A stretch of DNA of 64,000 nucleotides from Desulfuromonadaceae bacterium (GTDB taxonomy: Bacteria > Desulfobacterota > Desulfuromonadia > Desulfuromonadales > JAHYIW01). Position numbers and translations under genes: made by a program. The stretch is from assembly GCA_019429445.1 (NCBI GenBank), contig JAHYIW010000004.1:62001-126000 (forward strand), written 5' to 3'. Shown in pieces: positions 1 to 64,000 of this stretch (position 1 is the stretch's first letter; each line of letters begins with the position of its first letter). The notes beneath the pieces were generated by a model. It was not told the origin of the DNA. It searched no databases and was given only the letters and a program-made list of their open reading frames with translations.

Positions 1-845
1 ATTTTGAATGACTTGTTGCCGAGCATCAGTTCTTCGTCGCTGGTTCCGGCAATGCGGTAGATATCTTCAGTGGCTTCTTCACGGATAACGTCGATGATGT
101 CATCGACGGTAATAATCCCCATCAGTTTGTTCAGCTCGTTGACAACCGGAACCGCCAGCAGGTTGTATTTTTCAACGACCTTGGCGACCTCTTCCTGATC
201 ACGGTCGGTGCTGACGCTGATCACGTCGGTGGCCATCACCTCTTTAAGCAGCTTTTCCGGGGGGACCATCAGCAGCTGGCGCAGTGACAGAACCCCGACC
301 AGGTGGTTGTAGTCGTCGGTGACGTAGATATAGAAAACCATTTCCACATCTTCCGCCTGCTGGATCGCCGCAATTGCTTCCTTGACGGTGGTTTCCTCCG
401 GCAGGGAGAAAATCTCGGTGGCCATGATTCCGCCAGCGGTATCCTCGTCATACTGGAGCAGGTTCTCGATCTCGTCGGAATGCTCGTCCTCCATGCTGTG
501 CAGGACCTGCTCGGCCAACTCCTCCGGCATATTGCGGATGATCTCGACAGCGTCGTCGTACGGCATTTCCTGCAGGACTTCGGTGATTTCTTCCTGCTTG
601 AAGGTTTCCAGCAGCAGTGCACCGGCATTTTCGTCGAGTTCGGAGAGGACTTCGGCGGCGGTTTCGGCGGAGCCGAGCAACCGGAAGAGGATGCGTTGTT
701 CCTTGAGGCTCAGATCGCGGAACAGTTCCGCGATGTCGGCAGGGCGGAATTTGGCGAGGACATTGGTCAGATTCGGGTAAGCACCGCGCCGAATCAACCG
801 GCGGACGGTGTTTTGCAGAACTTCAAATTTGTGTTCCGACGTCAT
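1..845 (-). CDS. mgtE: Magnesium transporter MgtE, N-terminal part (runs off the window)
   Basis: About 281 residues are visible, starting MTSEHKFEVLQNTVRRL and read on the minus strand. Residues ~30-130 form the acidic helical MgtE_N domain (AELFRDLSLKEQRILFRLL, then repeated EVLQEMPYDDAVEII-like helices). Residues ~140-265 form a CBS pair (EIFSLPEETTVKEAIAAI; EVMATDVISVSTDRDQEEV; VDDIIDVIREEATEDIY). In known MgtE proteins these cytosolic parts sense Mg2+ and gate a five-helix membrane channel; that membrane part lies beyond position 1. The start at 845 is supported by GAGGAG six bases upstream. The family call is firm; a general Mg2+/divalent cation role is from family knowledge. Confidence 0.93.
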   Translation of the reverse strand, partial: MTSEHKFEVLQNTVRRLIRRGAYPNLTNVLAKFRPADIAELFRDLSLKEQRILFRLLGSAETAAEVLSELDENAGALLLETFKQEEITEVLQEMPYDDAVEIIRNMPEELAEQVLHSMEDEHSDEIENLLQYDEDTAGGIMATEIFSLPEETTVKEAIAAIQQAEDVEMVFYIYVTDDYNHLVGVLSLRQLLMVPPEKLLKEVMATDVISVSTDRDQEEVAKVVEKYNLLAVPVVNELNKLMGIITVDDIIDVIREEATEDIYRIAGTSDEELMLGNKSFK

Positions 846-1007
846 GACATTCTCCTCGGCAGTACGGTTCGCATAACGCTACACACTAGACTTTTGCAGC
901 CCGGCTTGTCAACGTTGATTGCTGCGTGACCACGGCAATAGCGCGTTCTTGAAAAATCCGCAGTCCGTGCTACGCGCGACTGTACACCCCAACCAAGGAG
1001 AGCAAAA

Positions 1008-1397
1008 ATGAAAAAAACGTTACTGCTGATGATCGGAATTTTCCTGCTGCTAACTCCCGTACTCTGCGCTGCCGAAGCGGGCGTTGCCCGGGCACTTTTT
1101 ACCACCAGTGTTGAAAACCGTGAACCGGTTGACGAACTGACCGCCACCGACACGGCACTGGAAACACTTTTTTTCTTCACTGAAATCAACGACATGGCTG
1201 GAGAACCGGTGCTGCATCGCTGGGTTTATAACGGTCAGGTCATGGCGGAAGTGCCGTTCACTATTGGTGGACCGCGCTGGCGGGTTTATTCGAGCAAGCA
1301 AATGATTCCGGGCTGGGTCGGGAAATGGCGGGTCGATGTCGTCAACGCGACCGGTGAAGTGGTGGCGAGCAAAGAGATTGAGCGCTCTGCGATGTGA
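1008..1397 (+). CDS. DUF2914-domain exported protein
   Basis: This is a 129-residue protein with a clear signal peptide (MKKTLLLMIGIFLLLTPVLCAA). The mature part matches the DUF2914 pattern: RALFTTSVENREPVD, an FFTEI strand, HRWVYNGQVMAEVPF, GGPRWRVYSSK and a closing GWVGKWRVDVVN. Function of the family is unknown; it is a small beta-rich domain often seen in exported proteins of delta-proteobacterial groups. The start has AAGGAGAG upstream at good spacing. It is transcribed divergently from mgtE and ends in its own terminator, so it appears to be a single-gene unit. Confidence 0.85.
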   Translation: MKKTLLLMIGIFLLLTPVLCAAEAGVARALFTTSVENREPVDELTATDTALETLFFFTEINDMAGEPVLHRWVYNGQVMAEVPFTIGGPRWRVYSSKQMIPGWVGKWRVDVVNATGEVVASKEIERSAM

Positions 1398-1420
1398 GGC
1401 TGGTTACATAAATGATCGAC

Positions 1421-1457
1421 ACAGCGCCTGCGGAAAATTTTCCGGGGCGCTGTTTTT
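1421..1457 (+). terminator. Rho-independent terminator of the DUF2914 gene
   Basis: ACAGCGCC at 1421-1428 pairs with GGCGCTGT at 1446-1453, with an inner palindrome CGGAAAATTTTCCG. It is followed directly by TTTTT. Confidence 0.85.
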
Positions 1458-1525
1458 ATTCGGCCAGATGTGTCGTAACCGTTAGCAGCTGCGGTCGCGG
1501 TCTGTGCAGGTGGGGGAAGGTGGTA

Positions 1526-2185
1526 CTAGCGGTTTAGCTTGTCGGTTTCAATCGTTTTGTAGCCACCGAAAATACTGCTGATCAAGCCGTTGCGCATCTT
1601 GCACTCAAGCATGAACGACAGATAAACGTGGATGATGGTAAAAGATACCAGCAGCCAGAGAATGCCGTGGTGGATCAGGCGCAGGTACTGATTGCCGACC
1701 AGGATCAGCAGCGGCGAGAACAAACGGTGCCACGCTCCACCGGGGGCGTATTGGCCGTACAGCGCCAGGCCGGTGATAATTTCAGCCAGCAGCAACATAA
1801 AAACCCCGGCGTAGGCCGTGGCGGCAAGACCGTTATGGCCGATTTCGTAAGGGGTTCTGGGGCTCAAAAAGCTGTAATATTTGAAAGCCTTGTAGCCGCT
1901 TTGCCAGCCTTTGCGTGTGAACACGGCAACAAAGTTTTTCCAGCTCGCATGACGATTGCCGATAAACATCCAGATGATACGACTCACTACCGACAGCGTG
2001 AACAGGTAGCCGAAGACTATATGCACGAAACGCATCCAGCCCATGCTGTACGGTGCGGTCAACGCGGGTTCGAGAAAGGGCGTGCCGATGCCCAGACCGG
2101 TAACACCAAGCACAACAACACAGATGAAAGTGATCCAATGAGTGATCCGTACCGGCCATTCCCAGACATAATAGGTTTGTAACAT
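1526..2185 (-). CDS. Ni/Fe-hydrogenase-type cytochrome b subunit (HyaC/cytochrome b561 family)
   Basis: This is a 219-residue integral membrane protein with four or five hydrophobic helices. The opening VWEWPVRITHWITF is typical of the b-type cytochrome that anchors periplasmic uptake hydrogenases and passes electrons to quinones. Candidate heme-ligand histidines are in ITHW, MRFVHIVFGYLF, IGHNGLA and IHHGILWLL/IIHVYLSF. GGGAGG lies five bases upstream of the ATG. No hydrogenase large or small subunit is beside it: fumC lies upstream in the other direction and a DUF2914 gene downstream. It may serve another dehydrogenase or be a displaced subunit, so no gene symbol is assigned. Confidence 0.82.
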   Translation of the reverse strand: MLQTYYVWEWPVRITHWITFICVVVLGVTGLGIGTPFLEPALTAPYSMGWMRFVHIVFGYLFTLSVVSRIIWMFIGNRHASWKNFVAVFTRKGWQSGYKAFKYYSFLSPRTPYEIGHNGLAATAYAGVFMLLLAEIITGLALYGQYAPGGAWHRLFSPLLILVGNQYLRLIHHGILWLLVSFTIIHVYLSFMLECKMRNGLISSIFGGYKTIETDKLNR

Positions 2186-2299
2186 GGACGCCTCCCGATG
2201 TCAAAACAGTGCAACTGCGTTCATTATGAATGAATTATTTGTAATTTCAAGTTGCCGCCTTTTTTCTTTTGCCGGGTTGAACCTGTGGCTGCACCTTGA

Positions 2300-2446
2300 T
2301 GGCGTCGCAAAAAGTCCGCCCTACGTCGTTACGCTGATTTTTCAGGACCTCGACCTACCTGATGTAGGCCTTCGCCCCTGAAAAACCACCAAGCCTAGTA
2401 GGACGAAATTTTTGCTTAGCCATCTCATTCTTTTTTGCGAGTGCTG
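2300..2446 (+). repeat. 147-bp palindromic repeat, copy A
   Basis: This member of a dispersed family starts TGGCGTCGCAAAAAGTCC and ends in TTTTTTGCGAGTGC. The ends form an imperfect inverted repeat around TCGCAAAAA, and a second inverted pair GATGGC/GCCATC lies at or near the ends. The centre is a hairpin-forming segment (TTTTCAGG ... CCTGAAAA). A 12-bp direct repeat GCTGCACCTTGA flanks it (2288-2299 and 2443-2454), consistent with a target duplication. It lies between the divergent cytochrome b and fumC genes. Confidence 0.85.
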
Positions 2447-2511
2447 CACCTTGACAATTGCACCGAAGTGGGCGACAACACGATGGAGCCTTTTAACTCC
2501 AGGGGGAGATC

Positions 2512-3915
2512 ATGACCGAGAGAACACCTGCCACGCGTACCGAAACCGATACTTTTGGCGCGATCGAAGTGCCCGCCGACCGTTTCTGGGGGGCGCAGAC
2601 CCAGCGTTCGCTCCAGAATTTCAAGATCAGTGACGAGCTGTTGCCGCGCCCACTGATTCGGGCGCTGGGGATCATTAAACTGTGTGCCGCGCGCACCAAT
2701 ATTGCCCTTGGTAAGCTTGATGAAACGCTTGGCCAGGCAATCGTGACTGCCGCCGAAGAGGTGATTTCCGGTCGGCTTGATGAACACTTCCCGCTGGTTG
2801 TGTGGCAAACCGGTTCCGGTACCCAGTCGAATATGAACGCCAATGAGGTGATTGCCAATCTCGCCTCTGAATACCTCGGCGGCACGCTGGGGACGAAAAC
2901 ACCGGTACATCCGAACGATCACTGTAATTGCAGTCAGTCATCGAACGATGTCTTTCCGACGGCGATGCACATTGCCGCGATTGAACAGCTTCATAGCCCG
3001 TTGTTGCCAGCCCTCACCGCCCTGCGCGCCGCTCTTGACGCCAAGGTCGTCGCCTGGCAAGAGATCATCAAGATTGGTCGAACCCATTTGCAGGATGCCA
3101 CGCCGCTGTCGCTGGGGCAGGAATTCTCCGGTTATGCGGCGCAGGTGTCGCTGGGGTGCGAGCGGATCAATGACAGCTTCAAGCGTCTTTATCCCCTGGC
3201 GCAGGGGGGGACGGCGGTCGGTACGGGACTGAATGCGCCAGCGCAGTTCGCCGTACGCTTTGCCGCCGAGGTTGCCGCCGTCAGCGGACTGCCGTTTTGC
3301 ACAGCGGCGAACAAGTTTGAGGCGCTGGCGGCGCACGATGCCCTGGTCGAACTGTCCGGAGTACTCAACACCATTGCCGTCAGTTTCAACAAGATCGCCA
3401 ACGATATTCGTCTGCTTGGTTCCGGGCCGCGTTCAGGGTTGGGTGAGTTGCGCCTGCCGGAGAACGAGCCGGGATCATCGATCATGCCGGGGAAAGTCAA
3501 TCCGACCCAGTGCGAGGCGTTGACCATGGTCTGTGCGCAGGTGATGGGGAACCATACCACGGTGACGATTGCCGGCGCGCAAGGGCATTTCGAACTCAAT
3601 GTTTTTAAACCGGTGATCATCTATAATGTCTTGCAGTCAATTCGCCTGCTGGCCGACGCTGCAGTCAGCTTTACCGACAACTGTGTCGTTGGGCTGGAGC
3701 CGAATCGTGAGCGCATCAATGAACTGATGGAACGCTCACTGATGCTGGTGACCGCACTGGCACCACAGATCGGTTACGACAAGGCGGCGACAGTTGCCAA
3801 GCTGGCACTGCAAAACGGCACGACTCTGCGGGAAGAGGCCGTGGGGGGCGGTTATGTGAGTGCGGAGGAATTTGACGCTTTGGTGAGGCCGGAACTGATG
3901 ATTGCACCGCAATAA
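2512..3915 (+). CDS. fumC: Class II fumarate hydratase
   Basis: This 467-residue protein has the usual FumC length and interconverts fumarate and malate in the TCA cycle. Visible signatures are [42 protein letters not shown] around residue 130, [15 protein letters not shown], and the fumarase/aspartase loop [11 protein letters not shown] near residue 321 carrying the catalytic serine. The 130 region carries two cysteines where the commoner reading is HVNMSQSSND, a small oddity that need not affect catalysis. GGGGGAG lies just upstream of the ATG. A repeat copy separates it from the divergent cytochrome b gene, so it is probably transcribed alone. Confidence 0.96.
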
Positions 3916-3941
3916 CAGTGACTCAATCGGCACGGTGAAAA

Positions 3942-4540
3942 TTATAAAAAGAGCCTCGTGTAAAAGGCTTGATCTGACGCCAGAAACCGTTCCAAATCTC
4001 CGCGTACCCCTTGGCGTTTTTCTTGACGCCGCGACCACCGACCTTCGGCAGTTGGGCGATGCCCTTCTGCGCCGTCTGGTGCGTTGGACATCAAGCCGCT
4101 TCGGCCCGGCAGGCGACCGTATCTATCTCTTCCCCGCCACCCTTTCTTCTTGACAACCATGTGAACCTTGACCTTCTTCGTCGGCTTCTCCCGTCCGACG
4201 ATGGCAGTCGAGTCCCGACTGACGTGGCCAATCAGTTCCGTGCCGAGATGTTCCTTCACCAATGTGTCACGAACCACGGTCCCCATGCCTGCCTGGCATA
4301 CTTGTCAAAGGTTCGGGAAAAGATCGCTTCCGAAGGGGGCCCCCGTTTACCGAAACCGCAGATCATTCGCAGGCTCGGTGTGCTCAGTAAGGCATGACGC
4401 AAAGATCTGGTGTGCTGATAGCGCAGAACGGACTTGGCAACAAACGCCCTGGCACTGACCGGCACACGTTTTTCAATCCTGACCAGCTCAAGAATATTGA
4501 TCAGATGCTTCTCCGGTTCCGTCAGCGGAACAGGCAATCA
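3942..4540 (-). pseudogene. Decayed IS transposase remnant (IS4/IS1182-like)
   Basis: Two minus-strand fragments in different frames belong to one transposase. The first contains SLRMICGFGKRGPPSEAIFS, a pattern from the N-terminal part of these transposases. The second contains LIGHVSRDSTAIVGREKP, with the DST-containing core. A third frame near 3970-4020 reads KKNAKGYAEIWNGF. At least two frameshifts separate these blocks and the C-terminal catalytic half is missing, so it cannot be active. No clear terminal inverted repeats were found. The exact IS family is uncertain. Confidence 0.75.
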
Positions 4541-4686
4541 TTTATCAAAGAAGGGGATAGCTATATCGCGATATTTTTTTAGCCAATTGACAAGAAAAGG
4601 CTACTAAAGTCTGTAGGAATTTATTAATATTGATTAATGTGTGTTTTTAGCGAGAAGCAGGCGGCTTCTTTTTAGATTGTTTTTGG
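4541..4686. other. AT-rich intergenic stretch, nothing recognised
   Basis: This stretch lies between the transposase remnant and the 180-bp inverted-repeat element. It contains AT-rich tracts and no supported gene. Confidence 0.5.
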
Positions 4687-4866
4687 GGGGTAGTCGGTTA
4701 GTGCCCCACCTCGGTTTTTTGATGCAGTCACACAAGAAATAATATCGATCACTTCAAGACGTAAATGAGTTTAGCCCAACATTACAAGTAGTTGACGCGC
4801 ACAACATATTCCATCCATTTTGGTCATGACATGTATATGAGCCTTGGGGCACAAACCGACTACCCC
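4687..4866. mobile_element. 180-bp element with 22-bp terminal inverted repeats (MITE-like)
   Basis: The left end, 4687-4708, begins GGGGTAGTCGGTTAGTGCCC. The right end, 4845-4866, is its reverse complement with a single mismatch. TTTTTG occurs directly outside or one base outside both ends (4680-4685 and 4867-4872), compatible with a target duplication. The interior of about 136 bp has no coding capacity. It sits about 85 bp upstream of giant cytochrome 1 and so could have displaced or supplied regulatory sequence. Confidence 0.65.
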
Positions 4867-4952
4867 TTTTTGTTTTTTTTAATTGATTAGTATGTGTATT
4901 GGTGTTTATTATCTAACCCAATCTAATAAATAAATGCTCAGGAGGACATGGC

Positions 4953-7900
4953 ATGGGAGACATAGCTCGCATCTTGGTTTTATGGATTTTTATCGTGGGG
5001 TTCTTTGGGCCCATGCTCCCAAACATAGTTTTTGCGTCGCCAACCCACTTAGTAAGCTGTCAAGAGTGTCACAGGACTGGCGTTGATTGGGCTTCGCTGG
5101 ACGGTGGCATTTGCATCACCTGTCACGAATCGAGTACACCAAAATATGTTTTTAATGACGGTGTAACGTATAACACTGTCGGGTGGTTTGTTTCCGGCGA
5201 TGCCAGTAACGCCATGGGAACTGTTACTTCCGATTATAATTCCGCTATCGGAAGGCAGACCTCACACATGTGGCAAAAGCTTAGCGGTGAAGTAGTACCT
5301 TCGGCCGGTGCCACGACCCCGACCACCTACACCCGGCAATTCAACGGCCGCTATCAAATATCTAAAGGCAAACTGGTTTGTTTCCGTTGTCACGACCCCC
5401 ATGCGAATGTTAATTCAAAGCCATCATTGTTGAAAGTCGCAAAGAATCAGGATCAACTTTGTTCCGATTGTCATAAACCGTGGTACGTAAACAACGCCAA
5501 TGCTCTGCTGACTCACCCGGTCGGCGTCGCTGTCAACTACAATACGGTTGCTGCGGCTAATCCGACCAAATACCAGACGGCGGTTGTCAATACGGCTAAC
5601 AGCGGTATCCGCACCGTCAACGGCATGGTCAGTTGTACCTCGTGTCACGGGGTTCATTTTACGGATTCCGACTCGACGACTGCTGACGGTTTTGGCAACT
5701 GGGCTGCACTTTCGAACTCAGACGGCTATATTTTGCGCAGTGACGGTCCCCGGCGCACTGGAGCGAACGGCACTGAGACGGCTCAGCTGCGGTCCAATTT
5801 ATGTCAGGCTTGCCACACCTACCAGCCGCACGGCAACGCGACGGAGCCAGTCGGTTGTCTTGAATGTCACAGCGGGCACGCCTTCAACGGTGGTAACCCC
5901 AACTATTTCGTATTGCGCGACGTTGTTACAACGAACACCTACAATACGGTCAACGCTCTTGACTTCAAAGATGCGACCACCGACCATGGCGGTAGTAAAA
6001 GCGTCGCCCAGGTTTGGTCCGGTGAGGTCATCGGCGACATTGCCGGTTACTGTGAGAAGTGTCACGGTCAGTTGACCGCAATGTCGGGCAGCATCAGGAC
6101 CCATATTGAGGGGGAAAATTGTCGTACCTGCCACCAGCATGACGGCGCAAATTATGCGTTTGAAGCGACCGGCTGTGACCAGTGTCACGGGTATCCGCCG
6201 ACGACCAACACTCCCGGTGCGACGACCGGCTTCGCGGTTGGTACGTTCCGTTACGATACCGTATCGGGTGGTACGATTTTCAAGGATGAATCGCTGACGC
6301 CGCACGGGGCGCATGCTGCTGGAGGAAGTCGTTATTCATTTTCATGCAGTGACTGCCACGGTAATGAAGCTGCAACCACCGGACACGATACCGGTTCTTT
6401 CCAGCAGGTGCTTGACACTGCCGCCGGTGCTTTGCCCGGCCTGACGACGAATGGTGGTGTGTTATCGCCCGTCTACACTGAAAGCGGCGTCGGTAGCTGT
6501 GCAAGTGTGTATTGTCATTCAAACGGCGACCCGCGTGACGGTGTCATAACCTACCCGGTTTCCGATCCGGTTTGGGGAAATGGTGCCAACACTATTATCG
6601 GTACCGGGACCGAATGTCAGATTTGTCACGGTAATGACGTGACCACGATGGGTACGCGCGGAAACTCCGCAGTACATGCCAAGCACCTGGGCAGCGGCAC
6701 GCTGGCGATGGGCAAGACCTTCTCCTGTTCCGACTGCCACAACTCGACGGCGGTTAACAGCATCTCTTTGCAAACGGGTGCCATCGGCGGTGCTCACGTC
6801 GATGGCAACAAAGATGTCGTATTCGATACCGCCGGTCTGGCGGGCAACGATGCCAGCATCGGTTTCGCCAGTGGCACCGGTGTTTGTACGAACGTTTACT
6901 GCCACTCTAACGGACGTGCCAATTTCAAGTCCCCCGACTGGGACGGCGGCGCGGCGACCTGCACCACGTGTCACAACAATGGAACTGATGACGGCGTGTT
7001 GACCAACGCCGCTCCGGGTGGTGTTGACAATCCCCATGTCAAACACCTTGCGGTCATTGGTATCGACTGCGCCACTTGCCACGGTGCAAACGACGGTACC
7101 CATGCTTCGCATGTCGATGGTACCATCGATTCTCCGACTCAGGCGACCTGCAATGGCTGCCACGGTGCAACTGTGTCCGGCACCGGGAACGATATTGAAC
7201 CCGTCTGGAGTATTAGCGGTGGCAATGTAACGTGCAAAACCTGTCATCTTGGCACCTTGGCAAGCGTCAACGCCAAGACGGCACCGGGCAAGGACTCCGC
7301 GATTGCCACCGGACACAACAAGCCGAGCGGTAACTACGTTGTTTCAAATAACAGCGCCGCAAATAAAATCTGTGAATCCTGTCACGATGGTGCCGACGTC
7401 GGCCATTTTGACGGAGTCAGCGGCGATGACATGCGCTTGCTTGCAGCCGCCATGACCTGTACAATCTCCTGCCACGGCATCGGTGGTTCGGCGCTGAAGA
7501 ACGGGATCGTTACCCATCAGAGCAAGTCCTGCAACGTTTGTCATGACCCGCATGGCAGCAGCAATATCTATATGGTCAAGGCGACCAGTGCTGGCGGGTA
7601 CAGCGGCACGGTTGTTTTCAACTCGATTACCGGTATTGATTCGTACGACGAGGATGACGTCGCCAACGCGGATGATATCTGCGCCACCTGCCACAGCTAT
7701 GGCGGTGGTGCCGTGACTACCCACAATAATCAGACGAACGAAGGTGTCGCCCACAAAGAGGGACTTGACTGTTTCACCTGCCATAAGTCGCACACTGATG
7801 TAGCTGCCTTCGGCGTGGGGGCAGGAACCGCCTGTAACGATTGTCACGGTTTCCCGCCGGCTTCCGGTGCCCACCGTGACGGGGCGACGCTGTCCGATCC

Positions 7901-10900
7901 GGAGCTGCATACGATCACCGTCTCTTATAATGTGGCGGTCGAAGATATTAGCGACTGTGCGACCTGTCACAGTGGTGCCGACAGCTACAGCTACGATCCG
8001 TCAGTCGATCAGGGTGGCAGTCTCAATCACAGCAACGCCTCCGGTCGGAAGACGATTTTGACGAGCAGTGTCGGTTACAATACCACCAGTCTCAATTGCT
8101 CCGGTGCCTGCCATGCCTCGACCGCTGCCGACGGTACATGGAACGACGCCAACGGTCTTAATTGCGATGCCTGTCACTACTATGAAGCGATCCCGACCAG
8201 TGCCAACAACGTCGGTAGCGGAGCGGTCGGCGGCAGCCACAATATTCACTTTAACAGCGCCACGGTTACGAGTTGTGCCAACTGCCACGCTATTCCGGTC
8301 GATACCGCTCATATCACCACCGGTGCCGGTACGGACGCCGCCAGGATCAGCGGTCGTGCGGCTGCAACGATGGATGAGGCTGCGGTGACCGTAACGGCGT
8401 TGAATACCGGCAGCGATCCCGATCCGGGCAATCCGACCTGTAATAACCTGGCCTGCCACAACCCGTCGAACGGCACCTATACGGCGACCTGGACGGTGGC
8501 GAATGTGGCTGGCTGCGCCTTCTGCCACAGCAACACCGCTCCGGCCACCGGCAGCCACGGTCAGCATCTGAACGCAGCAACGACCTTTGGCATCAACACC
8601 ATTGCCTGCACCAGCTGTCACGGCACGGCACCGGTTAGCAACGCGCACAGTGACGGGACGGTGAATCTGCTGGCGGGGATGAGTTACACCATTGGAGCGG
8701 AGGACGTGGGCGGCACACTGGGGAGCTGTACCACCAGTACCTGCCACAACAATGGCACGGCAGCGGCGACGGCGGTGGTGACCCCGACATGGGGGACGCC
8801 AAGCGCCGACTGTACCATCTGCCACGGCAACGCGCCGACGACCGGGGCTCATACCACTCACATCTCCGGTGCGAAGGGGCCTCAGTCCGGAACCGTTTGC
8901 AATACCTGTCACCAGTCCAACGCAAATAATACGAGCATGGCGGGGATGACCGCCCACATCAACGGCTCGGTTCAATTTGCGGATGGCAATGCGTTGACAA
9001 CGACCGCTCGCTGCAATACCTGTCACGGCGGGGCCACCCCTGCCGGAACGGCCAAGACGAACTGGCCGACCTCTGCCCCGGTTGCCTGCGAGTCGTGCCA
9101 CAGCACCACTCCGGCAAACAGTCAAGCGGATGGAGGAGGGGTCTTTGCTCCGGAACGCGCCGGCGCCGCCTATACCAGTTTCGGCCATGGTCGTACCGGG
9201 GCAGGCAAGCCAGGCAAAGCGTGCGCCGATTGCCATAATGAAAATTCATCACACATCAGCGGTACGTTAAATGACAATAATCGCTTGAACATCGTTCTGG
9301 CCAAGGATTACGCTCTCGATCCGGACGGTTTCTGCGGCATCTGCCACGAGACGGCCAATGTCGAGCACATTCACAAGGCCAACGGCGGCGCTGGCACCAG
9401 CGACAGCGGCAACCGCTGCACCATTTGCCACGAGCCGCACGGCGCCGACGGCTTTGACGCCATGGTACGCAGCAGCATCGGCGGCAAAAACGTCGTCGGC
9501 TTCACCGACCGCGCCGTGCGCACCAGCTATTATCTCGATCCGGTGAACAGCGGTGCCAATACTGGCAAATACGGTATCTGCCAAGTCTGTCACGATCCTA
9601 CCGACGCAACGGCAGAGGGTGGGAGCATCCAGTATTTCAACCGCAGCACGGCGACCCCAACCCACTACAGCGGCGTCTGTATCGGCTGCCACAAGCATGC
9701 CGATACTCCCGCCTTCAAGCCGAGCGGCTGCAGCGGCTGCCACGGCGATTCGGTCGCCGGCAATTTCTGGCCGGATGCCGGCGCTTATCCTGATCGCGCC
9801 GGACTGCATCCGACCCATGTCGATGCCATTGCCGTCAAGATGGCCGGCGGGGCAACGCTCGACAACAAGAACGCCACCTGCGTCTACTGTCACCCCGATC
9901 CTGGTGGCAACAACGTCAACGGAGTTGGCCATGACACCAACAGCACCGGCAGTCCGGTTGACATCTCCGACCTGCACAAGGACGGCTGGAATCCGGCCAG
10001 CAGTTATACCAACCTCCAAGGTGGAGTCGACGGCGACGGCAGTTACAATCCGGCCATCAAGCGTTGCTCCACCGTCGACTGCCATTCGAACGGCGAGTTC
10101 ACCTGGACCTGGTACCCCGACGTGCTCGCCCCGGGCCAGATCACCAATCTGGCGGCGGTGACCGGCACCGAACCGGGAACGGTTGACCTGATCTGGACCG
10201 CGCCGGCCAACGACGGGAATGCCGGTCCCAACGCCTATCACTACGAGGTGCGCTACAGCACCGCTGCCATCAACGATACCAACTGGGCCAGTGCCACCAT
10301 CGCCGGCGGCCCGCCTTCGGTGGGGCGCCACGGCAAACTCAATGCGACCGAGATGAAGGTTGACGGGCTCACTGGCGGTAACACCTATTACTTCGCCGTC
10401 AAGACATCTGACGAGGACGACAACTGGTCGACGGCCTCCAACAGCGTCAGCGCCGCAGCCAAAACCGACAACCAGGCACCGATCTTTCTCGGGCTGGGCC
10501 AGTCGCACAGCACCGACGAAACCGGTACCGTGGTGCTCTCCTGGGAGGCGGCCCAGGACCACTCCCTGCCGGTGACCTACACCGTCTACTATGACACCGG
10601 CACCATTGAGTACAGCGCCGTTACCGATACGGCGATTACCACCACCGGCACCACACTCAAGGTGAGCGGCCTGCCGACCGGCGTGCTTTACCACTTCGCA
10701 GTGCGCGCCAAGGACAGTGCCGGCAACAGCGATGCCAATACCATCGTCAGGGCGGTGCTGCCGATCACCACGGCGAAGATCCAGCCGACGACCGTCACCT
10801 ACTACACCAGCGGCACGACGGTTCTGCAGACCGGCACCTACGGTACGACCGGCAGCGGCAACGCCACCTTGCGGACCGCCAACTTCGCCGCCGACACCAA

Positions 10901-13900
10901 TGTTGTGGGAACCAGCTTCTACGCCAGCTTCAGCAACGGAAGTGAGACCGTCGGCGGGACGGTGACGGCCGACCTGGGTTACTGGAACGGTGTATTCAAT
11001 GCCTTTACCCCGGCGGTTACGGTGACCAAGACCGTCCCGCCGAACACCTCCAATAAGGTGCTCCGTCTCGGCTTTGGCTCCGGCGGCATGGTGTCGGCCG
11101 GTAACGGGCTGGCGTTGCGCATCACCGTGACCGGCGCCACGGTCTCTTACGGCAACGCCGCCAATCGCGGTGACATCACCGTGCTGCTGACCCCCTACAA
11201 TCATCTGCCGACGGCCTTTGCCTTCGTCACGCCGCCGAACGGTAACGGGATCGTGAATATTTCCTGGAATGCCGCGACCGACACGGACGGCCACCTCGTG
11301 CATTACGACGTGGTTGGCAGCGACGACAACGGCGTCACCTTCAAGCATGTGATCGCTGAAGGACTGACCGGTACGCCCACGGTCAACGTCACTTGGGATA
11401 CCCTCAAGGCCGGTATCGGTCTGAGCGCCGCGAACACTGGCGTGATGGTTAAGGTGCTGGCCATGGACGGCTACCAGAAGGGGGATGGCAGCGGTGCCGA
11501 CCACACTGCCCTCACCTCGGCGGCCTGGACGGTAAATAACAGCGTCGATACCATCGCTCCGGGACAGATCAAAGACCTCGTCGCCGAAACGCGGCCGAAG
11601 AGCGGCTCCGCCTACCTCACCTGGACGGCGCCGGGCGACGACGGTTACGACAAGACCCGTGCCGCCCAGTACGACATCCGCTACGCGATGGCGGCGATCA
11701 CCAACGACTCCGACTACAATCTGGCCACTCAGGTGACCAGTGAGCCGGTGCCGACCTTCGGCGGTACGCCGCAGGGTTACGAGGTGGTCGACCTGATCCC
11801 GGATACCCCCTACTACTTCGCCATCAAGGCTGCCGACGAAACCGGCAACTGGTCGACTCTCTCCGACAATGACTCGGTCGCGGTCGGCACTCAGAGCCCG
11901 ACGGCCAACGGCGGCCGTAAGTGTGGCATCTGCCATGGCACGCCACCCGACGATGTCACCACTGCGGGCAACCATCTCCAGCATGGCTACACTGTTCACG
12001 ACTGCGCCAAGTGCCACGGCGATGAGGTAGCGACCTACGGCATCAAGGACTACAATTTACAGATCCGTCACCAAGACGGACTGCTACAGCTTGGCTGGGG
12101 GCGCGATGCGACAGGCGCCAAGCTGCCTCAGGTGACCGGCGTGTTTGCCGGCAGCACCCTTACTTATACGCAGGGCGGCTTCATGATCTACGAAGACACC
12201 AGCTCCGGCGGTTTCACCTTGTCGCCGACCGGCGATCAGATCGACAACGGTACCTGCTTCAATTTCGCCACCACCAACGCGAGCGGCTGCCACGGGCCGG
12301 CGACCCCATCCTGGGATGAAAACTCGACCCTGCCGTGCGCGGCCTGCCACGGTAATCTCTTGCGAGGCAACGACGCTTATGGGCAGCCCTACGACGATGC
12401 AGGGAGCGAGGAGCTTTTGGCATCGCCGCCGGTCGACAACCATGGCAACTCCACCGGCAAGTACGTTGGCCAGCACGAGAAGCATCTCAACTACTCATTC
12501 CGCTACTCCAAGGGCGATAATTGTCGGCTCTGCCATAAGGACAATGTTCATGCCGACGGCAAAATTGATGTCGACTATGATATCGACGCGGCTGGTATAG
12601 GGGCTCTCTTCACTCCGAATGCTACTGGACCCAATACCCCGGGAACTTGTGGCGGGACTTCTGTGTCTACCTGCCACGGTACAACCGCAACGCCAGCCTG
12701 GGACAGCGCGGAGGTTGTCGATTGCGTCAGCTGCCACAACTTCAATGGCAGCACCCCGGCGCACGTGACCGATCCGGCTGCCGGCGTCACTCTGCCCAAC
12801 AACGGCTGGGCCACTGACCCGATGTCGGGCAACTGCACCTACTGTCACCTTGCCGGTCATCCGAGCGGAACGCCGGCGGATACGGTACTGATCCCCAACA
12901 ACAGCTTCGTTGGCATCAATTACTCGGGCGGCGGTATTCACCTGCGCACCGATATCGGTGGACGCGGCCCCTACAGCTCCGAAGCCGAGATGTGTTGGGG
13001 ATGCCACGACAGCAACAGCATCTCCGAATGGGGGGATAACAACAAAGCGCTGACCGGCGGCAGCCCCTACAACTACGGGACCGTCAATAGTGGTACGAGC
13101 GCCAAGTGGATCGTCTCGCCCGGTGTCGGCGCCACCTGGAGCAGCGGCAAGGCCGCATTCGCCTACAAGACCGGGGCGATCCAGTCGACCCACAGCACCA
13201 GCCCGGCCGGCTCCAGTGCCGTCACTCTTAATACGGCGGTGACGCCGAAGCGCTACCAGGAGAATGTTGATGCCGTGGCCAACCTGCACTGCAGCAACTG
13301 CCACGACGTGCACGACATGAACCGGGCACCCAACGATGCCGCCACTGGCTCCCCCTACCTGCGCGGCAACTGGATGGGGAACCCCTACGAAGAGGACGGT
13401 GCGCCACAGGCCGGCAAAACCTATACCGCCTATACCTACAACATCACTCATTCTTACGCCGCTTCGACCATCGGTTTTGGTCCGGTCCCACGCGGCGGTA
13501 TCAACTATACGGAGCTTGGTGGCTACTACATCGACGAGAATAATGTCGTCCCCGGCACTGGCGAGACCACACGGACTGCGGCCACCAACCCGACCGCCGC
13601 CTGGACGTTGCAGAACTCTGCGGGGCTCTGTATCCTCTGCCATGGTGACAACGTCGACGCCCTTGACCAGCAGACCGGCGAGAATCTCTGGCTCGGCACT
13701 AATGGCCACTCCAACTCGGCTCTTGGCGGCACCGGTGTTTATGCGGCCAACATCTTCGACTACACCCATGGTCGGCCCGTTCCGAGCCCTAACACGACCC
13801 TTAGTTCAGAGGGCTTCACCAATAGGATACCCAATATGGCCAATCAGCGGGGGGCAGAGGTGGCCGGTGACAATTACTTTGTCTACGGTTACCGCCTCAA

Positions 13901-14267
13901 GACCTGGAACCCGCAGACGCATAGCCTCAACAAGGAACCGATCGATGCTTTGGCCTATGATTGGGGTGTGACCGTCGATGCTGCAACCACCGACAAATGG
14001 TATCACCAGTTCAGTTGCTCCAAGTGCCACAACCCGCACGCCTCGCGGCTGCCGAAACTGATGATCACCAACTGCCTCGACATCACCCACAACACCTGGG
14101 ACGATAACAAAAATTCCCAGACCCGCAGTACCGCCAGCACGACCGATATAAACAAGAAGCCGGCCTACTACGCTTCGGCGCAGACCTGCCACCGACGCGA
14201 CAGCAGCCGTAACGCGACCTTCAACGACCCGATCAACGGCGGTTGGAACCTGGTGACGCCGTGGTAG
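4953..14267 (+). CDS. Giant multiheme c-type cytochrome 1 (about 48 CxxCH)
   Basis: This 3104-residue exported protein probably conducts electrons outside the inner membrane. A signal peptide (hydrophobic stretch ending NIVFA) precedes the first heme motif, CQECH. Residues ~36-1720 hold about 38 CxxCH, five CX4CH (for example CASVYCH, CTNVYCH, CSTVDCH) and two CX3CH motifs. Residues ~1725-2320 are heme-free, with three fibronectin-III-like domains (APGQITNLAAV; SGLPTGVLYHFAVRA; IAPGQIKDLVAETRPKSGS). Residues ~2322-3104 hold 10 CxxCH, one CX10CH (2435-2447), one CX7CH (from 2566), the block CSKCHNPHASRLPKLMITNC and the terminus VTPW. Mixed CxxxxCH/CxxCH is a known Geobacter cytochrome signature. 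AGGAGG lies seven bases upstream of the start. Unlike its two paralogues it has no small peptide gene downstream. Motif counts are by hand. Confidence 0.9.
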   Translation: MGDIARILVLWIFIVGFFGPMLPNIVFASPTHLVSCQECHRTGVDWASLDGGICITCHESSTPKYVFNDGVTYNTVGWFVSGDASNAMGTVTSDYNSAIGRQTSHMWQKLSGEVVPSAGATTPTTYTRQFNGRYQISKGKLVCFRCHDPHANVNSKPSLLKVAKNQDQLCSDCHKPWYVNNANALLTHPVGVAVNYNTVAAANPTKYQTAVVNTANSGIRTVNGMVSCTSCHGVHFTDSDSTTADGFGNWAALSNSDGYILRSDGPRRTGANGTETAQLRSNLCQACHTYQPHGNATEPVGCLECHSGHAFNGGNPNYFVLRDVVTTNTYNTVNALDFKDATTDHGGSKSVAQVWSGEVIGDIAGYCEKCHGQLTAMSGSIRTHIEGENCRTCHQHDGANYAFEATGCDQCHGYPPTTNTPGATTGFAVGTFRYDTVSGGTIFKDESLTPHGAHAAGGSRYSFSCSDCHGNEAATTGHDTGSFQQVLDTAAGALPGLTTNGGVLSPVYTESGVGSCASVYCHSNGDPRDGVITYPVSDPVWGNGANTIIGTGTECQICHGNDVTTMGTRGNSAVHAKHLGSGTLAMGKTFSCSDCHNSTAVNSISLQTGAIGGAHVDGNKDVVFDTAGLAGNDASIGFASGTGVCTNVYCHSNGRANFKSPDWDGGAATCTTCHNNGTDDGVLTNAAPGGVDNPHVKHLAVIGIDCATCHGANDGTHASHVDGTIDSPTQATCNGCHGATVSGTGNDIEPVWSISGGNVTCKTCHLGTLASVNAKTAPGKDSAIATGHNKPSGNYVVSNNSAANKICESCHDGADVGHFDGVSGDDMRLLAAAMTCTISCHGIGGSALKNGIVTHQSKSCNVCHDPHGSSNIYMVKATSAGGYSGTVVFNSITGIDSYDEDDVANADDICATCHSYGGGAVTTHNNQTNEGVAHKEGLDCFTCHKSHTDVAAFGVGAGTACNDCHGFPPASGAHRDGATLSDPELHTITVSYNVAVEDISDCATCHSGADSYSYDPSVDQGGSLNHSNASGRKTILTSSVGYNTTSLNCSGACHASTAADGTWNDANGLNCDACHYYEAIPTSANNVGSGAVGGSHNIHFNSATVTSCANCHAIPVDTAHITTGAGTDAARISGRAAATMDEAAVTVTALNTGSDPDPGNPTCNNLACHNPSNGTYTATWTVANVAGCAFCHSNTAPATGSHGQHLNAATTFGINTIACTSCHGTAPVSNAHSDGTVNLLAGMSYTIGAEDVGGTLGSCTTSTCHNNGTAAATAVVTPTWGTPSADCTICHGNAPTTGAHTTHISGAKGPQSGTVCNTCHQSNANNTSMAGMTAHINGSVQFADGNALTTTARCNTCHGGATPAGTAKTNWPTSAPVACESCHSTTPANSQADGGGVFAPERAGAAYTSFGHGRTGAGKPGKACADCHNENSSHISGTLNDNNRLNIVLAKDYALDPDGFCGICHETANVEHIHKANGGAGTSDSGNRCTICHEPHGADGFDAMVRSSIGGKNVVGFTDRAVRTSYYLDPVNSGANTGKYGICQVCHDPTDATAEGGSIQYFNRSTATPTHYSGVCIGCHKHADTPAFKPSGCSGCHGDSVAGNFWPDAGAYPDRAGLHPTHVDAIAVKMAGGATLDNKNATCVYCHPDPGGNNVNGVGHDTNSTGSPVDISDLHKDGWNPASSYTNLQGGVDGDGSYNPAIKRCSTVDCHSNGEFTWTWYPDVLAPGQITNLAAVTGTEPGTVDLIWTAPANDGNAGPNAYHYEVRYSTAAINDTNWASATIAGGPPSVGRHGKLNATEMKVDGLTGGNTYYFAVKTSDEDDNWSTASNSVSAAAKTDNQAPIFLGLGQSHSTDETGTVVLSWEAAQDHSLPVTYTVYYDTGTIEYSAVTDTAITTTGTTLKVSGLPTGVLYHFAVRAKDSAGNSDANTIVRAVLPITTAKIQPTTVTYYTSGTTVLQTGTYGTTGSGNATLRTANFAADTNVVGTSFYASFSNGSETVGGTVTADLGYWNGVFNAFTPAVTVTKTVPPNTSNKVLRLGFGSGGMVSAGNGLALRITVTGATVSYGNAANRGDITVLLTPYNHLPTAFAFVTPPNGNGIVNISWNAATDTDGHLVHYDVVGSDDNGVTFKHVIAEGLTGTPTVNVTWDTLKAGIGLSAANTGVMVKVLAMDGYQKGDGSGADHTALTSAAWTVNNSVDTIAPGQIKDLVAETRPKSGSAYLTWTAPGDDGYDKTRAAQYDIRYAMAAITNDSDYNLATQVTSEPVPTFGGTPQGYEVVDLIPDTPYYFAIKAADETGNWSTLSDNDSVAVGTQSPTANGGRKCGICHGTPPDDVTTAGNHLQHGYTVHDCAKCHGDEVATYGIKDYNLQIRHQDGLLQLGWGRDATGAKLPQVTGVFAGSTLTYTQGGFMIYEDTSSGGFTLSPTGDQIDNGTCFNFATTNASGCHGPATPSWDENSTLPCAACHGNLLRGNDAYGQPYDDAGSEELLASPPVDNHGNSTGKYVGQHEKHLNYSFRYSKGDNCRLCHKDNVHADGKIDVDYDIDAAGIGALFTPNATGPNTPGTCGGTSVSTCHGTTATPAWDSAEVVDCVSCHNFNGSTPAHVTDPAAGVTLPNNGWATDPMSGNCTYCHLAGHPSGTPADTVLIPNNSFVGINYSGGGIHLRTDIGGRGPYSSEAEMCWGCHDSNSISEWGDNNKALTGGSPYNYGTVNSGTSAKWIVSPGVGATWSSGKAAFAYKTGAIQSTHSTSPAGSSAVTLNTAVTPKRYQENVDAVANLHCSNCHDVHDMNRAPNDAATGSPYLRGNWMGNPYEEDGAPQAGKTYTAYTYNITHSYAASTIGFGPVPRGGINYTELGGYYIDENNVVPGTGETTRTAATNPTAAWTLQNSAGLCILCHGDNVDALDQQTGENLWLGTNGHSNSALGGTGVYAANIFDYTHGRPVPSPNTTLSSEGFTNRIPNMANQRGAEVAGDNYFVYGYRLKTWNPQTHSLNKEPIDALAYDWGVTVDAATTDKWYHQFSCSKCHNPHASRLPKLMITNCLDITHNTWDDNKNSQTRSTASTTDINKKPAYYASAQTCHRRDSSRNATFNDPINGGWNLVTPW

Positions 14268-14452
14268 TTTGATTTGAAAAAATGGAGTCAATCGTGCGCG
14301 TTTCGTAATTCAAAAATAGCTTGTAATTTGTCGGATTTGGTCAGCGGCAACAAGTTCTGACGGTTAAGTCTGGCAGTAACAAACCACTGGCATGAAAATT
14401 TTGAAGTAAATCGGTCACAGTCTGTTCGAACGATGTCTTTTTGGTTAAAAAA
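14268..14452. other. Intergenic stretch after giant cytochrome 1; no peptide gene found
   Basis: Downstream of cytochromes 2 and 3 an 18-codon peptide gene begins within 45 bp. Here no comparable ORF, no strong ribosome-binding site and no GC-rich hairpin is present. Nothing else is recognised. Confidence 0.6.
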
Positions 14453-14489
14453 ATGATGTTTTGGCTGTTTTATGCAGCCAAAACATCAT
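14453..14489 (-). terminator. Terminator for the minus-strand hemY cluster
   Basis: A perfect 15-bp stem, ATGATGTTTTGGCTG with CAGCCAAAACATCAT, has a 7-base loop. On the minus strand it is followed by TTTTTTT. The plus strand lacks a T-tract, so it mainly serves the minus-strand genes. Confidence 0.8.
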
Positions 14490-14516
14490 TCGCTTCAAGT
14501 TCCAAACCATACAAAC

Positions 14517-14998
14517 TCAGCTCAGGGTGATATCGACATGCAACTCGTCGGCGACCTGTGCCCTTCCTCGATTACTTCGCGATCATCGGTGACCGGCACC
14601 TGAATGTGAATGTCCATTACGTAGAGTGGTGCGCCGCTTTGCGGGGAGGGGCGCACATCTGGTTTGAGATCGATGATGTTGGGCGCCAGTTCAGCGAGAA
14701 AACGGCTGATTTTATAGCCGATCCCCGCAGGATCTTCCCCCTCGACATGCAGGACGTAGTCGGCGGTGGCTTTGGCGATGTTCCGGTGCTGTTGAAGCGG
14801 CCGCAGGAAGGTGGAGATCTTCTTGTCTTTTTCCAGACGGCGGCACTGGAGAAGAGCATGATCAGGCGAACTCGTCCGCCAGCAAGGTCATGTTTTTTTA
14901 TCCAGATTGTAGCCGTTTTCGTAGAGTATACCGGTGACGTCGGCGGCAATGCCGGGGCGGTCTTTGCCGAAAGCGGTCATGCTATAGCGATTGTCCAT
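14517..14998 (-). pseudogene. ACT-domain (GcvR-like) protein, frameshifted
   Basis: The minus strand starts well (MDNRYSMTAFGKDRPGIAAD, then VTGILYENGYNLD), the opening of a two-ACT-domain regulator. It hits a stop after a run of seven A's. It resumes in other frames as MTLLADEFA, LEKDKKISTFLRPLQQH, YVLHVEGEDPAGIGYKISRF and LYVMDIHIQVPVTDDREV, and ends VADELHVDITLS. At least three indels are needed to join these, so it is a pseudogene unless the indels are sequencing errors. Relatives are amino-acid-binding regulators. It follows hemY directly on the same strand and precedes the shared terminator. Confidence 0.8.
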
Positions 14999-15028
14999 GT
15001 CATCCGCCGCAATTCAGTGGGCGCAAAT

Positions 15029-16438
15029 TCAAGAACGGGCGCAGATAAAGTCCAGCGCCTGATCGGCAACCCGGTTCGCGGCATTGACGCAGTCATTGAG
15101 ACCGACGCCGAAGAAGGCATTACCGGTGAGAAACAGTCCGGGCTTGCGCTGCAATTGCTCGTCCAGGGCGACCAGACGGGCCGCGTGTCCGGCACGATAT
15201 TGCGGGATGGCCCGTTCGTGACGGAAAATACGCACAAAATCGGGCGCTGCGTCGATCCCCATGATCTGTTTCAGATCAGCCATGACCCGCGTCTGAATTT
15301 CACTTTCCGGTAGATTAATCACCCCGGTGTTGGCTGCCCCGCCGATCATGGAGCGCAGTAATACTTTCCCCGCCGGGGCGCGATTCGGGAAGATGCTCGA
15401 ATCCCACAACGTGCCCAGGGTGTTGCACCCCTCTTTTTTGGGGATCAGATAGCCGAAACCGTCGAGGTCACGGGCGATCTTGTCGCGTTCATAACCAAAG
15501 CAGACGACAAAAAGCGGTGAGTAGGGGATGCCGTTAAGCAGTTCCGCCATGGGCGGCAGCGATTCGTTCAGCATGCTGCTCAGGGCGAAGGCGGGAGCGG
15601 CGGAGATGACGATGTCGGTATCGATCATGCTGCCGTCCGCCAGATGGACTTCAAAACCATCTTTTTTCGGCAGAATGCCGTTGACCGCTGCACCGGTTCG
15701 GATCGTGTCGCCCAGCGCGCACTGCGCTTCGTTGGTCAATTCCTGAATACCGCCGATAAATGAGGTCAGCACGCCGCCGGGGCCCGCCGCACTGGCCACC
15801 GCTTTCCCCGCCTTGCGTTCGGCCTTTTTCTTTTTGGCGAGCATCATCATCGCCTTGATCAGACCGCCGTATTCCATCTCCAGTTCGTGAATGCGCGGGA
15901 AACAGCTGCGCAGACTCATCGTCTCCGGATCACCGGCAAAGATCCCCGAAACCATCGGTGCGATCAGCTTGTCGAGCGCCTCGGCACCGAGCCGCCGTCG
16001 TCCGAAATCCGCCAGGGTTTCGTCTTCGTCGTCGCGTTTTGCCGGGATGAACGGTTCACAGGCGAGGCGCATCTTTCCCGGCCAGGAAATCAGTTTCGAG
16101 GCGAGAAACGACGGGCCGCCCTCCGGTAGCCGGTGCAGAAACTTCTCAGAGTAGATGAAACGTTTGCGTGCGTTATCATCGGAGCGCAGCAACCGGTCAC
16201 GGATGCCGAGGGTATCACACAGTTCGAGAGTCATTGGTTTGTTGTCGAGAAATCCGTTCGGCCCCCATTCGCACAGGTAACCGTCTTCTTTGATGCTGAG
16301 AATTTTTCCGCCGGTACGGTCTTCCTTCTCGAAGATTTGCAGATCGATATTCAGCCCGGCCGCGGCGGCTTTTTGTTGCAGGGCAAAGGCGGTGGCCAAA
16401 CCGGAAATTCCGGCACCGACAACGACAACTCGGATCAT
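15029..16438 (-). CDS. hemY: Protoporphyrinogen oxidase, HemY type
   Basis: This 469-residue flavoprotein belongs to the HemY/HemG-PPOX amine-oxidase superfamily, which oxidises protoporphyrinogen IX (or coproporphyrinogen) late in heme synthesis. The FAD-binding Rossmann motif VVVVGAGISGLATAFALQ is at residues 4-21. It is followed by IFEKEDRTGGKI, by WGPNGFLDNKP, and near the C-terminus by LFLTGNAFFGVGLNDCVNAA, the usual second FAD contact. AAGGAGG lies just upstream of the ATG. A late heme enzyme fits a genome carrying cytochromes with about 50 hemes each, although the link is only contextual. It is the last intact gene of a minus-strand run after the kinase-like gene and cheD. Confidence 0.92.
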   Translation of the reverse strand: MIRVVVVGAGISGLATAFALQQKAAAAGLNIDLQIFEKEDRTGGKILSIKEDGYLCEWGPNGFLDNKPMTLELCDTLGIRDRLLRSDDNARKRFIYSEKFLHRLPEGGPSFLASKLISWPGKMRLACEPFIPAKRDDEDETLADFGRRRLGAEALDKLIAPMVSGIFAGDPETMSLRSCFPRIHELEMEYGGLIKAMMMLAKKKKAERKAGKAVASAAGPGGVLTSFIGGIQELTNEAQCALGDTIRTGAAVNGILPKKDGFEVHLADGSMIDTDIVISAAPAFALSSMLNESLPPMAELLNGIPYSPLFVVCFGYERDKIARDLDGFGYLIPKKEGCNTLGTLWDSSIFPNRAPAGKVLLRSMIGGAANTGVINLPESEIQTRVMADLKQIMGIDAAPDFVRIFRHERAIPQYRAGHAARLVALDEQLQRKPGLFLTGNAFFGVGLNDCVNAANRVADQALDFICARS

Positions 16439-16529
16439 TTTTTCCTCCTTGACCCCGACCGGGTGGCCGAGGATGCGTTTCTAGATATAGCGGTGCGTAT
16501 GGTGCGCTGATTTTGCTGCCGGGGAAGCG

Positions 16530-17006
16530 TCAACTGCGTTCCTGATGCCGCTGCATCCAGACTTCACCGGTCGCGGTGTTGAAGATGACCTTGCGTCCGA
16601 CCCGTCCGCCGAGGTCGGCACCGACGATCGGAATACGCAGTTCATCAAGTTGTGCTTTAACCAGTTCCACATTGCGTTCACCGACTGCCAGCAAACCCCC
16701 GCTGCTGGACCACATCGAGGCACCGCCGAAAACCTTGGCAATCAGTGTTGCGTGATTGGCACCGCGTTGCAACAATTTTTCCAGAAGCCGGTCAATGGCG
16801 ATATTACCGTACTTGGGTGTCGGTAGACCATCCCCGTTCCACAGTGGCAGTAGAAAATGGTTCATTCCGCCGCGATGATGTGCCTGGTCCCACAGACAGA
16901 CAGCGACGCACGAACCGAGAATGGTTGTGACCAGATGCTCAGTAGCGGGGGCAAAGATCGCTCCGGGAAGAAGGAAATGTTTTTTGATGTCGGGGGTTGG
17001 TCCCAC
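16530..17006 (-). CDS. cheD: Chemoreceptor glutamine deamidase CheD
   Basis: CheD deamidates glutamines on chemoreceptors and can act with CheC in adaptation. The sequence shows the family motifs: HFLLPGAIFAPA, TTILGSCVAVCL with the catalytic Cys near residue 33, GGMNHFLLP with the catalytic His near residue 50, IAKVFGGASM and GRKVIFNTATGEV. The chosen GTG start (17006) has GGAG seven bases upstream; an upstream TTG at 17024 lacks such a site. It follows the kinase-like gene by 29 bp and is probably co-transcribed with it. No other che genes are in the window. Confidence 0.92.
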   Translation of the reverse strand: MGPTPDIKKHFLLPGAIFAPATEHLVTTILGSCVAVCLWDQAHHRGGMNHFLLPLWNGDGLPTPKYGNIAIDRLLEKLLQRGANHATLIAKVFGGASMWSSSGGLLAVGERNVELVKAQLDELRIPIVGADLGGRVGRKVIFNTATGEVWMQRHQERS

Positions 17007-17035
17007 TCCGGTGCTCCGTGGCAAAATAAATTAAT

Positions 17036-17917
17036 TCAAAATTTTTCGACATTGTCGAACAAAAAAACGTTTCCATCTTCAGCGCTGGCAGAGACCTCCG
17101 CCGGAAATGGTGCCAGGCTCAGCTTAAACTGGCACCAGGGAACAATGTCGTCGGTCGTCAGGGTAATGGTGCCGAAGAGCAGTTCGGCCAGAGAACGGCA
17201 AACACTGAGTCCAAGCCCCTGGCCGTGATGTTGCTTGGTTGAGCCCATATCGAGTTGCCGGAAGCGGTCGAAGATTTGACTGCGGGCGGTTTCATCCAAG
17301 TGTACCCCGGTGTTGCGGACGGAGAGGAGCAGGCTGTTATCCTCTTGTGTAACGCGAACATCGACAGCAGCTCCAGCGGGGCTGAATTCAGTTGCATTGG
17401 CAAGCAGGTTGGCGAGGATGATGCGCAATTTTTCCGGATCGGTCACAAAATATTTGGGCGCGACTTCAAGGTGGTGGCGAAAGTCGATTTGTTTGATTCT
17501 GGCCTGATGGGCAAACATTTCGAAGGTGCTGGTGACCAGCGCGATGACATCGACCCGGGCCGGGAAGGGGGTCGCTTCCCCCGCTTCAAGTTCGGCAGCG
17601 GCAAAAACATTTTGCAGCTGAAAATCGAGATTAAACGCTTCGAAGTAGATGTCAGTGGCAACTCCGGAGACTTCAGCGGGAGAAACATTGCCGCAGATCA
17701 TCTGTTGGGCCAGCCCGGTAATGGCGGTGAGCGGAGTGTTGATTTCATTGCGAACGTTCGACAGAAAATGACTTTTCAACGCTTCCGATTCCTGCAATTT
17801 GCGATTCATCTCCTCAAGTTTGGAGGTGGTCATGCGCAGGTCGTGCAATGCTTTGTGATTCTCCTCAAACCGCTCTTCCAGGGCGCGAATCAGCTCTTGG
17901 TCGCTCAATTGGGTCAT
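17036..17917 (-). CDS. Degenerate histidine-kinase-like protein
   Basis: This is a 293-residue soluble protein. Residues ~1-60 are a coiled-coil-like helix (LEERFEENHKALHDLRM...KLQESEALKS), then a dimerisation box FLSNVRNEINTPLTAITG. In canonical kinases this reads SHELRTPL; here the phospho-accepting His is replaced by Asn (codon at 17747-17749). The ATPase domain follows. The N-box (ILANLLANATEFSP) and a G-rich loop (HGQGLGLSVCRSL) are kept, but the usual DTGIG loop reads NTGVH. It is therefore unlikely to autophosphorylate and may be a regulatory or scaffold pseudokinase. No sensor domain or response regulator is adjacent; cheD follows by 29 bp. The ATG at 17917 has AGGAGAG seven bases upstream; an upstream in-frame start exists but lacks support. 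Confidence 0.85.
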   Translation of the reverse strand: MTQLSDQELIRALEERFEENHKALHDLRMTTSKLEEMNRKLQESEALKSHFLSNVRNEINTPLTAITGLAQQMICGNVSPAEVSGVATDIYFEAFNLDFQLQNVFAAAELEAGEATPFPARVDVIALVTSTFEMFAHQARIKQIDFRHHLEVAPKYFVTDPEKLRIILANLLANATEFSPAGAAVDVRVTQEDNSLLLSVRNTGVHLDETARSQIFDRFRQLDMGSTKQHHGQGLGLSVCRSLAELLFGTITLTTDDIVPWCQFKLSLAPFPAEVSASAEDGNVFLFDNVEKF

Positions 17918-18138
17918 GGGCAAACTCTCCTTTATAGTGTCACGGTCACACGACGCTAAAGATGACACGGGAGGGGCATCGTCGCAACAAATTATTGCGC
18001 TGAATGTTGTCTTTCAGGGGGTCCCAACGCGTGAAGTGTACCAGCCCGGAAATGATCCGCCAACAATTTACCGCACAATTTACCGCGCCTGGAATAAATA
18101 TGATAGATTTGATTGCGTTCATGTCGCATACGAAACTA

Positions 18139-18299
18139 GTACCCTGTAACCCATAATCTTTCGCATCTTGCTTGTTCTTTGCCGCGTCAGCTACGTTCCG
18201 ATTTCAGCTGTTTAGCTACGGCTAGGCAACAGAAATCGCGCCTTGCTGACACGTCAAAGCCCTGCGCAATCCCTCGAAATCCTATGGGTTACAGGGTAC
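18139..18299. mobile_element. 161-bp inverted-repeat element (MITE-like) before the alcohol dehydrogenase
   Basis: GTACCCTGTAACCCATA at 18139-18155 is the perfect inverse of 18283-18299. The interior also folds back on itself (CGATTTCAGCTGTTTAGC against GCTAGGCAACAGAAATCG; GTCAGC against GCTGAC). There is no coding capacity and no obvious flanking duplication. It ends directly before the AAGGAG of the downstream gene, so any promoter must lie inside or upstream of it. Confidence 0.65.
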
Positions 18300-18318
18300 C
18301 AGGAAGGAGCAGACAACA

Positions 18319-19326
18319 ATGACCCTGCCGCCAACAATGCGCGCCATGGTTCTGGAAAAACCGGCAACACCTCTGCGCGAACGTCACTTGCCGCTGCCGC
18401 AACCGGCGGCGGGGGAGGTGCTGCTGAAAGTTGCCACCTGTGGCGTCTGCCGGACCGATCTGCATATTGTGGATAACGAACTGAACGCGGCACAGCTGCC
18501 GCTGATTCCAGGGCACGAGATTGTCGGTCGGGTGGCAGCGCTCGGTCACGGCGTGACCGGGCTGCAGCTCGGTGACCGGGTTGGTGTGCCGTGGCTGGGG
18601 CGGACCTGCGGGGCATGTGCTTATTGCCAAAGTGGTCGGGAGAATCTCTGTGATGCCCCCCTTTTTACTGGATACACGCGTAACGGGGGGTATGCTGAAT
18701 ATGTCGTCGCCGACCAGCGCTTCACCTTCATGCTTCCCGATGAATACGACGATCTTCACGCCGCGCCACTGCTCTGCGCCGGGTTGATCGGCTATCGGAC
18801 TTATTGCATGGCGGGTCCGACAGCGCGACGGATTGGCCTCTACGGTTTCGGCGCGGCGGCGCATATCGTTGCCCAGCTGGCTCTTTTTGAGGGGCGCGAA
18901 ATCTACGCCTTTACACGTCCCGGTGACCAGGCCGCGCAGCTGTTTGCGCGCAAGCTGGGCGTGACCTGGGCGGGAGACTCCGACATCATGCCCCCTGAGC
19001 GACTCGATGCGGCGTTGATCTTTGCCCCGGTCGGCGCACTGGTGCCGATGGCGTTGCGAGCGGTTGGCAAAGGGGGGCGGGTGGTGTGCGGGGGGATTCA
19101 CATGAGCGATATTCCCGCCTTTCCTTATCGTGATCTGTGGGAAGAACGCAGTATCGTTTCGGTGGCCAACCTTACCCGCGATGACGGTCTGGGTTTAATG
19201 CGGGCAGCCGCAGCGGCAAAAGTCCGCACAGTAGCGGTCCCTTTTTTGTTAAATCAGGCGAACGAGGCATTGGCATGTGTGCGCGAGGGACGCCTGGAGG
19301 GGGCGGCGGTACTGACGATCGCATGA
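18319..19326 (+). CDS. Zinc-dependent alcohol dehydrogenase family protein
   Basis: This 335-residue medium-chain dehydrogenase has the zinc-binding catalytic motifs CGVCRTDLHIVDNEL and GHEIVGRVAALG. The structural zinc site is CGACAYCQSGRENLC, and the NAD(P) fold begins YGFGAAAHIVAQLA, with one alanine in place of the last glycine of GxGxxG. It resembles the AdhA-like branch acting on primary alcohols and aldehydes; the true substrate cannot be read from sequence. AAGGAG lies nine bases upstream. The TGA stop is directly abutted by a 147-bp repeat copy. Convergent with the zinc-ribbon membrane gene. Confidence 0.9.
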   Translation: MTLPPTMRAMVLEKPATPLRERHLPLPQPAAGEVLLKVATCGVCRTDLHIVDNELNAAQLPLIPGHEIVGRVAALGHGVTGLQLGDRVGVPWLGRTCGACAYCQSGRENLCDAPLFTGYTRNGGYAEYVVADQRFTFMLPDEYDDLHAAPLLCAGLIGYRTYCMAGPTARRIGLYGFGAAAHIVAQLALFEGREIYAFTRPGDQAAQLFARKLGVTWAGDSDIMPPERLDAALIFAPVGALVPMALRAVGKGGRVVCGGIHMSDIPAFPYRDLWEERSIVSVANLTRDDGLGLMRAAAAAKVRTVAVPFLLNQANEALACVREGRLEGAAVLTIA

Positions 19327-19473
19327 TGGCGTCGCAAAAAGTCCGCCCTCCGGCGTTACGCTGGTTTTTCAGGACCTCGACCTGCCTGATGCAGGCCTGT
19401 GCCCCTGAAAAACCACCAAGCCTTGGAGGACAAAATTTTTGCTTAGCCATCCAACTTTTTTTGCGAGTGCATC
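19327..19473 (+). repeat. 147-bp palindromic repeat, copy B
   Basis: Same family as copy A, with the same TGGCGTCGCAAAAAGTCC start, internal hairpin and TTTTTTGCGAGTGCATC end. It begins on the base after the TGA stop of the alcohol dehydrogenase and lies between convergent genes. No clear flanking duplication is visible here. Confidence 0.85.
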
Positions 19474-19479
19474 ATGCGT

Positions 19480-20520
19480 TCAGGGCATGATGTTAAGCTG
19501 AATAAAGCAGGTGGAGAGATTCTCGATGAGTGCCGTGCCACCCCAGAAGAGGGCGGCGGGGATCAGCAGATAACCGAGTGTGCCAAGGATCAACCACGCC
19601 GCTTTTGCGCTGCGACTGAATGCTCGCGGTGGCGCGGGATTGAGGGCACGCAGTTCCAGATAGAGGGCTTTTGGCATCAGCAGGGCGAAGGGCCAAAGGA
19701 GCAGCACGAGGAGTGGGCCGATGATCGGAATGAACCCGAGCAGCAGCGTGACGACCCACAACAGCAACGACAATAACAACAGCCGACCGCAAATCCCCCA
19801 ACCATACCCGCGCACATACGCACGGCTAAGGAGCAACGCGTCCATCCCGCGCACATTTTCCGCAACCAGCAGATACTGGGCAAAGAAGAACCAGACGTAA
19901 AAGACAATGCCGGGGATGAAGAAGAGCAGTGTTCCCCCAACCAGCATATGGCCGAGCAAGGTCATCAGCCAGAAGTACCGCCAGGCATAGGCGCATCCTC
20001 CCGCAAGAGCGGTCTTGACCGTGATCTCATCAACGACGACCGCACACATGACGGCGGCCAGCCACCAGCCGAGGGCGTAACAGCAGAGGATGATGCCGAG
20101 AACGATTGCGCTGCTGGTGACCAGGACGCTGTTGCCGCTGACATCGATCAGTGCTGCCGTCGCGGCAGTAAAGAGGGTGCCGCCGGAGACGACCAGAAAT
20201 GTCGCTGCCAGCCAGGTGCCGACGACGACCCAGCCTTTGCTCTTGATCAGCCGCCAAATATCGGGGCCGAGTACCTTGATCGGGCTGAGGCGGCCGTTGC
20301 TGTTAGAAAGCTCAAGCGCCGGAGAGACAGATTCGCTGTTCGGCGTGGCTGCGCTTGGCGACGGAATCGAGGCGGTCACAAGGTCGGCGAAAACCGCGTT
20401 TTTATCGAAAGGAAATTTCTCCCGGCACTGCGGACAGGTGACGGTGCGGTGCCCGGCGGGAATCTTCTCGGCCGGGACGTCACGGGCATAGTCACAATGG
20501 GGGCATTTCACTTCGATCAT
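19480..20520 (-). CDS. Zinc-ribbon membrane protein of unknown function
   Basis: This is a 346-residue protein. Residues 1-40 form an MJ0042-type zinc ribbon (KCPHCDYARDVPAEK ... TVTCPQCREKFPF), followed by a polar linker to about residue 75. There are then five or six strongly hydrophobic segments (for example GWVVVGTWLAATFLVVSGG, IVLGIILCCYALGWWLAAV, LLLLSLLLWVVTLLLGFIPI) to the C-terminus. No catalytic motif is recognised. Such ribbon-plus-membrane proteins are widespread and uncharacterised in delta-proteobacterial groups. The ATG at 20520 opens directly on the zinc ribbon; a TTG 21 bases upstream is possible. It follows lysA on the same strand but a terminator lies between. Confidence 0.75.
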   Translation of the reverse strand: MIEVKCPHCDYARDVPAEKIPAGHRTVTCPQCREKFPFDKNAVFADLVTASIPSPSAATPNSESVSPALELSNSNGRLSPIKVLGPDIWRLIKSKGWVVVGTWLAATFLVVSGGTLFTAATAALIDVSGNSVLVTSSAIVLGIILCCYALGWWLAAVMCAVVVDEITVKTALAGGCAYAWRYFWLMTLLGHMLVGGTLLFFIPGIVFYVWFFFAQYLLVAENVRGMDALLLSRAYVRGYGWGICGRLLLLSLLLWVVTLLLGFIPIIGPLLVLLLWPFALLMPKALYLELRALNPAPPRAFSRSAKAAWLILGTLGYLLIPAALFWGGTALIENLSTCFIQLNIMP

Positions 20521-20540
20521 CGCTGTTGCGTCCAGTTGCA

Positions 20541-20574
20541 AAAGAAAAGACCGGCACGTTGCAAGGTGCCGGTC
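20541..20574 (-). terminator. Terminator downstream of lysA
   Basis: GACCGGCAC and GTGCCGGTC form a perfect 9-bp stem (20549-20557/20566-20574). On the minus strand it is followed by TTTTCTTTT. Confidence 0.85.
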
Positions 20575-20586
20575 CTGCGAGATGGT

Positions 20587-21849
20587 TTAGTTGGTCTGCA
20601 TCACGTCGGGGGTGAAGTTGCAGGTGGCGAAGTAGTCCTCCAGCGTTTCCGCCCGGCGGATCAGTTCGACCGTGCCGTTGGCGCGCAGCAGCAGTTCTTT
20701 GGGGCGCAGGCGACCGTTGTACTGGAACCCCATCGCATGACCGTGGGCACCGGTGTCATGGATGACGAGCAGGTCACCTTCGTCAATCGGTGGCAGTTCG
20801 CGCTGAACGGCGAATTTATCGTTGTTCTCGCACAGCGAACCGACCACATCGCAGGTCTCGCTCTGTGCCGCGTCTTCCTTGCCGAGGACGTCGATGTGAT
20901 GGTAGGCCTCGTAGAGTGCCGGGCGCATCAGCGCTGACATGCAGGCATCGACGCCGACGTACCTGCGGTAGGTGTCCTTGTGGTTGATGGCGGTGGTTAC
21001 CAGCGCGCCGTGGGGACCAGTCATAAAGCGACCGCTCTCCATGAACATCGTCGGCTGATAACCATGTTCCGCACCGAAAGCGGTGAACAGGGCGGTGATT
21101 TCCTCGGCCATCGCGTCAATATTGAGCGGGGCCTGGTCGGGGCGATAGGGGATGCCGAAACCGCCGCCGATATTGACGAATTGGAGCCGGATACCGAGTT
21201 CCTTTTCGAGCAGTGCGGCAAGGTCGAGGACCATGCGCGCGGTTTCGACCATATAGGTATAGTCAAGCTCGTTCGAAGCGACCATGGTGTGCAGCCCGAA
21301 ACGGCTGGCACCGCGTTCGCGCGCCTGACGGTAGGCGTCGATCACCTGCTCGTGGGTGACACCGTACTTGGCCTCGACCGGGTTGCCGATGATGATATTG
21401 CCGGTCCGGCGCGGGCCGGGATTGTAGCGGAAACAGACCAGTTCGGGGAAGTTTGGTACCTTGTCGATCAGGCTGATGTCGTCCAGATTAAGCACGCAGC
21501 CGCCGTTGCCCAGTGCTGCTTCAAACTCCTCCTGCGTGGTGTTGTTGGAGGTGAACATGATATCTTCAGCCTTGGCACCGAGTTCACGCGACAGGATCAG
21601 CTCCGGGATCGAGCTGCAATCGAAACCGAACCCCATCTCCCGCATAATCTTGAGGATCGCTTTATTCGGCAGTGCCTTGACGGCGTAAAATTCCTGAAAC
21701 CCGGCAATGCCGGAAAAGGCTTTTTTCAGTTGTGCGCCAGTTGCGCGGATGCCGACTTCGTCGTAGATATGAAACGGGGTGCCGTAGTGAGCGGCGATTG
21801 CTTGCAGTGATGGGAAGAGGCGGTGTTTAAAGTCCGGGGACATGGGCAT
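20587..21849 (-). CDS. lysA: Diaminopimelate decarboxylase
   Basis: This 420-residue PLP enzyme converts meso-diaminopimelate to lysine. The PLP lysine is in FQEFYAVKALPN (about K58). Further family marks are FDCSSIPELILSRELG, GLHTMVASNELD, FVNIGGGFGIPY (phosphate-binding glycines), MFMESGRFMTGP, and the C-terminal block CDVVGSLCENNDKF with DLLVIHDTGAHGHAM. The sequence is full length and resembles the proteobacterial LysA branch that lacks an N-terminal extension. The first ATG has AGGAG at suitable spacing. It is apparently a single-gene unit with its own terminator. Confidence 0.95.
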   Translation of the reverse strand: MPMSPDFKHRLFPSLQAIAAHYGTPFHIYDEVGIRATGAQLKKAFSGIAGFQEFYAVKALPNKAILKIMREMGFGFDCSSIPELILSRELGAKAEDIMFTSNNTTQEEFEAALGNGGCVLNLDDISLIDKVPNFPELVCFRYNPGPRRTGNIIIGNPVEAKYGVTHEQVIDAYRQARERGASRFGLHTMVASNELDYTYMVETARMVLDLAALLEKELGIRLQFVNIGGGFGIPYRPDQAPLNIDAMAEEITALFTAFGAEHGYQPTMFMESGRFMTGPHGALVTTAINHKDTYRRYVGVDACMSALMRPALYEAYHHIDVLGKEDAAQSETCDVVGSLCENNDKFAVQRELPPIDEGDLLVIHDTGAHGHAMGFQYNGRLRPKELLLRANGTVELIRRAETLEDYFATCNFTPDVMQTN

Positions 21850-22135
21850 AGTACAGGCTCCTGAGAAGAGAAGATGTTAACGGTTCGGCCACGTATATAT
21901 ACAGGATTGACGGGGAAATGACAAGGGGGCGGGATTTACATTGCGGTCAGATCAAAACTGGCGAGGGCAAGATCCCTATTCCCCCGTCAAGAAAAACTTC
22001 GCAGCAAGGAAGCCGGGCTAATGTCCCTGCCGAGCTCACCGAGGCGGTTTTTGAGCTGGTCGAGATCAACTTTCTATTGGGCAAGCCAATGTGCCCTTTC
22101 ACGTGAACCGGTCAGGAGGGCGCAGAATTCGCAAT
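21850..22135. other. Intergenic region upstream of lysA
   Basis: This stretch holds the lysA leader and about 200 bp of GC-rich sequence without supported coding potential. No riboswitch-like fold was recognised by eye. Confidence 0.5.
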
Positions 22136-22143
22136 TCAACCGT

Positions 22144-22291
22144 GATGCACTCGCAAAAAAGAAAGAGATGGCTAAGCAAAAATTTCGTCCTCCAAGGCTT
22201 GGTGGTTTTTCAGGGGCGAAGGCCTACATCAGGTAGGTCGAGGTCTTGAAAAACCAGCGTAACGCAGTAGGGCGGACTTTTTGCGACGCCA
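22144..22291 (-). repeat. 147-bp palindromic repeat, copy C, with 8-bp target duplication
   Basis: Inverted copy of the family. The 8-bp TCAACCGT occurs directly outside both ends (22136-22143 and 22292-22299), which marks it as a transposed unit. It lies about 40 bp beyond the recQ stop codon. Confidence 0.9.
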
Positions 22292-22333
22292 TCAACCGTA
22301 ATCAAGGGGCGTGAAACCTCACCATCGCAGCAA

Positions 22334-24139
22334 CTACATCGATCTGCCAAAGTCGATGATGACACTGATGAAATCCTCGCCAAACTTTTCCAGCTTGCGT
22401 TTCCCCACCCCGTTGATGCGCAAAAACGCCTCTGGATCACGCGGCAGATACGCGGCCATTTCCACCAACGCGGCATCGCCGAAGATGACATAGGGCGGTA
22501 CGCCGTCGCGGTCGGCGAGGGTCTTGCGCAGTTCGCGGAGCTGCTGGAAGAGCTCTTCGTTGTAGTCGAGTTCACCGATCTTTCTGCGTGTTTTCTTCTT
22601 CGGCAGCGGTTTCACCTTGACGCGCGGTTGCGCCAGCGTCAACTGCCGTTCGCCGCGCAATAGTGGACGGGCATTGGCAGTGAGTTGCAGCACCGAAAAG
22701 TTGGCGACATCCTGGCGCAGGTAGCCGAGGTGAATCAGTTGACGATAGAGGCTGCTCCAGTAATCCTTGCTGTGCTGCGCACCGATGCCGTAGGTGGAAA
22801 CTTTATCGTGGCGCAGATCGAGAATCCGCTGGTTGGCGGAACCGCGCAGCACGTCGATAACGTGGTTCATCCCGAAGCGCTGGCCGACGCGATAGACGCA
22901 GGAGAGTGCCTTGCGGGCGTCCTCGGTGGCGTCAAAACGCTGCGGCGGGTTGAGGCAGATATCACAGTTGCCGCAATCCTCACTGAGCTCTTCACCGAAA
23001 TAGCCAAGCAGGGCGCGACGCCGACAGGTGAGCGGTTCGGCATAACCGACCATGGCGTTGAGTTTATGCAGCTCGATACGGTTCTGCTCCGGATTGCCGC
23101 CTTTTTCAATCAGCCCGCGCACCAGCGCAATGTCGCCGTAACCAAAAAGGAGCAGCGCCTCGGCGGGGAGGCCGTCGCGTCCGGCGCGGCCAGTCTCCTG
23201 ATAGTAGCTTTCGATATTCTTGGGGATGTCGTAATGGACGACAAAGCGAACATTCGGCTTGTCGATCCCCATGCCGAAGGCGACCGTTGCCACCACCACT
23301 TGGAGGTCGTCGCGCAAAAATTCTTCCTGCACCCGCTGACGCTCTTTGTCCGGCAGTCCGGCATGATAGGCGGCCGCCTTGATTCCGGTTAAATTGAGTT
23401 TGGCGGCGACTTCTTCGGTGCGCTTGCGGCTCAGGGCGTAGACAATTCCGGCATCATGGGGCCGCTCGGCGAGAAAGGACTTCAACTGGTTGAACGGCTG
23501 ATGCTTGTCGATTACGGTGTAACGGATATTTGGCCGGTCGAAACCGGCAATGAAACGGCGGGCGCGGCCGAGGTTGAGGCGCTGGATGATGTCCTCGCGG
23601 GTCTGCGGATCGGCGGTGGCGGTCAGGGCGATCAGCGGGATGGCGGGGAAGAGTTCGCGCAGTCGCCCGAGCTGAATATATTCCGGCCGGAAATCGTGCC
23701 CCCACTGCGAGACGCAGTGTGCCTCGTCGATGGCAAAGAGGGCGATATCGATGGACTTCAGCCGGGCGATGAACTCGTCGCTCAGCAGCCGTTCGGGAGC
23801 GATGTAAAGCAGGTCAAGTTCGCCGGCGTGGAGTGCGGCAAGGGTAGCACGGGCGGTGGCGGCGTCGAGCGATGAGTTGTACTGCGCGGCGCGGACGCCG
23901 TTGGCAAGGAGTGCATCGACCTGATCCTTCATCAGCGAAATCAGCGGGGAGACGATGATCGCCACGCCCTCACGGTGGTGCGCCGGAATCTGGTAGCAGA
24001 GCGATTTGCCACCGCCGGTCGGCATCAGCACAAAGGCGTCGTCGCCGCCGATCAGGGTGTCGATGATCTCCCCTTGCAGGGCGCGAAAATTGCTGTAGCC
24101 GTAAATCGATTTGAGGGTTTCAAGGGGGGTAGCAGACAT
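22334..24139 (-). CDS. recQ: ATP-dependent DNA helicase RecQ
   Basis: This is a superfamily-2 3'-5' helicase of about 601 residues. Walker A is LMPTGGGKSLCYQ (K near 45), the DEAH box is IDEAHCVSQWGHDFRPEY, and motif VI is YYQETGRAGRDG. The RecQ zinc site is seen as CRRRALLGYFGEELSEDCGNCDIC. The winged-helix RQC region follows, and an HRDC domain (ELRKTLADRDGVPPYVIFGD ... INGVGKRKLEKFG) closes the protein. Known role: recombination and replication repair. The start MSATPLETLKSIYGYSNFR matches the usual RecQ opening; an upstream in-frame ATG at 24223 would add 28 residues without homology. The ribosome-binding site is weak at either. Confidence 0.94.
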   Translation of the reverse strand: MSATPLETLKSIYGYSNFRALQGEIIDTLIGGDDAFVLMPTGGGKSLCYQIPAHHREGVAIIVSPLISLMKDQVDALLANGVRAAQYNSSLDAATARATLAALHAGELDLLYIAPERLLSDEFIARLKSIDIALFAIDEAHCVSQWGHDFRPEYIQLGRLRELFPAIPLIALTATADPQTREDIIQRLNLGRARRFIAGFDRPNIRYTVIDKHQPFNQLKSFLAERPHDAGIVYALSRKRTEEVAAKLNLTGIKAAAYHAGLPDKERQRVQEEFLRDDLQVVVATVAFGMGIDKPNVRFVVHYDIPKNIESYYQETGRAGRDGLPAEALLLFGYGDIALVRGLIEKGGNPEQNRIELHKLNAMVGYAEPLTCRRRALLGYFGEELSEDCGNCDICLNPPQRFDATEDARKALSCVYRVGQRFGMNHVIDVLRGSANQRILDLRHDKVSTYGIGAQHSKDYWSSLYRQLIHLGYLRQDVANFSVLQLTANARPLLRGERQLTLAQPRVKVKPLPKKKTRRKIGELDYNEELFQQLRELRKTLADRDGVPPYVIFGDAALVEMAAYLPRDPEAFLRINGVGKRKLEKFGEDFISVIIDFGRSM

Positions 24140-24270
24140 CTGGTCACAATCGTTTCGTTGGTAGTCCGTCGTGTGTTCTTTCAGGATGCGGTGAGGGGCG
24201 AGGCCCCTTCGTCTTTTTAACATGAGATCGGGCTGAACAAAAGGACTGAATTATTTTCGCCACAAGTGAT

Positions 24271-24305
24271 GATGGCTTAGCCATCTCATTCTTTTTTGCG
24301 AGTGC
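24271..24305 (+). repeat. Fragment of the 147-bp repeat (copy F)
   Basis: Only GATGGC joined to the right-hand terminal part (TTAGCCATCTCATTC ... TTTTTTGCGAGTGC) remains, as if the centre had been deleted between the GATGGC/GCCATC inverted pair. Confidence 0.75.
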
Positions 24306-24650
24306 CGCAAGAGATGGCCTCGCCGCTCAATGGATTCCTCCGTAACTATCGATGAAGGTCATTGAGCTGAAGAGGGGGGGTTGGGCTGGTTCGGCTTCCG
24401 CATGATAAGTCTGGTCAAGTGCCGGATGCGACCGAATTGTGTCAAATTTATGAGGGATGTATTTGCACTGCGTCAAAAAAACGGTATAAAGGATAAAGTT
24501 AAATATTTTCCAATGCTGCGCCTGTCTCTCCTGCAAGCTTTGCGTGTTGTTGGTATCAAGTTTGCAGAATACCGGTTCAAGAGTTTATATGCTGTTACTG
24601 TTTGTCACCATAGATACGGAAGTTTTTCGAAGGATTCAGGAGGCGTCTCA
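24306..24650. other. Leader region of the propeller-protein gene
   Basis: An open frame continues upstream of 24651 but its residues do not resemble an exported protein, and the real start has its own ribosome-binding site. The region probably holds the promoter. No sigma-54 box or operator could be recognised with confidence. Confidence 0.5.
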
Positions 24651-27521
24651 ATGAAACCGTTAAAGGCCACTCTTAGCTTGATTGCAGTGATTTCACTGTT
24701 TGTAGGAGCCATATGGCAAAGTCCTGCGAGCGCGGCGACCAGTCCGGTTCTGACGCCACTGGGCAGATTCCTTGATTATTCGGTTATAGAAGTTCCTTCG
24801 GCAATCGATGTTGACGATGCGGGGAACATTTACGTTGTCGATTCGTTGCGGAAGCGGGTCGCCAAGTTTGACAAGTACCTCAAGTTCCTGCGCTACTACG
24901 ACAAAATGCGGGTTTACGGTAGCAGTTTGGCGGTCACGAACGATGGCCGGAAAATTATTGTCGGTAGCGGCGAACAGGTTGATATCGTTGATGGTGACAG
25001 CGGTGAAGTGATCACGGCCTTAGGCGTGGGAGATGGCGAGTTTACCTTTGCCGTGGAGATCGATATCGATCCATTGACGCAACGGGTTTATGTCGCGGAT
25101 ATGGCGACCTTCGGGGTCAAAGTCTACGACCTGAACAGTGGCGAGTATCTGTTCCGCTTTGGCAGTAAAGGCTATGGCAATGGCCAGTTCCGGAATATAT
25201 GGTCCCTGTCGTTCAATGAATATAGCGGTGAGGTTTACGTTTCTGATATCGCCGGGTACAGTACCATTCGTCCCAGTGTGCAGGTGTTTAACCGCGATGG
25301 CCAGTTTCTTCGCAATATCAAAGGGTATGACGGTTTTGGTGCTCCTCCGGTGCCGTTCTTTTCCGGGATGACCTTTGACCCCTCCGGGCGGGCCTATGTG
25401 CTCGATATTCTCAACGGAGCTATTCGTTTCCTTGGTCTGCCGACCACCCCTCTCGGACAGTTTAAAAATCCCGGCTATCGTCCCGGCCAGATGGCGATGC
25501 CGCGTGGTATCATCTACGATAAACTGACCGGTCGCTTGTTTGTGACCTGCGACGGAGCGCGGATTGAAATTTACGGGGTTGATGGCGCAGAGAATCCGGC
25601 CAATGCCAATGTTGCGCCGGGACAGCCGGTGCCGGTCAGCCCGGTGGGCGATGTTGAAGTTGTTACCGCGACACCGCAGTTGAACTACTTGAATGCCACC
25701 GATAATGACGGTGATAACCTGGTTTATGATGTCCAGGTTTTCTCTGCCAGCGAGGTCGTTGCCGACTATATTGGATTGCCTTCCGGTGCGACCGAGTCGT
25801 ATGCCCAGGTGGCCGCAGAGCTGACCGAGAACGCGCGTTTTGGCTGGCACGTCAGGGCGTTTGACGGTGAAGCCGCGTCCGACTGGACAGCACAACAATA
25901 CTTCTACGTTAATGCTCAGGAAGAAGCTCCTGTCGCGCCGGTGCTGCTGGCTCCGGAAGCAGGGACTATCGCCGCTGGCGCCACAGTCCTGAGTTGGGGG
26001 ACAGCGGTTGACCCTGACCCCTTCGACACGGTTAGCTACCGGGTAGAGATTGCCGCAGATGCCACCTTTGCCGAGCTCGTCGCCAGTGCTGACCTGACCG
26101 GAAACGCGATCATGCTCAGCGAGTTCGCTGATTACCTGGCATTGCAGGACGGTCAGACCTATTTCTGGCGGGCTCTGGCGGTCGATAACCACGGTCTGGT
26201 TTCGGTAGCCGGTGATGCAAGCAACTTTGTCTACGATACGACGGTTCTGCGCTTCAGTGCCAATATGCCTGACGCCGCGGTTTATCTCGGCGGCAACTAC
26301 GCTTATAGTGGTCGCTACATCGGGCATACTCCCGTAGAACTGCGTGATGTGCCGGCAGGGGTCGAAACCGTGGTCGTGAAGCGGGCGGGCTTCGAGCCGT
26401 TTGTGGGCAAGGTGGTGATTGGTGAGCGTGAAAATATCGATTTTTATGCACAACTGGTCGCGGCCATCATGCCTGCCGAGCTGAAGGCCAACCCACTGTC
26501 TGCGGATGGTCAGAAGATCGTTCTCAACGGTGCGGTGGCCCCCTTTATCGCCGATGTGAATGCAGATGGTGTGGTTGACCTGGTCGCCGCTTCAGCCGAT
26601 GGTGCCATCAACCTGTTCACTGGCGCCCTGGTCGACGGCGAGCTTGAGTTTACCGCTGCCGGTTTGCTGGCTGCTGAGTTGCCGCTGATTTCGGGAGCCT
26701 GTCCGCTATTGGTTGACTGGAATAATGACCGCGTTAGCGATCTGCTGGTTGGTGGCGCTGATGGCACCGTGTCGCTCTTTGTTGCTGTAAACGGGGTATT
26801 GACCCCGACCTCACTGACCCTGGTCGGTGGCGCTCCGGTTATCGTGGCCGGTGATGCAGCGCCGGTGGTCTACGATATTGACGCCGACGGTGACAAAGAT
26901 CTGCTCGTCGGTTCAAGTGACGGGACGATTGCCCAGTTCATCAATGTTGGCAGTGACGCCGCGCCGCAGCTGAGCGCAGCCGGAAATCTTTCCTTTACCA
27001 TGGCACCCTCTGCGGGCCCGGTTGCACCATTTGTGACCGATTGGGACGCTGATGGTAGCGATGATCTGCTGGTGACTGCCGGTGAGCATATCTATGTTTA
27101 CCAGTCGGCCGGTGCGGTATGGTCGCCAGTCGGGGTGTTGGCAGTGACAGACGCGCTGCTCAATAACAACAATGGCAAATCGAAGACCGGTGCTTACTCG
27201 ATCGGTACCGGCCTGACCCTTTTTGCCCTTGATCTGGACGGGAAAAAGGGCAAGGATCTGCTGGTCGGCAACGATTCCGGCGAGATTCGCCTGGTACGCT
27301 CTTTCGGTAAAGACTATGTTGCTGCGTTTAATGCCGCTCTTGTCGACAAGGTCGCGCAAATCACCACCGCCAATGAGACACCGGTTGATAGTGCCGCGCT
27401 TGGTGCGGCCATTGCTGAGGGTGACTATAAACAGGTCGCAAAAGAATGCCGCTCTCTGCTGCTGACACTGGATGCCGCCGCGACGGTTTATGCTCAGGAA
27501 CTACTGGACATTCTTAAATAA
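24651..27521 (+). CDS. Secreted beta-propeller / PEGA / FG-GAP repeat protein
   Basis: This is a 956-residue exported protein. The signal peptide (MKPLKATLSLIAVISLFVG...ASAA) is followed by an NHL-like propeller, residues ~30-310 (DVDDAGNIYVVDSLRKRVAKF; VYVADMATFGVKVYDL; GEVYVSDIAGYS). Two Ig/FN3-like domains occupy ~317-525, a PEGA domain ~530-605 (IGHTPVELRDVPAGVETVVV), and FG-GAP/VCBS-like blades ~620-890 with repeated DxDxDGxxDLLVG motifs (DIDADGDKDLLVGSSDG; DWDADGSDDLLVT). Such proteins bind other proteins or surfaces, often with Ca2+. It precedes a tetraheme cytochrome by 26 bp. NHL-repeat proteins lie beside outer-surface cytochromes in Geobacter, so an accessory role in extracellular electron transfer is a reasonable inference. 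GGAGG lies upstream of the ATG. Confidence 0.85.
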   Translation: MKPLKATLSLIAVISLFVGAIWQSPASAATSPVLTPLGRFLDYSVIEVPSAIDVDDAGNIYVVDSLRKRVAKFDKYLKFLRYYDKMRVYGSSLAVTNDGRKIIVGSGEQVDIVDGDSGEVITALGVGDGEFTFAVEIDIDPLTQRVYVADMATFGVKVYDLNSGEYLFRFGSKGYGNGQFRNIWSLSFNEYSGEVYVSDIAGYSTIRPSVQVFNRDGQFLRNIKGYDGFGAPPVPFFSGMTFDPSGRAYVLDILNGAIRFLGLPTTPLGQFKNPGYRPGQMAMPRGIIYDKLTGRLFVTCDGARIEIYGVDGAENPANANVAPGQPVPVSPVGDVEVVTATPQLNYLNATDNDGDNLVYDVQVFSASEVVADYIGLPSGATESYAQVAAELTENARFGWHVRAFDGEAASDWTAQQYFYVNAQEEAPVAPVLLAPEAGTIAAGATVLSWGTAVDPDPFDTVSYRVEIAADATFAELVASADLTGNAIMLSEFADYLALQDGQTYFWRALAVDNHGLVSVAGDASNFVYDTTVLRFSANMPDAAVYLGGNYAYSGRYIGHTPVELRDVPAGVETVVVKRAGFEPFVGKVVIGERENIDFYAQLVAAIMPAELKANPLSADGQKIVLNGAVAPFIADVNADGVVDLVAASADGAINLFTGALVDGELEFTAAGLLAAELPLISGACPLLVDWNNDRVSDLLVGGADGTVSLFVAVNGVLTPTSLTLVGGAPVIVAGDAAPVVYDIDADGDKDLLVGSSDGTIAQFINVGSDAAPQLSAAGNLSFTMAPSAGPVAPFVTDWDADGSDDLLVTAGEHIYVYQSAGAVWSPVGVLAVTDALLNNNNGKSKTGAYSIGTGLTLFALDLDGKKGKDLLVGNDSGEIRLVRSFGKDYVAAFNAALVDKVAQITTANETPVDSAALGAAIAEGDYKQVAKECRSLLLTLDAAATVYAQELLDILK

Positions 27522-27547
27522 ATTTTCAGACGATAAGGATTCAAGAC

Positions 27548-28360
27548 GTGAACAGAAAAACGTTAAGAGGATTAATCGGTGCTATCCTGTTTGTCGCAGT
27601 GGGGGTGACAACCGCTTCTGCCGCAAAGGTTGTCGATGTTTCGGCGTCGCTGCATAATTTTTCTACCGCTGCAATGGCTGAAAATCTGCAATACGGGTCG
27701 ACAAACGAGACGGAGGTATGTATCTTCTGCCACACGCCGCACAACGCCAGCGTGGGAAATGAACGACCGTTGTGGAACCGCACGGACCCAACTTCAACGT
27801 GGGTATTCTACAACAGTGCGACGCTGACCCCGGCAGCTCGCCCCGGCGCCGTGGGGACGGTCAAGCCGGCATCACTGATGTGTCTGAGCTGTCATGACGG
27901 TAGTATCGGCGTTAACCGGGTGATTAATGAAAGTAATATTACCGGTCCCATTGAGCTTGTTGGTGATCCCGCCGATGTCTATGTCTGGCCCGCCGGTTTC
28001 ATGGAACCGTGGGTCCCCGGACCGCGCATCGGCGCTGCACCGGATAGTGTTGATGCTTTTGCAGATACCGGCAAGCTGTATGATGATCATCCGATCTCGT
28101 TCAGTTACGCCGCAGCCCAGGGTGCCGATCTTGGGTTGCATCCGATTGGCGATGCCAAATTGGCCGGGCTGGTGTTTTATCCGCGTAACGGAAGTGCGGA
28201 TCACATCGAGTGCGGCACTTGCCATGATCCCCACGTTGCTTATGATAATTCCGGGGCTTTAGGTGCGCTCACGAACGCCTCGGCGAATCCGAACTATGCA
28301 CCGTTTTTGCGTATTTCCAACACTGGCAGCACGATGTGTCTGACCTGCCACAACAAGTAA
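27548..28360 (+). CDS. Exported tetraheme cytochrome c
   Basis: This is a 270-residue protein with a signal peptide (MNRKTLRGLIGAILFVAVGV...ASA). Its four CxxCH motifs are CIFCH (~58), CLSCH (~112), CGTCH (~222) and CLTCH (~265). Two are in the doubled style CxxCHxPH (CIFCHTPHNA, CGTCHDPHVA) seen in cytochrome c3/c7-like paired-heme families. The long segment between hemes 2 and 3 contains a conserved-looking DDHPISFSY. The GTG start has AAGGAT seven bases upstream. It is probably co-transcribed with the propeller gene and ends in its own terminator. Likely a periplasmic or surface electron carrier; the partner is unknown. Confidence 0.9.
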   Translation: MNRKTLRGLIGAILFVAVGVTTASAAKVVDVSASLHNFSTAAMAENLQYGSTNETEVCIFCHTPHNASVGNERPLWNRTDPTSTWVFYNSATLTPAARPGAVGTVKPASLMCLSCHDGSIGVNRVINESNITGPIELVGDPADVYVWPAGFMEPWVPGPRIGAAPDSVDAFADTGKLYDDHPISFSYAAAQGADLGLHPIGDAKLAGLVFYPRNGSADHIECGTCHDPHVAYDNSGALGALTNASANPNYAPFLRISNTGSTMCLTCHNK

Positions 28361-28374
28361 ACAGAAGAGTACCG

Positions 28375-28409
28375 AAGCAACCCCACACCGCCACGGTCTG
28401 GGGTTGCTT
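28375..28409 (+). terminator. Terminator after the tetraheme cytochrome
   Basis: AAGCAACCCCA (28375-28385) pairs with TGGGGTTGCTT (28399-28409), giving an 11-bp stem with a short T-tract inside and after it. This separates the two-gene unit from giant cytochrome 2. Confidence 0.8.
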
Positions 28410-28418
28410 TAACGCATA

Positions 28419-28507
28419 AAGATTAGAAAAAATTATATAAATTATACAAATTGTAGACCCGTAACGCTGCGAGCAGGGTCGCGGTATACATGCAAGATTA
28501 GAAAAAA
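28419..28507 (+). promoter_or_regulatory. Direct-repeat pair upstream of giant cytochrome 2
   Basis: AAGATTAGAAAAAA occurs twice (28419-28432 and 28494-28507), 75 bp apart, within the 150-bp AT-rich leader. The arrangement could be a regulator site; no regulator is identified. Confidence 0.35.
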
Positions 28508-28560
28508 ACCATAAGTAAATTTTATAAATGACGCATCTGACTGCCTGAAATCGGAGCGCA

Positions 28561-31500
28561 ATGATGAAAAAAAATTGCATTTTAAAGTTAACTGTCCTGC
28601 TGCTGACGCTACTTTTCCCGGTATTTGTCAACGCGGCGCAGACGCATTTAATGGGATGCACAAATTGCCACAAGGCGGGTGCAAATTTTGCGAGCTTCGA
28701 TGGAAATGCCTGTGTTCTCTGTCACACGAGCGGCAGTCAGGCCACCTTTAATGATAGTCTTGCTCATCCAGTCAAAGGATATTTTGAGGCCGGGGATGCC
28801 AGCGATGCAATCCAGACAGCCACGGTGGTGCATGGTGCAATACCAGGCAAGGAAATATCGCACATGTGGCAGCGTATGAATGGCTCTAATGTGCCGGATG
28901 TTGGCGCGCAGGAGCCGACGACTTATGCACGGCAGTTTAATGGCCGCTATGGAATCACACGTGGCAGGTTGCTTTGTTTCCGTTGTCACGATCCTCATGC
29001 CGACGCAACAACAAAGGCATCGCTGTTAAAAGTCCCGGTCGACGCTGATCAAATTTGCAGCGATTGTCACCTGCCCTGGTATCAGAATAATGCCAATGCA
29101 TTATTAACCCACCCGGTTGGAAGTGGCGTCAGCTATAATTCCGCCGCTGCGGATGCGACAAAATTCAACGCATCGATTACCAATGTCAATAATGGCGATA
29201 TCAGAAAGGTGGCCGGCTTTGTCTCCTGCACGTCGTGTCATGGTGTGCATTCGGTCGATTCAAATTCAGCCACGGTTGACGGCTATACCAACTATACTTC
29301 GCTCAGTGGTGACGGTCATCTGCTCCGTTCTGACGGACCGCGCGATTTAGCGGCTGTGACCGAGGCTAACTTTACCCAGGCTGAAGCGCAGAAAAAATCG
29401 AACCTGTGCCAGGCCTGTCACGTTTACAAGCTGCACGGTAAGGTTGACGATGGCGCTGCGGATCGTTTTCTTGGTTGCCTCGATTGCCACAGCGGCCACT
29501 CCTACAACAATAATGACCCGTACTATTTTGTTTTGCGCAAAAACTCCTATAATCCGATTAGCAACAGCAGCGTCAGTTTTACCGGCTACAATTTTGGCGG
29601 CTTCGATTATATCTACAACAACCCCGCTATTTTCGGTCTGCTCAATCGCACCGAAGTGTGGAAAGACAATTCAAACTTAACCGCGTTGGGCTACTGTGAA
29701 ACCTGTCATGGTGAAGCCGAAGCGATCCCCAAGGGGGCGTTGTTTCACTCATCGACCGACGATTGCGCGACCTGTCACCTGCATAACAGCACGGGCTGGG
29801 CGTACAGCTTTCAGAACGATGCCAGCGCGGCAACCTGTGGTGATTGTCACGGGTTCCCACCCTATATCAATGATCGCGGTGATCGCACCGGTTCCGGGGT
29901 TGATGGCGGCTACGCTTATATTTCAGCGGCATGGAACTATGCGCACACCAGTGTGACCTACTTTAAAGATGAATCAACAACCCCGCACAACGCCCACGCG
30001 GCAGGGGGAACGACTCAAGGCGCAACCTCGGACTATATCTTCGGCAACGGCGTCTATGCCTGTGAGCCGTGTCACGAAAACTTTATTCCGACCCATCAGC
30101 AAGAGTCGACCTTGCCGTATACGACCGGGTTCAGAAATATAAATTTTTACGCAAATGTTGACCAGGCGGGGGCAACGTACGATAGCGGAACAAATAAGTG
30201 TTCGGCCCTTTACTGCCACAGTAACGGGGCGCCAAGAACGGGTGACGGGCCGACGCGCAACTATGCGGTCGGTACCGTGACGACCCCGGCGTGGGCCAAT
30301 GGCAAGGGCACCATTATTGGCAAGACCAACCCGACCCATGAATGCGCATTTTGCCATGGCAATACCGCGGCGACAATGAACACCAAAGGGAACTCGGCCG
30401 CGCACGCCAAACACCTCGACAGATATGGTAACGATTGCTCCATTTGTCACAATCAAACGGCTGTCAACAGTACAACGCTGGCCAGCGGCGCAAATCGCAT
30501 TGACCTGCTCAGCCCGGCATCTGGTGGCAAGCACGTCAATACCCTGTACGATATCGTCTACAAGACCAGCGGGTCTGTCCTTTATAATGCGCTGGGAACA
30601 AATGCTCTTGGCGTAAATTACGATGCAACAACCGGAACCTGCTCGGTCTACTGCCACGACCCGGCGGATTTGGGCACGACCGCTGACTGGGATGCTGGCG
30701 TCGGCGGCGCCGCCTGCGGCAGCTGCCACGGCGTGACCTCGGCAACGTTGACGACGAATTCCCATGCAATACACATCGACCCGGCTGGCGCCAACATCAG
30801 TTGTGATGCATGCCACGGTGCCGGAGCCAGCACGGCTGTACACAGCGGCCATGTTGACGGCGTGGTCACGCAATTGACCGTCGCAGCATCTTGCGATCTA
30901 TGTCATGGCGTTGAGGGCGCTGATACCTCACCGATCTGGGGGAACAGCGGCAGCATCGATTGCCTTACCTGCCATACCGGTGCCAGTGTGACCAGCTACA
31001 CCGATGCTTCGGCGGCTACGGTCACTGCTCCGGCTAAAACGATGGCCGATATCAGCGGACACAACCGCCCGACCGCCAGTGATGCTTACCCGGTCACCGG
31101 CAGTCCTGCTGCAAACAAAACCTGCACCACCTGTCACCTGACTGCAATCAACGCTGATCACGTCGGTGGTGCCGCAACCAAGTTGTTGCAAGTGGCCTTC
31201 ACGTGTGAAGACTGCCACACCGCCGCCGGTTCACGTAGTGCCGAAGCGACGCTGCGCGTGCAGACCCATTCCAATATGGAAGTTGCCTACACCGGACAGA
31301 AACGGCTCGACTTTGCGGCTCTTTGCACTGCATGTCACGATCCGCATGGCGCGGGAAGCAACATCGCGATGATCGCCGAAGTCAAAGCTGATTTCCTCGG
31401 TAGCGTCGTCCTCTACAATGTAACCGGGGCCGACTCGTTTGATGAAGCAGATGCGGCCAACGGTGACGACATCTGCGCGACCTGCCACACCGCAACGGTG

Positions 31501-34500
31501 CATAACAACCGGACCGCCAGTGGTACCCACCATGAAGGTGAAAACTGCCTGACCTGCCACGGTCATAACGGTGTCAATGGCGGGTTCATGCCGACCGGCG
31601 GCACCGCCTGCAACGATTGCCACGGTAATCCGCCGACCGCCAGCGATGATCGTCCGGCGGGGAAGGCCGGCGTACACGCAGCACACGTTAATGTCGCTAC
31701 CCATGAAGAATCAGAAGATAAATTTGATTGTGACGTCTGCCACCCCGGCGCCGCGACATTTACCTTGGCGCACAGTGATGCGAGCGTCAGTCTGGCGGCT
31801 GGCATTACCAACGGAACCTGCGCCAGTGCTTGTCACTATTCCGGTAATGATGGCGTCGGCCCCTTGATAGACGATGGCTACTGGACCGACAGTAATGGTT
31901 TGAACTGCGACTCCTGCCACTACTGGAGCGCCACCCCGACCAGTGCTGGCAATGTTGCCAGCGGCAATCGCGAGGCGATCAGCGCCACCCACAACAAGCA
32001 CTTTGACAAAGGGAAACTCTGCGTCAACTGTCATACCAACAATGAGACCGATACCGTGGCGCCGCGTATCCATATCACCGACCACGAAGCTTGGGCCCTC
32101 AATGTGACCAATGATGGGACAATCCTGACTGATCGCGGCAACGCGACTCAGGACGAAGCGACGGTTGATTTCACCCTGGCGACCACCAAGTACGCTAGCT
32201 GGAATGACGAAACCAACTCCTGTGGCACCGCCACGGCGAACAGCGGCCTCGGCTGCCATGCGACCGGTTCCCCGACATGGGGCGGCTCGGCCCTGGCCTG
32301 TATCGACTGCCATACCGACAAGAGCAGCAGTGCCGTCAATCCAACATCTGGTCTGCACAGCGTCACTCCGCTGGTCTCCGGCATCCAGCACGACGAAAGC
32401 TTCTTCTACAACAGCGGCGTAAGTACCGGCAACTGCGAAACCTGCCATACCTCCGTGCCGTCGAGCGGGCATCAGGACGGTGTGATGGACGCCACCCGCG
32501 GCACCGCCGGCAATCTCAAGATCACCTTCGCTGCCACCATCAGCTATACGGACGACGTGGCACCGACTTGCGCCCCGAGTCTGACCGGCTGTCACTACGA
32601 GCAGCCGACCAAGACGGCCGATTGGAAGCGCAAGTGGCACGAAGGTGCCGCCAACGCCACAGCGTCCTGTGCTGGATGTCACGGTGACTGGGTCAACGGC
32701 TGGAACACTAACGTTCAGCACCATACCAATGCCAAGGCCCAGTCGACCCACGGGACCAAGGCCGGCAAGACCTACGAGTGCATGGATTGCCATGCCCTTG
32801 AAGCGGCCGCAGCCGTCTATCCGTTCACCATCGGCAGCAACGACTGGAAACCGGCTGATGCCGCGGCGACCACCTTGCACGGCAACGGCGTCATCAACGT
32901 CAACATCACCGGCACCGGTTTCGTCCGGGTCAGCACCCTCTCCGGTTGCCCGGACTGCCACACCAACTGGCAGACCGATGGTAAACATGCCTACGACGTC
33001 ACCGAGTGGACGCTGACCACGATCGCTGGTGATGCCCCGACCGTGACCTGCGCCACCTGCCACGGTGGTCTGACCGTTGGTACCAATGCCGCCAACTATT
33101 GGCCGGACAAGGTCGGCAACGACGCCACCGAGGACAATGGCGGGCGCCACCTGATCCACATGACTAGGTTGGCCCAGGCCAAGTACGGCGAGACCATCAC
33201 CGCACTGCTGACCGACAACGCCAACGGCACGGCCGACGCCAAGCAGAAATATCTGTGCGCCTACTGCCATACGGCACCAGGGAGTGATTTCGACCATGGC
33301 GATACCGCTGCTCTGCCGGCTGAGGTCTTCGTCTCCAACGCAGTACGCTCCTCCAAGACCATGTGGGATACCGCCGACAGTGACGCCACTTACACCAGCG
33401 GAAACTGCAGCAGCGTCGAGTGCCATAACGGCAAGGCGACCGCCACGACCGCGACTTTCGATTGGTACGGAACAGGGACACAGAATTGTGCCCTCTGCCA
33501 TAATGATATCACCGTGACCACCGCCGACACCACCGGTGCCACCCACGACGCCCACGTCGGCACACCGATCACTGCCTTCGGCAAGGTGATCGGCTGCGCC
33601 AGCTGCCACGGTGGCAACCCGACCTGGTCGCCATACGTTGTGCCGAGCAGCGGCCATATCAACGGCGCCTTCGCTGTCTCTGGCGGCAGTGTCACGGTCA
33701 GCTACACCGGCACCTACACCAACGCCGCCACCCGTACGGTCGGGACTTGCGGCACCAACCTTTGCCACAACAACGGCAAGAACGCCGCCACCCCGGTCTA
33801 CACCTGGCAGACGGCGATTGCTGGCTGCGCGGCCTGCCATGCCACCAGCTCAACCCTCGGTTCGTCGCACGATCCGCATATGAACGCCAGCTTCGCCACT
33901 ACCTTCGGGCGCGCCGTGGTCGGCTGCGAAGAGTGCCATGACGCGGTGAGTGCATCGAGCATGAGCGGCAAGACCGCCCATATGGATGGCAGTGTCACCC
34001 TCAAAGCTGGTATCACCTATACCGGCACCCCGGCGACGCTGACGGTGGGTGGCACCAATACTTATGGAACCTGCTCGGCCAGTCTCTGCCACCAGAACGG
34101 CAAGGGCGCTAACGTCGCCTCACCAGCCTGGAACCGCACCGTCAGCAGCACCGACAACTGCACTATCTGTCACAACGACGGTTCCGGTGCGCCGCAACCG
34201 GCCACTGGTCGCCACGCCAAGCACGTCACTAACGCCGCTTATGTCACCTCAAGCTGTGGTAGCTGCCATGCCAATGCCACCGCCACGACCATTGGCGGAA
34301 CTACGCATATCAATGCGACCGCTAACACCGGCGTGTCGATCACCGTTCATACGGCAGGAACGGCTGGCTGCGCCAACAACTGCCACCTGGTCAATGAAGC
34401 GACCAGCGGCGATTGGCTCGACAGCAACCTTCTGGCCTGTCTCGAATGCCATGTCACTGGCAAGGTCGGTGCCGCCCTGCTGCCGACGTCCGGCCTGCAC

Positions 34501-37500
34501 GCCGTCACCCCGCGCGTCAGTGGCAAGAAGCATGACGCCACCCTCCATGCCAGCGGTTGCGAGGCCTGCCACACCACCATTCGTACCCAGACAACGACCC
34601 ACATCAAGGGAAGTGTTGTCGCCGACGGTGCCAGTAACACCGACCGCGGTCTCTTTGCAGCCTACACCGATGCGGCGACCGGATCCTGCATGGGCACCGG
34701 GGTCAACCTGGCGGCTGGCTGCCACCGCGACAATGGTGACTGGGGCCGCAAGTGGGCCACCACCGTTGTAAACAGCGACGGTGCCGAGTGTGGCAACTGC
34801 CACGGTGGCATCGGTGTTGGCTACGCTGCTGCTACGTGGGTCGCGGGGATCGCTCCTGATCACATTATCGATCGTGATGGCGACACGAACCCGGAAGTCA
34901 TGACCAGCCACTCGGTCTGCAAGTCATGCCACGGCTTCAACGGGGCCGCCGACAAGGACGACAACTACGTTCTGACCAATCTCTGGAACCAGGGCGGTGC
35001 CGACACCTCGATGCACGGTAACAGCAAGATCACCATGAACGGTGGCACCAACTACAACGAGACCAACTGGGGGTGCGATAACGCCGGTTGCCATGGCGGT
35101 GCCTCGACCCTACACAAGCTGGCAGATTCTGCCTGGATCGTCGAACTCGGCTCCTTCGCCGCCGGCGGCTCCTGCTACGGCTGCCACGGTAACGGCTCCA
35201 GCCAATACTGGCCGGATGGCACGGTTTATCCTGACCGCGCAGGGGTTCATGTTGAGCACATTGCGGCGATTGTTGAGCATATGGCAGGGGGAGATACCCT
35301 GGCCAATCGCAATGCCACCTGTATCTACTGTCACCCAGGTGGTGTTCACTCCGGCGATCAGTCAGCCGCTCCGGCCGATGTCAGCAACACCGATACCAAC
35401 AACGATGGTGTCGCCGATCTTAACATTGCCGCCAAGATGAAGAAGATCGTCGGCGCGGCTGATGACAATAGTGGATTCTATCGTTCCACTCCGCAGACCT
35501 GCTCCACCGTCGCCTGTCATGCCAATGCGCCGTTCACGCCGCACTGGTACACCGATACCGTGGCTCCGGGCGATGTCACGCTGACTGCGGCAGCCGGGCC
35601 GGTACCGCGTTCGATCAAACTGACCTGGACTGCTGTTGGCGACGACGGTACACTGGACGGAACCGCTTACAAATATGACATCCGTATGGGCACAACCTCG
35701 GCCATTGCCACCAACTTTGGATTAACGACCAACCATGTCCAGGGCGTGCCGACTGTCAAGCGCATGGGCGCCGCGCAGGAAGCGATTATTCATGGGGTCG
35801 ATCCAAGCACCACTTACTATTTTGCCCTGCGCACCTACGACGTCACCGGCAACTTCGGTGGCACCGCCAACGGTGGCGGTTACATCAGCTACGCCGTTCC
35901 CGCCAGCGCCGACACCACGCCGCCGGTGCTGACCGGATCACCGACATGGTACGGTCTCGATTCGGCCAAGGCGCTCGACGCTGCCGGCACGGTTGCCCTC
36001 AGCTGGACCCGCGCCGAAGATCACTCGATGCCGATCACCTACGATATCTGGTGGAGTACCGCTACGATTACTTATGGTGCGCCGCAGGCCAGCACCGGTG
36101 ATACTCATTTCCGGGTCACCGGTTTGACCGATGGTCAGACCTACAACTTTGCAGTACGCGCCAGGGACGCCTACGGCAATACCGATACCAACACCATTGT
36201 CCTCCAGGCGATTCCGCAGGGTCTGTCCACGGTGCCGAAGGCCGATGTCAATTACTACGCCAATGGCACGGCCACAACCAATATTCCAATGCTGGCGACC
36301 GTGCATACCACCAACGGCACAACCGGTACGCTGCCCGCAGTCTTTATCGGGCCGACAACGTTCGCGGCAACAACCGATATTTTTGCCAGCGGTTTCAGCC
36401 TTAATATCGTGAACTCCAACGCCGTGACGACGCTGCGCGCCGAGCTCGGGTACATCACTGGCGCCAGCACTTTCAACTCCTTCTCCACGGCGCTCTGGGC
36501 CAGTGACCAGACTGTTGCCAAACGGGCGACGCGTCTGGTGACCTTCAAGTTCAACGGAGCCCAGCGACAAATAACGGCGGCGATGAATGCCAAACTCGGT
36601 GTCCGGGTCAGCGTCACTGCCGGGGCCGTCACCAGTATCGGTTGGGGCCCCACCAGCAAGGGGGGGATCCTCTCCTTCGCCACCCAACCGATCAATACGT
36701 CACCGACCGCACCGACGGTGAGTAGTACGGTTTCCGGTGCCAATGCCAGTATCTGGTGGGCGGCATCGACAGACACCGTGGATGGTGTGGCCGACACGGT
36801 TCACTACGATGTTTACGGTTCCGCCAACGGTGGTGCCGATGGCTTCCCCTACATTATTGCGACCGGGTTGACGACCAACGCCACTGTCGATACTCCGCTG
36901 GTCTGGGATACCCAGGCGGCCGGGATTGCTCTGGCCGGCGCGGTGAGTAATGTCCAGGTGCGCGTCGAGGCCGGTGATGTGATTAACGGCAAGGTGCTCT
37001 CGCATACCGCGGCGACCTCATCGAACCTCGCTGTCAACAACTCCGGCGATAATGTCGCTCCGGGGGCGATTGCCCACTTCAAGGCCGAAACCCGACCGAA
37101 ACAGGGTTCGGTCTACCTCAGCTGGACCGCTCCGGGCGATGATGGTGCCAACAATGGCCGCGCCGCCGCCTATGATATCCGCCTGGCAGATGCGATCATT
37201 GACACCGGGATCAAGTACAACGCGGCGACGCAGCTCGATTCCGAGCCTTACCCCGACTTTGGCGGTAACGGTCAAGGGTATGAGGTTCTTGATCTGGCCG
37301 CTGGCAGCTATTACTTCGCCATCAAGGCACTTGATGAAGGGGGTAACGCTTCACCGCTCGCCTACACTGCGGCGACAGTCGACGCCGGGCCGAAGTGTGG
37401 CATCTGCCACTCAACGCCGCCGGATGAAACAGCGACTATCGGCAACCACGCCAGACATGGTTACACGATTGCCGAGTGTGCCAATTGTCACGGCAGCGAG

Positions 37501-39930
37501 GCAGCAAGCTTTACCACTTCCCACCAGGATGGTGTCATCAAGCTGGGGTGGAAGACCGCGTCGCCGGTGGTCGCCACCACCTATAACTCCGGCTATATCT
37601 ATACCTATAACTCACTCGTCATCTATAAAGATGCCGACGGTTCCGGCGGGTTCAATGCCACCGGGGACAATATGGATGACGGCTCCTGTGGTAACTGGAG
37701 TACGCTCAATGTCAGCGGTTGTCACGGTCCGGCGGTTTCTGCCACCTGGTCTGTCGATGCCACGCTGTCGTGCAGTGCCTGTCACGGTGACAACAGTCGC
37801 GTCTTTGATCAATACAGTCACTCCTTCGATGATCCGAGCGACGATGTCAAGGCGGCACCGCCGGTCGATAACCATGGTTATGACGGTACCGGTGCGACCG
37901 AAGCCGAACGCAAATATGTTGGCGCGCACGTTGCGCACATCAACTCATCGTTCCGCATGAGCAAGGGGGATTCTTGCCGCCTCTGCCACGGCGCATCACG
38001 ACCGGGCAATTCAATCCATGCCGACGGGATTATTGATGTCGATCTCGATCTCGCTGCCGCCGGGGCAAGCGCTGTATGGACAGAAGGGACTCCGACGACC
38101 GCCGGAAGCTGTTCCAGCATGTCTCCTGAGTCCTGCCATCCGTCAACAGCGACACCCACATGGGACAGTGCCGCGGTCTTTTACTGCACGAATTGTCACG
38201 GCATGGGCGGGAATACACCGAGTCACGTCACCGATCCGAACAAGTTGATTGCTGACCCGAATAATGATCCGCAAACCGGTGATCCGATGCCGGGGAACTG
38301 TACCTGGTGTCATGTCGGCGGCCATCCCAAGGATAAAAAGGTTATCGCCATCACCAACGCCAGCCCGGCGGTCGTGACCACCGAGCACGGCCACAACCTG
38401 GCCGGGGGAGAGAAGGTGTCGATTCACACCACAACCGGCATGACCGAGATTAACAATCATACCTACAATACTGCCGTGATCAACGCCACGCAATTCAGTC
38501 TGGTGGGCTCTGATACGACCGGATACGGCACGTTCGATAACGGCTCATGGATCGAAGGAAACGGTACCGGCATCATTCTGATTCCCAACGACAGCCGTGT
38601 CGGGATTAACTACCTTTCCGGCGGGGTTCATCTCAAGGCCAATATTGGCGCACGTGGTGAGGTCAGCAGCGAAGCGGAGCTGTGCTGGAGCTGTCACACC
38701 CCCAACAGTATCTCCGAGTGGGGGGCCGACGATGGCGCGACCAATACCGTCACCGATCCCGGCAACGGCAATGTGTATAATTTCGGGACCCTCAACCAAG
38801 CGAACTGGATCGGTGCCACCTGGACCAGCGGGACGACCGGCACCTACGGTTTCAGCTACAAGACCGGCACCATCCGGTCCACGCATTCCACCGATGCAAC
38901 CGGTACCTCGGCCCTGACCGGATCGGCATATGCATACACCAACGGCGGCGTCGATGCGGTTGGCAAGATCCATTGCAGTAATTGTCACGACGTCCACAAC
39001 AGCAACACATCTCCATTGGCCGGCGACAACCTCGATCCGACCGGTCCGCCGTACCTGCGTGGCACCTGGAAGAGCAATCCTTACAAGGAGGACGGTGCGC
39101 CACAGGCGGGGCAAACCTACACTGCGCAGATTACAGCTGGCAGCCCCGGCTACGGTTATGGTGCTGTGCCACGGGCCAACCCGAGTACCACTCAGGAGAT
39201 GGGTGGTTACTGGATTGACCAGAACAGTGGCAACCCGACATCTGGCTGGACCTATGAATCTTCCGCCGCCCTCTGTCAACTGTGTCACAGCACGTCGGTT
39301 AACGATCTTGACCAGACAACCGGCGAGAATCTTTGGATCAGCGCCACCAACGGTCACGCCAACTCGGTTCTTGGCGGTTCCGGCGAAGGCGCGGCGAACA
39401 TCTTCCTTCAGGGTGTGGCCGGTGGCCGCAACGGGACTATCGGTGCCCTGGGTGGCTCCGCCGGAATCAATCCGAATGTTGGCGGGTGGATGGGCTTCCA
39501 AAATACCAGCGACAGCACAAAGGCGACTTATGGATATGGACCTCGCTCTACTGATGGTGGATATCTGGCACCACTTCAAACCCCGACCAAGGTTACGACG
39601 CCTAATCTGACTTTTGCCTGGGGGAATAGCGTCGATGCCACGACAGTGGAGAGCGGTTATCATCAGTTCTCCTGCTCCAAGTGTCACAACCCACATGCCT
39701 CGCGTCTGCCGAAATTGATGATCACCAACTGTCTCGACGTAACTCATAACACCTGGGAGGATGATTACTCAGGGAATGCAGCCTGGTCGTCTTTCGGTAC
39801 AACGACTTCCTCATGGGGCACCACGAAACTCTCGCATCTCTCGACGGCGCAGAACTGTCACCGGATGATTGATCTTAACGGAGACAATACCCCGGATGAA
39901 AAAGGCTGGAACAAGGTGACACCGTGGTAA
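28561..39930 (+). CDS. Giant multiheme c-type cytochrome 2 (about 55 CxxCH)
   Basis: This 3789-residue exported paralogue of cytochrome 1 has a signal peptide to about residue 26 and a first heme at CTNCH. Its N-terminal array (to ~2330) has about 45 CxxCH, six CX4CH, three CX3CH, one CX6CH (32569-32595) and two CX10CH (32221-32259, 34687-34725). A heme-free segment ~2330-2943 carries fibronectin-III-like domains. The C-terminal array has 10 CxxCH, CX10CH (37687-37725), CX7CH (38110-38139), the CSKCHNPHASRLPKLMITNC block and the end VTPW. Residues ~3258-3337 are an extra domain absent from the paralogues. GGAG fits the second ATG (28564, seven bases) better than the first. A peptide gene follows 40 bp after the stop. 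Large heme arrays like this are known or suspected to move electrons across or beyond the outer membrane. Confidence 0.9.
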   Translation: MMKKNCILKLTVLLLTLLFPVFVNAAQTHLMGCTNCHKAGANFASFDGNACVLCHTSGSQATFNDSLAHPVKGYFEAGDASDAIQTATVVHGAIPGKEISHMWQRMNGSNVPDVGAQEPTTYARQFNGRYGITRGRLLCFRCHDPHADATTKASLLKVPVDADQICSDCHLPWYQNNANALLTHPVGSGVSYNSAAADATKFNASITNVNNGDIRKVAGFVSCTSCHGVHSVDSNSATVDGYTNYTSLSGDGHLLRSDGPRDLAAVTEANFTQAEAQKKSNLCQACHVYKLHGKVDDGAADRFLGCLDCHSGHSYNNNDPYYFVLRKNSYNPISNSSVSFTGYNFGGFDYIYNNPAIFGLLNRTEVWKDNSNLTALGYCETCHGEAEAIPKGALFHSSTDDCATCHLHNSTGWAYSFQNDASAATCGDCHGFPPYINDRGDRTGSGVDGGYAYISAAWNYAHTSVTYFKDESTTPHNAHAAGGTTQGATSDYIFGNGVYACEPCHENFIPTHQQESTLPYTTGFRNINFYANVDQAGATYDSGTNKCSALYCHSNGAPRTGDGPTRNYAVGTVTTPAWANGKGTIIGKTNPTHECAFCHGNTAATMNTKGNSAAHAKHLDRYGNDCSICHNQTAVNSTTLASGANRIDLLSPASGGKHVNTLYDIVYKTSGSVLYNALGTNALGVNYDATTGTCSVYCHDPADLGTTADWDAGVGGAACGSCHGVTSATLTTNSHAIHIDPAGANISCDACHGAGASTAVHSGHVDGVVTQLTVAASCDLCHGVEGADTSPIWGNSGSIDCLTCHTGASVTSYTDASAATVTAPAKTMADISGHNRPTASDAYPVTGSPAANKTCTTCHLTAINADHVGGAATKLLQVAFTCEDCHTAAGSRSAEATLRVQTHSNMEVAYTGQKRLDFAALCTACHDPHGAGSNIAMIAEVKADFLGSVVLYNVTGADSFDEADAANGDDICATCHTATVHNNRTASGTHHEGENCLTCHGHNGVNGGFMPTGGTACNDCHGNPPTASDDRPAGKAGVHAAHVNVATHEESEDKFDCDVCHPGAATFTLAHSDASVSLAAGITNGTCASACHYSGNDGVGPLIDDGYWTDSNGLNCDSCHYWSATPTSAGNVASGNREAISATHNKHFDKGKLCVNCHTNNETDTVAPRIHITDHEAWALNVTNDGTILTDRGNATQDEATVDFTLATTKYASWNDETNSCGTATANSGLGCHATGSPTWGGSALACIDCHTDKSSSAVNPTSGLHSVTPLVSGIQHDESFFYNSGVSTGNCETCHTSVPSSGHQDGVMDATRGTAGNLKITFAATISYTDDVAPTCAPSLTGCHYEQPTKTADWKRKWHEGAANATASCAGCHGDWVNGWNTNVQHHTNAKAQSTHGTKAGKTYECMDCHALEAAAAVYPFTIGSNDWKPADAAATTLHGNGVINVNITGTGFVRVSTLSGCPDCHTNWQTDGKHAYDVTEWTLTTIAGDAPTVTCATCHGGLTVGTNAANYWPDKVGNDATEDNGGRHLIHMTRLAQAKYGETITALLTDNANGTADAKQKYLCAYCHTAPGSDFDHGDTAALPAEVFVSNAVRSSKTMWDTADSDATYTSGNCSSVECHNGKATATTATFDWYGTGTQNCALCHNDITVTTADTTGATHDAHVGTPITAFGKVIGCASCHGGNPTWSPYVVPSSGHINGAFAVSGGSVTVSYTGTYTNAATRTVGTCGTNLCHNNGKNAATPVYTWQTAIAGCAACHATSSTLGSSHDPHMNASFATTFGRAVVGCEECHDAVSASSMSGKTAHMDGSVTLKAGITYTGTPATLTVGGTNTYGTCSASLCHQNGKGANVASPAWNRTVSSTDNCTICHNDGSGAPQPATGRHAKHVTNAAYVTSSCGSCHANATATTIGGTTHINATANTGVSITVHTAGTAGCANNCHLVNEATSGDWLDSNLLACLECHVTGKVGAALLPTSGLHAVTPRVSGKKHDATLHASGCEACHTTIRTQTTTHIKGSVVADGASNTDRGLFAAYTDAATGSCMGTGVNLAAGCHRDNGDWGRKWATTVVNSDGAECGNCHGGIGVGYAAATWVAGIAPDHIIDRDGDTNPEVMTSHSVCKSCHGFNGAADKDDNYVLTNLWNQGGADTSMHGNSKITMNGGTNYNETNWGCDNAGCHGGASTLHKLADSAWIVELGSFAAGGSCYGCHGNGSSQYWPDGTVYPDRAGVHVEHIAAIVEHMAGGDTLANRNATCIYCHPGGVHSGDQSAAPADVSNTDTNNDGVADLNIAAKMKKIVGAADDNSGFYRSTPQTCSTVACHANAPFTPHWYTDTVAPGDVTLTAAAGPVPRSIKLTWTAVGDDGTLDGTAYKYDIRMGTTSAIATNFGLTTNHVQGVPTVKRMGAAQEAIIHGVDPSTTYYFALRTYDVTGNFGGTANGGGYISYAVPASADTTPPVLTGSPTWYGLDSAKALDAAGTVALSWTRAEDHSMPITYDIWWSTATITYGAPQASTGDTHFRVTGLTDGQTYNFAVRARDAYGNTDTNTIVLQAIPQGLSTVPKADVNYYANGTATTNIPMLATVHTTNGTTGTLPAVFIGPTTFAATTDIFASGFSLNIVNSNAVTTLRAELGYITGASTFNSFSTALWASDQTVAKRATRLVTFKFNGAQRQITAAMNAKLGVRVSVTAGAVTSIGWGPTSKGGILSFATQPINTSPTAPTVSSTVSGANASIWWAASTDTVDGVADTVHYDVYGSANGGADGFPYIIATGLTTNATVDTPLVWDTQAAGIALAGAVSNVQVRVEAGDVINGKVLSHTAATSSNLAVNNSGDNVAPGAIAHFKAETRPKQGSVYLSWTAPGDDGANNGRAAAYDIRLADAIIDTGIKYNAATQLDSEPYPDFGGNGQGYEVLDLAAGSYYFAIKALDEGGNASPLAYTAATVDAGPKCGICHSTPPDETATIGNHARHGYTIAECANCHGSEAASFTTSHQDGVIKLGWKTASPVVATTYNSGYIYTYNSLVIYKDADGSGGFNATGDNMDDGSCGNWSTLNVSGCHGPAVSATWSVDATLSCSACHGDNSRVFDQYSHSFDDPSDDVKAAPPVDNHGYDGTGATEAERKYVGAHVAHINSSFRMSKGDSCRLCHGASRPGNSIHADGIIDVDLDLAAAGASAVWTEGTPTTAGSCSSMSPESCHPSTATPTWDSAAVFYCTNCHGMGGNTPSHVTDPNKLIADPNNDPQTGDPMPGNCTWCHVGGHPKDKKVIAITNASPAVVTTEHGHNLAGGEKVSIHTTTGMTEINNHTYNTAVINATQFSLVGSDTTGYGTFDNGSWIEGNGTGIILIPNDSRVGINYLSGGVHLKANIGARGEVSSEAELCWSCHTPNSISEWGADDGATNTVTDPGNGNVYNFGTLNQANWIGATWTSGTTGTYGFSYKTGTIRSTHSTDATGTSALTGSAYAYTNGGVDAVGKIHCSNCHDVHNSNTSPLAGDNLDPTGPPYLRGTWKSNPYKEDGAPQAGQTYTAQITAGSPGYGYGAVPRANPSTTQEMGGYWIDQNSGNPTSGWTYESSAALCQLCHSTSVNDLDQTTGENLWISATNGHANSVLGGSGEGAANIFLQGVAGGRNGTIGALGGSAGINPNVGGWMGFQNTSDSTKATYGYGPRSTDGGYLAPLQTPTKVTTPNLTFAWGNSVDATTVESGYHQFSCSKCHNPHASRLPKLMITNCLDVTHNTWEDDYSGNAAWSSFGTTTSSWGTTKLSHLSTAQNCHRMIDLNGDNTPDEKGWNKVTPW

Positions 39931-39970
39931 AAGACGGGTTGAATAACCCTTTAAACAAGGAGGCAACATC

Positions 39971-40027
39971 ATGAAAAAGTATCTGAAGCCAAAAGTAGTA
40001 GGGAGCAGCAACGTTCATCCCTGCTGA
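39971..40027 (+). CDS. 18-residue peptide gene after giant cytochrome 2
   Basis: The product is MKKYLKPKVVGSSNVHPC. AAGGAGG lies seven bases before the ATG, a stronger site than those of most neighbours. A near copy follows giant cytochrome 3 (15 of 18 residues identical). At DNA level the two differ in ten codons: seven changes are silent and three are conservative (K/R, V/I, S/G), which argues for selection on the peptide. The lysine-rich start and single C-terminal Cys recall short precursors of modified peptides, such as the 'geopeptides' described for Geobacter, but no maturase gene is in the window. A heme, metal or redox accessory role is equally open. A strong hairpin follows. Confidence 0.75.
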   Translation: MKKYLKPKVVGSSNVHPC

Positions 40028-40043
40028 ACTGAAAACAGAGCAT

Positions 40044-40082
40044 AACGACAAAGGGCCGGGAGATTTCCGGCCCTTTGTCGTT
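40044..40082 (+). terminator. Hairpin terminator after the peptide gene
   Basis: A perfect 16-bp stem AACGACAAAGGGCCGG with CCGGCCCTTTGTCGTT has a 7-base loop. The core CCGGCCC is followed by TTTGTCGTT, which can act as the weak U-tract. Confidence 0.75.
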
Positions 40083-40106
40083 ATAGATGCGACCTTTTCA
40101 AGAGGT

Positions 40107-41240
40107 TCAGCGCAGCAGCTGGTGCAGTTTCAAGAGCACCCCTTGCTGCGTTTCCAGCGCTTGGTGCGGGCACAATTCCTGGCAGCAGAAGCAGCGGATG
40201 CAGCGCGCATAGTCTATTTTCAGTCGCTGGTCAACGATGGTCATTGCCTGCGGCGGACAGTGCGCGACGCACAGGCCGCAGCGGATACAACGCGGGTGAT
40301 TCGGGCGGGGGCGCGCGGTGAGGGCGTTTCGCAGTGGACGCCGCAAAAAACCGGGCAGGCCGAAGTTGACATCAGTGCTTTTGGGCGGTCGAAATGACGG
40401 CGGGCGAAGTGTCGCGAGCGGTGTGCCGAGCAGTTCGATTTCACTCAGGCTGGTCAGGGGGCGACCGGTTTCGCGCGCCAATTTTTGGGTCCAGACCTGT
40501 GGTATGTGCATGCCAACCAGTTCCGTCGCTACCGTATCGACGGCGATCGGACTTCTCCCCGCGAGGACAGCTCCGAGGTGGACCGGATCGCCGCCGCCGG
40601 GGCCGTCCCCCTCCATGGCGGTGATGGCATCGACGATCGTCAGTGCCGGGGCGACGCGTTCCGCCAACTCCAGCAGCATCAGCGCGAAGAACGCCTTGTC
40701 GGTCCCGGCCTGCAAGTGTAACTGCGGTTTGCGCATCCCGACAATGGCACCGAAGAGGTTCTTGACCGCGCAGGTCAGCCCCATCATCTGGTGGGTTTTC
40801 AGCTTGGGCAGGTTGATGATGACATCGGCGTCAAGGATGTCCCGGGCAATTTCGAGCTGATGGAAGGTGCCGGAGCGAATGTACACCGGCACTGATTCGG
40901 CAAAAGGCGCGAAGGTTGCGCCGGTCTCTTCGATCACCGCCATGATGCCGCATTTTTCGGCAACACTGTGCGCTTTGCCGACGCCGGGTGAATCGCCGAC
41001 CGACACGATTCCGCCCGCGGCCTGAACCTGGCGGATAACGGCAAAGACAATTTCGGGATGGGTGGTGACGGCCCGTTCCGGTTCCTTGCCAGAGAGCATA
41101 TTCGGTTTGAGCAGCACTTTTTGACCGGGGGTGACAAATGCGGCAATGCCGCCGAGCGGTTGCAGCAGGGTGGCCATTGCGTGTTCGACCGTTAAGCGCC
41201 GATAATCAGCAGCGCCAAGGAGGCTGACGCGATGACTCAT
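40107..41240 (-). CDS. DUF362 protein with C-terminal 2x[4Fe-4S] ferredoxin domain
   Basis: This is a 377-residue cytoplasmic protein. Residues ~1-290 are a DUF362 domain (VLLKPNMLSGKEPERAVTTHP; VGDSPGVGKAHSVAEKCG; INLPKLKTHQMMGLTCAVKN; VDAITAMEGDGPGGGDP). The C-terminus has two ferredoxin motifs, CIRCGLCVAHCPPQAM and CIRCFCCQELCPHQAL, binding two [4Fe-4S] clusters. The function of DUF362 proteins is not established. The start MSHRVSLLGAADYRRL overlaps the stop of the upstream lipase-like gene by ATGA, so the two are translationally coupled. A longer upstream frame exists but reads as the shadow of the lipase gene. Confidence 0.85.
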   Translation of the reverse strand: MSHRVSLLGAADYRRLTVEHAMATLLQPLGGIAAFVTPGQKVLLKPNMLSGKEPERAVTTHPEIVFAVIRQVQAAGGIVSVGDSPGVGKAHSVAEKCGIMAVIEETGATFAPFAESVPVYIRSGTFHQLEIARDILDADVIINLPKLKTHQMMGLTCAVKNLFGAIVGMRKPQLHLQAGTDKAFFALMLLELAERVAPALTIVDAITAMEGDGPGGGDPVHLGAVLAGRSPIAVDTVATELVGMHIPQVWTQKLARETGRPLTSLSEIELLGTPLATLRPPSFRPPKSTDVNFGLPGFLRRPLRNALTARPRPNHPRCIRCGLCVAHCPPQAMTIVDQRLKIDYARCIRCFCCQELCPHQALETQQGVLLKLHQLLR

Positions 41241-42079
41241 CCGGTGGGTGTCTGCCCGCGCAGGGCGGCGACCACGGCATTGAGCGCACGGGGGTGGAAG
41301 AGCAGGGTGTTGTGACCGACGCCGACCAGGGGCACTTCGGTGGCGGTGGCGAGCCGGGCATTGGTCGGCGGGAGTACCAGATTGTCGTGCTGTGAGTAAA
41401 TGTTGGTGACGACCGTTTCCGCCGCCGGGGGCGATTGATTCAAGCGCTGCAGAAACGTGCTGCCGGGCATGATGGTGCGCGCCAGGCGGGTGACCGCGAA
41501 GGGGATCATCCGCGAGCCGGAGTTTGGCGCGCCAAGCAACACGCACCGCGCCACGCGTGATGAACCGCCGCGCAGGCGAATATAGTTGCGCGCGATGATG
41601 CCGCCCATCGAGTGCCCGACCAGATGAACTTTATCCACATCGTGAGACAGGCGTAACCGGTCGACCTTTCTGCTCACCTGCTCGGTCAGCGTTTCGATGT
41701 CCCGCCACGGGGGCAGATTGATCACATGAACCGACTTGAAGCCGCACAGTCGCAGCCACAGGCGCGCCCACAGCCAGCAGGCATGATTTTGAAAAAGTCC
41801 GTGGAGTAAGATCACCGGAGTTTCCCGGTACGGACGCGACGCGGGATTGAGCGGGCGGAACCAGCCGATCGGCTGACTGAGAACGCAGATGAGCAGGCAC
41901 AGATACTCCTGAACCATAAGCATCACCGCCAGCCACAGCCGCTGCGGGCTGAACCGTTCGTCCAGCAAGCGGGGATCGGCATTGGCTGCCTCATACCAGG
42001 CCAGGGCAAAAGAAACCACCACCGGAATGGCCACGCCGGCGGCAACAACTTGAATGTAGATAATCAACCAGTTCATCAT
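41237..42079 (-). CDS. Membrane-anchored alpha/beta hydrolase (lipase-like)
   Basis: This is a 280-residue protein. A hydrophobic N-terminal helix (MMNWLIIYIQVVAAGVAIPVVVSFALAW) and a second hydrophobic stretch near residue 55 (LWLAVMLMVQEYLCLLICVL) suggest inner-membrane attachment. The hydrolase domain starts TPVILLHGLFQNHACW, with the nucleophile elbow VHLVGHSMGGIIARNY (Ser), NIYSQHDNLVLPP carrying an Asp-region loop, and a late His in VGVGHNTLLFHP. It resembles triacylglycerol-lipase-like esterases; substrate unknown. AGAGG lies seven bases upstream of 42079. The ATGA overlap with the DUF362 gene indicates an operon. Confidence 0.85.
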   Translation of the reverse strand: MMNWLIIYIQVVAAGVAIPVVVSFALAWYEAANADPRLLDERFSPQRLWLAVMLMVQEYLCLLICVLSQPIGWFRPLNPASRPYRETPVILLHGLFQNHACWLWARLWLRLCGFKSVHVINLPPWRDIETLTEQVSRKVDRLRLSHDVDKVHLVGHSMGGIIARNYIRLRGGSSRVARCVLLGAPNSGSRMIPFAVTRLARTIMPGSTFLQRLNQSPPAAETVVTNIYSQHDNLVLPPTNARLATATEVPLVGVGHNTLLFHPRALNAVVAALRGQTPTG

Positions 42080-42099
42080 CTCATAACCTCTACAAACTT

Positions 42100-42437
42100 G
42101 ATGCACTCGCAAAAAATAATGAGATGGCTAAGCAAAAATTTCGGTAACTATTCAGCTACCCGTCCAAGGGTCGTCATCCCCGAGTGATCCTGTCGGGGAT
42201 CCAGACTTTCAACCCTGAAAATCTGGATCCCGGCTAAAATCATGCAGGAATGACGCTGTAGGAGTCGCCTTCAGGCGCGATGGTTCGCGGCTAAAGCCGC
42301 TCCTACAGAAGAGCTGAACAGTTACAAATTTCGTCCTACAAGGCTTGGTGGTTTTTCAGGGGCGAAGGCCTACATCAGGTAGGGCGAGGTCCTGAAAAAC
42401 CAGCGTAACGCAGTAGGGCGGACTTTTTGCGACGCCA
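42100..42437 (-). repeat. 147-bp palindromic repeat, copy D, interrupted by a 182-bp element
   Basis: The right end (GATGCACTCGCAAAAAA) and left end (GACTTTTTGCGACGCCA) of the family are present in inverted orientation. The copy is split at 42144-42325 by another repeat. Removing the insert and one 8-bp duplication restores a normal 147-bp-class copy. No clear duplication flanks the whole unit. Confidence 0.88.
42144..42325 (-). mobile_element. 182-bp non-autonomous element nested in copy D
   Basis: The ends are GTAACTATTCAGCT and the inverse of GTAACTGTTCAGCT (one mismatch). AAATTTCG is duplicated exactly on both sides (42136-42143 and 42326-42333). The interior has no coding capacity but contains a REP-like palindrome (TCGCGGCTAAAGCCGCTCC) and a CGGGGATCC palindrome. 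A second copy in opposite orientation is at 62458-62639. Confidence 0.92.
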
Positions 42438-42534
42438 TCAAGCATTATCGCACGCGTTTTCCAGAGCGTCAATCGTTTGCACTTGTGATCGTTTGCTGGC
42501 ATGATGGTCTTCAGCGCGCTATCAGGGAAGAATC

Positions 42535-43425
42535 ATGAAACAACTTGTCACCACTTTTGAACACCATCTGCATGTCGAGCGCAATCTCTCGCCCCATACC
42601 CGCGCCGCGTATCGGCGTGATCTCGACGAATTTGTCCGTTTTCTCGAAGACGAGGGCAAGCCGCTCGATCCGTGCACGGTTGATACGCTGGTGTTGCGCC
42701 GTTTTTTGGCCTTGCTGCACAGACGTAACAGCAAAAGGAGTATTGGTCGCAAACTGTCGACCCTGCGGACCTTTTTTCGCTGGCTGGTGCGAGAAGGACG
42801 CATTGCCGCGAGTCCCGCCGACCTGCTCGGGACGCCCCGAGCCGAACAGTATCTGCCGAACACCCTGTCAGTCGATCAGGTTTTTGCCCTGCTTGACGCC
42901 GAGTTCGGAGGTGATCAGCGGGGCCTGCGTGACCGGGCGATTTTTGAGCTGCTTTACTCCAGCGGGTTGCGGATCAGTGAGTTGACGGCGCTCAATATTG
43001 TCGATCTTGATTTTGAACAGCATCAGGTGCGGGTGATGGGGAAGGGTGCCAAGGAACGGATTGTGCCGGTCGGTAGCAAGGCACTTGTGGCGTTGCACGA
43101 TTATCTGGCCAGCCGTGGCGCGACGCCCGATCCGGGCGAAGCATTCTTTCTGAACCGGAACGGGGGGCGCCTGACCCAACGCTCGATTCAGCGCAAGATG
43201 AAAACCTGCCTGCTCAGAGCCGGGATCCTCAAAGATGCCACCCCGCACGATCTGCGCCATTCATTTGCCACCCACCTGCTGGTCGATGGTGGTGCCGACC
43301 TGCGGGTGATTCAGGAACTCCTCGGCCATGCCTCGCTGTCAACCACCCAGAAATACACCAAAGTCGGGATGGATCACCTGATGAGTGTCTATGATGCGGC
43401 ACACCCCCGGAGCAAGAAGAAATAG
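42535..43425 (+). CDS. xerC: Tyrosine recombinase XerC
   Basis: This 296-residue protein is of full Xer length. It has an N-terminal SAM-like core-binding domain (residues ~1-90, HLHVERNLSPHTRAAYRRDL) and a C-terminal catalytic domain. Catalytic residues are visible as R~146 (SSGLRISEL), the beta-hairpin Lys (MGKGAKERIVPV), H~238 and R~241 (HDLRHSFATH), H~265 (LLGHASLSTTQKY) and Y~274 (KYTKV). It resolves chromosome dimers at dif with XerD; the XerC rather than XerD assignment rests on overall resemblance. No phage or integron genes adjoin it. Confidence 0.92.
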   Translation: MKQLVTTFEHHLHVERNLSPHTRAAYRRDLDEFVRFLEDEGKPLDPCTVDTLVLRRFLALLHRRNSKRSIGRKLSTLRTFFRWLVREGRIAASPADLLGTPRAEQYLPNTLSVDQVFALLDAEFGGDQRGLRDRAIFELLYSSGLRISELTALNIVDLDFEQHQVRVMGKGAKERIVPVGSKALVALHDYLASRGATPDPGEAFFLNRNGGRLTQRSIQRKMKTCLLRAGILKDATPHDLRHSFATHLLVDGGADLRVIQELLGHASLSTTQKYTKVGMDHLMSVYDAAHPRSKKK

Positions 43426-43635
43426 GGTATTCAGCTTATGTAGGAGCGGCTTTCAGCCGCGAAGGGTTTCATTATTTACCACCCGTTCGCTTCGCTCACT
43501 GGAGATCACGGAGGACACGGAGAAAACACTTTTTTGGTTTTCATGCACCACCCCCCCCTGTGGGAGCGGCTTTCAGCCGCGAAAGGTCTTCTATCTACCA
43601 CCAAAGGATTTGCAACAGGGATGCCGCAGAACAGG
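43426..43635. repeat. REP-like palindromes between xerC and the PilZ gene
   Basis: Two palindromic units (core GGAGCGGCTTTCAGCCGCGAA) at 43440-43463 and 43560-43583 are in direct orientation. Between them is a short GGAGATCACGGAGGACACGG stretch. The same unit recurs near 58.3 and 58.6 kb and within the 182-bp element. Confidence 0.75.
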
Positions 43636-44001
43636 TTATTCGTGTTCAATCAGAAAGGGTAATTCATTCTTGACCGACTCGGCGTCGCCGCTGTTCAGTT
43701 CCAGCAGGCGGCGCAGGTGGCTGAGGGTGTCGAGGCTGAATTCGGTAAACCGCACGCCGACCTGCAAGCCATCGACATGAACGTTTTTAACGGTAAATTC
43801 AAGCACGAAATCATTTTCAAGGCGGATTTTCAGCCAACCAAGAGCCCCCATGCCGAAGGTTTCCGGCGGGGCGGGGAACTCCAGCAGCGCACCTTTAAGG
43901 GCAATATCGAGCAGCGTTCCAAGACAGGTTTCCTCCGGGGTACGCAGGAGGATTTCGATACCGAAGGGGATTCGACCGTAGTGACGGCGTTCTTCAGACA
44001 T
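43636..44001 (-). CDS. PilZ-domain protein
   Basis: This 121-residue protein is made essentially of one PilZ domain, the cyclic-di-GMP-binding fold. The N-terminal arginine motif appears as RRHYGRIPF (RxxxR-like) and the second motif as DIALKGALLEFPAP, where the usual D/NxSxxG reads DIALKG, so ligand binding is plausible but not certain. The start MSEERRHYGRI has GGAG six bases upstream; longer upstream frames run into a repeat and are rejected. No enzyme for cyclic-di-GMP turnover is nearby. Role unknown, possibly motility, biofilm or surface expression. Confidence 0.82.
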   Translation of the reverse strand: MSEERRHYGRIPFGIEILLRTPEETCLGTLLDIALKGALLEFPAPPETFGMGALGWLKIRLENDFVLEFTVKNVHVDGLQVGVRFTEFSLDTLSHLRRLLELNSGDAESVKNELPFLIEHE

Positions 44002-44091
44002 GGGAGACTCCATCATAAAATTGCGCCAAGAGAACCATCTCCCTGATAGCTTACCAGCTCCTGTCAATTTTCCAACATGCTGATCAATGGC

Positions 44092-44239
44092 AATGCATCT
44101 GCAAAAAAGAATGAGATGGCTAAGCAAAAATTTTGTCCTCCAAGGCTTGGTGGGTTTTCAGGGGCGAAGGCCTACATCAGGTAGGTCGAGGTCCTGAAAA
44201 AGCAGCGTAACGCCGGAGGGCGGACTTTTTGCGACGCCA
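44092..44239 (-). repeat. 147-bp palindromic repeat, copy E
   Basis: Inverted family copy. The flanks TCAATGGC (44084-44091) and TCAATTGT (44240-44247) agree in six of eight bases, a decayed duplication. The TGA stop of the downstream-reading MFS fusion gene lies within the right flank. Confidence 0.85.
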
Positions 44240-46762
44240 TCAATTGTAGGCTGGTGACGTTTTCCCCGGTTCGAGTGATTGCGCTTTGCGCATAAAGTGG
44301 GAAGCCGTATCGCTGCGCCCCGATTTGGAATAACCGATCCCCAGTTCGCGCAGGTTCTCGGCGACTTGCCAGCGGGTTGCGCCAAGATTGATAATCGGCA
44401 GAATAATGTTTTTTTGCGCGGCGAGAAGATTTTGCATATTGGTGGCCTGGAACTCGCCCAGTGTATGCTCACCCAGATTATATTTGGCGGAATATTCCAG
44501 AATCGGCATATCGTCGGTATTAAGTCCGGCCCCTTGTGCAAAATCGAGGAGCGCACTGCGGTCATACAGGTAATGTTTGGCGATCAGGTCGCCAGCTGAT
44601 TCGATCTCAATCTCTCTTAACACCTGGCTGATTTGGGGATGGTTTATGCGCTCCTGCAGTGCGCTGTAGTCAAATTGCAGTGGTGTGTTCCCTCCCAGCA
44701 GGATCAGGTCGGATCCGGCCTTGAAGGCCAAAACGTGTTCAAAGGTGCGCAAAAAGGTATTGCAGGCAATTTTAAGGTTGCCCGGTTCAATATCATAAAG
44801 GCCGATCCATTGGCAGAGAATTCCTCCGCTATTCAAGCGACTGGCGGCAAGATCGTAAAATTCAGCGGTAAAGAGATTTGAGTTCCCCGCTTGCCAGGGG
44901 TTTGATGGCTCGGAAACGATCACGTCGTAATTATGTGGCTCGGTCAGCAGCAGGTTGCGTCCATCGTTGAGGACAAGATTGATCTTGGCGTCGCACAGGG
45001 CAAAGTCGTTGGCGTCGTCAAAGTAAGACGATGCCTCAACCACGCCGGGAGAAATTTCGACACAGGTGATATTTTTCGTGGGATGGTTGCTCAATCCTTT
45101 TAGCGTCATCCCGGTTCCCAGGCCGATCACCAGCACGTCCTGCGGACTCTGATGGAGCAGCATCGGCAGATGACCGACCAGAATCTGGGTTGCGGCATCC
45201 CGCCCGGTGCTGCCGTCTGTTTTGCCGTTGACGGTAAAGAAACGATTCGTGCCATCCAGGTTCTCATGAACCGCAACGGTCGTATCGACCCCCTCAATCA
45301 CTTCGATAATTTTTTCGGCGGCAAGGATCTTGTTGAGTCCTCCCATGCTGGCGTATTTCGGCGCGTAAATATACACACCGCTGTTCATCAAGGACTGATC
45401 CCACTGCGTCGGCAGAAAGATTGCCACCAGTGTTACGATGAGCAGGATCGGGACGAAAGCTTTTGAGCGCTGCGTGGTTAGCCGATAAGAGATAAAAATG
45501 GCCAGGAGAATGTTGGCGATGGCCAGCAAGCGAAAGCTGTTCAACAGTCCGAACGCCGGGATCAGGGTGAATCCTGCGACCAGACTGCCGAGCACCGCGC
45601 CGGTCGTGTTGCAAAATACCACCAGCCCCACCCCTTCACCGGTGCGGGCTTTCCCCGGATCGACAATGGCAACCGCCGCCGGGAGGAGCGCGCCGGAAAA
45701 GATGGTCGGCAGACACATCACGCTAAAAACAATCAGGAACGAGAGCGTTGACAGGTGCCACCAGCGCTCGCCGGATGCCTCGTGGGCAAACTGGAACAGA
45801 TAGGCCAGTTGATCATAAAACGGCACCGTGACGAGGATTGAAACCCCCATCAGACCAGCAAGGACAATAAAGATATGGCGTTCGTTGAGCTGCGGGTGAA
45901 CGTTGCGGGCGTAAAGTGCGCCGCCGATAGCAATGCCGATCAAATAGGCGCTGAGCATCAGCGCAAAGGCATAGGTGGTGTTGCCGAGAAAGAGCAGAAA
46001 TACGCGAGTCCAGAGAATCTCGTACGCCAGCGAAAAAAAGCCGATGGCACTGATACTCAACAGCAGAACCTTGTTGTCAGCCGCCAGTTGCGGCAAGGAA
46101 TGGCGTTTGCTCATCGATACGTCGACCGTGGCTTCCGCCTTGCCAAGACTGCGCGAGAGGACCAGTGCGGTGATCGCGATCAGCGTATTTGCGGCAATAG
46201 TGAGCCACCCGGTGGTTGACAGGCCAAACGTTGGAATCAGATAGAAACCGGCACAAAAGGCACCCGCCATGGCGCCCAGGGTATTCATCGCATAGAGGCG
46301 ACCGATCTGTCCGCCACTTTTCTGGCGAGCAAAGAAACGACACATGATCGGAAAGGTGCCCCCCATGTAGACCGCTGCCGGCAATAACAGAATGGCGGAA
46401 AAGAAAATATGCAGAGCGTTGGCGAACCCCGTTCCGCCAAACGACTGCACCAGAAAAACATAAAAAGTTTGAATGGCCATCAGGGCCGGAGCAAAGAACA
46501 GCGCACTGAGAGCAATGCCCAGTTCGAGCACCGCATAGATGGTCAACAGATTCTTTTTCTGGTCGGCATAACGGCCGATAAGGTAGCTGCCCAGGGCGAT
46601 TCCACCCATAAACGTTGCGGTGACGATGCTGACCGCGTAGATCGTTGTGCCGAAGGTCAACGAAAGATGTTTGCTCCACAGAACTTCATAAACCAGGGCA
46701 CAAAATCCCGAAAGAGTGAAGATCAGATAAACGAGAGCTTTGGCAAAAGGGCGATCAGTCAT
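44240..46762 (-). CDS. MFS-like / spermidine-synthase-like fusion protein 1
   Basis: This is an 840-residue protein. Residues ~1-440 contain about 14 hydrophobic helices (LIFTLSGFCALVYEVLWSKH at the start; RLYAMNTLGAMAGAFCAGF). Residues ~485-720 resemble the SAM-dependent methyltransferase fold of spermidine synthase (VIGLGTGMTLKGL; CVEISPGVVEASSYF; LVLNDGRNLLL). The catalytic Asp region, DSTDP-like in true SpeE, reads SEPSNPWQAG, so aminopropyl transfer is doubtful. A helical tail follows, residues ~740-840. Such fusions are common and uncharacterised. A close paralogue lies at 58901-61402; the pair brackets giant cytochrome 3. Confidence 0.85.
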   Translation of the reverse strand: MTDRPFAKALVYLIFTLSGFCALVYEVLWSKHLSLTFGTTIYAVSIVTATFMGGIALGSYLIGRYADQKKNLLTIYAVLELGIALSALFFAPALMAIQTFYVFLVQSFGGTGFANALHIFFSAILLLPAAVYMGGTFPIMCRFFARQKSGGQIGRLYAMNTLGAMAGAFCAGFYLIPTFGLSTTGWLTIAANTLIAITALVLSRSLGKAEATVDVSMSKRHSLPQLAADNKVLLLSISAIGFFSLAYEILWTRVFLLFLGNTTYAFALMLSAYLIGIAIGGALYARNVHPQLNERHIFIVLAGLMGVSILVTVPFYDQLAYLFQFAHEASGERWWHLSTLSFLIVFSVMCLPTIFSGALLPAAVAIVDPGKARTGEGVGLVVFCNTTGAVLGSLVAGFTLIPAFGLLNSFRLLAIANILLAIFISYRLTTQRSKAFVPILLIVTLVAIFLPTQWDQSLMNSGVYIYAPKYASMGGLNKILAAEKIIEVIEGVDTTVAVHENLDGTNRFFTVNGKTDGSTGRDAATQILVGHLPMLLHQSPQDVLVIGLGTGMTLKGLSNHPTKNITCVEISPGVVEASSYFDDANDFALCDAKINLVLNDGRNLLLTEPHNYDVIVSEPSNPWQAGNSNLFTAEFYDLAASRLNSGGILCQWIGLYDIEPGNLKIACNTFLRTFEHVLAFKAGSDLILLGGNTPLQFDYSALQERINHPQISQVLREIEIESAGDLIAKHYLYDRSALLDFAQGAGLNTDDMPILEYSAKYNLGEHTLGEFQATNMQNLLAAQKNIILPIINLGATRWQVAENLRELGIGYSKSGRSDTASHFMRKAQSLEPGKTSPAYN

Positions 46763-47205
46763 GTTACCTCCATTTATTAGCCAAGTCTAATGCAATAAAA
46801 AGGCCACGCACGGCAGGTTGAAAAACAGTGAGAAGGGAGCGCTTGAATCCAGGATTCAAGCTGGTGCTATGGCGGGATGACAGGGTGTTGTTGCCAAATG
46901 GCGTGAATAGTCATGAGATGTTGTGAGGTGAGGATGCACCAAACAGGCACGAATCTCTGGAAAATAAGGAGCGGAATATACATTGTTAAGGCGGCATTAT
47001 ATTTGCAGATGAAACCCAGTGAGCCACTGTACAATTATGAATAAAAGTTTATTAAATATAGTTAACTTTAGGTGAAATGTCTTAATATTAAACAACGTTA
47101 ACTTTCTGTAGATTCCGCAGCAACGCGGAAATTAATCTGCAAATCAAATTGAAAATGACGTTATTCGGTGACGGGTAATTGGACAAAAAGGTAGAGGAGT
47201 CGGTG
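46763..47205. promoter_or_regulatory. Divergent intergenic region upstream of giant cytochrome 3
   Basis: This 440-bp region separates the divergent MFS-fusion and cytochrome 3 genes. GTTAACTTT occurs twice in direct orientation (47061-47069, 47097-47105). An inverted repeat TTCCGC-N6-GCGGAA lies at 47113-47130, about 75 bp before the start codon. The surrounding sequence is AT-rich and promoter-like. These may be regulator sites; none could be matched to a known regulator. Confidence 0.4.
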
Positions 47206-50200
47206 ATGTTATCTACGGTGCGTAAAGTGGTTGTATGTCTGGTGATGCTGTTGGCAATTCCTGTTTTTGCCGTGGCGGTGCAGACCCATTTTCTCTCATG
47301 TGGTGAATGTCACAGACCTGGACTTGATTTTTCAAGTCTGGACGGCGGTGTTTGTGTTGCCTGTCATGCCAATGCCAGCTACGTCTTTAATGATGCTCAA
47401 TCGCACACCATGAAGGGGCATTTTTCCGCTGGTGATGCCAGTAACGCATACAACACCGCCGTCGCCGAGTTTGCTGCCGTACCGGGTCAGCAGTCGTCAC
47501 ATTTGTGGATGAAGTTCAGCGGTGAAACGGTCGCTGCGGCAGGTGCTACCACGCCGACAACCTATGCTCGCCAATTCAACGGTCGCTACGGGATAACCCG
47601 CGGCAAGCTGGTCTGTTTCCGTTGCCACGATCCGCATGCCGATGCAACGGTCAAGACCGCTCTCCTTAAAGTCCCGGTCGATGCCGATCAGCTGTGTCTG
47701 GATTGCCATAAAGGCTGGAATGTCAATAACGCCTCTGCCTACGAAACCCACCCGATTATTGCCGATTACAGCGCCTCGGTTGCTGCCGCGCCGAACGATT
47801 ATAAAGCCACCCCCCTGGTCAATGTTGCCAATGGCGATGTCCGTCTGGTCAACGGCGGCGTTTCCTGTACATCGTGTCATGGCACGCACTTTACCGATTC
47901 CAGTTCCACCACGGCTGACGGTTCGGCAAACTATGGTTCCCTGGTCAACGGTGACGGTTACATCCTGCGTACCGACGGCCCGCTGCGCACCGGCGCAAAC
48001 CGCAATGAAACCGCCCAGCTGCGTTCCAATCTTTGCCAGACCTGTCACGCCATGGAGCTGCACGGGCAAACCACACAGATGCTCGGTTGCCTTGATTGTC
48101 ACGGTGGTCACGCCTACAACGGTGGCACCCCGAACGCCTATATCCTTCGTGCGCAGTCGCGGGAGCCACTGCCGACCCGCCCCGGCGGCATTAACGGTGC
48201 CGCTGCGCCGATCACTTTTGGCGTCTATCCGGTTGGCGGTTCCACCCGCACCAAGTGGGCCGATGATATTGAGGGGCAAGCTGGCGGTCTCTGTGAGCAG
48301 TGTCACGGCGACGTCAACGCACCGCCGCTGAAAGGAATGGCCACCGAGCATGAAGCTGGCAACTCCAACGAGTGTACCGCCTGTCACCGGCACAACGATC
48401 CGGCTAACCTCTATTCGTTCAATCGTGATGCTTCGGCCGCGACCTGCGGGCAGTGCCACGGGTTCCCCCCCTACCTCAACGTTCCCGGCGACCGGCAACT
48501 GGTTCCGGCCAACGACGGCGGTTATGCCGAGAACAACTCCGCTGATCAGGGCGCCCCTTACGACTATCTGAACAGCACCAGTCACTTCAAGGATGAAACC
48601 ACCACCGGGCACAAAGTGCACGCCGGGGCCGATCTGCCGACCAGTCCGGCCGGTTCCCTCGACTGGTATTTTGTTGGTACCGCCGGGGTCGATAACTGCA
48701 AGGTCTGTCACGGTCCCGATGCCGGTGCCAGCGCGGGTGGTCACCGTGAGGCTCCGGCGACCCGTCCCGACACGTTCCGGGATTTATTCTTCGACGCGAT
48801 CGCCAAAACCGGCAACATGACGCCGGCGTATGATGGCACCGGTACCTACACCTGTTCGAACGTCTACTGTCATACCAACGGCGCGCCTTACGGCGGCAGC
48901 CGTCCGACCCGTGACTACACCACGGTCAACATCACGCCGCCCTGGGCTGGCACCGGTGCCAACTATGCGGCCGGTGGGTTTGGCGCCATCTACGGTCAGG
49001 CGAATCGTTGCGCGCTGTGTCACGGTAACAACACCGCCACGATGACCAGCAAATCCAATTCCGCGGTGCACCTCGCCCACCTGGGGGGCACAACGACCCT
49101 CAATATGGGGCAGACATACAGCTGCGCGGTTTGCCACGTCAACACCGCGCTCGACGCCGACACCCTGGCGATCGGTGCGATGGACGGAAGTGCTGGCGGC
49201 ACCCATGTCAACGGTCTGATCGATGTCGCTTATCAGACCAGCGGTTCGGCATTGTATAATGCTCTGGCGGTCAATGCCGTGGGGGTCAATTATGATCCCG
49301 GCACCGGGACCTGCGCTTCCTACTGTCATGACCCGACCGACACCGGCAACAGCGTCGACTGGGACAACGGCACCGACATGCAGTGTGATACCTGTCATGG
49401 CGGGATTGCCAGTGATATCAGTGGTGATGGCGGCGTCGGCCCGATTACCACCGGCTCACATGCTCGCCACTTCAGTGATACCAACGGCCCGCTGCTGACC
49501 TGCGCTCAATGCCACGGGACCGGTGCTGACGCCGGCACCCACGCTGGTCACCTTGATGGCCTTGTCGATCTGGCACCGCCGGTAGACCCGGTCACTTTCA
49601 AAGATATCTGCGAAGAATGCCACGGCTACGATGCCGATCCCGGCGAGGTTCTGCCGGTCTGGGGCAACCCGGCTACCACCGACTGCGCCACCTGTCATAG
49701 CGGCACGCAATGCGGCGCTGACTTCAACACGCACACGGTCGTCACGGTCGATTATGCGCGGACCTCAGGGCACAATCGCCCGACCGCCAGTGGTGCCTAT
49801 GCCCAATCAGGCAATGTCGCCGCCAATCTGGACTGTCTCGATTGTCACCTGGCCGACAGTCCGCTGCATTGGGACGGGATCAACGGTGATTACCTGATGC
49901 GCACCGATGACACTTTCCCGGCGACCTACGCGGGGAACGAGGACAGCTTCTGCGCCAGCTGTCACGGCGCCACTCCAGGGTCGGTCAACGCTGCATCGGT
50001 AGCGACCCAGGCGATCAATACCCACCAGAGCAAGCTGTGTGTCGCCTGTCATAACGTCCATGGCGATCAGAACATTCAGATGATCTGGACGACTCGGGCC
50101 GACCAGCTCAGCCATGACCCGTCGCTGACCGGCAAGTATGCCGCCGATGTCTTCTTTGACAACCTGACCGATTTTGGTCTCAACTCCTACGACGAGGATG

Positions 50201-53200
50201 ACGGCGCCGCCGGTGGCGCGGGCGAGGCCAATGCCGACGATATCTGCGCAACCTGCCACACGGTGGCCGCCGGGACCAGCCACAACAACGCCGACAACAG
50301 CACCGGCGACCATTATCAGGGGACCGACTGCTTCACCTGCCACGGCGGCCACGGCGACACCGATGCCTTTAAAGTCGGCGTCGGCACCGCCTGTAACGAC
50401 TGTCACGGTTTCCCGCCGGTTACCGGCGCCCATGTGCGCCACAGCCAGTCCGCGAGCAACGACAAGGATGTCGAGGATATCTCCGATTGTGCTGTCTGTC
50501 ACACCGGGGCTGATGCCTATAGCTACGATCTTACTGCCGATATCGGCGCAACGCTGAATCACAGCAATACCGCCGGACGCAAAACGATTCTGAACACCAC
50601 GGTCGGTTATAACGCCACCAATCTCGACTGTGCCACTGCCTGCCATGCATCGACCGTCGGCAATGGCGGACGCTGGACCGACACCACCGGTCTGGCGTGC
50701 GATGCCTGTCACTACTACGCGGCTGCGCCGACCAGCGCTGGCAATGCAGGTGATCTGTCGCTCAGCCATGACGAGCATTTTGATGCCGGCAAGGGCTGCA
50801 CCGACTGTCATACCCTCGATGATGGCGCGCTTCCGACCGCCGGGCCACTGACACATATTGATGACATCAGCGGTGCTGATCAGGGCGCGATGTACACCGG
50901 GATGGCCACCGCGCTGAATGATGAAGCGGCTGTTGTTCGTACCAATATGGTGTTTGAAGATGTCAGCAACACCTGCTCCGGTTCCGGTGTCGCCGCCGCG
51001 TGTCATGCCACTGGCACCCCGGACTGGGATATCGCCATTCCGGCGACCGGCGCCGGTTGTCTGGAATGTCATACCGATACCGACACCGCTGCCTACAACC
51101 CGACCTCCGGTCTGCACGATAACAATCCGTTGCCCACCGTCACCGGCAATGCCCACGACGGCTCTTTCGACGACGGCAGTGCTGGCACCGCCGACTGCGT
51201 CACCTGCCACACCACCGCTCCGTCGGCCAGCCATGCCGACGGTACTCTCGATAGCGGGGCTGCGGTGACGGTTGCCGCTGTTGCCGGTTACACTCAGGGA
51301 ACCGGTACTTGTGCCACCACCTGCCACAGCGCCGGGACCGCCTGGGCCTACAAGTGGGCGACCAGCGCCTACAACAGCGACGGCAGCGAGTGCGCCAACT
51401 GTCACGGTGACTACGCCAACGGCTGGGTGACCGGAGTTGCGCCGCATACCGAGAACCCGACTCGCGGCAGCAAGCACAACAACACCGGCACGCTGACCTA
51501 TCCGTGTACCGACTGCCACGCCATCGGTTCGGCGTCCGGCTACAACTGGACCAGCAAGTGGGATCCGACCGGCATCACCAGCAACCACGGTGATGACAAG
51601 ATCACCATGAACCAGACGGCGATCAACACCTTCGCCATCGACACGGTGCCGAATCCCGATCGGGCCGGTTGCACCACGACCAGTTGCCACGGCAACGACG
51701 CGGCGCACAACTTCACCGTGACCACCACCGCGTTCACAACGGCCACAGTGGGTGGCAACGAGCCTTCGGTTCTCTGCTCCAGTTGTCACGGCGGCTACGC
51801 GGGGACCAGCGCCAACGGCTACTGGCCGGACGGCGTGACGCCCGATGAAGATACCGCCGGTGCGCACCAGGAGCACCTGGTGGCCCTTGCTGCACAGGTT
51901 TATAGCGAGACGCTCGCCCAACTGCTGACCGACAATGGTAACGGCACCGCCGATGCCAAGCAGAAGGAGCTCTGCTCCTACTGTCACGACACACCGGGTT
52001 CCGACGGCGATCACGGCATTGCAGCCAATCTGCCTGCCGAAGTCAACGCCATGTACACCATGTGGACCAAGGCGGCGGACAACGGCGTCTATGACAATGT
52101 CGCCGACACCTGTGCCACCGTCGATTGTCACTTCAACAAGACCACACCGGATAACATCTTCGGCTGGTACGACGGCAACACCAGCGCCTGTGTCATGTGC
52201 CATGTCGATGTCACCAGCGATACCGCGCACACCGCACATACCGGTGCCGCAACAACGTTCGGTATTGCTATCGGCTGTGCCGACTGTCACGCTGCGGCCA
52301 CCGACTGGGCCGGCAACGTCGCTCCGGCCAGTGGCCATCTCGATAACAGCTACGATATCGCCGGCAGCGTCGCTTTCACCTACAGCGGCGGTACCTGCGG
52401 TACCAATGCCTGCCATGAAGACGGCAAGGGTGGCGCTCCGGCCGATAACACCTACACCTGGGGTGCAACCCTCGCCGATTGTACGATCTGTCATGCGGCA
52501 ACACCGGCAACGGGCACGCACGTCGTTCACGTCAACAATGGCAGCTACGTTCCGAACAGCTGCGACGACTGCCATACTCCGGCCACCAACGCGGCGCATA
52601 TCGGCGGCGACGTGACCTACAACACGGCGACGATCACCGCCACCGCCGGAACAACACCGAATATTACCTGTACCAATAGTTGTCACACCGGTGTAACGAC
52701 CGAATTTGACGGCACGCCGGGGCTGGCCTGTACCGATTGCCACAGCGGTGGCTACATCGGCGGTGGCAGCAACATGCCACAGTACGCGATGCATACCGTC
52801 ACGGCGACCGTCTCCGGTGTGGTGCATGATCAGACTATTGCCGGAGCGGGAGGCGATTGTGCCTTCTGTCACGATTCCCTGCCCGCAGCGGGCGGTACGC
52901 ACGTTGACGGCACTTTCGTTGCCGATGGCCCGGCCAATACCGATCGTGGCATGTTTGCCGGCTTCACCGACGGCGCGACCCCGACCTGTACCACCGCCTG
53001 CCACAGCGCCGGCACCAGCTGGACTTACAAATGGTCGGCCACTGCCGCCAACAGCGACGGAACCGAGTGTGCCAACTGTCACGGCGACTACGCCAGCGGC
53101 TGGAACACCGGTGTCGGCCATGCGGCAACTCCGACGCGTGGTAACAGCTCGAACCACAATGATACCGGTAACCTCAGTTACGCATGTACCGCGTGTCACG

Positions 53201-56200
53201 TCATCGGTGCGACGACCGGCAATTACCCGTGGACTAGCGGAACCAATGACTGGGCAGCAGAGGGGACGACCCTCCACGGCGACGGTCAGATCAATATCAA
53301 CAGTAACGGAACCAACTCCAGCCGCCACGAGGCTCCGGTGGGCACCTGGAGATCAGGTTGCGCCGGTTGTCACGATGGTGCCAGTAACGATGGGGTTGGC
53401 GCCGATGACGCCAATCATGACTTCCTGGTCAACCTGACCGCTCCATCGGCGCCACGCTGGGTGTACAACACCGTCGCCGGTGACGCGGCCTCCTCCGGCG
53501 GCAGTTGCGATGGTTGCCACGGTAACCAGGCCGGCAATTTCTGGCCGGACGGCAACACCGCCGGGGCTGGCGTCCCCACGGCGGATGACCAGCCAGGGAA
53601 ACATCCAGAGCACATGGCGGCTATGATCGCCAAGGGTATCGCCCAGTCCGACGCTTGTGGCTACTGTCATGGCCCTGAGATTGGCTCCGGCAGCTATCAC
53701 AATGATGGTACCGCGACATTGCCACAACACAGCGCAGGAAACTGGTTCTACAAGCGGATCATCGGTGGTGGCAACGATAGCGACGGTGTATTTAATGCCG
53801 CGACCAACTCCTGTGCGACCATCGACTGTCACTTTAACAACACAACCACACCGCACTGGTACGCCGATAATGTGCCGCCAGCAGCGGTGACGCTGGCCGC
53901 TGTCTCCGGCCCGAATCCACGCTCCATCAAGGTGTCGTGGAATGCGCCGGGCGACGATAATAATCTGGTCAATACCACGCCGTATGTTTACGACCTGCGC
54001 TACGGCACCAGCGCGGCCATTGCTACGGACTACAATTCCACAACCAACTATGCCGGCAACCTGCCTGCCGCCTACGCTGAGGGCTACCTTTCCGAGGCGG
54101 TGGTTGAGAATCTGACCCCGGCCACCACCTACTATTTCAGTCTCAGAACACAAGACACCGCCGGTAACTGGTCAGCAACATCGAATACGATCAGTGCAAC
54201 GCCGACAGTTGATACCCAGGCTCCTGACTTCGGTGGCGCCAACAAGGCGGTCAAGGGGGATGAAGGACAGGCCATCAACCTCTACTGGACGTCGGCTGAA
54301 GACCATACCATGCCGATTACCTACAAGATCTGGATGAAAGATGAGGCGTCCGGTCCCCTGAATATGAATGTCGATACACCGGTGGTGACCGGCTGGACCG
54401 ATAACAAGATCGAACTGAACAATACCCACGGGGTGGTCAACGACACCATCTATCACCTGGGGGTGCGGGCCTGCGACGCTCTCAACAACTGTGATACCAA
54501 CACCCAGATGGTGTCGGTCACGCCGACAGCGGTTCCCCTGGTCGACAAGACCTACCACACATATCGGACCAATGGCTCCCTGGCCCTGGTTCAAGATGGC
54601 AGCGCAGGAACCGAGGTTGTCGGTACGGTTCTCCCTGCGGTCTTCGCCCCGGCCACTAACAACACAGTTCCGGTCAACTACTTTGTTGACACCTTTGCGG
54701 TCTATCTTGATACCGGGAACGGTGCGGCTACGGTCGATGCGACCGTCGGCTATACCACCGACGGGACCATCGGGACCTTTGTCGCGCTGGGAACACCGAA
54801 GGCGGTCACCCTCGGGGCGCGCGCCGATCGTGTCTATCAGTTCAAGATTGTCGATGTCGGCGGGCAGACGATTACCAACGGTCAACGCCTCTCTATTCGA
54901 GTTCGCGAAACGACATCCGTCGGCGTCAAGCTCAACTACGGCAGCACCGCTTACCGTGGGGATGTGACCCTGGCCGAACAGATTGTCAATGTTGCGCCGA
55001 CCGCTGCGACCAACAACGGCACCACCGGCATCGGAGTTGGCGATGCCCTGGTTGAGATCGTCTGGAACGCCGCAACCGATACAGCGGATGGCCTCAGCGA
55101 TACCATTCACTATGACCTCTACGGTTCAAACAACGGCGGCACTTCGTACGATTACGTGATCGCGGAAGGTCTCGATGCCACGACCCTGAGCTATGTCTGG
55201 GATACCCAGACGGCCGGAATCAGCAGCGGTTCGATCGCCGTGCGGGTCAACGCCGGCGATGGCTATTCGCACACGCCCCTCGACATCACCGGGCTGGGCA
55301 CGGCCGATACTGCCGACTATGTGGCTCCGAGTCCGATCGATGATCTGGTCGCCAAAGTCCGCCCGAAAGCCGGATCGGTTCAGCTGATCTGGACCGCACC
55401 GGGGGATGATTATCACAATCACGGGCGGGCGGCCTACTACGATATCCGCTACTCGACTGCTCCGATCACTGAAGGGAATTTCGCAGCGGCGCAGCAAGCG
55501 GTCAATGAGCCGTCCCCCGATTTCGGCGGCAAAATCCAGAAGTTCGAGGTCACCGGGATGATCCCTGGAACGTTGTACTACTTCGCGATCAAAACCTATG
55601 ATGAAGCAGGGAACGGTTCACCACTCTCAACGGCGAAAACTGCTGGCAGCGATCAGGCTGTCGGCGGGCCACACTGCGGGATGTGTCATACCACCGCACC
55701 AAGTGTTGTTGAATCGGTTGGTAACCACAAACTGCATGGTTTTACCATTGAGGATTGCACCAAGTGTCATGGTGCCGCCGTCGCCAGCTACGGTCTCGAT
55801 CATCAGGACGGCATCCTGACCATGGGCTATGGACCGGGCGGCGTCCATTCCGGTATCATTTCCGGCAACCGCATCTACTACACCAACGACGGGACGCCAG
55901 GCGGAACCGTGCTCTATGACGACACCGACGGTTTCGGCGGTTTTGGTGCTGGCAGCTATGCGGCCGTCGGCGATGGGGTTGATAACGGCACCTGCAGTAA
56001 CTTCGGTGCGCTTGGCGTCGGCGGCTGCCACTCCGCAGCCGGGAGCGACCCGGATGGTGCTGGTACGGTTTACAATACTATTTCGATCCCCACCTGGACA
56101 TCCGCGGCCTATTTGAACTGTGCCTCCTGTCATGGTAATCCGGATCGAACCACCGACACGTTCTACAATCGACCGTTTGATGCAACAGCAGCAAACGGAG

Positions 56201-58008
56201 GGGTCGTCACCGATCAGGTCAAGGCTGCCCCGGCGCTTGACAACCATGGCAACTATGACCTGGCGGCAGCTACCGAGGCTGAGCGCAAGTACATCGGCCA
56301 GCACGAGAAGCACCTCAATTACAGCTTCCGTTTCAGCAAGGGAGACAGTTGTAACCTGTGTCACGAGGGGGATTACAAAGATGGTAACAATCTTGATGGC
56401 AAACACGCCAATGGCGACATTGACGTCCAGCTCGATCTGACCGCCGCCGGTGATAATGCTGTCTGGACACCGGGGACGCCGACCACCGCCGGTACCTGTG
56501 GCAGCATGTCACCGGAAAGTTGCCACCCCTCGGCTTCTGCGCCGAAATGGGACAGCGCGCAGAGCTTTGACTGCGTCGGTTGTCACGGCATGGGCGGTGT
56601 TACCCCGAGTCATGTCACTGACCCGGCCGGTGGCGTCGTGGATTTGGATAATGGCTGGGCGACCGATCCGATGCAGGGGAACTGCACTTACTGTCATATC
56701 GGTGGCCATCCGCTCGACGATGTCGGTGGTACCGCGCTGATTCTCGGCAACAGTTCGCAGGTCGGACTAAGTTACAAGTCCGGTGGAATCCACCTGAAGA
56801 AGTCGATCGGCGGACGTGCAGCCGCAGCGACCGAGGCTGAACTTTGTTGGAGCTGTCACGACGCCAACGGTATCTCTGAGTGGGGCACCGATACCGGCGG
56901 CAATAATGCTTCCACCAGGCCGCCAAACGCTTCCGATTACGACTATGGCTCGGTGACCACCTCGAACTGGACGACAGCCACCTGGAGCAGTCCGGTTGCC
57001 AACTTTGCCTACAAAACCGGGCCGATTCAATCGACCCACTCGACCAATGAGCTTGGCACCAGTGCTGTGACCGGGGCAATGGGTAGTTATTCTGAGACAA
57101 AAGATACGGTTGATAAGATCCGTTGTTCCAACTGTCACGATGTCCATAACCTCAATAAGGCGCATGGTGACACCATGACCGGACAGCCCTACCTGCGTGG
57201 CACCTGGATCCGCAACCCGTATCCGGAGGACGGCGCACCGTGGAACAAGACGTACACGACCGTTGTTGCAAATTATGGAGCCGTGCCACGTGCCGGTGGT
57301 AACGAGATGGGTGGCTACCAGATCGACCAGAACAATGACTCCCCGACGGCAGGTTTGTCGCTGGCGACATCGGCCGGACTGTGTACTCTCTGTCATGGGG
57401 CCGATGTCGACAACATGGACAAGACCTCTGACGGAAATCTCTGGATCGGCAGCAATGGTCACAGTAATGCGGCGATTGGAGGGACGGCCAGCAATGCGGC
57501 CAACATCTTCGGCAATGGCATCGGAGGGCGTCCGGCACCAACGCGGGTGAAAATTAGCACTCTTTCTGTCGGTGATGTTTTTACCATGGGATTACAGAAT
57601 ATCGCTATTGATATTGCAAACGGGAGCGGTGACGACTATGCCTATGGTTATCGTGGTGCGGTCAGCGGCCCTAAATTTACCCCGACCGTTCCGACACGGG
57701 CGCGCAGCTACAATGATTATTTCTGGGGTGCGACGGTGGATGTGGCGACCGTTGACATTGGCTATCACGCCTTCACCTGCTCCAAGTGTCATAATCCGCA
57801 TGCCTCGCGTCTGCCGAAGCTGATGATCACCAACTGCCTCGATACTAACCACAACACCTGGGACAATGCGCAAGGCTCGACCCAGAGCTACTGGACCAGT
57901 ACAGCGGATAATGGTGAATGGACAGCGACCCACAACACCGCCCAGAACTGTCACCGTTATGACCCGATTGACAACGTCGGTGGCTGGAACAAGGTCACCC
58001 CGTGGTAA
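47206..58008 (+). CDS. Giant multiheme c-type cytochrome 3 (about 53 CxxCH)
   Basis: This 3600-residue exported paralogue has a signal peptide (MLSTVRKVVVCLVMLLAIPV...) and a first heme at CGECH. Its N-terminal array has about 43 CxxCH, five CX4CH, five CX3CH and one CX8CH (50974-51006). A heme-free fibronectin-III-like region spans ~2220-2822. The C-terminal array has 10 CxxCH with CX10CH (55993-56031), CX7CH (56497-56526), the CSKCHNPHASRLPKLMITNC block and the end GGWNKVTPW. Like cytochrome 2 it continues N-terminally with the segment QFNGRYGITRGKLVCFRCHD. The ATG at 47206 has AGAGGAG six bases upstream; an in-frame TTG 27 bases earlier lacks support. An 18-codon peptide gene follows. Probably an extracytoplasmic electron conduit; partners unknown. 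Confidence 0.9.
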   Translation: MLSTVRKVVVCLVMLLAIPVFAVAVQTHFLSCGECHRPGLDFSSLDGGVCVACHANASYVFNDAQSHTMKGHFSAGDASNAYNTAVAEFAAVPGQQSSHLWMKFSGETVAAAGATTPTTYARQFNGRYGITRGKLVCFRCHDPHADATVKTALLKVPVDADQLCLDCHKGWNVNNASAYETHPIIADYSASVAAAPNDYKATPLVNVANGDVRLVNGGVSCTSCHGTHFTDSSSTTADGSANYGSLVNGDGYILRTDGPLRTGANRNETAQLRSNLCQTCHAMELHGQTTQMLGCLDCHGGHAYNGGTPNAYILRAQSREPLPTRPGGINGAAAPITFGVYPVGGSTRTKWADDIEGQAGGLCEQCHGDVNAPPLKGMATEHEAGNSNECTACHRHNDPANLYSFNRDASAATCGQCHGFPPYLNVPGDRQLVPANDGGYAENNSADQGAPYDYLNSTSHFKDETTTGHKVHAGADLPTSPAGSLDWYFVGTAGVDNCKVCHGPDAGASAGGHREAPATRPDTFRDLFFDAIAKTGNMTPAYDGTGTYTCSNVYCHTNGAPYGGSRPTRDYTTVNITPPWAGTGANYAAGGFGAIYGQANRCALCHGNNTATMTSKSNSAVHLAHLGGTTTLNMGQTYSCAVCHVNTALDADTLAIGAMDGSAGGTHVNGLIDVAYQTSGSALYNALAVNAVGVNYDPGTGTCASYCHDPTDTGNSVDWDNGTDMQCDTCHGGIASDISGDGGVGPITTGSHARHFSDTNGPLLTCAQCHGTGADAGTHAGHLDGLVDLAPPVDPVTFKDICEECHGYDADPGEVLPVWGNPATTDCATCHSGTQCGADFNTHTVVTVDYARTSGHNRPTASGAYAQSGNVAANLDCLDCHLADSPLHWDGINGDYLMRTDDTFPATYAGNEDSFCASCHGATPGSVNAASVATQAINTHQSKLCVACHNVHGDQNIQMIWTTRADQLSHDPSLTGKYAADVFFDNLTDFGLNSYDEDDGAAGGAGEANADDICATCHTVAAGTSHNNADNSTGDHYQGTDCFTCHGGHGDTDAFKVGVGTACNDCHGFPPVTGAHVRHSQSASNDKDVEDISDCAVCHTGADAYSYDLTADIGATLNHSNTAGRKTILNTTVGYNATNLDCATACHASTVGNGGRWTDTTGLACDACHYYAAAPTSAGNAGDLSLSHDEHFDAGKGCTDCHTLDDGALPTAGPLTHIDDISGADQGAMYTGMATALNDEAAVVRTNMVFEDVSNTCSGSGVAAACHATGTPDWDIAIPATGAGCLECHTDTDTAAYNPTSGLHDNNPLPTVTGNAHDGSFDDGSAGTADCVTCHTTAPSASHADGTLDSGAAVTVAAVAGYTQGTGTCATTCHSAGTAWAYKWATSAYNSDGSECANCHGDYANGWVTGVAPHTENPTRGSKHNNTGTLTYPCTDCHAIGSASGYNWTSKWDPTGITSNHGDDKITMNQTAINTFAIDTVPNPDRAGCTTTSCHGNDAAHNFTVTTTAFTTATVGGNEPSVLCSSCHGGYAGTSANGYWPDGVTPDEDTAGAHQEHLVALAAQVYSETLAQLLTDNGNGTADAKQKELCSYCHDTPGSDGDHGIAANLPAEVNAMYTMWTKAADNGVYDNVADTCATVDCHFNKTTPDNIFGWYDGNTSACVMCHVDVTSDTAHTAHTGAATTFGIAIGCADCHAAATDWAGNVAPASGHLDNSYDIAGSVAFTYSGGTCGTNACHEDGKGGAPADNTYTWGATLADCTICHAATPATGTHVVHVNNGSYVPNSCDDCHTPATNAAHIGGDVTYNTATITATAGTTPNITCTNSCHTGVTTEFDGTPGLACTDCHSGGYIGGGSNMPQYAMHTVTATVSGVVHDQTIAGAGGDCAFCHDSLPAAGGTHVDGTFVADGPANTDRGMFAGFTDGATPTCTTACHSAGTSWTYKWSATAANSDGTECANCHGDYASGWNTGVGHAATPTRGNSSNHNDTGNLSYACTACHVIGATTGNYPWTSGTNDWAAEGTTLHGDGQININSNGTNSSRHEAPVGTWRSGCAGCHDGASNDGVGADDANHDFLVNLTAPSAPRWVYNTVAGDAASSGGSCDGCHGNQAGNFWPDGNTAGAGVPTADDQPGKHPEHMAAMIAKGIAQSDACGYCHGPEIGSGSYHNDGTATLPQHSAGNWFYKRIIGGGNDSDGVFNAATNSCATIDCHFNNTTTPHWYADNVPPAAVTLAAVSGPNPRSIKVSWNAPGDDNNLVNTTPYVYDLRYGTSAAIATDYNSTTNYAGNLPAAYAEGYLSEAVVENLTPATTYYFSLRTQDTAGNWSATSNTISATPTVDTQAPDFGGANKAVKGDEGQAINLYWTSAEDHTMPITYKIWMKDEASGPLNMNVDTPVVTGWTDNKIELNNTHGVVNDTIYHLGVRACDALNNCDTNTQMVSVTPTAVPLVDKTYHTYRTNGSLALVQDGSAGTEVVGTVLPAVFAPATNNTVPVNYFVDTFAVYLDTGNGAATVDATVGYTTDGTIGTFVALGTPKAVTLGARADRVYQFKIVDVGGQTITNGQRLSIRVRETTSVGVKLNYGSTAYRGDVTLAEQIVNVAPTAATNNGTTGIGVGDALVEIVWNAATDTADGLSDTIHYDLYGSNNGGTSYDYVIAEGLDATTLSYVWDTQTAGISSGSIAVRVNAGDGYSHTPLDITGLGTADTADYVAPSPIDDLVAKVRPKAGSVQLIWTAPGDDYHNHGRAAYYDIRYSTAPITEGNFAAAQQAVNEPSPDFGGKIQKFEVTGMIPGTLYYFAIKTYDEAGNGSPLSTAKTAGSDQAVGGPHCGMCHTTAPSVVESVGNHKLHGFTIEDCTKCHGAAVASYGLDHQDGILTMGYGPGGVHSGIISGNRIYYTNDGTPGGTVLYDDTDGFGGFGAGSYAAVGDGVDNGTCSNFGALGVGGCHSAAGSDPDGAGTVYNTISIPTWTSAAYLNCASCHGNPDRTTDTFYNRPFDATAANGGVVTDQVKAAPALDNHGNYDLAAATEAERKYIGQHEKHLNYSFRFSKGDSCNLCHEGDYKDGNNLDGKHANGDIDVQLDLTAAGDNAVWTPGTPTTAGTCGSMSPESCHPSASAPKWDSAQSFDCVGCHGMGGVTPSHVTDPAGGVVDLDNGWATDPMQGNCTYCHIGGHPLDDVGGTALILGNSSQVGLSYKSGGIHLKKSIGGRAAAATEAELCWSCHDANGISEWGTDTGGNNASTRPPNASDYDYGSVTTSNWTTATWSSPVANFAYKTGPIQSTHSTNELGTSAVTGAMGSYSETKDTVDKIRCSNCHDVHNLNKAHGDTMTGQPYLRGTWIRNPYPEDGAPWNKTYTTVVANYGAVPRAGGNEMGGYQIDQNNDSPTAGLSLATSAGLCTLCHGADVDNMDKTSDGNLWIGSNGHSNAAIGGTASNAANIFGNGIGGRPAPTRVKISTLSVGDVFTMGLQNIAIDIANGSGDDYAYGYRGAVSGPKFTPTVPTRARSYNDYFWGATVDVATVDIGYHAFTCSKCHNPHASRLPKLMITNCLDTNHNTWDNAQGSTQSYWTSTADNGEWTATHNTAQNCHRYDPIDNVGGWNKVTPW

Positions 58009-58045
58009 TAAAAAAAACATTAACCCCTAAACCAAGGAGGATATG

Positions 58046-58102
58046 ATGAAGAAGTATCTCAAACCTCGTATCGTCGGCAGCGGCAACGTTCACCCCTGCT
58101 GA
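58046..58102 (+). CDS. 18-residue peptide gene after giant cytochrome 3
   Basis: The product is MKKYLKPRIVGSGNVHPC. AAGGAGG lies five bases upstream of this ATG; a second ATG at 58043 would add one Met. It starts 37 bp after the cytochrome stop and ends 22 bp before a strong hairpin, the same arrangement as its partner at 39971-40027. Conserved residues are KYLKP, VGS and the terminal NVHPC. Its position suggests co-transcription with the cytochrome, since no terminator lies between. Function unknown. Confidence 0.75.
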   Translation: MKKYLKPRIVGSGNVHPC

Positions 58103-58124
58103 TTGATAACGCACCATGCTAGCT

Positions 58125-58160
58125 ACAGAGAAAGGCCGGGTTTCCCCGGCCTTTCTCTGT
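58125..58160 (+). terminator. Hairpin terminator after the second peptide gene
   Basis: A perfect 16-bp stem ACAGAGAAAGGCCGGG with CCCGGCCTTTCTCTGT has a TTTC loop. The 3' arm is T-rich after the GC core, like its counterpart at 40044-40082. Confidence 0.75.
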
Positions 58161-58260
58161 ATGGAATGTAATGATTGGGCACCCAGTTCAGATTCAAAAT
58201 TGTGCCCGAGAGTGACAAATCTGTGGTTCTGAATCCGCCCTTTCAGCGTTCATCAGCATT

Positions 58261-58331
58261 GTAGGAGCGGCTTTTAGCCGCGAAGCCCTGGGTGGCGAAT
58301 GGGCGTATTCGCGGCTAAAAGCCGCTCCCAC
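58261..58331. repeat. Inverted pair of REP-like palindromes
   Basis: Two palindromic units (core GGAGCGGCTTTTAGCCGC) at 58261-58284 and 58308-58331 face each other, forming a composite palindrome. A further single unit is at 58621-58644. Confidence 0.75.
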
Positions 58332-58360
58332 AGGGCCACAATTTAACCGGGCCACCCCCC

Positions 58361-58880
58361 TTCATCCCTGAAAAGAAAGGTTTTCAATTTCTTAAATCCG
58401 CCTTTTCAGCGTTCATCAGCGTCCACTTAGTTTTTTGCACAAAACCTTTTTCATGGGACGCTGATTTTCATGATGAACGCTGATCAGGACTAAAGCAAAA
58501 GGAGTCACATGGGGGCAGGTTATTCCTCATGGGAACTTCCTGTAAGAGTTGTCTTCAGACGCGACCCATTCGCGACAGGGATGTCGCTCCTGCAACAACC
58601 ATTATTGCAGCCCAGTCCCTGTGGGAGCGGCTTTCAGCCGCGAAGAGTCTGCGGTCTGCCAGCAAAGGATTTGCAACAGGGATGTCGCTCCTTGATATGT
58701 TTAAACACTACCCGAGTTAAGTGCATAACCAGATCCCTTTTATCCCCTTCATCCCTGTTAAAAGGTTTTCAAGTTCTTAAATCCGCCTTTTCAGCGTTCA
58801 TCAGCGTCCACTTAGCTTTTTGCACAAAACCTTTTTCATGATCAACGCTGATCAGGACTAAAGCAAAAGGAGTCACATGG
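58361..58880. repeat. Directly repeated ~130-150-bp segment
   Basis: 58361-58512 and 58748-58880 share a long sequence beginning TTCATCCCTG and ending CAAAAGGAGTCACATGG; the first copy has about 20 extra bases. The 235 bp between them contain a REP-like unit and short repeats of GCGACAGGGATGTCGCTCCT. A third partial match lies near 58225-58255. No coding potential is supported anywhere in 58161-58900. Confidence 0.75.
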
Positions 58881-58900
58881 CGCTGGTTGGGGCTGCAATA

Positions 58901-61402
58901 CTACTTTGATTCAATGCTCCGTGCCATTTGCATAAACTTGCTTGCGTAGCTATCACGGCCAACTTTTGAAAAACTCTGCGCGATGTCACGCAGCGACCGG
59001 GCGATGATCTGGTTCGTGGCGCCCAGATTGCCAAGGGGCAAGGAGACGTTCGCCATGTGTTCGAGCAGGGTGTCAATGTTGGTCATTTGCAGTTTGCCGG
59101 TAGCGGCCAGATAAAGGGTGTCTTTGGCGGAGAATTCCAGAACGGGAAGGTTGTCGGTATTGATTTGCCGTGTTGTGGAGGTAAACGATTGCAGCGATTC
59201 AGCAGAGCAGAGGAAGTGTCTGGCGAGCAGATCGCCCGGCGAGGCGATATCGATCAACTTCAGCGTTGCGGCGATGCGTGGATTTTCCAGGCGTTTTTTG
59301 ATCGACAGGTAATCGAAAGACATACTGCTGGTGGTGCCGACCAGAATCAGATCGGTGCCGGAGCGGAAAGCCAGGGTGTGGCCGAAGGTGTCGAGAAAGG
59401 TGTTCAACGCAATCTTCAGATTTGTCGGTGTGATGTCGTAAAGTCCGATCCATTGGCAGAAAATACCGCCGGGTTTCAGCCGGGTCGCGGCAAGGCGATA
59501 AAAATCGGCAGTGAACAGGTTGGCGTTCCCGGTTTGCCACGGGTTGGACGGTTGTGAGGTGATGACATCAAAAGTGCGTTCGGAAACCATCAGGCGTTCG
59601 CGGCCATCGACAACGTCCAGGGTGATCTTGGGGTTTTCAAGCGCTGCGTCATTCTCTTCACGGAAATATTTTTCTGCCGCAACCACCTCCGGCGAGATTT
59701 CGGCGCAGTAGATGGAGCGGGTCGGGTGGTCACTCATCCCGCGCAAGGTGATGCCGGTGCCGAGGCCGATCACCATCACCTGGGCCGGATCGGGATGGAG
59801 CAGCAGTGGCAGTTGACCGACCAGTAGCTGGGTCGCGATATCGCGCCCGGTGCCACCGTCGGTCTTGCCGTTAACCGTGAAAAAACGGTGCTCTTGATCG
59901 AGACTCTCAAAGACCGCAACCGTGGTTTCGACCCCTTCGATCACATCGAGCAATCGCTCCTGCGCCAGCACGTGGTCGATCCCCCCCTCACTGGCGTAGC
60001 GATGGGCATAGACATAAACGCCCGCGTTCATCAGTTTTTGATCCCACTTGAGCGGCACCGAAACGATGACAACCAGGGTGACAACAAGCACCGGGTAAAG
60101 GATGCCGCGGCGATTATTCATCGTAGATTTAATCAGCAAAAAAAAGGTCAGCGCAATGTTGAGCAGGGCCAGCAAACGAAAACTGTTGAGCAGACCAAAC
60201 GTGGGAACCATGACAAAGCCTGCCGCAATACTCCCCGCTACCGCCCCCAACGTATTGCACAGCACCACCAGACCCACCCCCGAACCGGTGCGCAGTTTGC
60301 CAGGGTCGATAATCGCCACAGCGGCAGGGAACAACGCTCCGGAAATCATGGTGGGGATGAACATGACCGTGAAAACGATCAGCAACGAGAGCAGGGTTAA
60401 AATCGTCCAGTTCTCCCCCGAGAAGATGTGAGCCCACTGGAAGACATAAGCCAGATAGTCATAACCGGGGGCGGTTGCCAGGATCACCAGTCCCATCAGA
60501 CCGCTGAGTCGGATAAAGATTTTTCTTTCATCCATTGCGCGGTGAACATGGCGGGCGTAGAGCGCGCCACCCAGCGCAATGCCAATCAGAAAAGTGCACA
60601 GAATCAGAGAAAAAGCGTAGGTCGTGTTGCCCAGATAGAGCAGGAAAACCCGCGTCCAGAGAATTTCATAAGCCAGTGAAAAAAACCCGATCATCGCCGT
60701 GGCAAACAGCACCAGACGATGATTCCTGAATTTAAGGTGAGCAACTGTGGGCGGCTCGGCTTCGCTGGCGAGAACCCGGCCGCGACCGCGAGCGAGGACA
60801 AAGGCACCGACCGCGACACTGAGGTTTCCGGCTATCGCGATCCCCCCGGTCAGGTTCATGCCGAGTTGCGGGATCAGCACATATCCCGCCAGAAAGGTTC
60901 CGGCCACAGCTCCCAGGGTGTTCATGGCGTAAAGTCGGCCAATTTGCCCGCCACATTTTTCGCGCGCAAAAAGTCGGCACATCAGGGGAAAAGTCCCACC
61001 GATCAAAATTGTCGGTGGGGCGAGCAGGGCAGCACAAAAAAACAAGCGACTGATGTGGATCAGCAGCTGGTAGTCGGGAATAAAAAACTCAAAAGCGACA
61101 TGCAGCTCGCCAGCCAGGTCGATGGCATGGGGGAGCAAAAACGCCATTGCCGCGATGCCGATTTCGATCGCCGCGTAGATCTTCAGCAGGTTGGCTTTGC
61201 GGTCGGCATAGCGTCCGATCAGGTAGCCGCCAAGCGCCAGGCCGCCCATAAATGATGCGGCGACGATGCTGACCGCGTAGATTGTGGTGCCGAACAGGAG
61301 CGCCAGGTGCCTGGTCCACAGAATCTCGTAAATCAGGGCGCAGCCGCCAGAAAGAGAAAAAAGAAGATAAAGGAAATAGCGCTGTCCACGGGTAAAACGC
61401 AT
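58901..61402 (-). CDS. MFS-like / spermidine-synthase-like fusion protein 2
   Basis: This is an 833-residue paralogue of the fusion at 44240-46762. The N-terminal half is a multi-helix membrane domain (FLYLLFSLSGGCALIYEILW; IGRLYAMNTLGAVAGTFLAG). Residues ~485-720 are the spermidine-synthase-like domain (VIGLGTGITLRGM; CAEISPEVVAAEKYF; GRERLMVSERTFDVITSQPS). The SpeE catalytic Asp position reads SQPSNPW, with Gln, so the enzyme activity is doubtful. speD lies 226 bp upstream on the same strand, which makes a polyamine connection tempting but unproven. Confidence 0.85.
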   Translation of the reverse strand: MRFTRGQRYFLYLLFSLSGGCALIYEILWTRHLALLFGTTIYAVSIVAASFMGGLALGGYLIGRYADRKANLLKIYAAIEIGIAAMAFLLPHAIDLAGELHVAFEFFIPDYQLLIHISRLFFCAALLAPPTILIGGTFPLMCRLFAREKCGGQIGRLYAMNTLGAVAGTFLAGYVLIPQLGMNLTGGIAIAGNLSVAVGAFVLARGRGRVLASEAEPPTVAHLKFRNHRLVLFATAMIGFFSLAYEILWTRVFLLYLGNTTYAFSLILCTFLIGIALGGALYARHVHRAMDERKIFIRLSGLMGLVILATAPGYDYLAYVFQWAHIFSGENWTILTLLSLLIVFTVMFIPTMISGALFPAAVAIIDPGKLRTGSGVGLVVLCNTLGAVAGSIAAGFVMVPTFGLLNSFRLLALLNIALTFFLLIKSTMNNRRGILYPVLVVTLVVIVSVPLKWDQKLMNAGVYVYAHRYASEGGIDHVLAQERLLDVIEGVETTVAVFESLDQEHRFFTVNGKTDGGTGRDIATQLLVGQLPLLLHPDPAQVMVIGLGTGITLRGMSDHPTRSIYCAEISPEVVAAEKYFREENDAALENPKITLDVVDGRERLMVSERTFDVITSQPSNPWQTGNANLFTADFYRLAATRLKPGGIFCQWIGLYDITPTNLKIALNTFLDTFGHTLAFRSGTDLILVGTTSSMSFDYLSIKKRLENPRIAATLKLIDIASPGDLLARHFLCSAESLQSFTSTTRQINTDNLPVLEFSAKDTLYLAATGKLQMTNIDTLLEHMANVSLPLGNLGATNQIIARSLRDIAQSFSKVGRDSYASKFMQMARSIESK

Positions 61403-61627
61403 AAGCCGGACCGTCTCTGGTTATATGAAAATAACTGAAAATTATTATCGAAAGATAATGAATTAAATTCATTTACAGCGACAAATAAAACACAAAAAGT
61501 ACCATGATTGCAAGTGTCTATAAGGGATGGCTGAAAAAACAGAGGTGGAGGCGAGTGCATACAGATAAAACTGGGCGGAGTACGCTGGCAGAGCATTAAA
61601 AAACCGGCAGTGTCGCAAGCGGCAGGA
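61403..61627. other. Intergenic region between speD and the MFS fusion
   Basis: AT-rich, probably promoter-bearing sequence for the fusion gene. No repeat, terminator or small gene is clear. Confidence 0.5.
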
Positions 61628-62431
61628 TTAGAAGATATTTTTCGAGTAGAAAATTTCCGTCATTTCGCGGCGCAGCGATTCGCGTACCCGCCGCTCGCCT
61701 TCCGCAGAAAAATTCTCCGGCGTGGCGCCAAAAAGGTAGGTGGCAAAATCAAAATCACGCAACAACATCTTGGTATGAAAAAGATTCTCCTGATGGATGT
61801 TGATATCGACACACTGGTACAGTTCCAGCGTTGATTTTTTGATGTATTGCTGAATCGAGTGGATACGGTGGTCGATATAATGCTTGCGCCCCTTGGTGTC
61901 GCGCGTGAAACCACGCACCTTGTAGTCAAGCAGAACAATATCCGACTCAAACGATTCGATCAGGTGGTTGAGCGCTTTCAGCGGGCTGATCTTGCCGCAG
62001 GTCGAGACATCGACATCCACCCGAAAAGTCGAAATCCCCGAACGCGAATCACTTTCCGGATAAGTGTGAATGCACAGATGACTCTTGTCCAGGTGTGCCA
62101 GCGCCTGCTCCGGTTTTGGCTCAATCGGTTCCTCGGCGATCAGCATGGTGACGCTCGCCCCCATCGGATCGTAATCCTGACTGGAGATGTTGAGGACATT
62201 GGCGCCGATAATGTCGGCCACCTCATTAAGGATCCGCACCAGCCGCTCCGAATTATACTCTTCGTCGATATACTCCAGATACTCCTTGCGCGCCTGCGGC
62301 GTGGGAGCATAGCAAATATCGTAAATATTAAAAGAGAGGGTTTTGGTCAGGTTGTTAAAACCGCGCAATTTAATCTTGCGGCGCTTGGGGCGATTGCTTT
62401 TGGCACTTTTTGCAGATTTTTTGATATGCAT
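61628..62431 (-). CDS. speD: S-adenosylmethionine decarboxylase proenzyme
   Basis: This 267-residue protein closely resembles the E. coli-type SpeD. Shared stretches are [76 protein letters not shown] and [14 protein letters not shown]. The self-cleavage site that generates the pyruvoyl cofactor is the Ser in [14 protein letters not shown]. It supplies decarboxylated SAM for spermidine synthesis. The start has GGGAGGG just upstream; the N-terminus carries about 18 extra basic residues compared with E. coli. A canonical spermidine synthase is not in the window. Confidence 0.95.
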
Positions 62432-62457
62432 ATATCCCTCCCAGGGAGGTGAGATAT

Positions 62458-62639
62458 GTAACTGTTCAGCTCTTCTGTAGGAGCGGCTTTAGCCGCGAAT
62501 CATCACGCCTGAAGCCGCTCCTACAGTGTCATTCCGGCATGATTTTAGCCGGAATCCAGATTTTTCAGGGTTGAAAGTCTGGATCCCCGACAGGATCACT
62601 CGGGGATGACGACCCTTGAACGGGTAGGTGAATAGTTAC
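62458..62639 (+). mobile_element. 182-bp non-autonomous element, second copy
   Basis: Inverted relative to the copy at 42144-42325 and of the same length. The terminal inverted repeats are GTAACTGTTCAGCT and the inverse of GTAACTATTCACCT. TGAGATAT is duplicated exactly (62450-62457 and 62640-62647). It lies in the leader of speD, about 27 bp from the start codon. Confidence 0.92.
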
Positions 62640-62708
62640 TGAGATATTTGGCAAAGCCAAGACGGGGAATTTAAACATGAACGGCAGTTGGATACAAGGC
62701 TATTTTGA

Positions 62709-62855
62709 TGGCGTCGCAAAAAGTCCGCCCTGCTGCGTTACGCTGCTTTTTCAGGACCTCGACCTACCTGATGTTGGCCTTCGCCCCTGAAAAAACACCA
62801 GGCCTTGCAGGACGAAATTTTTGCTTAGCCATCCGATGAGTTTTGCAAGAGCATC
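62709..62855 (+). repeat. 147-bp palindromic repeat, copy G, with 8-bp target duplication
   Basis: A full family copy with slightly diverged right end (TTTTGCAAGAGCATC). TATTTTGA is duplicated exactly at 62701-62708 and 62856-62863. Confidence 0.9.
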
Positions 62856-62891
62856 TATTTTGAAAAAGAAGTTTTTGCAATTATGCCGATA

Positions 62892-64000
62892 TCATATCCT
62901 TGTGCGCAAAAACTGAACCCACTGTTCGCTGAAAGCATTGTCCGGATCAATTTCCCGGGCTTTTTGAAAGAAGGACAATGCCCTTGCATCGTCGCCCTTG
63001 ACATAATATAGCTGACCCACGGTCTGCAAAAAATCGATATTTTCCGGCGACTGTGCCAATTTCGACAAGGAGTTGATTAACAGCGTATCGACAAATGCAG
63101 ATTTTTTTTGCAGGGCCAACGGCAGCACACGGTGCATTTTTCTGAATACAACGGCATAGTCGTCAACGTAGCTTAAATCCCACCAGTCATCTTTGATCAA
63201 AGAGTAAAAAATAGAGGGCATCTGTTTGGCTGAAGGGGGAATCAGGAAGAAAACAACCGTATTGATATCGTATTTTGCGAATACAGTTGATTTTCTCCCC
63301 TGGACAGCCGCCCGGTAATCATGAAAAACGTTGGCGTCGAGCGCCCGGGCATCCATGAAAAACCGGTATTTGGGATAAAATTTCCAAATCAGGTAGCCTC
63401 CCCATTCGTAGGGATTGAAAATATTTTCTTGAACATCATTTTCTTCCAAATATTTGACGACGCCATTGATCGTTGTTGTCGTCGTTACGTTATCGCGCAA
63501 CACGGTGCGGGCCGCAGACTGCTGCGCGAAAAACAGGGTGAACAGGCCGGCCATGACGACAGCACCTCTCCTGCACCGAGGGGAAGCAAAAAACGCGACG
63601 GCGGCAAGCTTGTCGGCAATAAGAATCGGCACCAGGAACGCAAAAATCGGTGCATAGCGAAACGATGAAAAGCCGATAATCAGCGAGATTAAAAAGAGCA
63701 GCAGATGAAAGGTGTCATGCCGCCGCCAGCGTACCAGCAAGATCAACGCCCCGAATGCGGCAATGCCGACCAGCAGCGCGAGCAGAAAAATTTCGTCACG
63801 CGCAACCAGAACATTCCAGGTCATCCGGTATTCTTCATTATTGCCAACCATTTCGGCGATGTCACCGGCCCCCCACAGCCCGACATGAAACATCACCCGA
63901 TAGACCTCCAGGTTGACCGGATTGGCCAGCGCGGCCAGTAGCGATGCGACGTACAACAGGAAAAATCGCAACGTGCGCAGAGTATCGCGGCGAACAGCAA
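62892..64000 (-). CDS. Polytopic membrane protein, C-terminal part (runs off the window)
   Basis: The frame stays open to position 64000, so the N-terminus is outside. At least 369 residues are visible. The first ~180 contain four or five hydrophobic helices (RFFLLYVASLLAALANPVNL; EIFLLALLVGIAAFGALILL; LLFLISLIIGFSSF). A soluble domain follows (NPYEWGGYLIWKFYPKYRFFMDARAL), resembling the region after the membrane part of large lipid-linked-sugar glycosyltransferase-like proteins. The C-terminal ~45 residues look like one TPR unit (FLQTVGQLYYVKGDDARALSFFQKAREIDPDN). Probably a cell-envelope protein; substrate unknown. Confidence 0.7.
   Translation of the reverse strand, partial: AVRRDTLRTLRFFLLYVASLLAALANPVNLEVYRVMFHVGLWGAGDIAEMVGNNEEYRMTWNVLVARDEIFLLALLVGIAAFGALILLVRWRRHDTFHLLLFLISLIIGFSSFRYAPIFAFLVPILIADKLAAVAFFASPRCRRGAVVMAGLFTLFFAQQSAARTVLRDNVTTTTTINGVVKYLEENDVQENIFNPYEWGGYLIWKFYPKYRFFMDARALDANVFHDYRAAVQGRKSTVFAKYDINTVVFFLIPPSAKQMPSIFYSLIKDDWWDLSYVDDYAVVFRKMHRVLPLALQKKSAFVDTLLINSLSKLAQSPENIDFLQTVGQLYYVKGDDARALSFFQKAREIDPDNAFSEQWVQFLRTRI

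Follow-up and report, generated by a model that had tools for sequence, protein, structure and literature searches.

Short peptide genes behind giant multiheme cytochrome genes encode probable substrates of the GeoRSP radical-SAM/SPASM system

Two peptide genes and their giant cytochrome neighbours

The window, by which we mean the whole stretch of 64,000 nucleotides analysed here, carries three giant multiheme cytochrome genes, two of which stand on the forward strand directly 5' of a peptide gene. The first of these (28561-39930) encodes 3789 amino acids with 55 CXXCH motifs plus CX3CH/CX4CH, and the second (47206-58008, or from 47179 if a TTG start is used) encodes 3600 amino acids with 53 CXXCH plus CX3CH/CX4CH. 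The remaining gene, at 4953-14267, encodes 3104 amino acids with 48 CXXCH plus CX3CH/CX4CH; we looked for a peptide gene behind it and found none. Two related proteins of 830-840 amino acids (MTDRPFAKALVYLIFTLSGFCALVYEVLW...) are encoded on the reverse strand at 44240-46762 and 58901-61402, flanking the cytochrome gene at 47206-58008. A spermine-synthase-domain protein of similar size adjoins a peptide copy elsewhere (locus L160).

The peptide genes, copy 1 (MKKYLKPKVVGSSNVHPC, 39971-40027) and copy 2 (MKKYLKPRIVGSGNVHPC, 58046-58102), lie on the forward strand, with the coordinates and sequences given in the preliminary description. Both end in TGA and both are preceded by the AAGGAGG Shine-Dalgarno site reported there, and the spacing from the cytochrome stop, given as about 40 bp, measures 40 nt for copy 1 and 37 nt for copy 2. 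Because copy 2 has tandem in-frame ATGs at 58043 and 58046, its product could have either 18 residues or 19. Of the 18 codons, ten differ between the copies, as had been counted, seven of them silently and three with amino-acid changes (K/R, V/I, S/G), and a pS of 0.77 with a pN of 0.10 bears out the view that the peptide is conserved rather than the DNA. The hairpin described behind each gene is present on the forward strand, at 40040-40090 (z -8.4 versus shuffles) and 58124-58161 (z -7.0 versus shuffles), but at about 17-19 bp it is slightly longer than the 16 bp first assigned to it. Neither of these two hairpins has a classical T tract. A third copy in the same genome and the presence of the family in 94 of the 277 genomes of the class put the window's peptides far beyond chance.

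A conserved peptide family under purifying selection that co-occurs with GeoRSP

Searching the window's own genome, we found the third peptide copy, MKKYLKPRIVGSSNVHPC, on another contig, bringing the genome total to three. A radical-SAM/SPASM gene, itself preceded by a PqqD-like gene, stands about 40 nt ahead of it, and a gene for a SPASM protein comes just after it. The radical-SAM maturase that the preliminary description suggested looking for elsewhere in the genome is found here, beside a copy of the peptide itself. Like copies 1 and 2, this copy ends TGC-TGA with a hairpin behind. The radical-SAM protein scores 434.9 bits against TIGR04303 (GeoRSP radical SAM/SPASM protein), above the cut-off of 400. 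The PqqD protein reaches 94.7 bits against a cut-off of 100 for TIGR04302, below it yet with this as its best family by far, and the SPASM protein 110.7 bits against 300 for TIGR04304, again below the cut-off yet with this as its best family. Since these two partners miss their cut-offs, we call the cassette GeoRSP-type with divergent partners. All three GeoRSP families reach their cut-offs in Nitrospirota (in one cassette, PqqD 141.9 and SPASM 300.2). The geopeptide maturase family TIGR04280 was rejected as a candidate, the best match in the genome being 46.2 bits against a cut-off of 400.

The cassette keeps a common set of neighbours in both phyla: a NosD-like beta-helix protein, a CarboxypepD_reg-like protein, two substrate-binding proteins, a ResB-like or NapH-like membrane protein, a TPR protein, a YedE protein (TIGR04112), an ArsP-type permease and a cupin, along with PqqD, radical SAM and SPASM. 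A cysteine desulfurase of a selenium-linked family also occurs in the cassette, and its YedE is a transporter of the selenium type. These neighbours suggest envelope-side work and the handling of sulfur, selenium or metal. Among those cassette neighbours that could be assigned to a conserved family, none was recognisable as a dedicated peptidase or as an exporter of peptides. Wherever a peptide copy adjoins the radical-SAM gene it lies downstream on the same strand (40 of 40), at a distance of 30-209 nt measured from where the family match ends.

The family comprises 180 distinct instances and 109 sequences of 16-20 residues, the consensus reading MKK(xx)YxKPxVVGSxNVHPC within Desulfuromonadia and MKKxxYxKPKVVGTSSVHPC outside it. 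VHPC-stop was the exact end of all copies inspected, apart from one LHPC. The expression used to collect the family demanded HPC-stop, and the invariance of that end is therefore partly by construction; the BLAST and profile matches inspected beyond the expression also end in VHPC-stop and vary elsewhere (VVRSS, VTGQSS, VVGVSS). A Shine-Dalgarno-like site precedes 174 of the 180 instances, as befits a translated ORF. At the conserved positions Ser is written with all six of its codons, and Gly, Pro and Val each with all four of theirs. The mean pN/pS across the family is 0.25, a sign of purifying selection on the peptide. As in a RiPP precursor, a short conserved ORF under purifying selection adjoins an RRE/PqqD gene and a maturase gene. 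We found no model for the peptide in Pfam or NCBIfam. Several peptide copies cluster at L165 and L169, and in two of these the N-terminus is irregular (MYGKPKVVGTSSLHPC; RSRYVKPQVVGTSSVHPC, which has no ATG). Behind a 30-heme gene at L082 (3400-3570, reverse strand) two peptide genes stand in tandem, separated by about 100 nt.

As the earlier reading had predicted, the pattern recurs in related genomes. Of the 277 genomes of the class, 94 carry the peptide and 84 the GeoRSP radical-SAM gene: 82 have both, 12 the peptide only, two the radical-SAM gene only and 181 neither (Fisher 2e-54, a value that ignores shared ancestry). In at least four of the 12 peptide-only genomes (G017, G046, G069, G070) split radical-SAM genes lie at or near contig ends, and in G149, a genome scored negative, there is a diverged copy, VKKTKYVAPKVLGSAVVHPC, whose start codon seems to be GTG. 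The phylum sample of 395 genomes includes 16 with GeoRSP outside the class, and there the peptide occurs in 15 of the 16 GeoRSP-positive genomes as against none of 20 that are GeoRSP-negative. Likewise, a pattern scan of named genomes has peptide-bearing Nitrospirota among the matches listed, including a Mn-Nitrospirae MAG; of those tested, 14/14 carry GeoRSP, 13 of them over the cut-off. In three GeoRSP-positive genomes (G182, G226, G447) a relaxed search for the peptide gave chance-level matches only, so that none of the three has a detectable peptide; G182 is a single contig and 100% complete. One match lies on a 3.9 kb MAG contig assigned to Phycisphaerae (L218). The contig is probably misbinned, since the gene upstream of the peptide shares its ending with the Desulfuromonadales HD-domain gene and the MAG lacks GeoRSP.

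Multiheme surroundings and a shared C-terminal cytochrome domain

We examined 59 copies away from the radical-SAM gene that had enough upstream sequence, the loci being picked for upstream length and not for content. A gene with at least five CXXCH motifs stands directly ahead of 29 of them, compared with one of 323 control genes around GeoRSP cassettes, and a same-strand gene with at least eight CXXCH lies within 9 kb of 46 of the 59. The other genes ahead of copies encode FG-GAP repeat proteins, an HD-domain protein, or Big_1 with a biotinyl/lipoyl-like domain, mostly within multiheme clusters. Because many copies follow non-cytochrome genes there, the association is with multiheme clusters and not with one protein. 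The idea of a dedicated partner of these cytochromes is borne out only in part: roughly half of the non-cassette copies are directly behind a multiheme gene, others come after FG-GAP, Big_1 and HD proteins, and one copy often sits in the cassette.

Several of these neighbours recur. FG-GAP/UnbV_ASPIC repeat proteins stand beside copies at L068, L071, L072, L080, L094, L099, L107, L174 and L176. At L159, L160 and L163, outside the class, copies lie behind Big_1/invasin-type proteins with a C-terminal biotinyl/lipoyl-like domain; at the first two a multiheme gene stands one or two genes ahead of the copy, and the protein is apparently exported with a carrier-type domain. A copy follows an HD-domain protein gene at L102, L105, L220, L247, L250 and L218, where a direct link to a cytochrome is not evident; at L102 a BaxI_1 family gene comes after the peptide copy.

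Many peptide-linked cytochromes end in the pattern HxFxCSKCHxPH..LPxL..TNC-(X22-102)-CH..WNxxTPW. In the window the domain occupies 39655-39930 of the first cytochrome gene (CSKCH..TNC-X41-CH..WNKVTPW-stop) and 57760-58008 of the second (CSKCH..TNC-X37-CH..WNKVTPW-stop), both on the forward strand, and it recurs at 14001-14267 (forward strand) in the giant cytochrome that has no peptide behind it. The split C-Xn-CH pair (n=37-41) and the WNxxTPW tail are thus common to all three. The first half of the domain matches Paired_CXXCH_1 weakly and the remainder has no Pfam or PDB match; on our reading of its sequence, the domain would contain the CXXCH motif twice, with a long variable insert interrupting the second site. 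It occurs in 83 of the 277 genomes, about 77 of them GeoRSP-positive, and the WNxxTPW-stop tail alone, after removal of false TGG ends, in 52, of which 49 are GeoRSP-positive. In the window's own genome three of five such cytochrome domains have no peptide behind.

Assignment of the peptide to GeoRSP and its possible use

Near-exclusivity to GeoRSP carriers and frequent placement behind giant cytochrome genes make the peptide very probably the substrate of GeoRSP. Judging from sequence and gene context, we conclude with considerable confidence that the 18-residue ORFs are RiPP-type precursors of this radical-SAM/SPASM system, the cassette for which stands on another contig beside the third copy. 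Among the roles first offered for the peptide, that of a modified precursor is strongly supported, both by a copy inside a radical-SAM/SPASM and PqqD cassette and by co-occurrence across two phyla.

The system resembles GeoRSP of NCBIfam (TIGR04302/TIGR04303/TIGR04304) in its maturase over the cut-off, its adjacent PqqD-like and SPASM-only genes and its lineage. NCBIfam names the enzymes only, with no peptide model found; what the present analysis adds is the peptide family itself, the dispersal of its copies behind cytochromes and its occurrence in Nitrospirota. Geopeptide/geopep_mat_rSAM (TIGR04280) is alike in name and lineage and is a different system, the genome's best match falling below the cut-off. 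We know of no published GeoRSP substrate. The literature searched makes no mention of GeoRSP or of a link between peptide modification and giant multiheme proteins, and the original GeoRSP description lies outside that literature; priority of the substrate assignment is not proven. The assignment provides the GeoRSP enzymes with a definite family of substrates, each about 18 residues long and accessible by peptide synthesis, and connects post-translational peptide modification with giant multiheme cytochromes, in which it flags a shared C-terminal domain with an odd Cys/Cys-His pair. Genes of this class are easily overlooked because they are shorter than usual gene-calling limits.

We infer that the conserved KKYxKP leader serves as the docking site for the PqqD-like protein and that the radical-SAM/SPASM enzyme, together with its SPASM-only partner, acts on the invariant V-H-P-C at the C-terminus. 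As no residue ever follows the Cys, we favour chemistry dependent on a free C-terminus over a simple internal thioether. One possible reaction is C-terminal oxidative decarboxylation to an enethiol, which we put forward tentatively, by analogy. MftC acts on the C-terminal Tyr of MftA by comparable chemistry, an oxidative decarboxylation. Mycofactocin and PQQ likewise combine a short precursor, a PqqD-type chaperone and a radical-SAM/SPASM enzyme of the same broad group. They differ in their Tyr-containing core, where here there is a C-terminal VHPC; moreover, no peptidase is seen here, and the precursor copies are scattered behind client-like genes.

That the peptide product serves multiheme cytochromes seems to us the better bet, though well short of assured. 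Speculatively, it would be made together with the cytochromes and delivered to them by products of the cassette's envelope genes (NosD-like, ResB- or NapH-like, substrate-binding proteins, permease), and its destination might be the unusual C-Xn-CH site of their C-terminal domain. The fullest form of this proposal, a radical-SAM-made peptide cofactor in giant cytochromes with a precursor for each operon, a Cys modified by GeoRSP and installation from the envelope side at C-Xn-CH (n=22-102), is unlikely as a whole; if it is true, two phyla would share a prosthetic group that derives from a peptide and serves extracellular electron transfer.

The same substrate could have a different use. GeoRSP might make a small molecule that diffuses or is stored and acts as a redox cofactor or metallophore, like PQQ, mycofactocin or methanobactin, with the cytochrome-adjoining copies just tying supply to the control of extracellular electron transfer. 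We hold this a plausible but less likely second choice: the radical-SAM protein resembles the mycofactocin, AhbD/NirJ and PqqE enzymes, the copies are multiple, dispersed and in some cases behind non-cytochrome genes, and the cassette includes permease and binding-protein genes, but no peptidase or tailoring gene like MftE or PqqF was recognised in it, and the peptide is conserved over its full length of 18-20 residues, not in the core alone.

Returning to a cytochrome-directed role, a variant of our best explanation makes the peptide necessary for maturing the C-Xn-CH site (n=22-102) at the C-terminus of the cytochromes, whether it acts as a carrier, a ligand or a chaperone; the ResB-like gene would then belong to a machine dedicated to attaching heme or another cofactor. 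The domain tracks GeoRSP and often precedes the peptide, and the Paired_CXXCH_1-like pair in it seems to have its second CXXCH split. The heme lyases NrfEFG, CcsA1/MccA and SirEFG likewise form dedicated gene sets tied to cytochromes with an atypical C-Xn-CH-like site, and such lyases are required for the CX15CH of MccA and for the SirA site (PMC6976685, PMC7096707). The atypical long spacing in these papers is CX15CH, as compared with n=22-102 here. In contrast to those sets, no CcmF/CcsA-type lyase was recognised in the cassette; the ResB match covers only a short C-terminal stretch, and ResB is absent from some cassettes. Furthermore, about 11 GeoRSP-positive genomes have no detected domain, several peptide-linked proteins lack it, the two Cys could form a disulfide, and the AlphaFold model of the domain (mean pLDDT 41) was discarded as uninformative. 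We regard this variant as possible but doubtful.

The peptide might instead be an unmodified micro-protein, a translation-coupled factor for cytochrome assembly that shares only its ecology with GeoRSP. The short gap, the strong Shine-Dalgarno site and the position behind cytochrome genes would suit it, but it is improbable given a copy directly behind the GeoRSP radical-SAM gene in 40 of 150 listed places, the co-occurrence in two phyla and the many copies not behind cytochromes.

Selenocysteine would offer another reading of the TGC-TGA and hairpin common to all three copies of this genome, with TGA read through, the hairpin serving as a SECIS element and the peptide ending ...HPC-U.... The selenium-type YedE transporter and the selenium-linked cysteine desulfurase of the cassette fit such a role, as does selD in 16 of 17 GeoRSP-positive genomes tested, but the stop codons of the 180 copies (TGA 104, TAA 65, TAG 11) reject it for the family and leave it a very slight probability. 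The genome without selD is a GeoRSP-positive Nitrospiraceae chromosome, so selenium is probably not strictly needed. Finally, chance ORFs or DNA-level repeats, which the very short length of the ORFs might suggest, have a negligible probability and are refuted by silent codon variation at invariant residues, a pN/pS of 0.25 and occurrence in two phyla.
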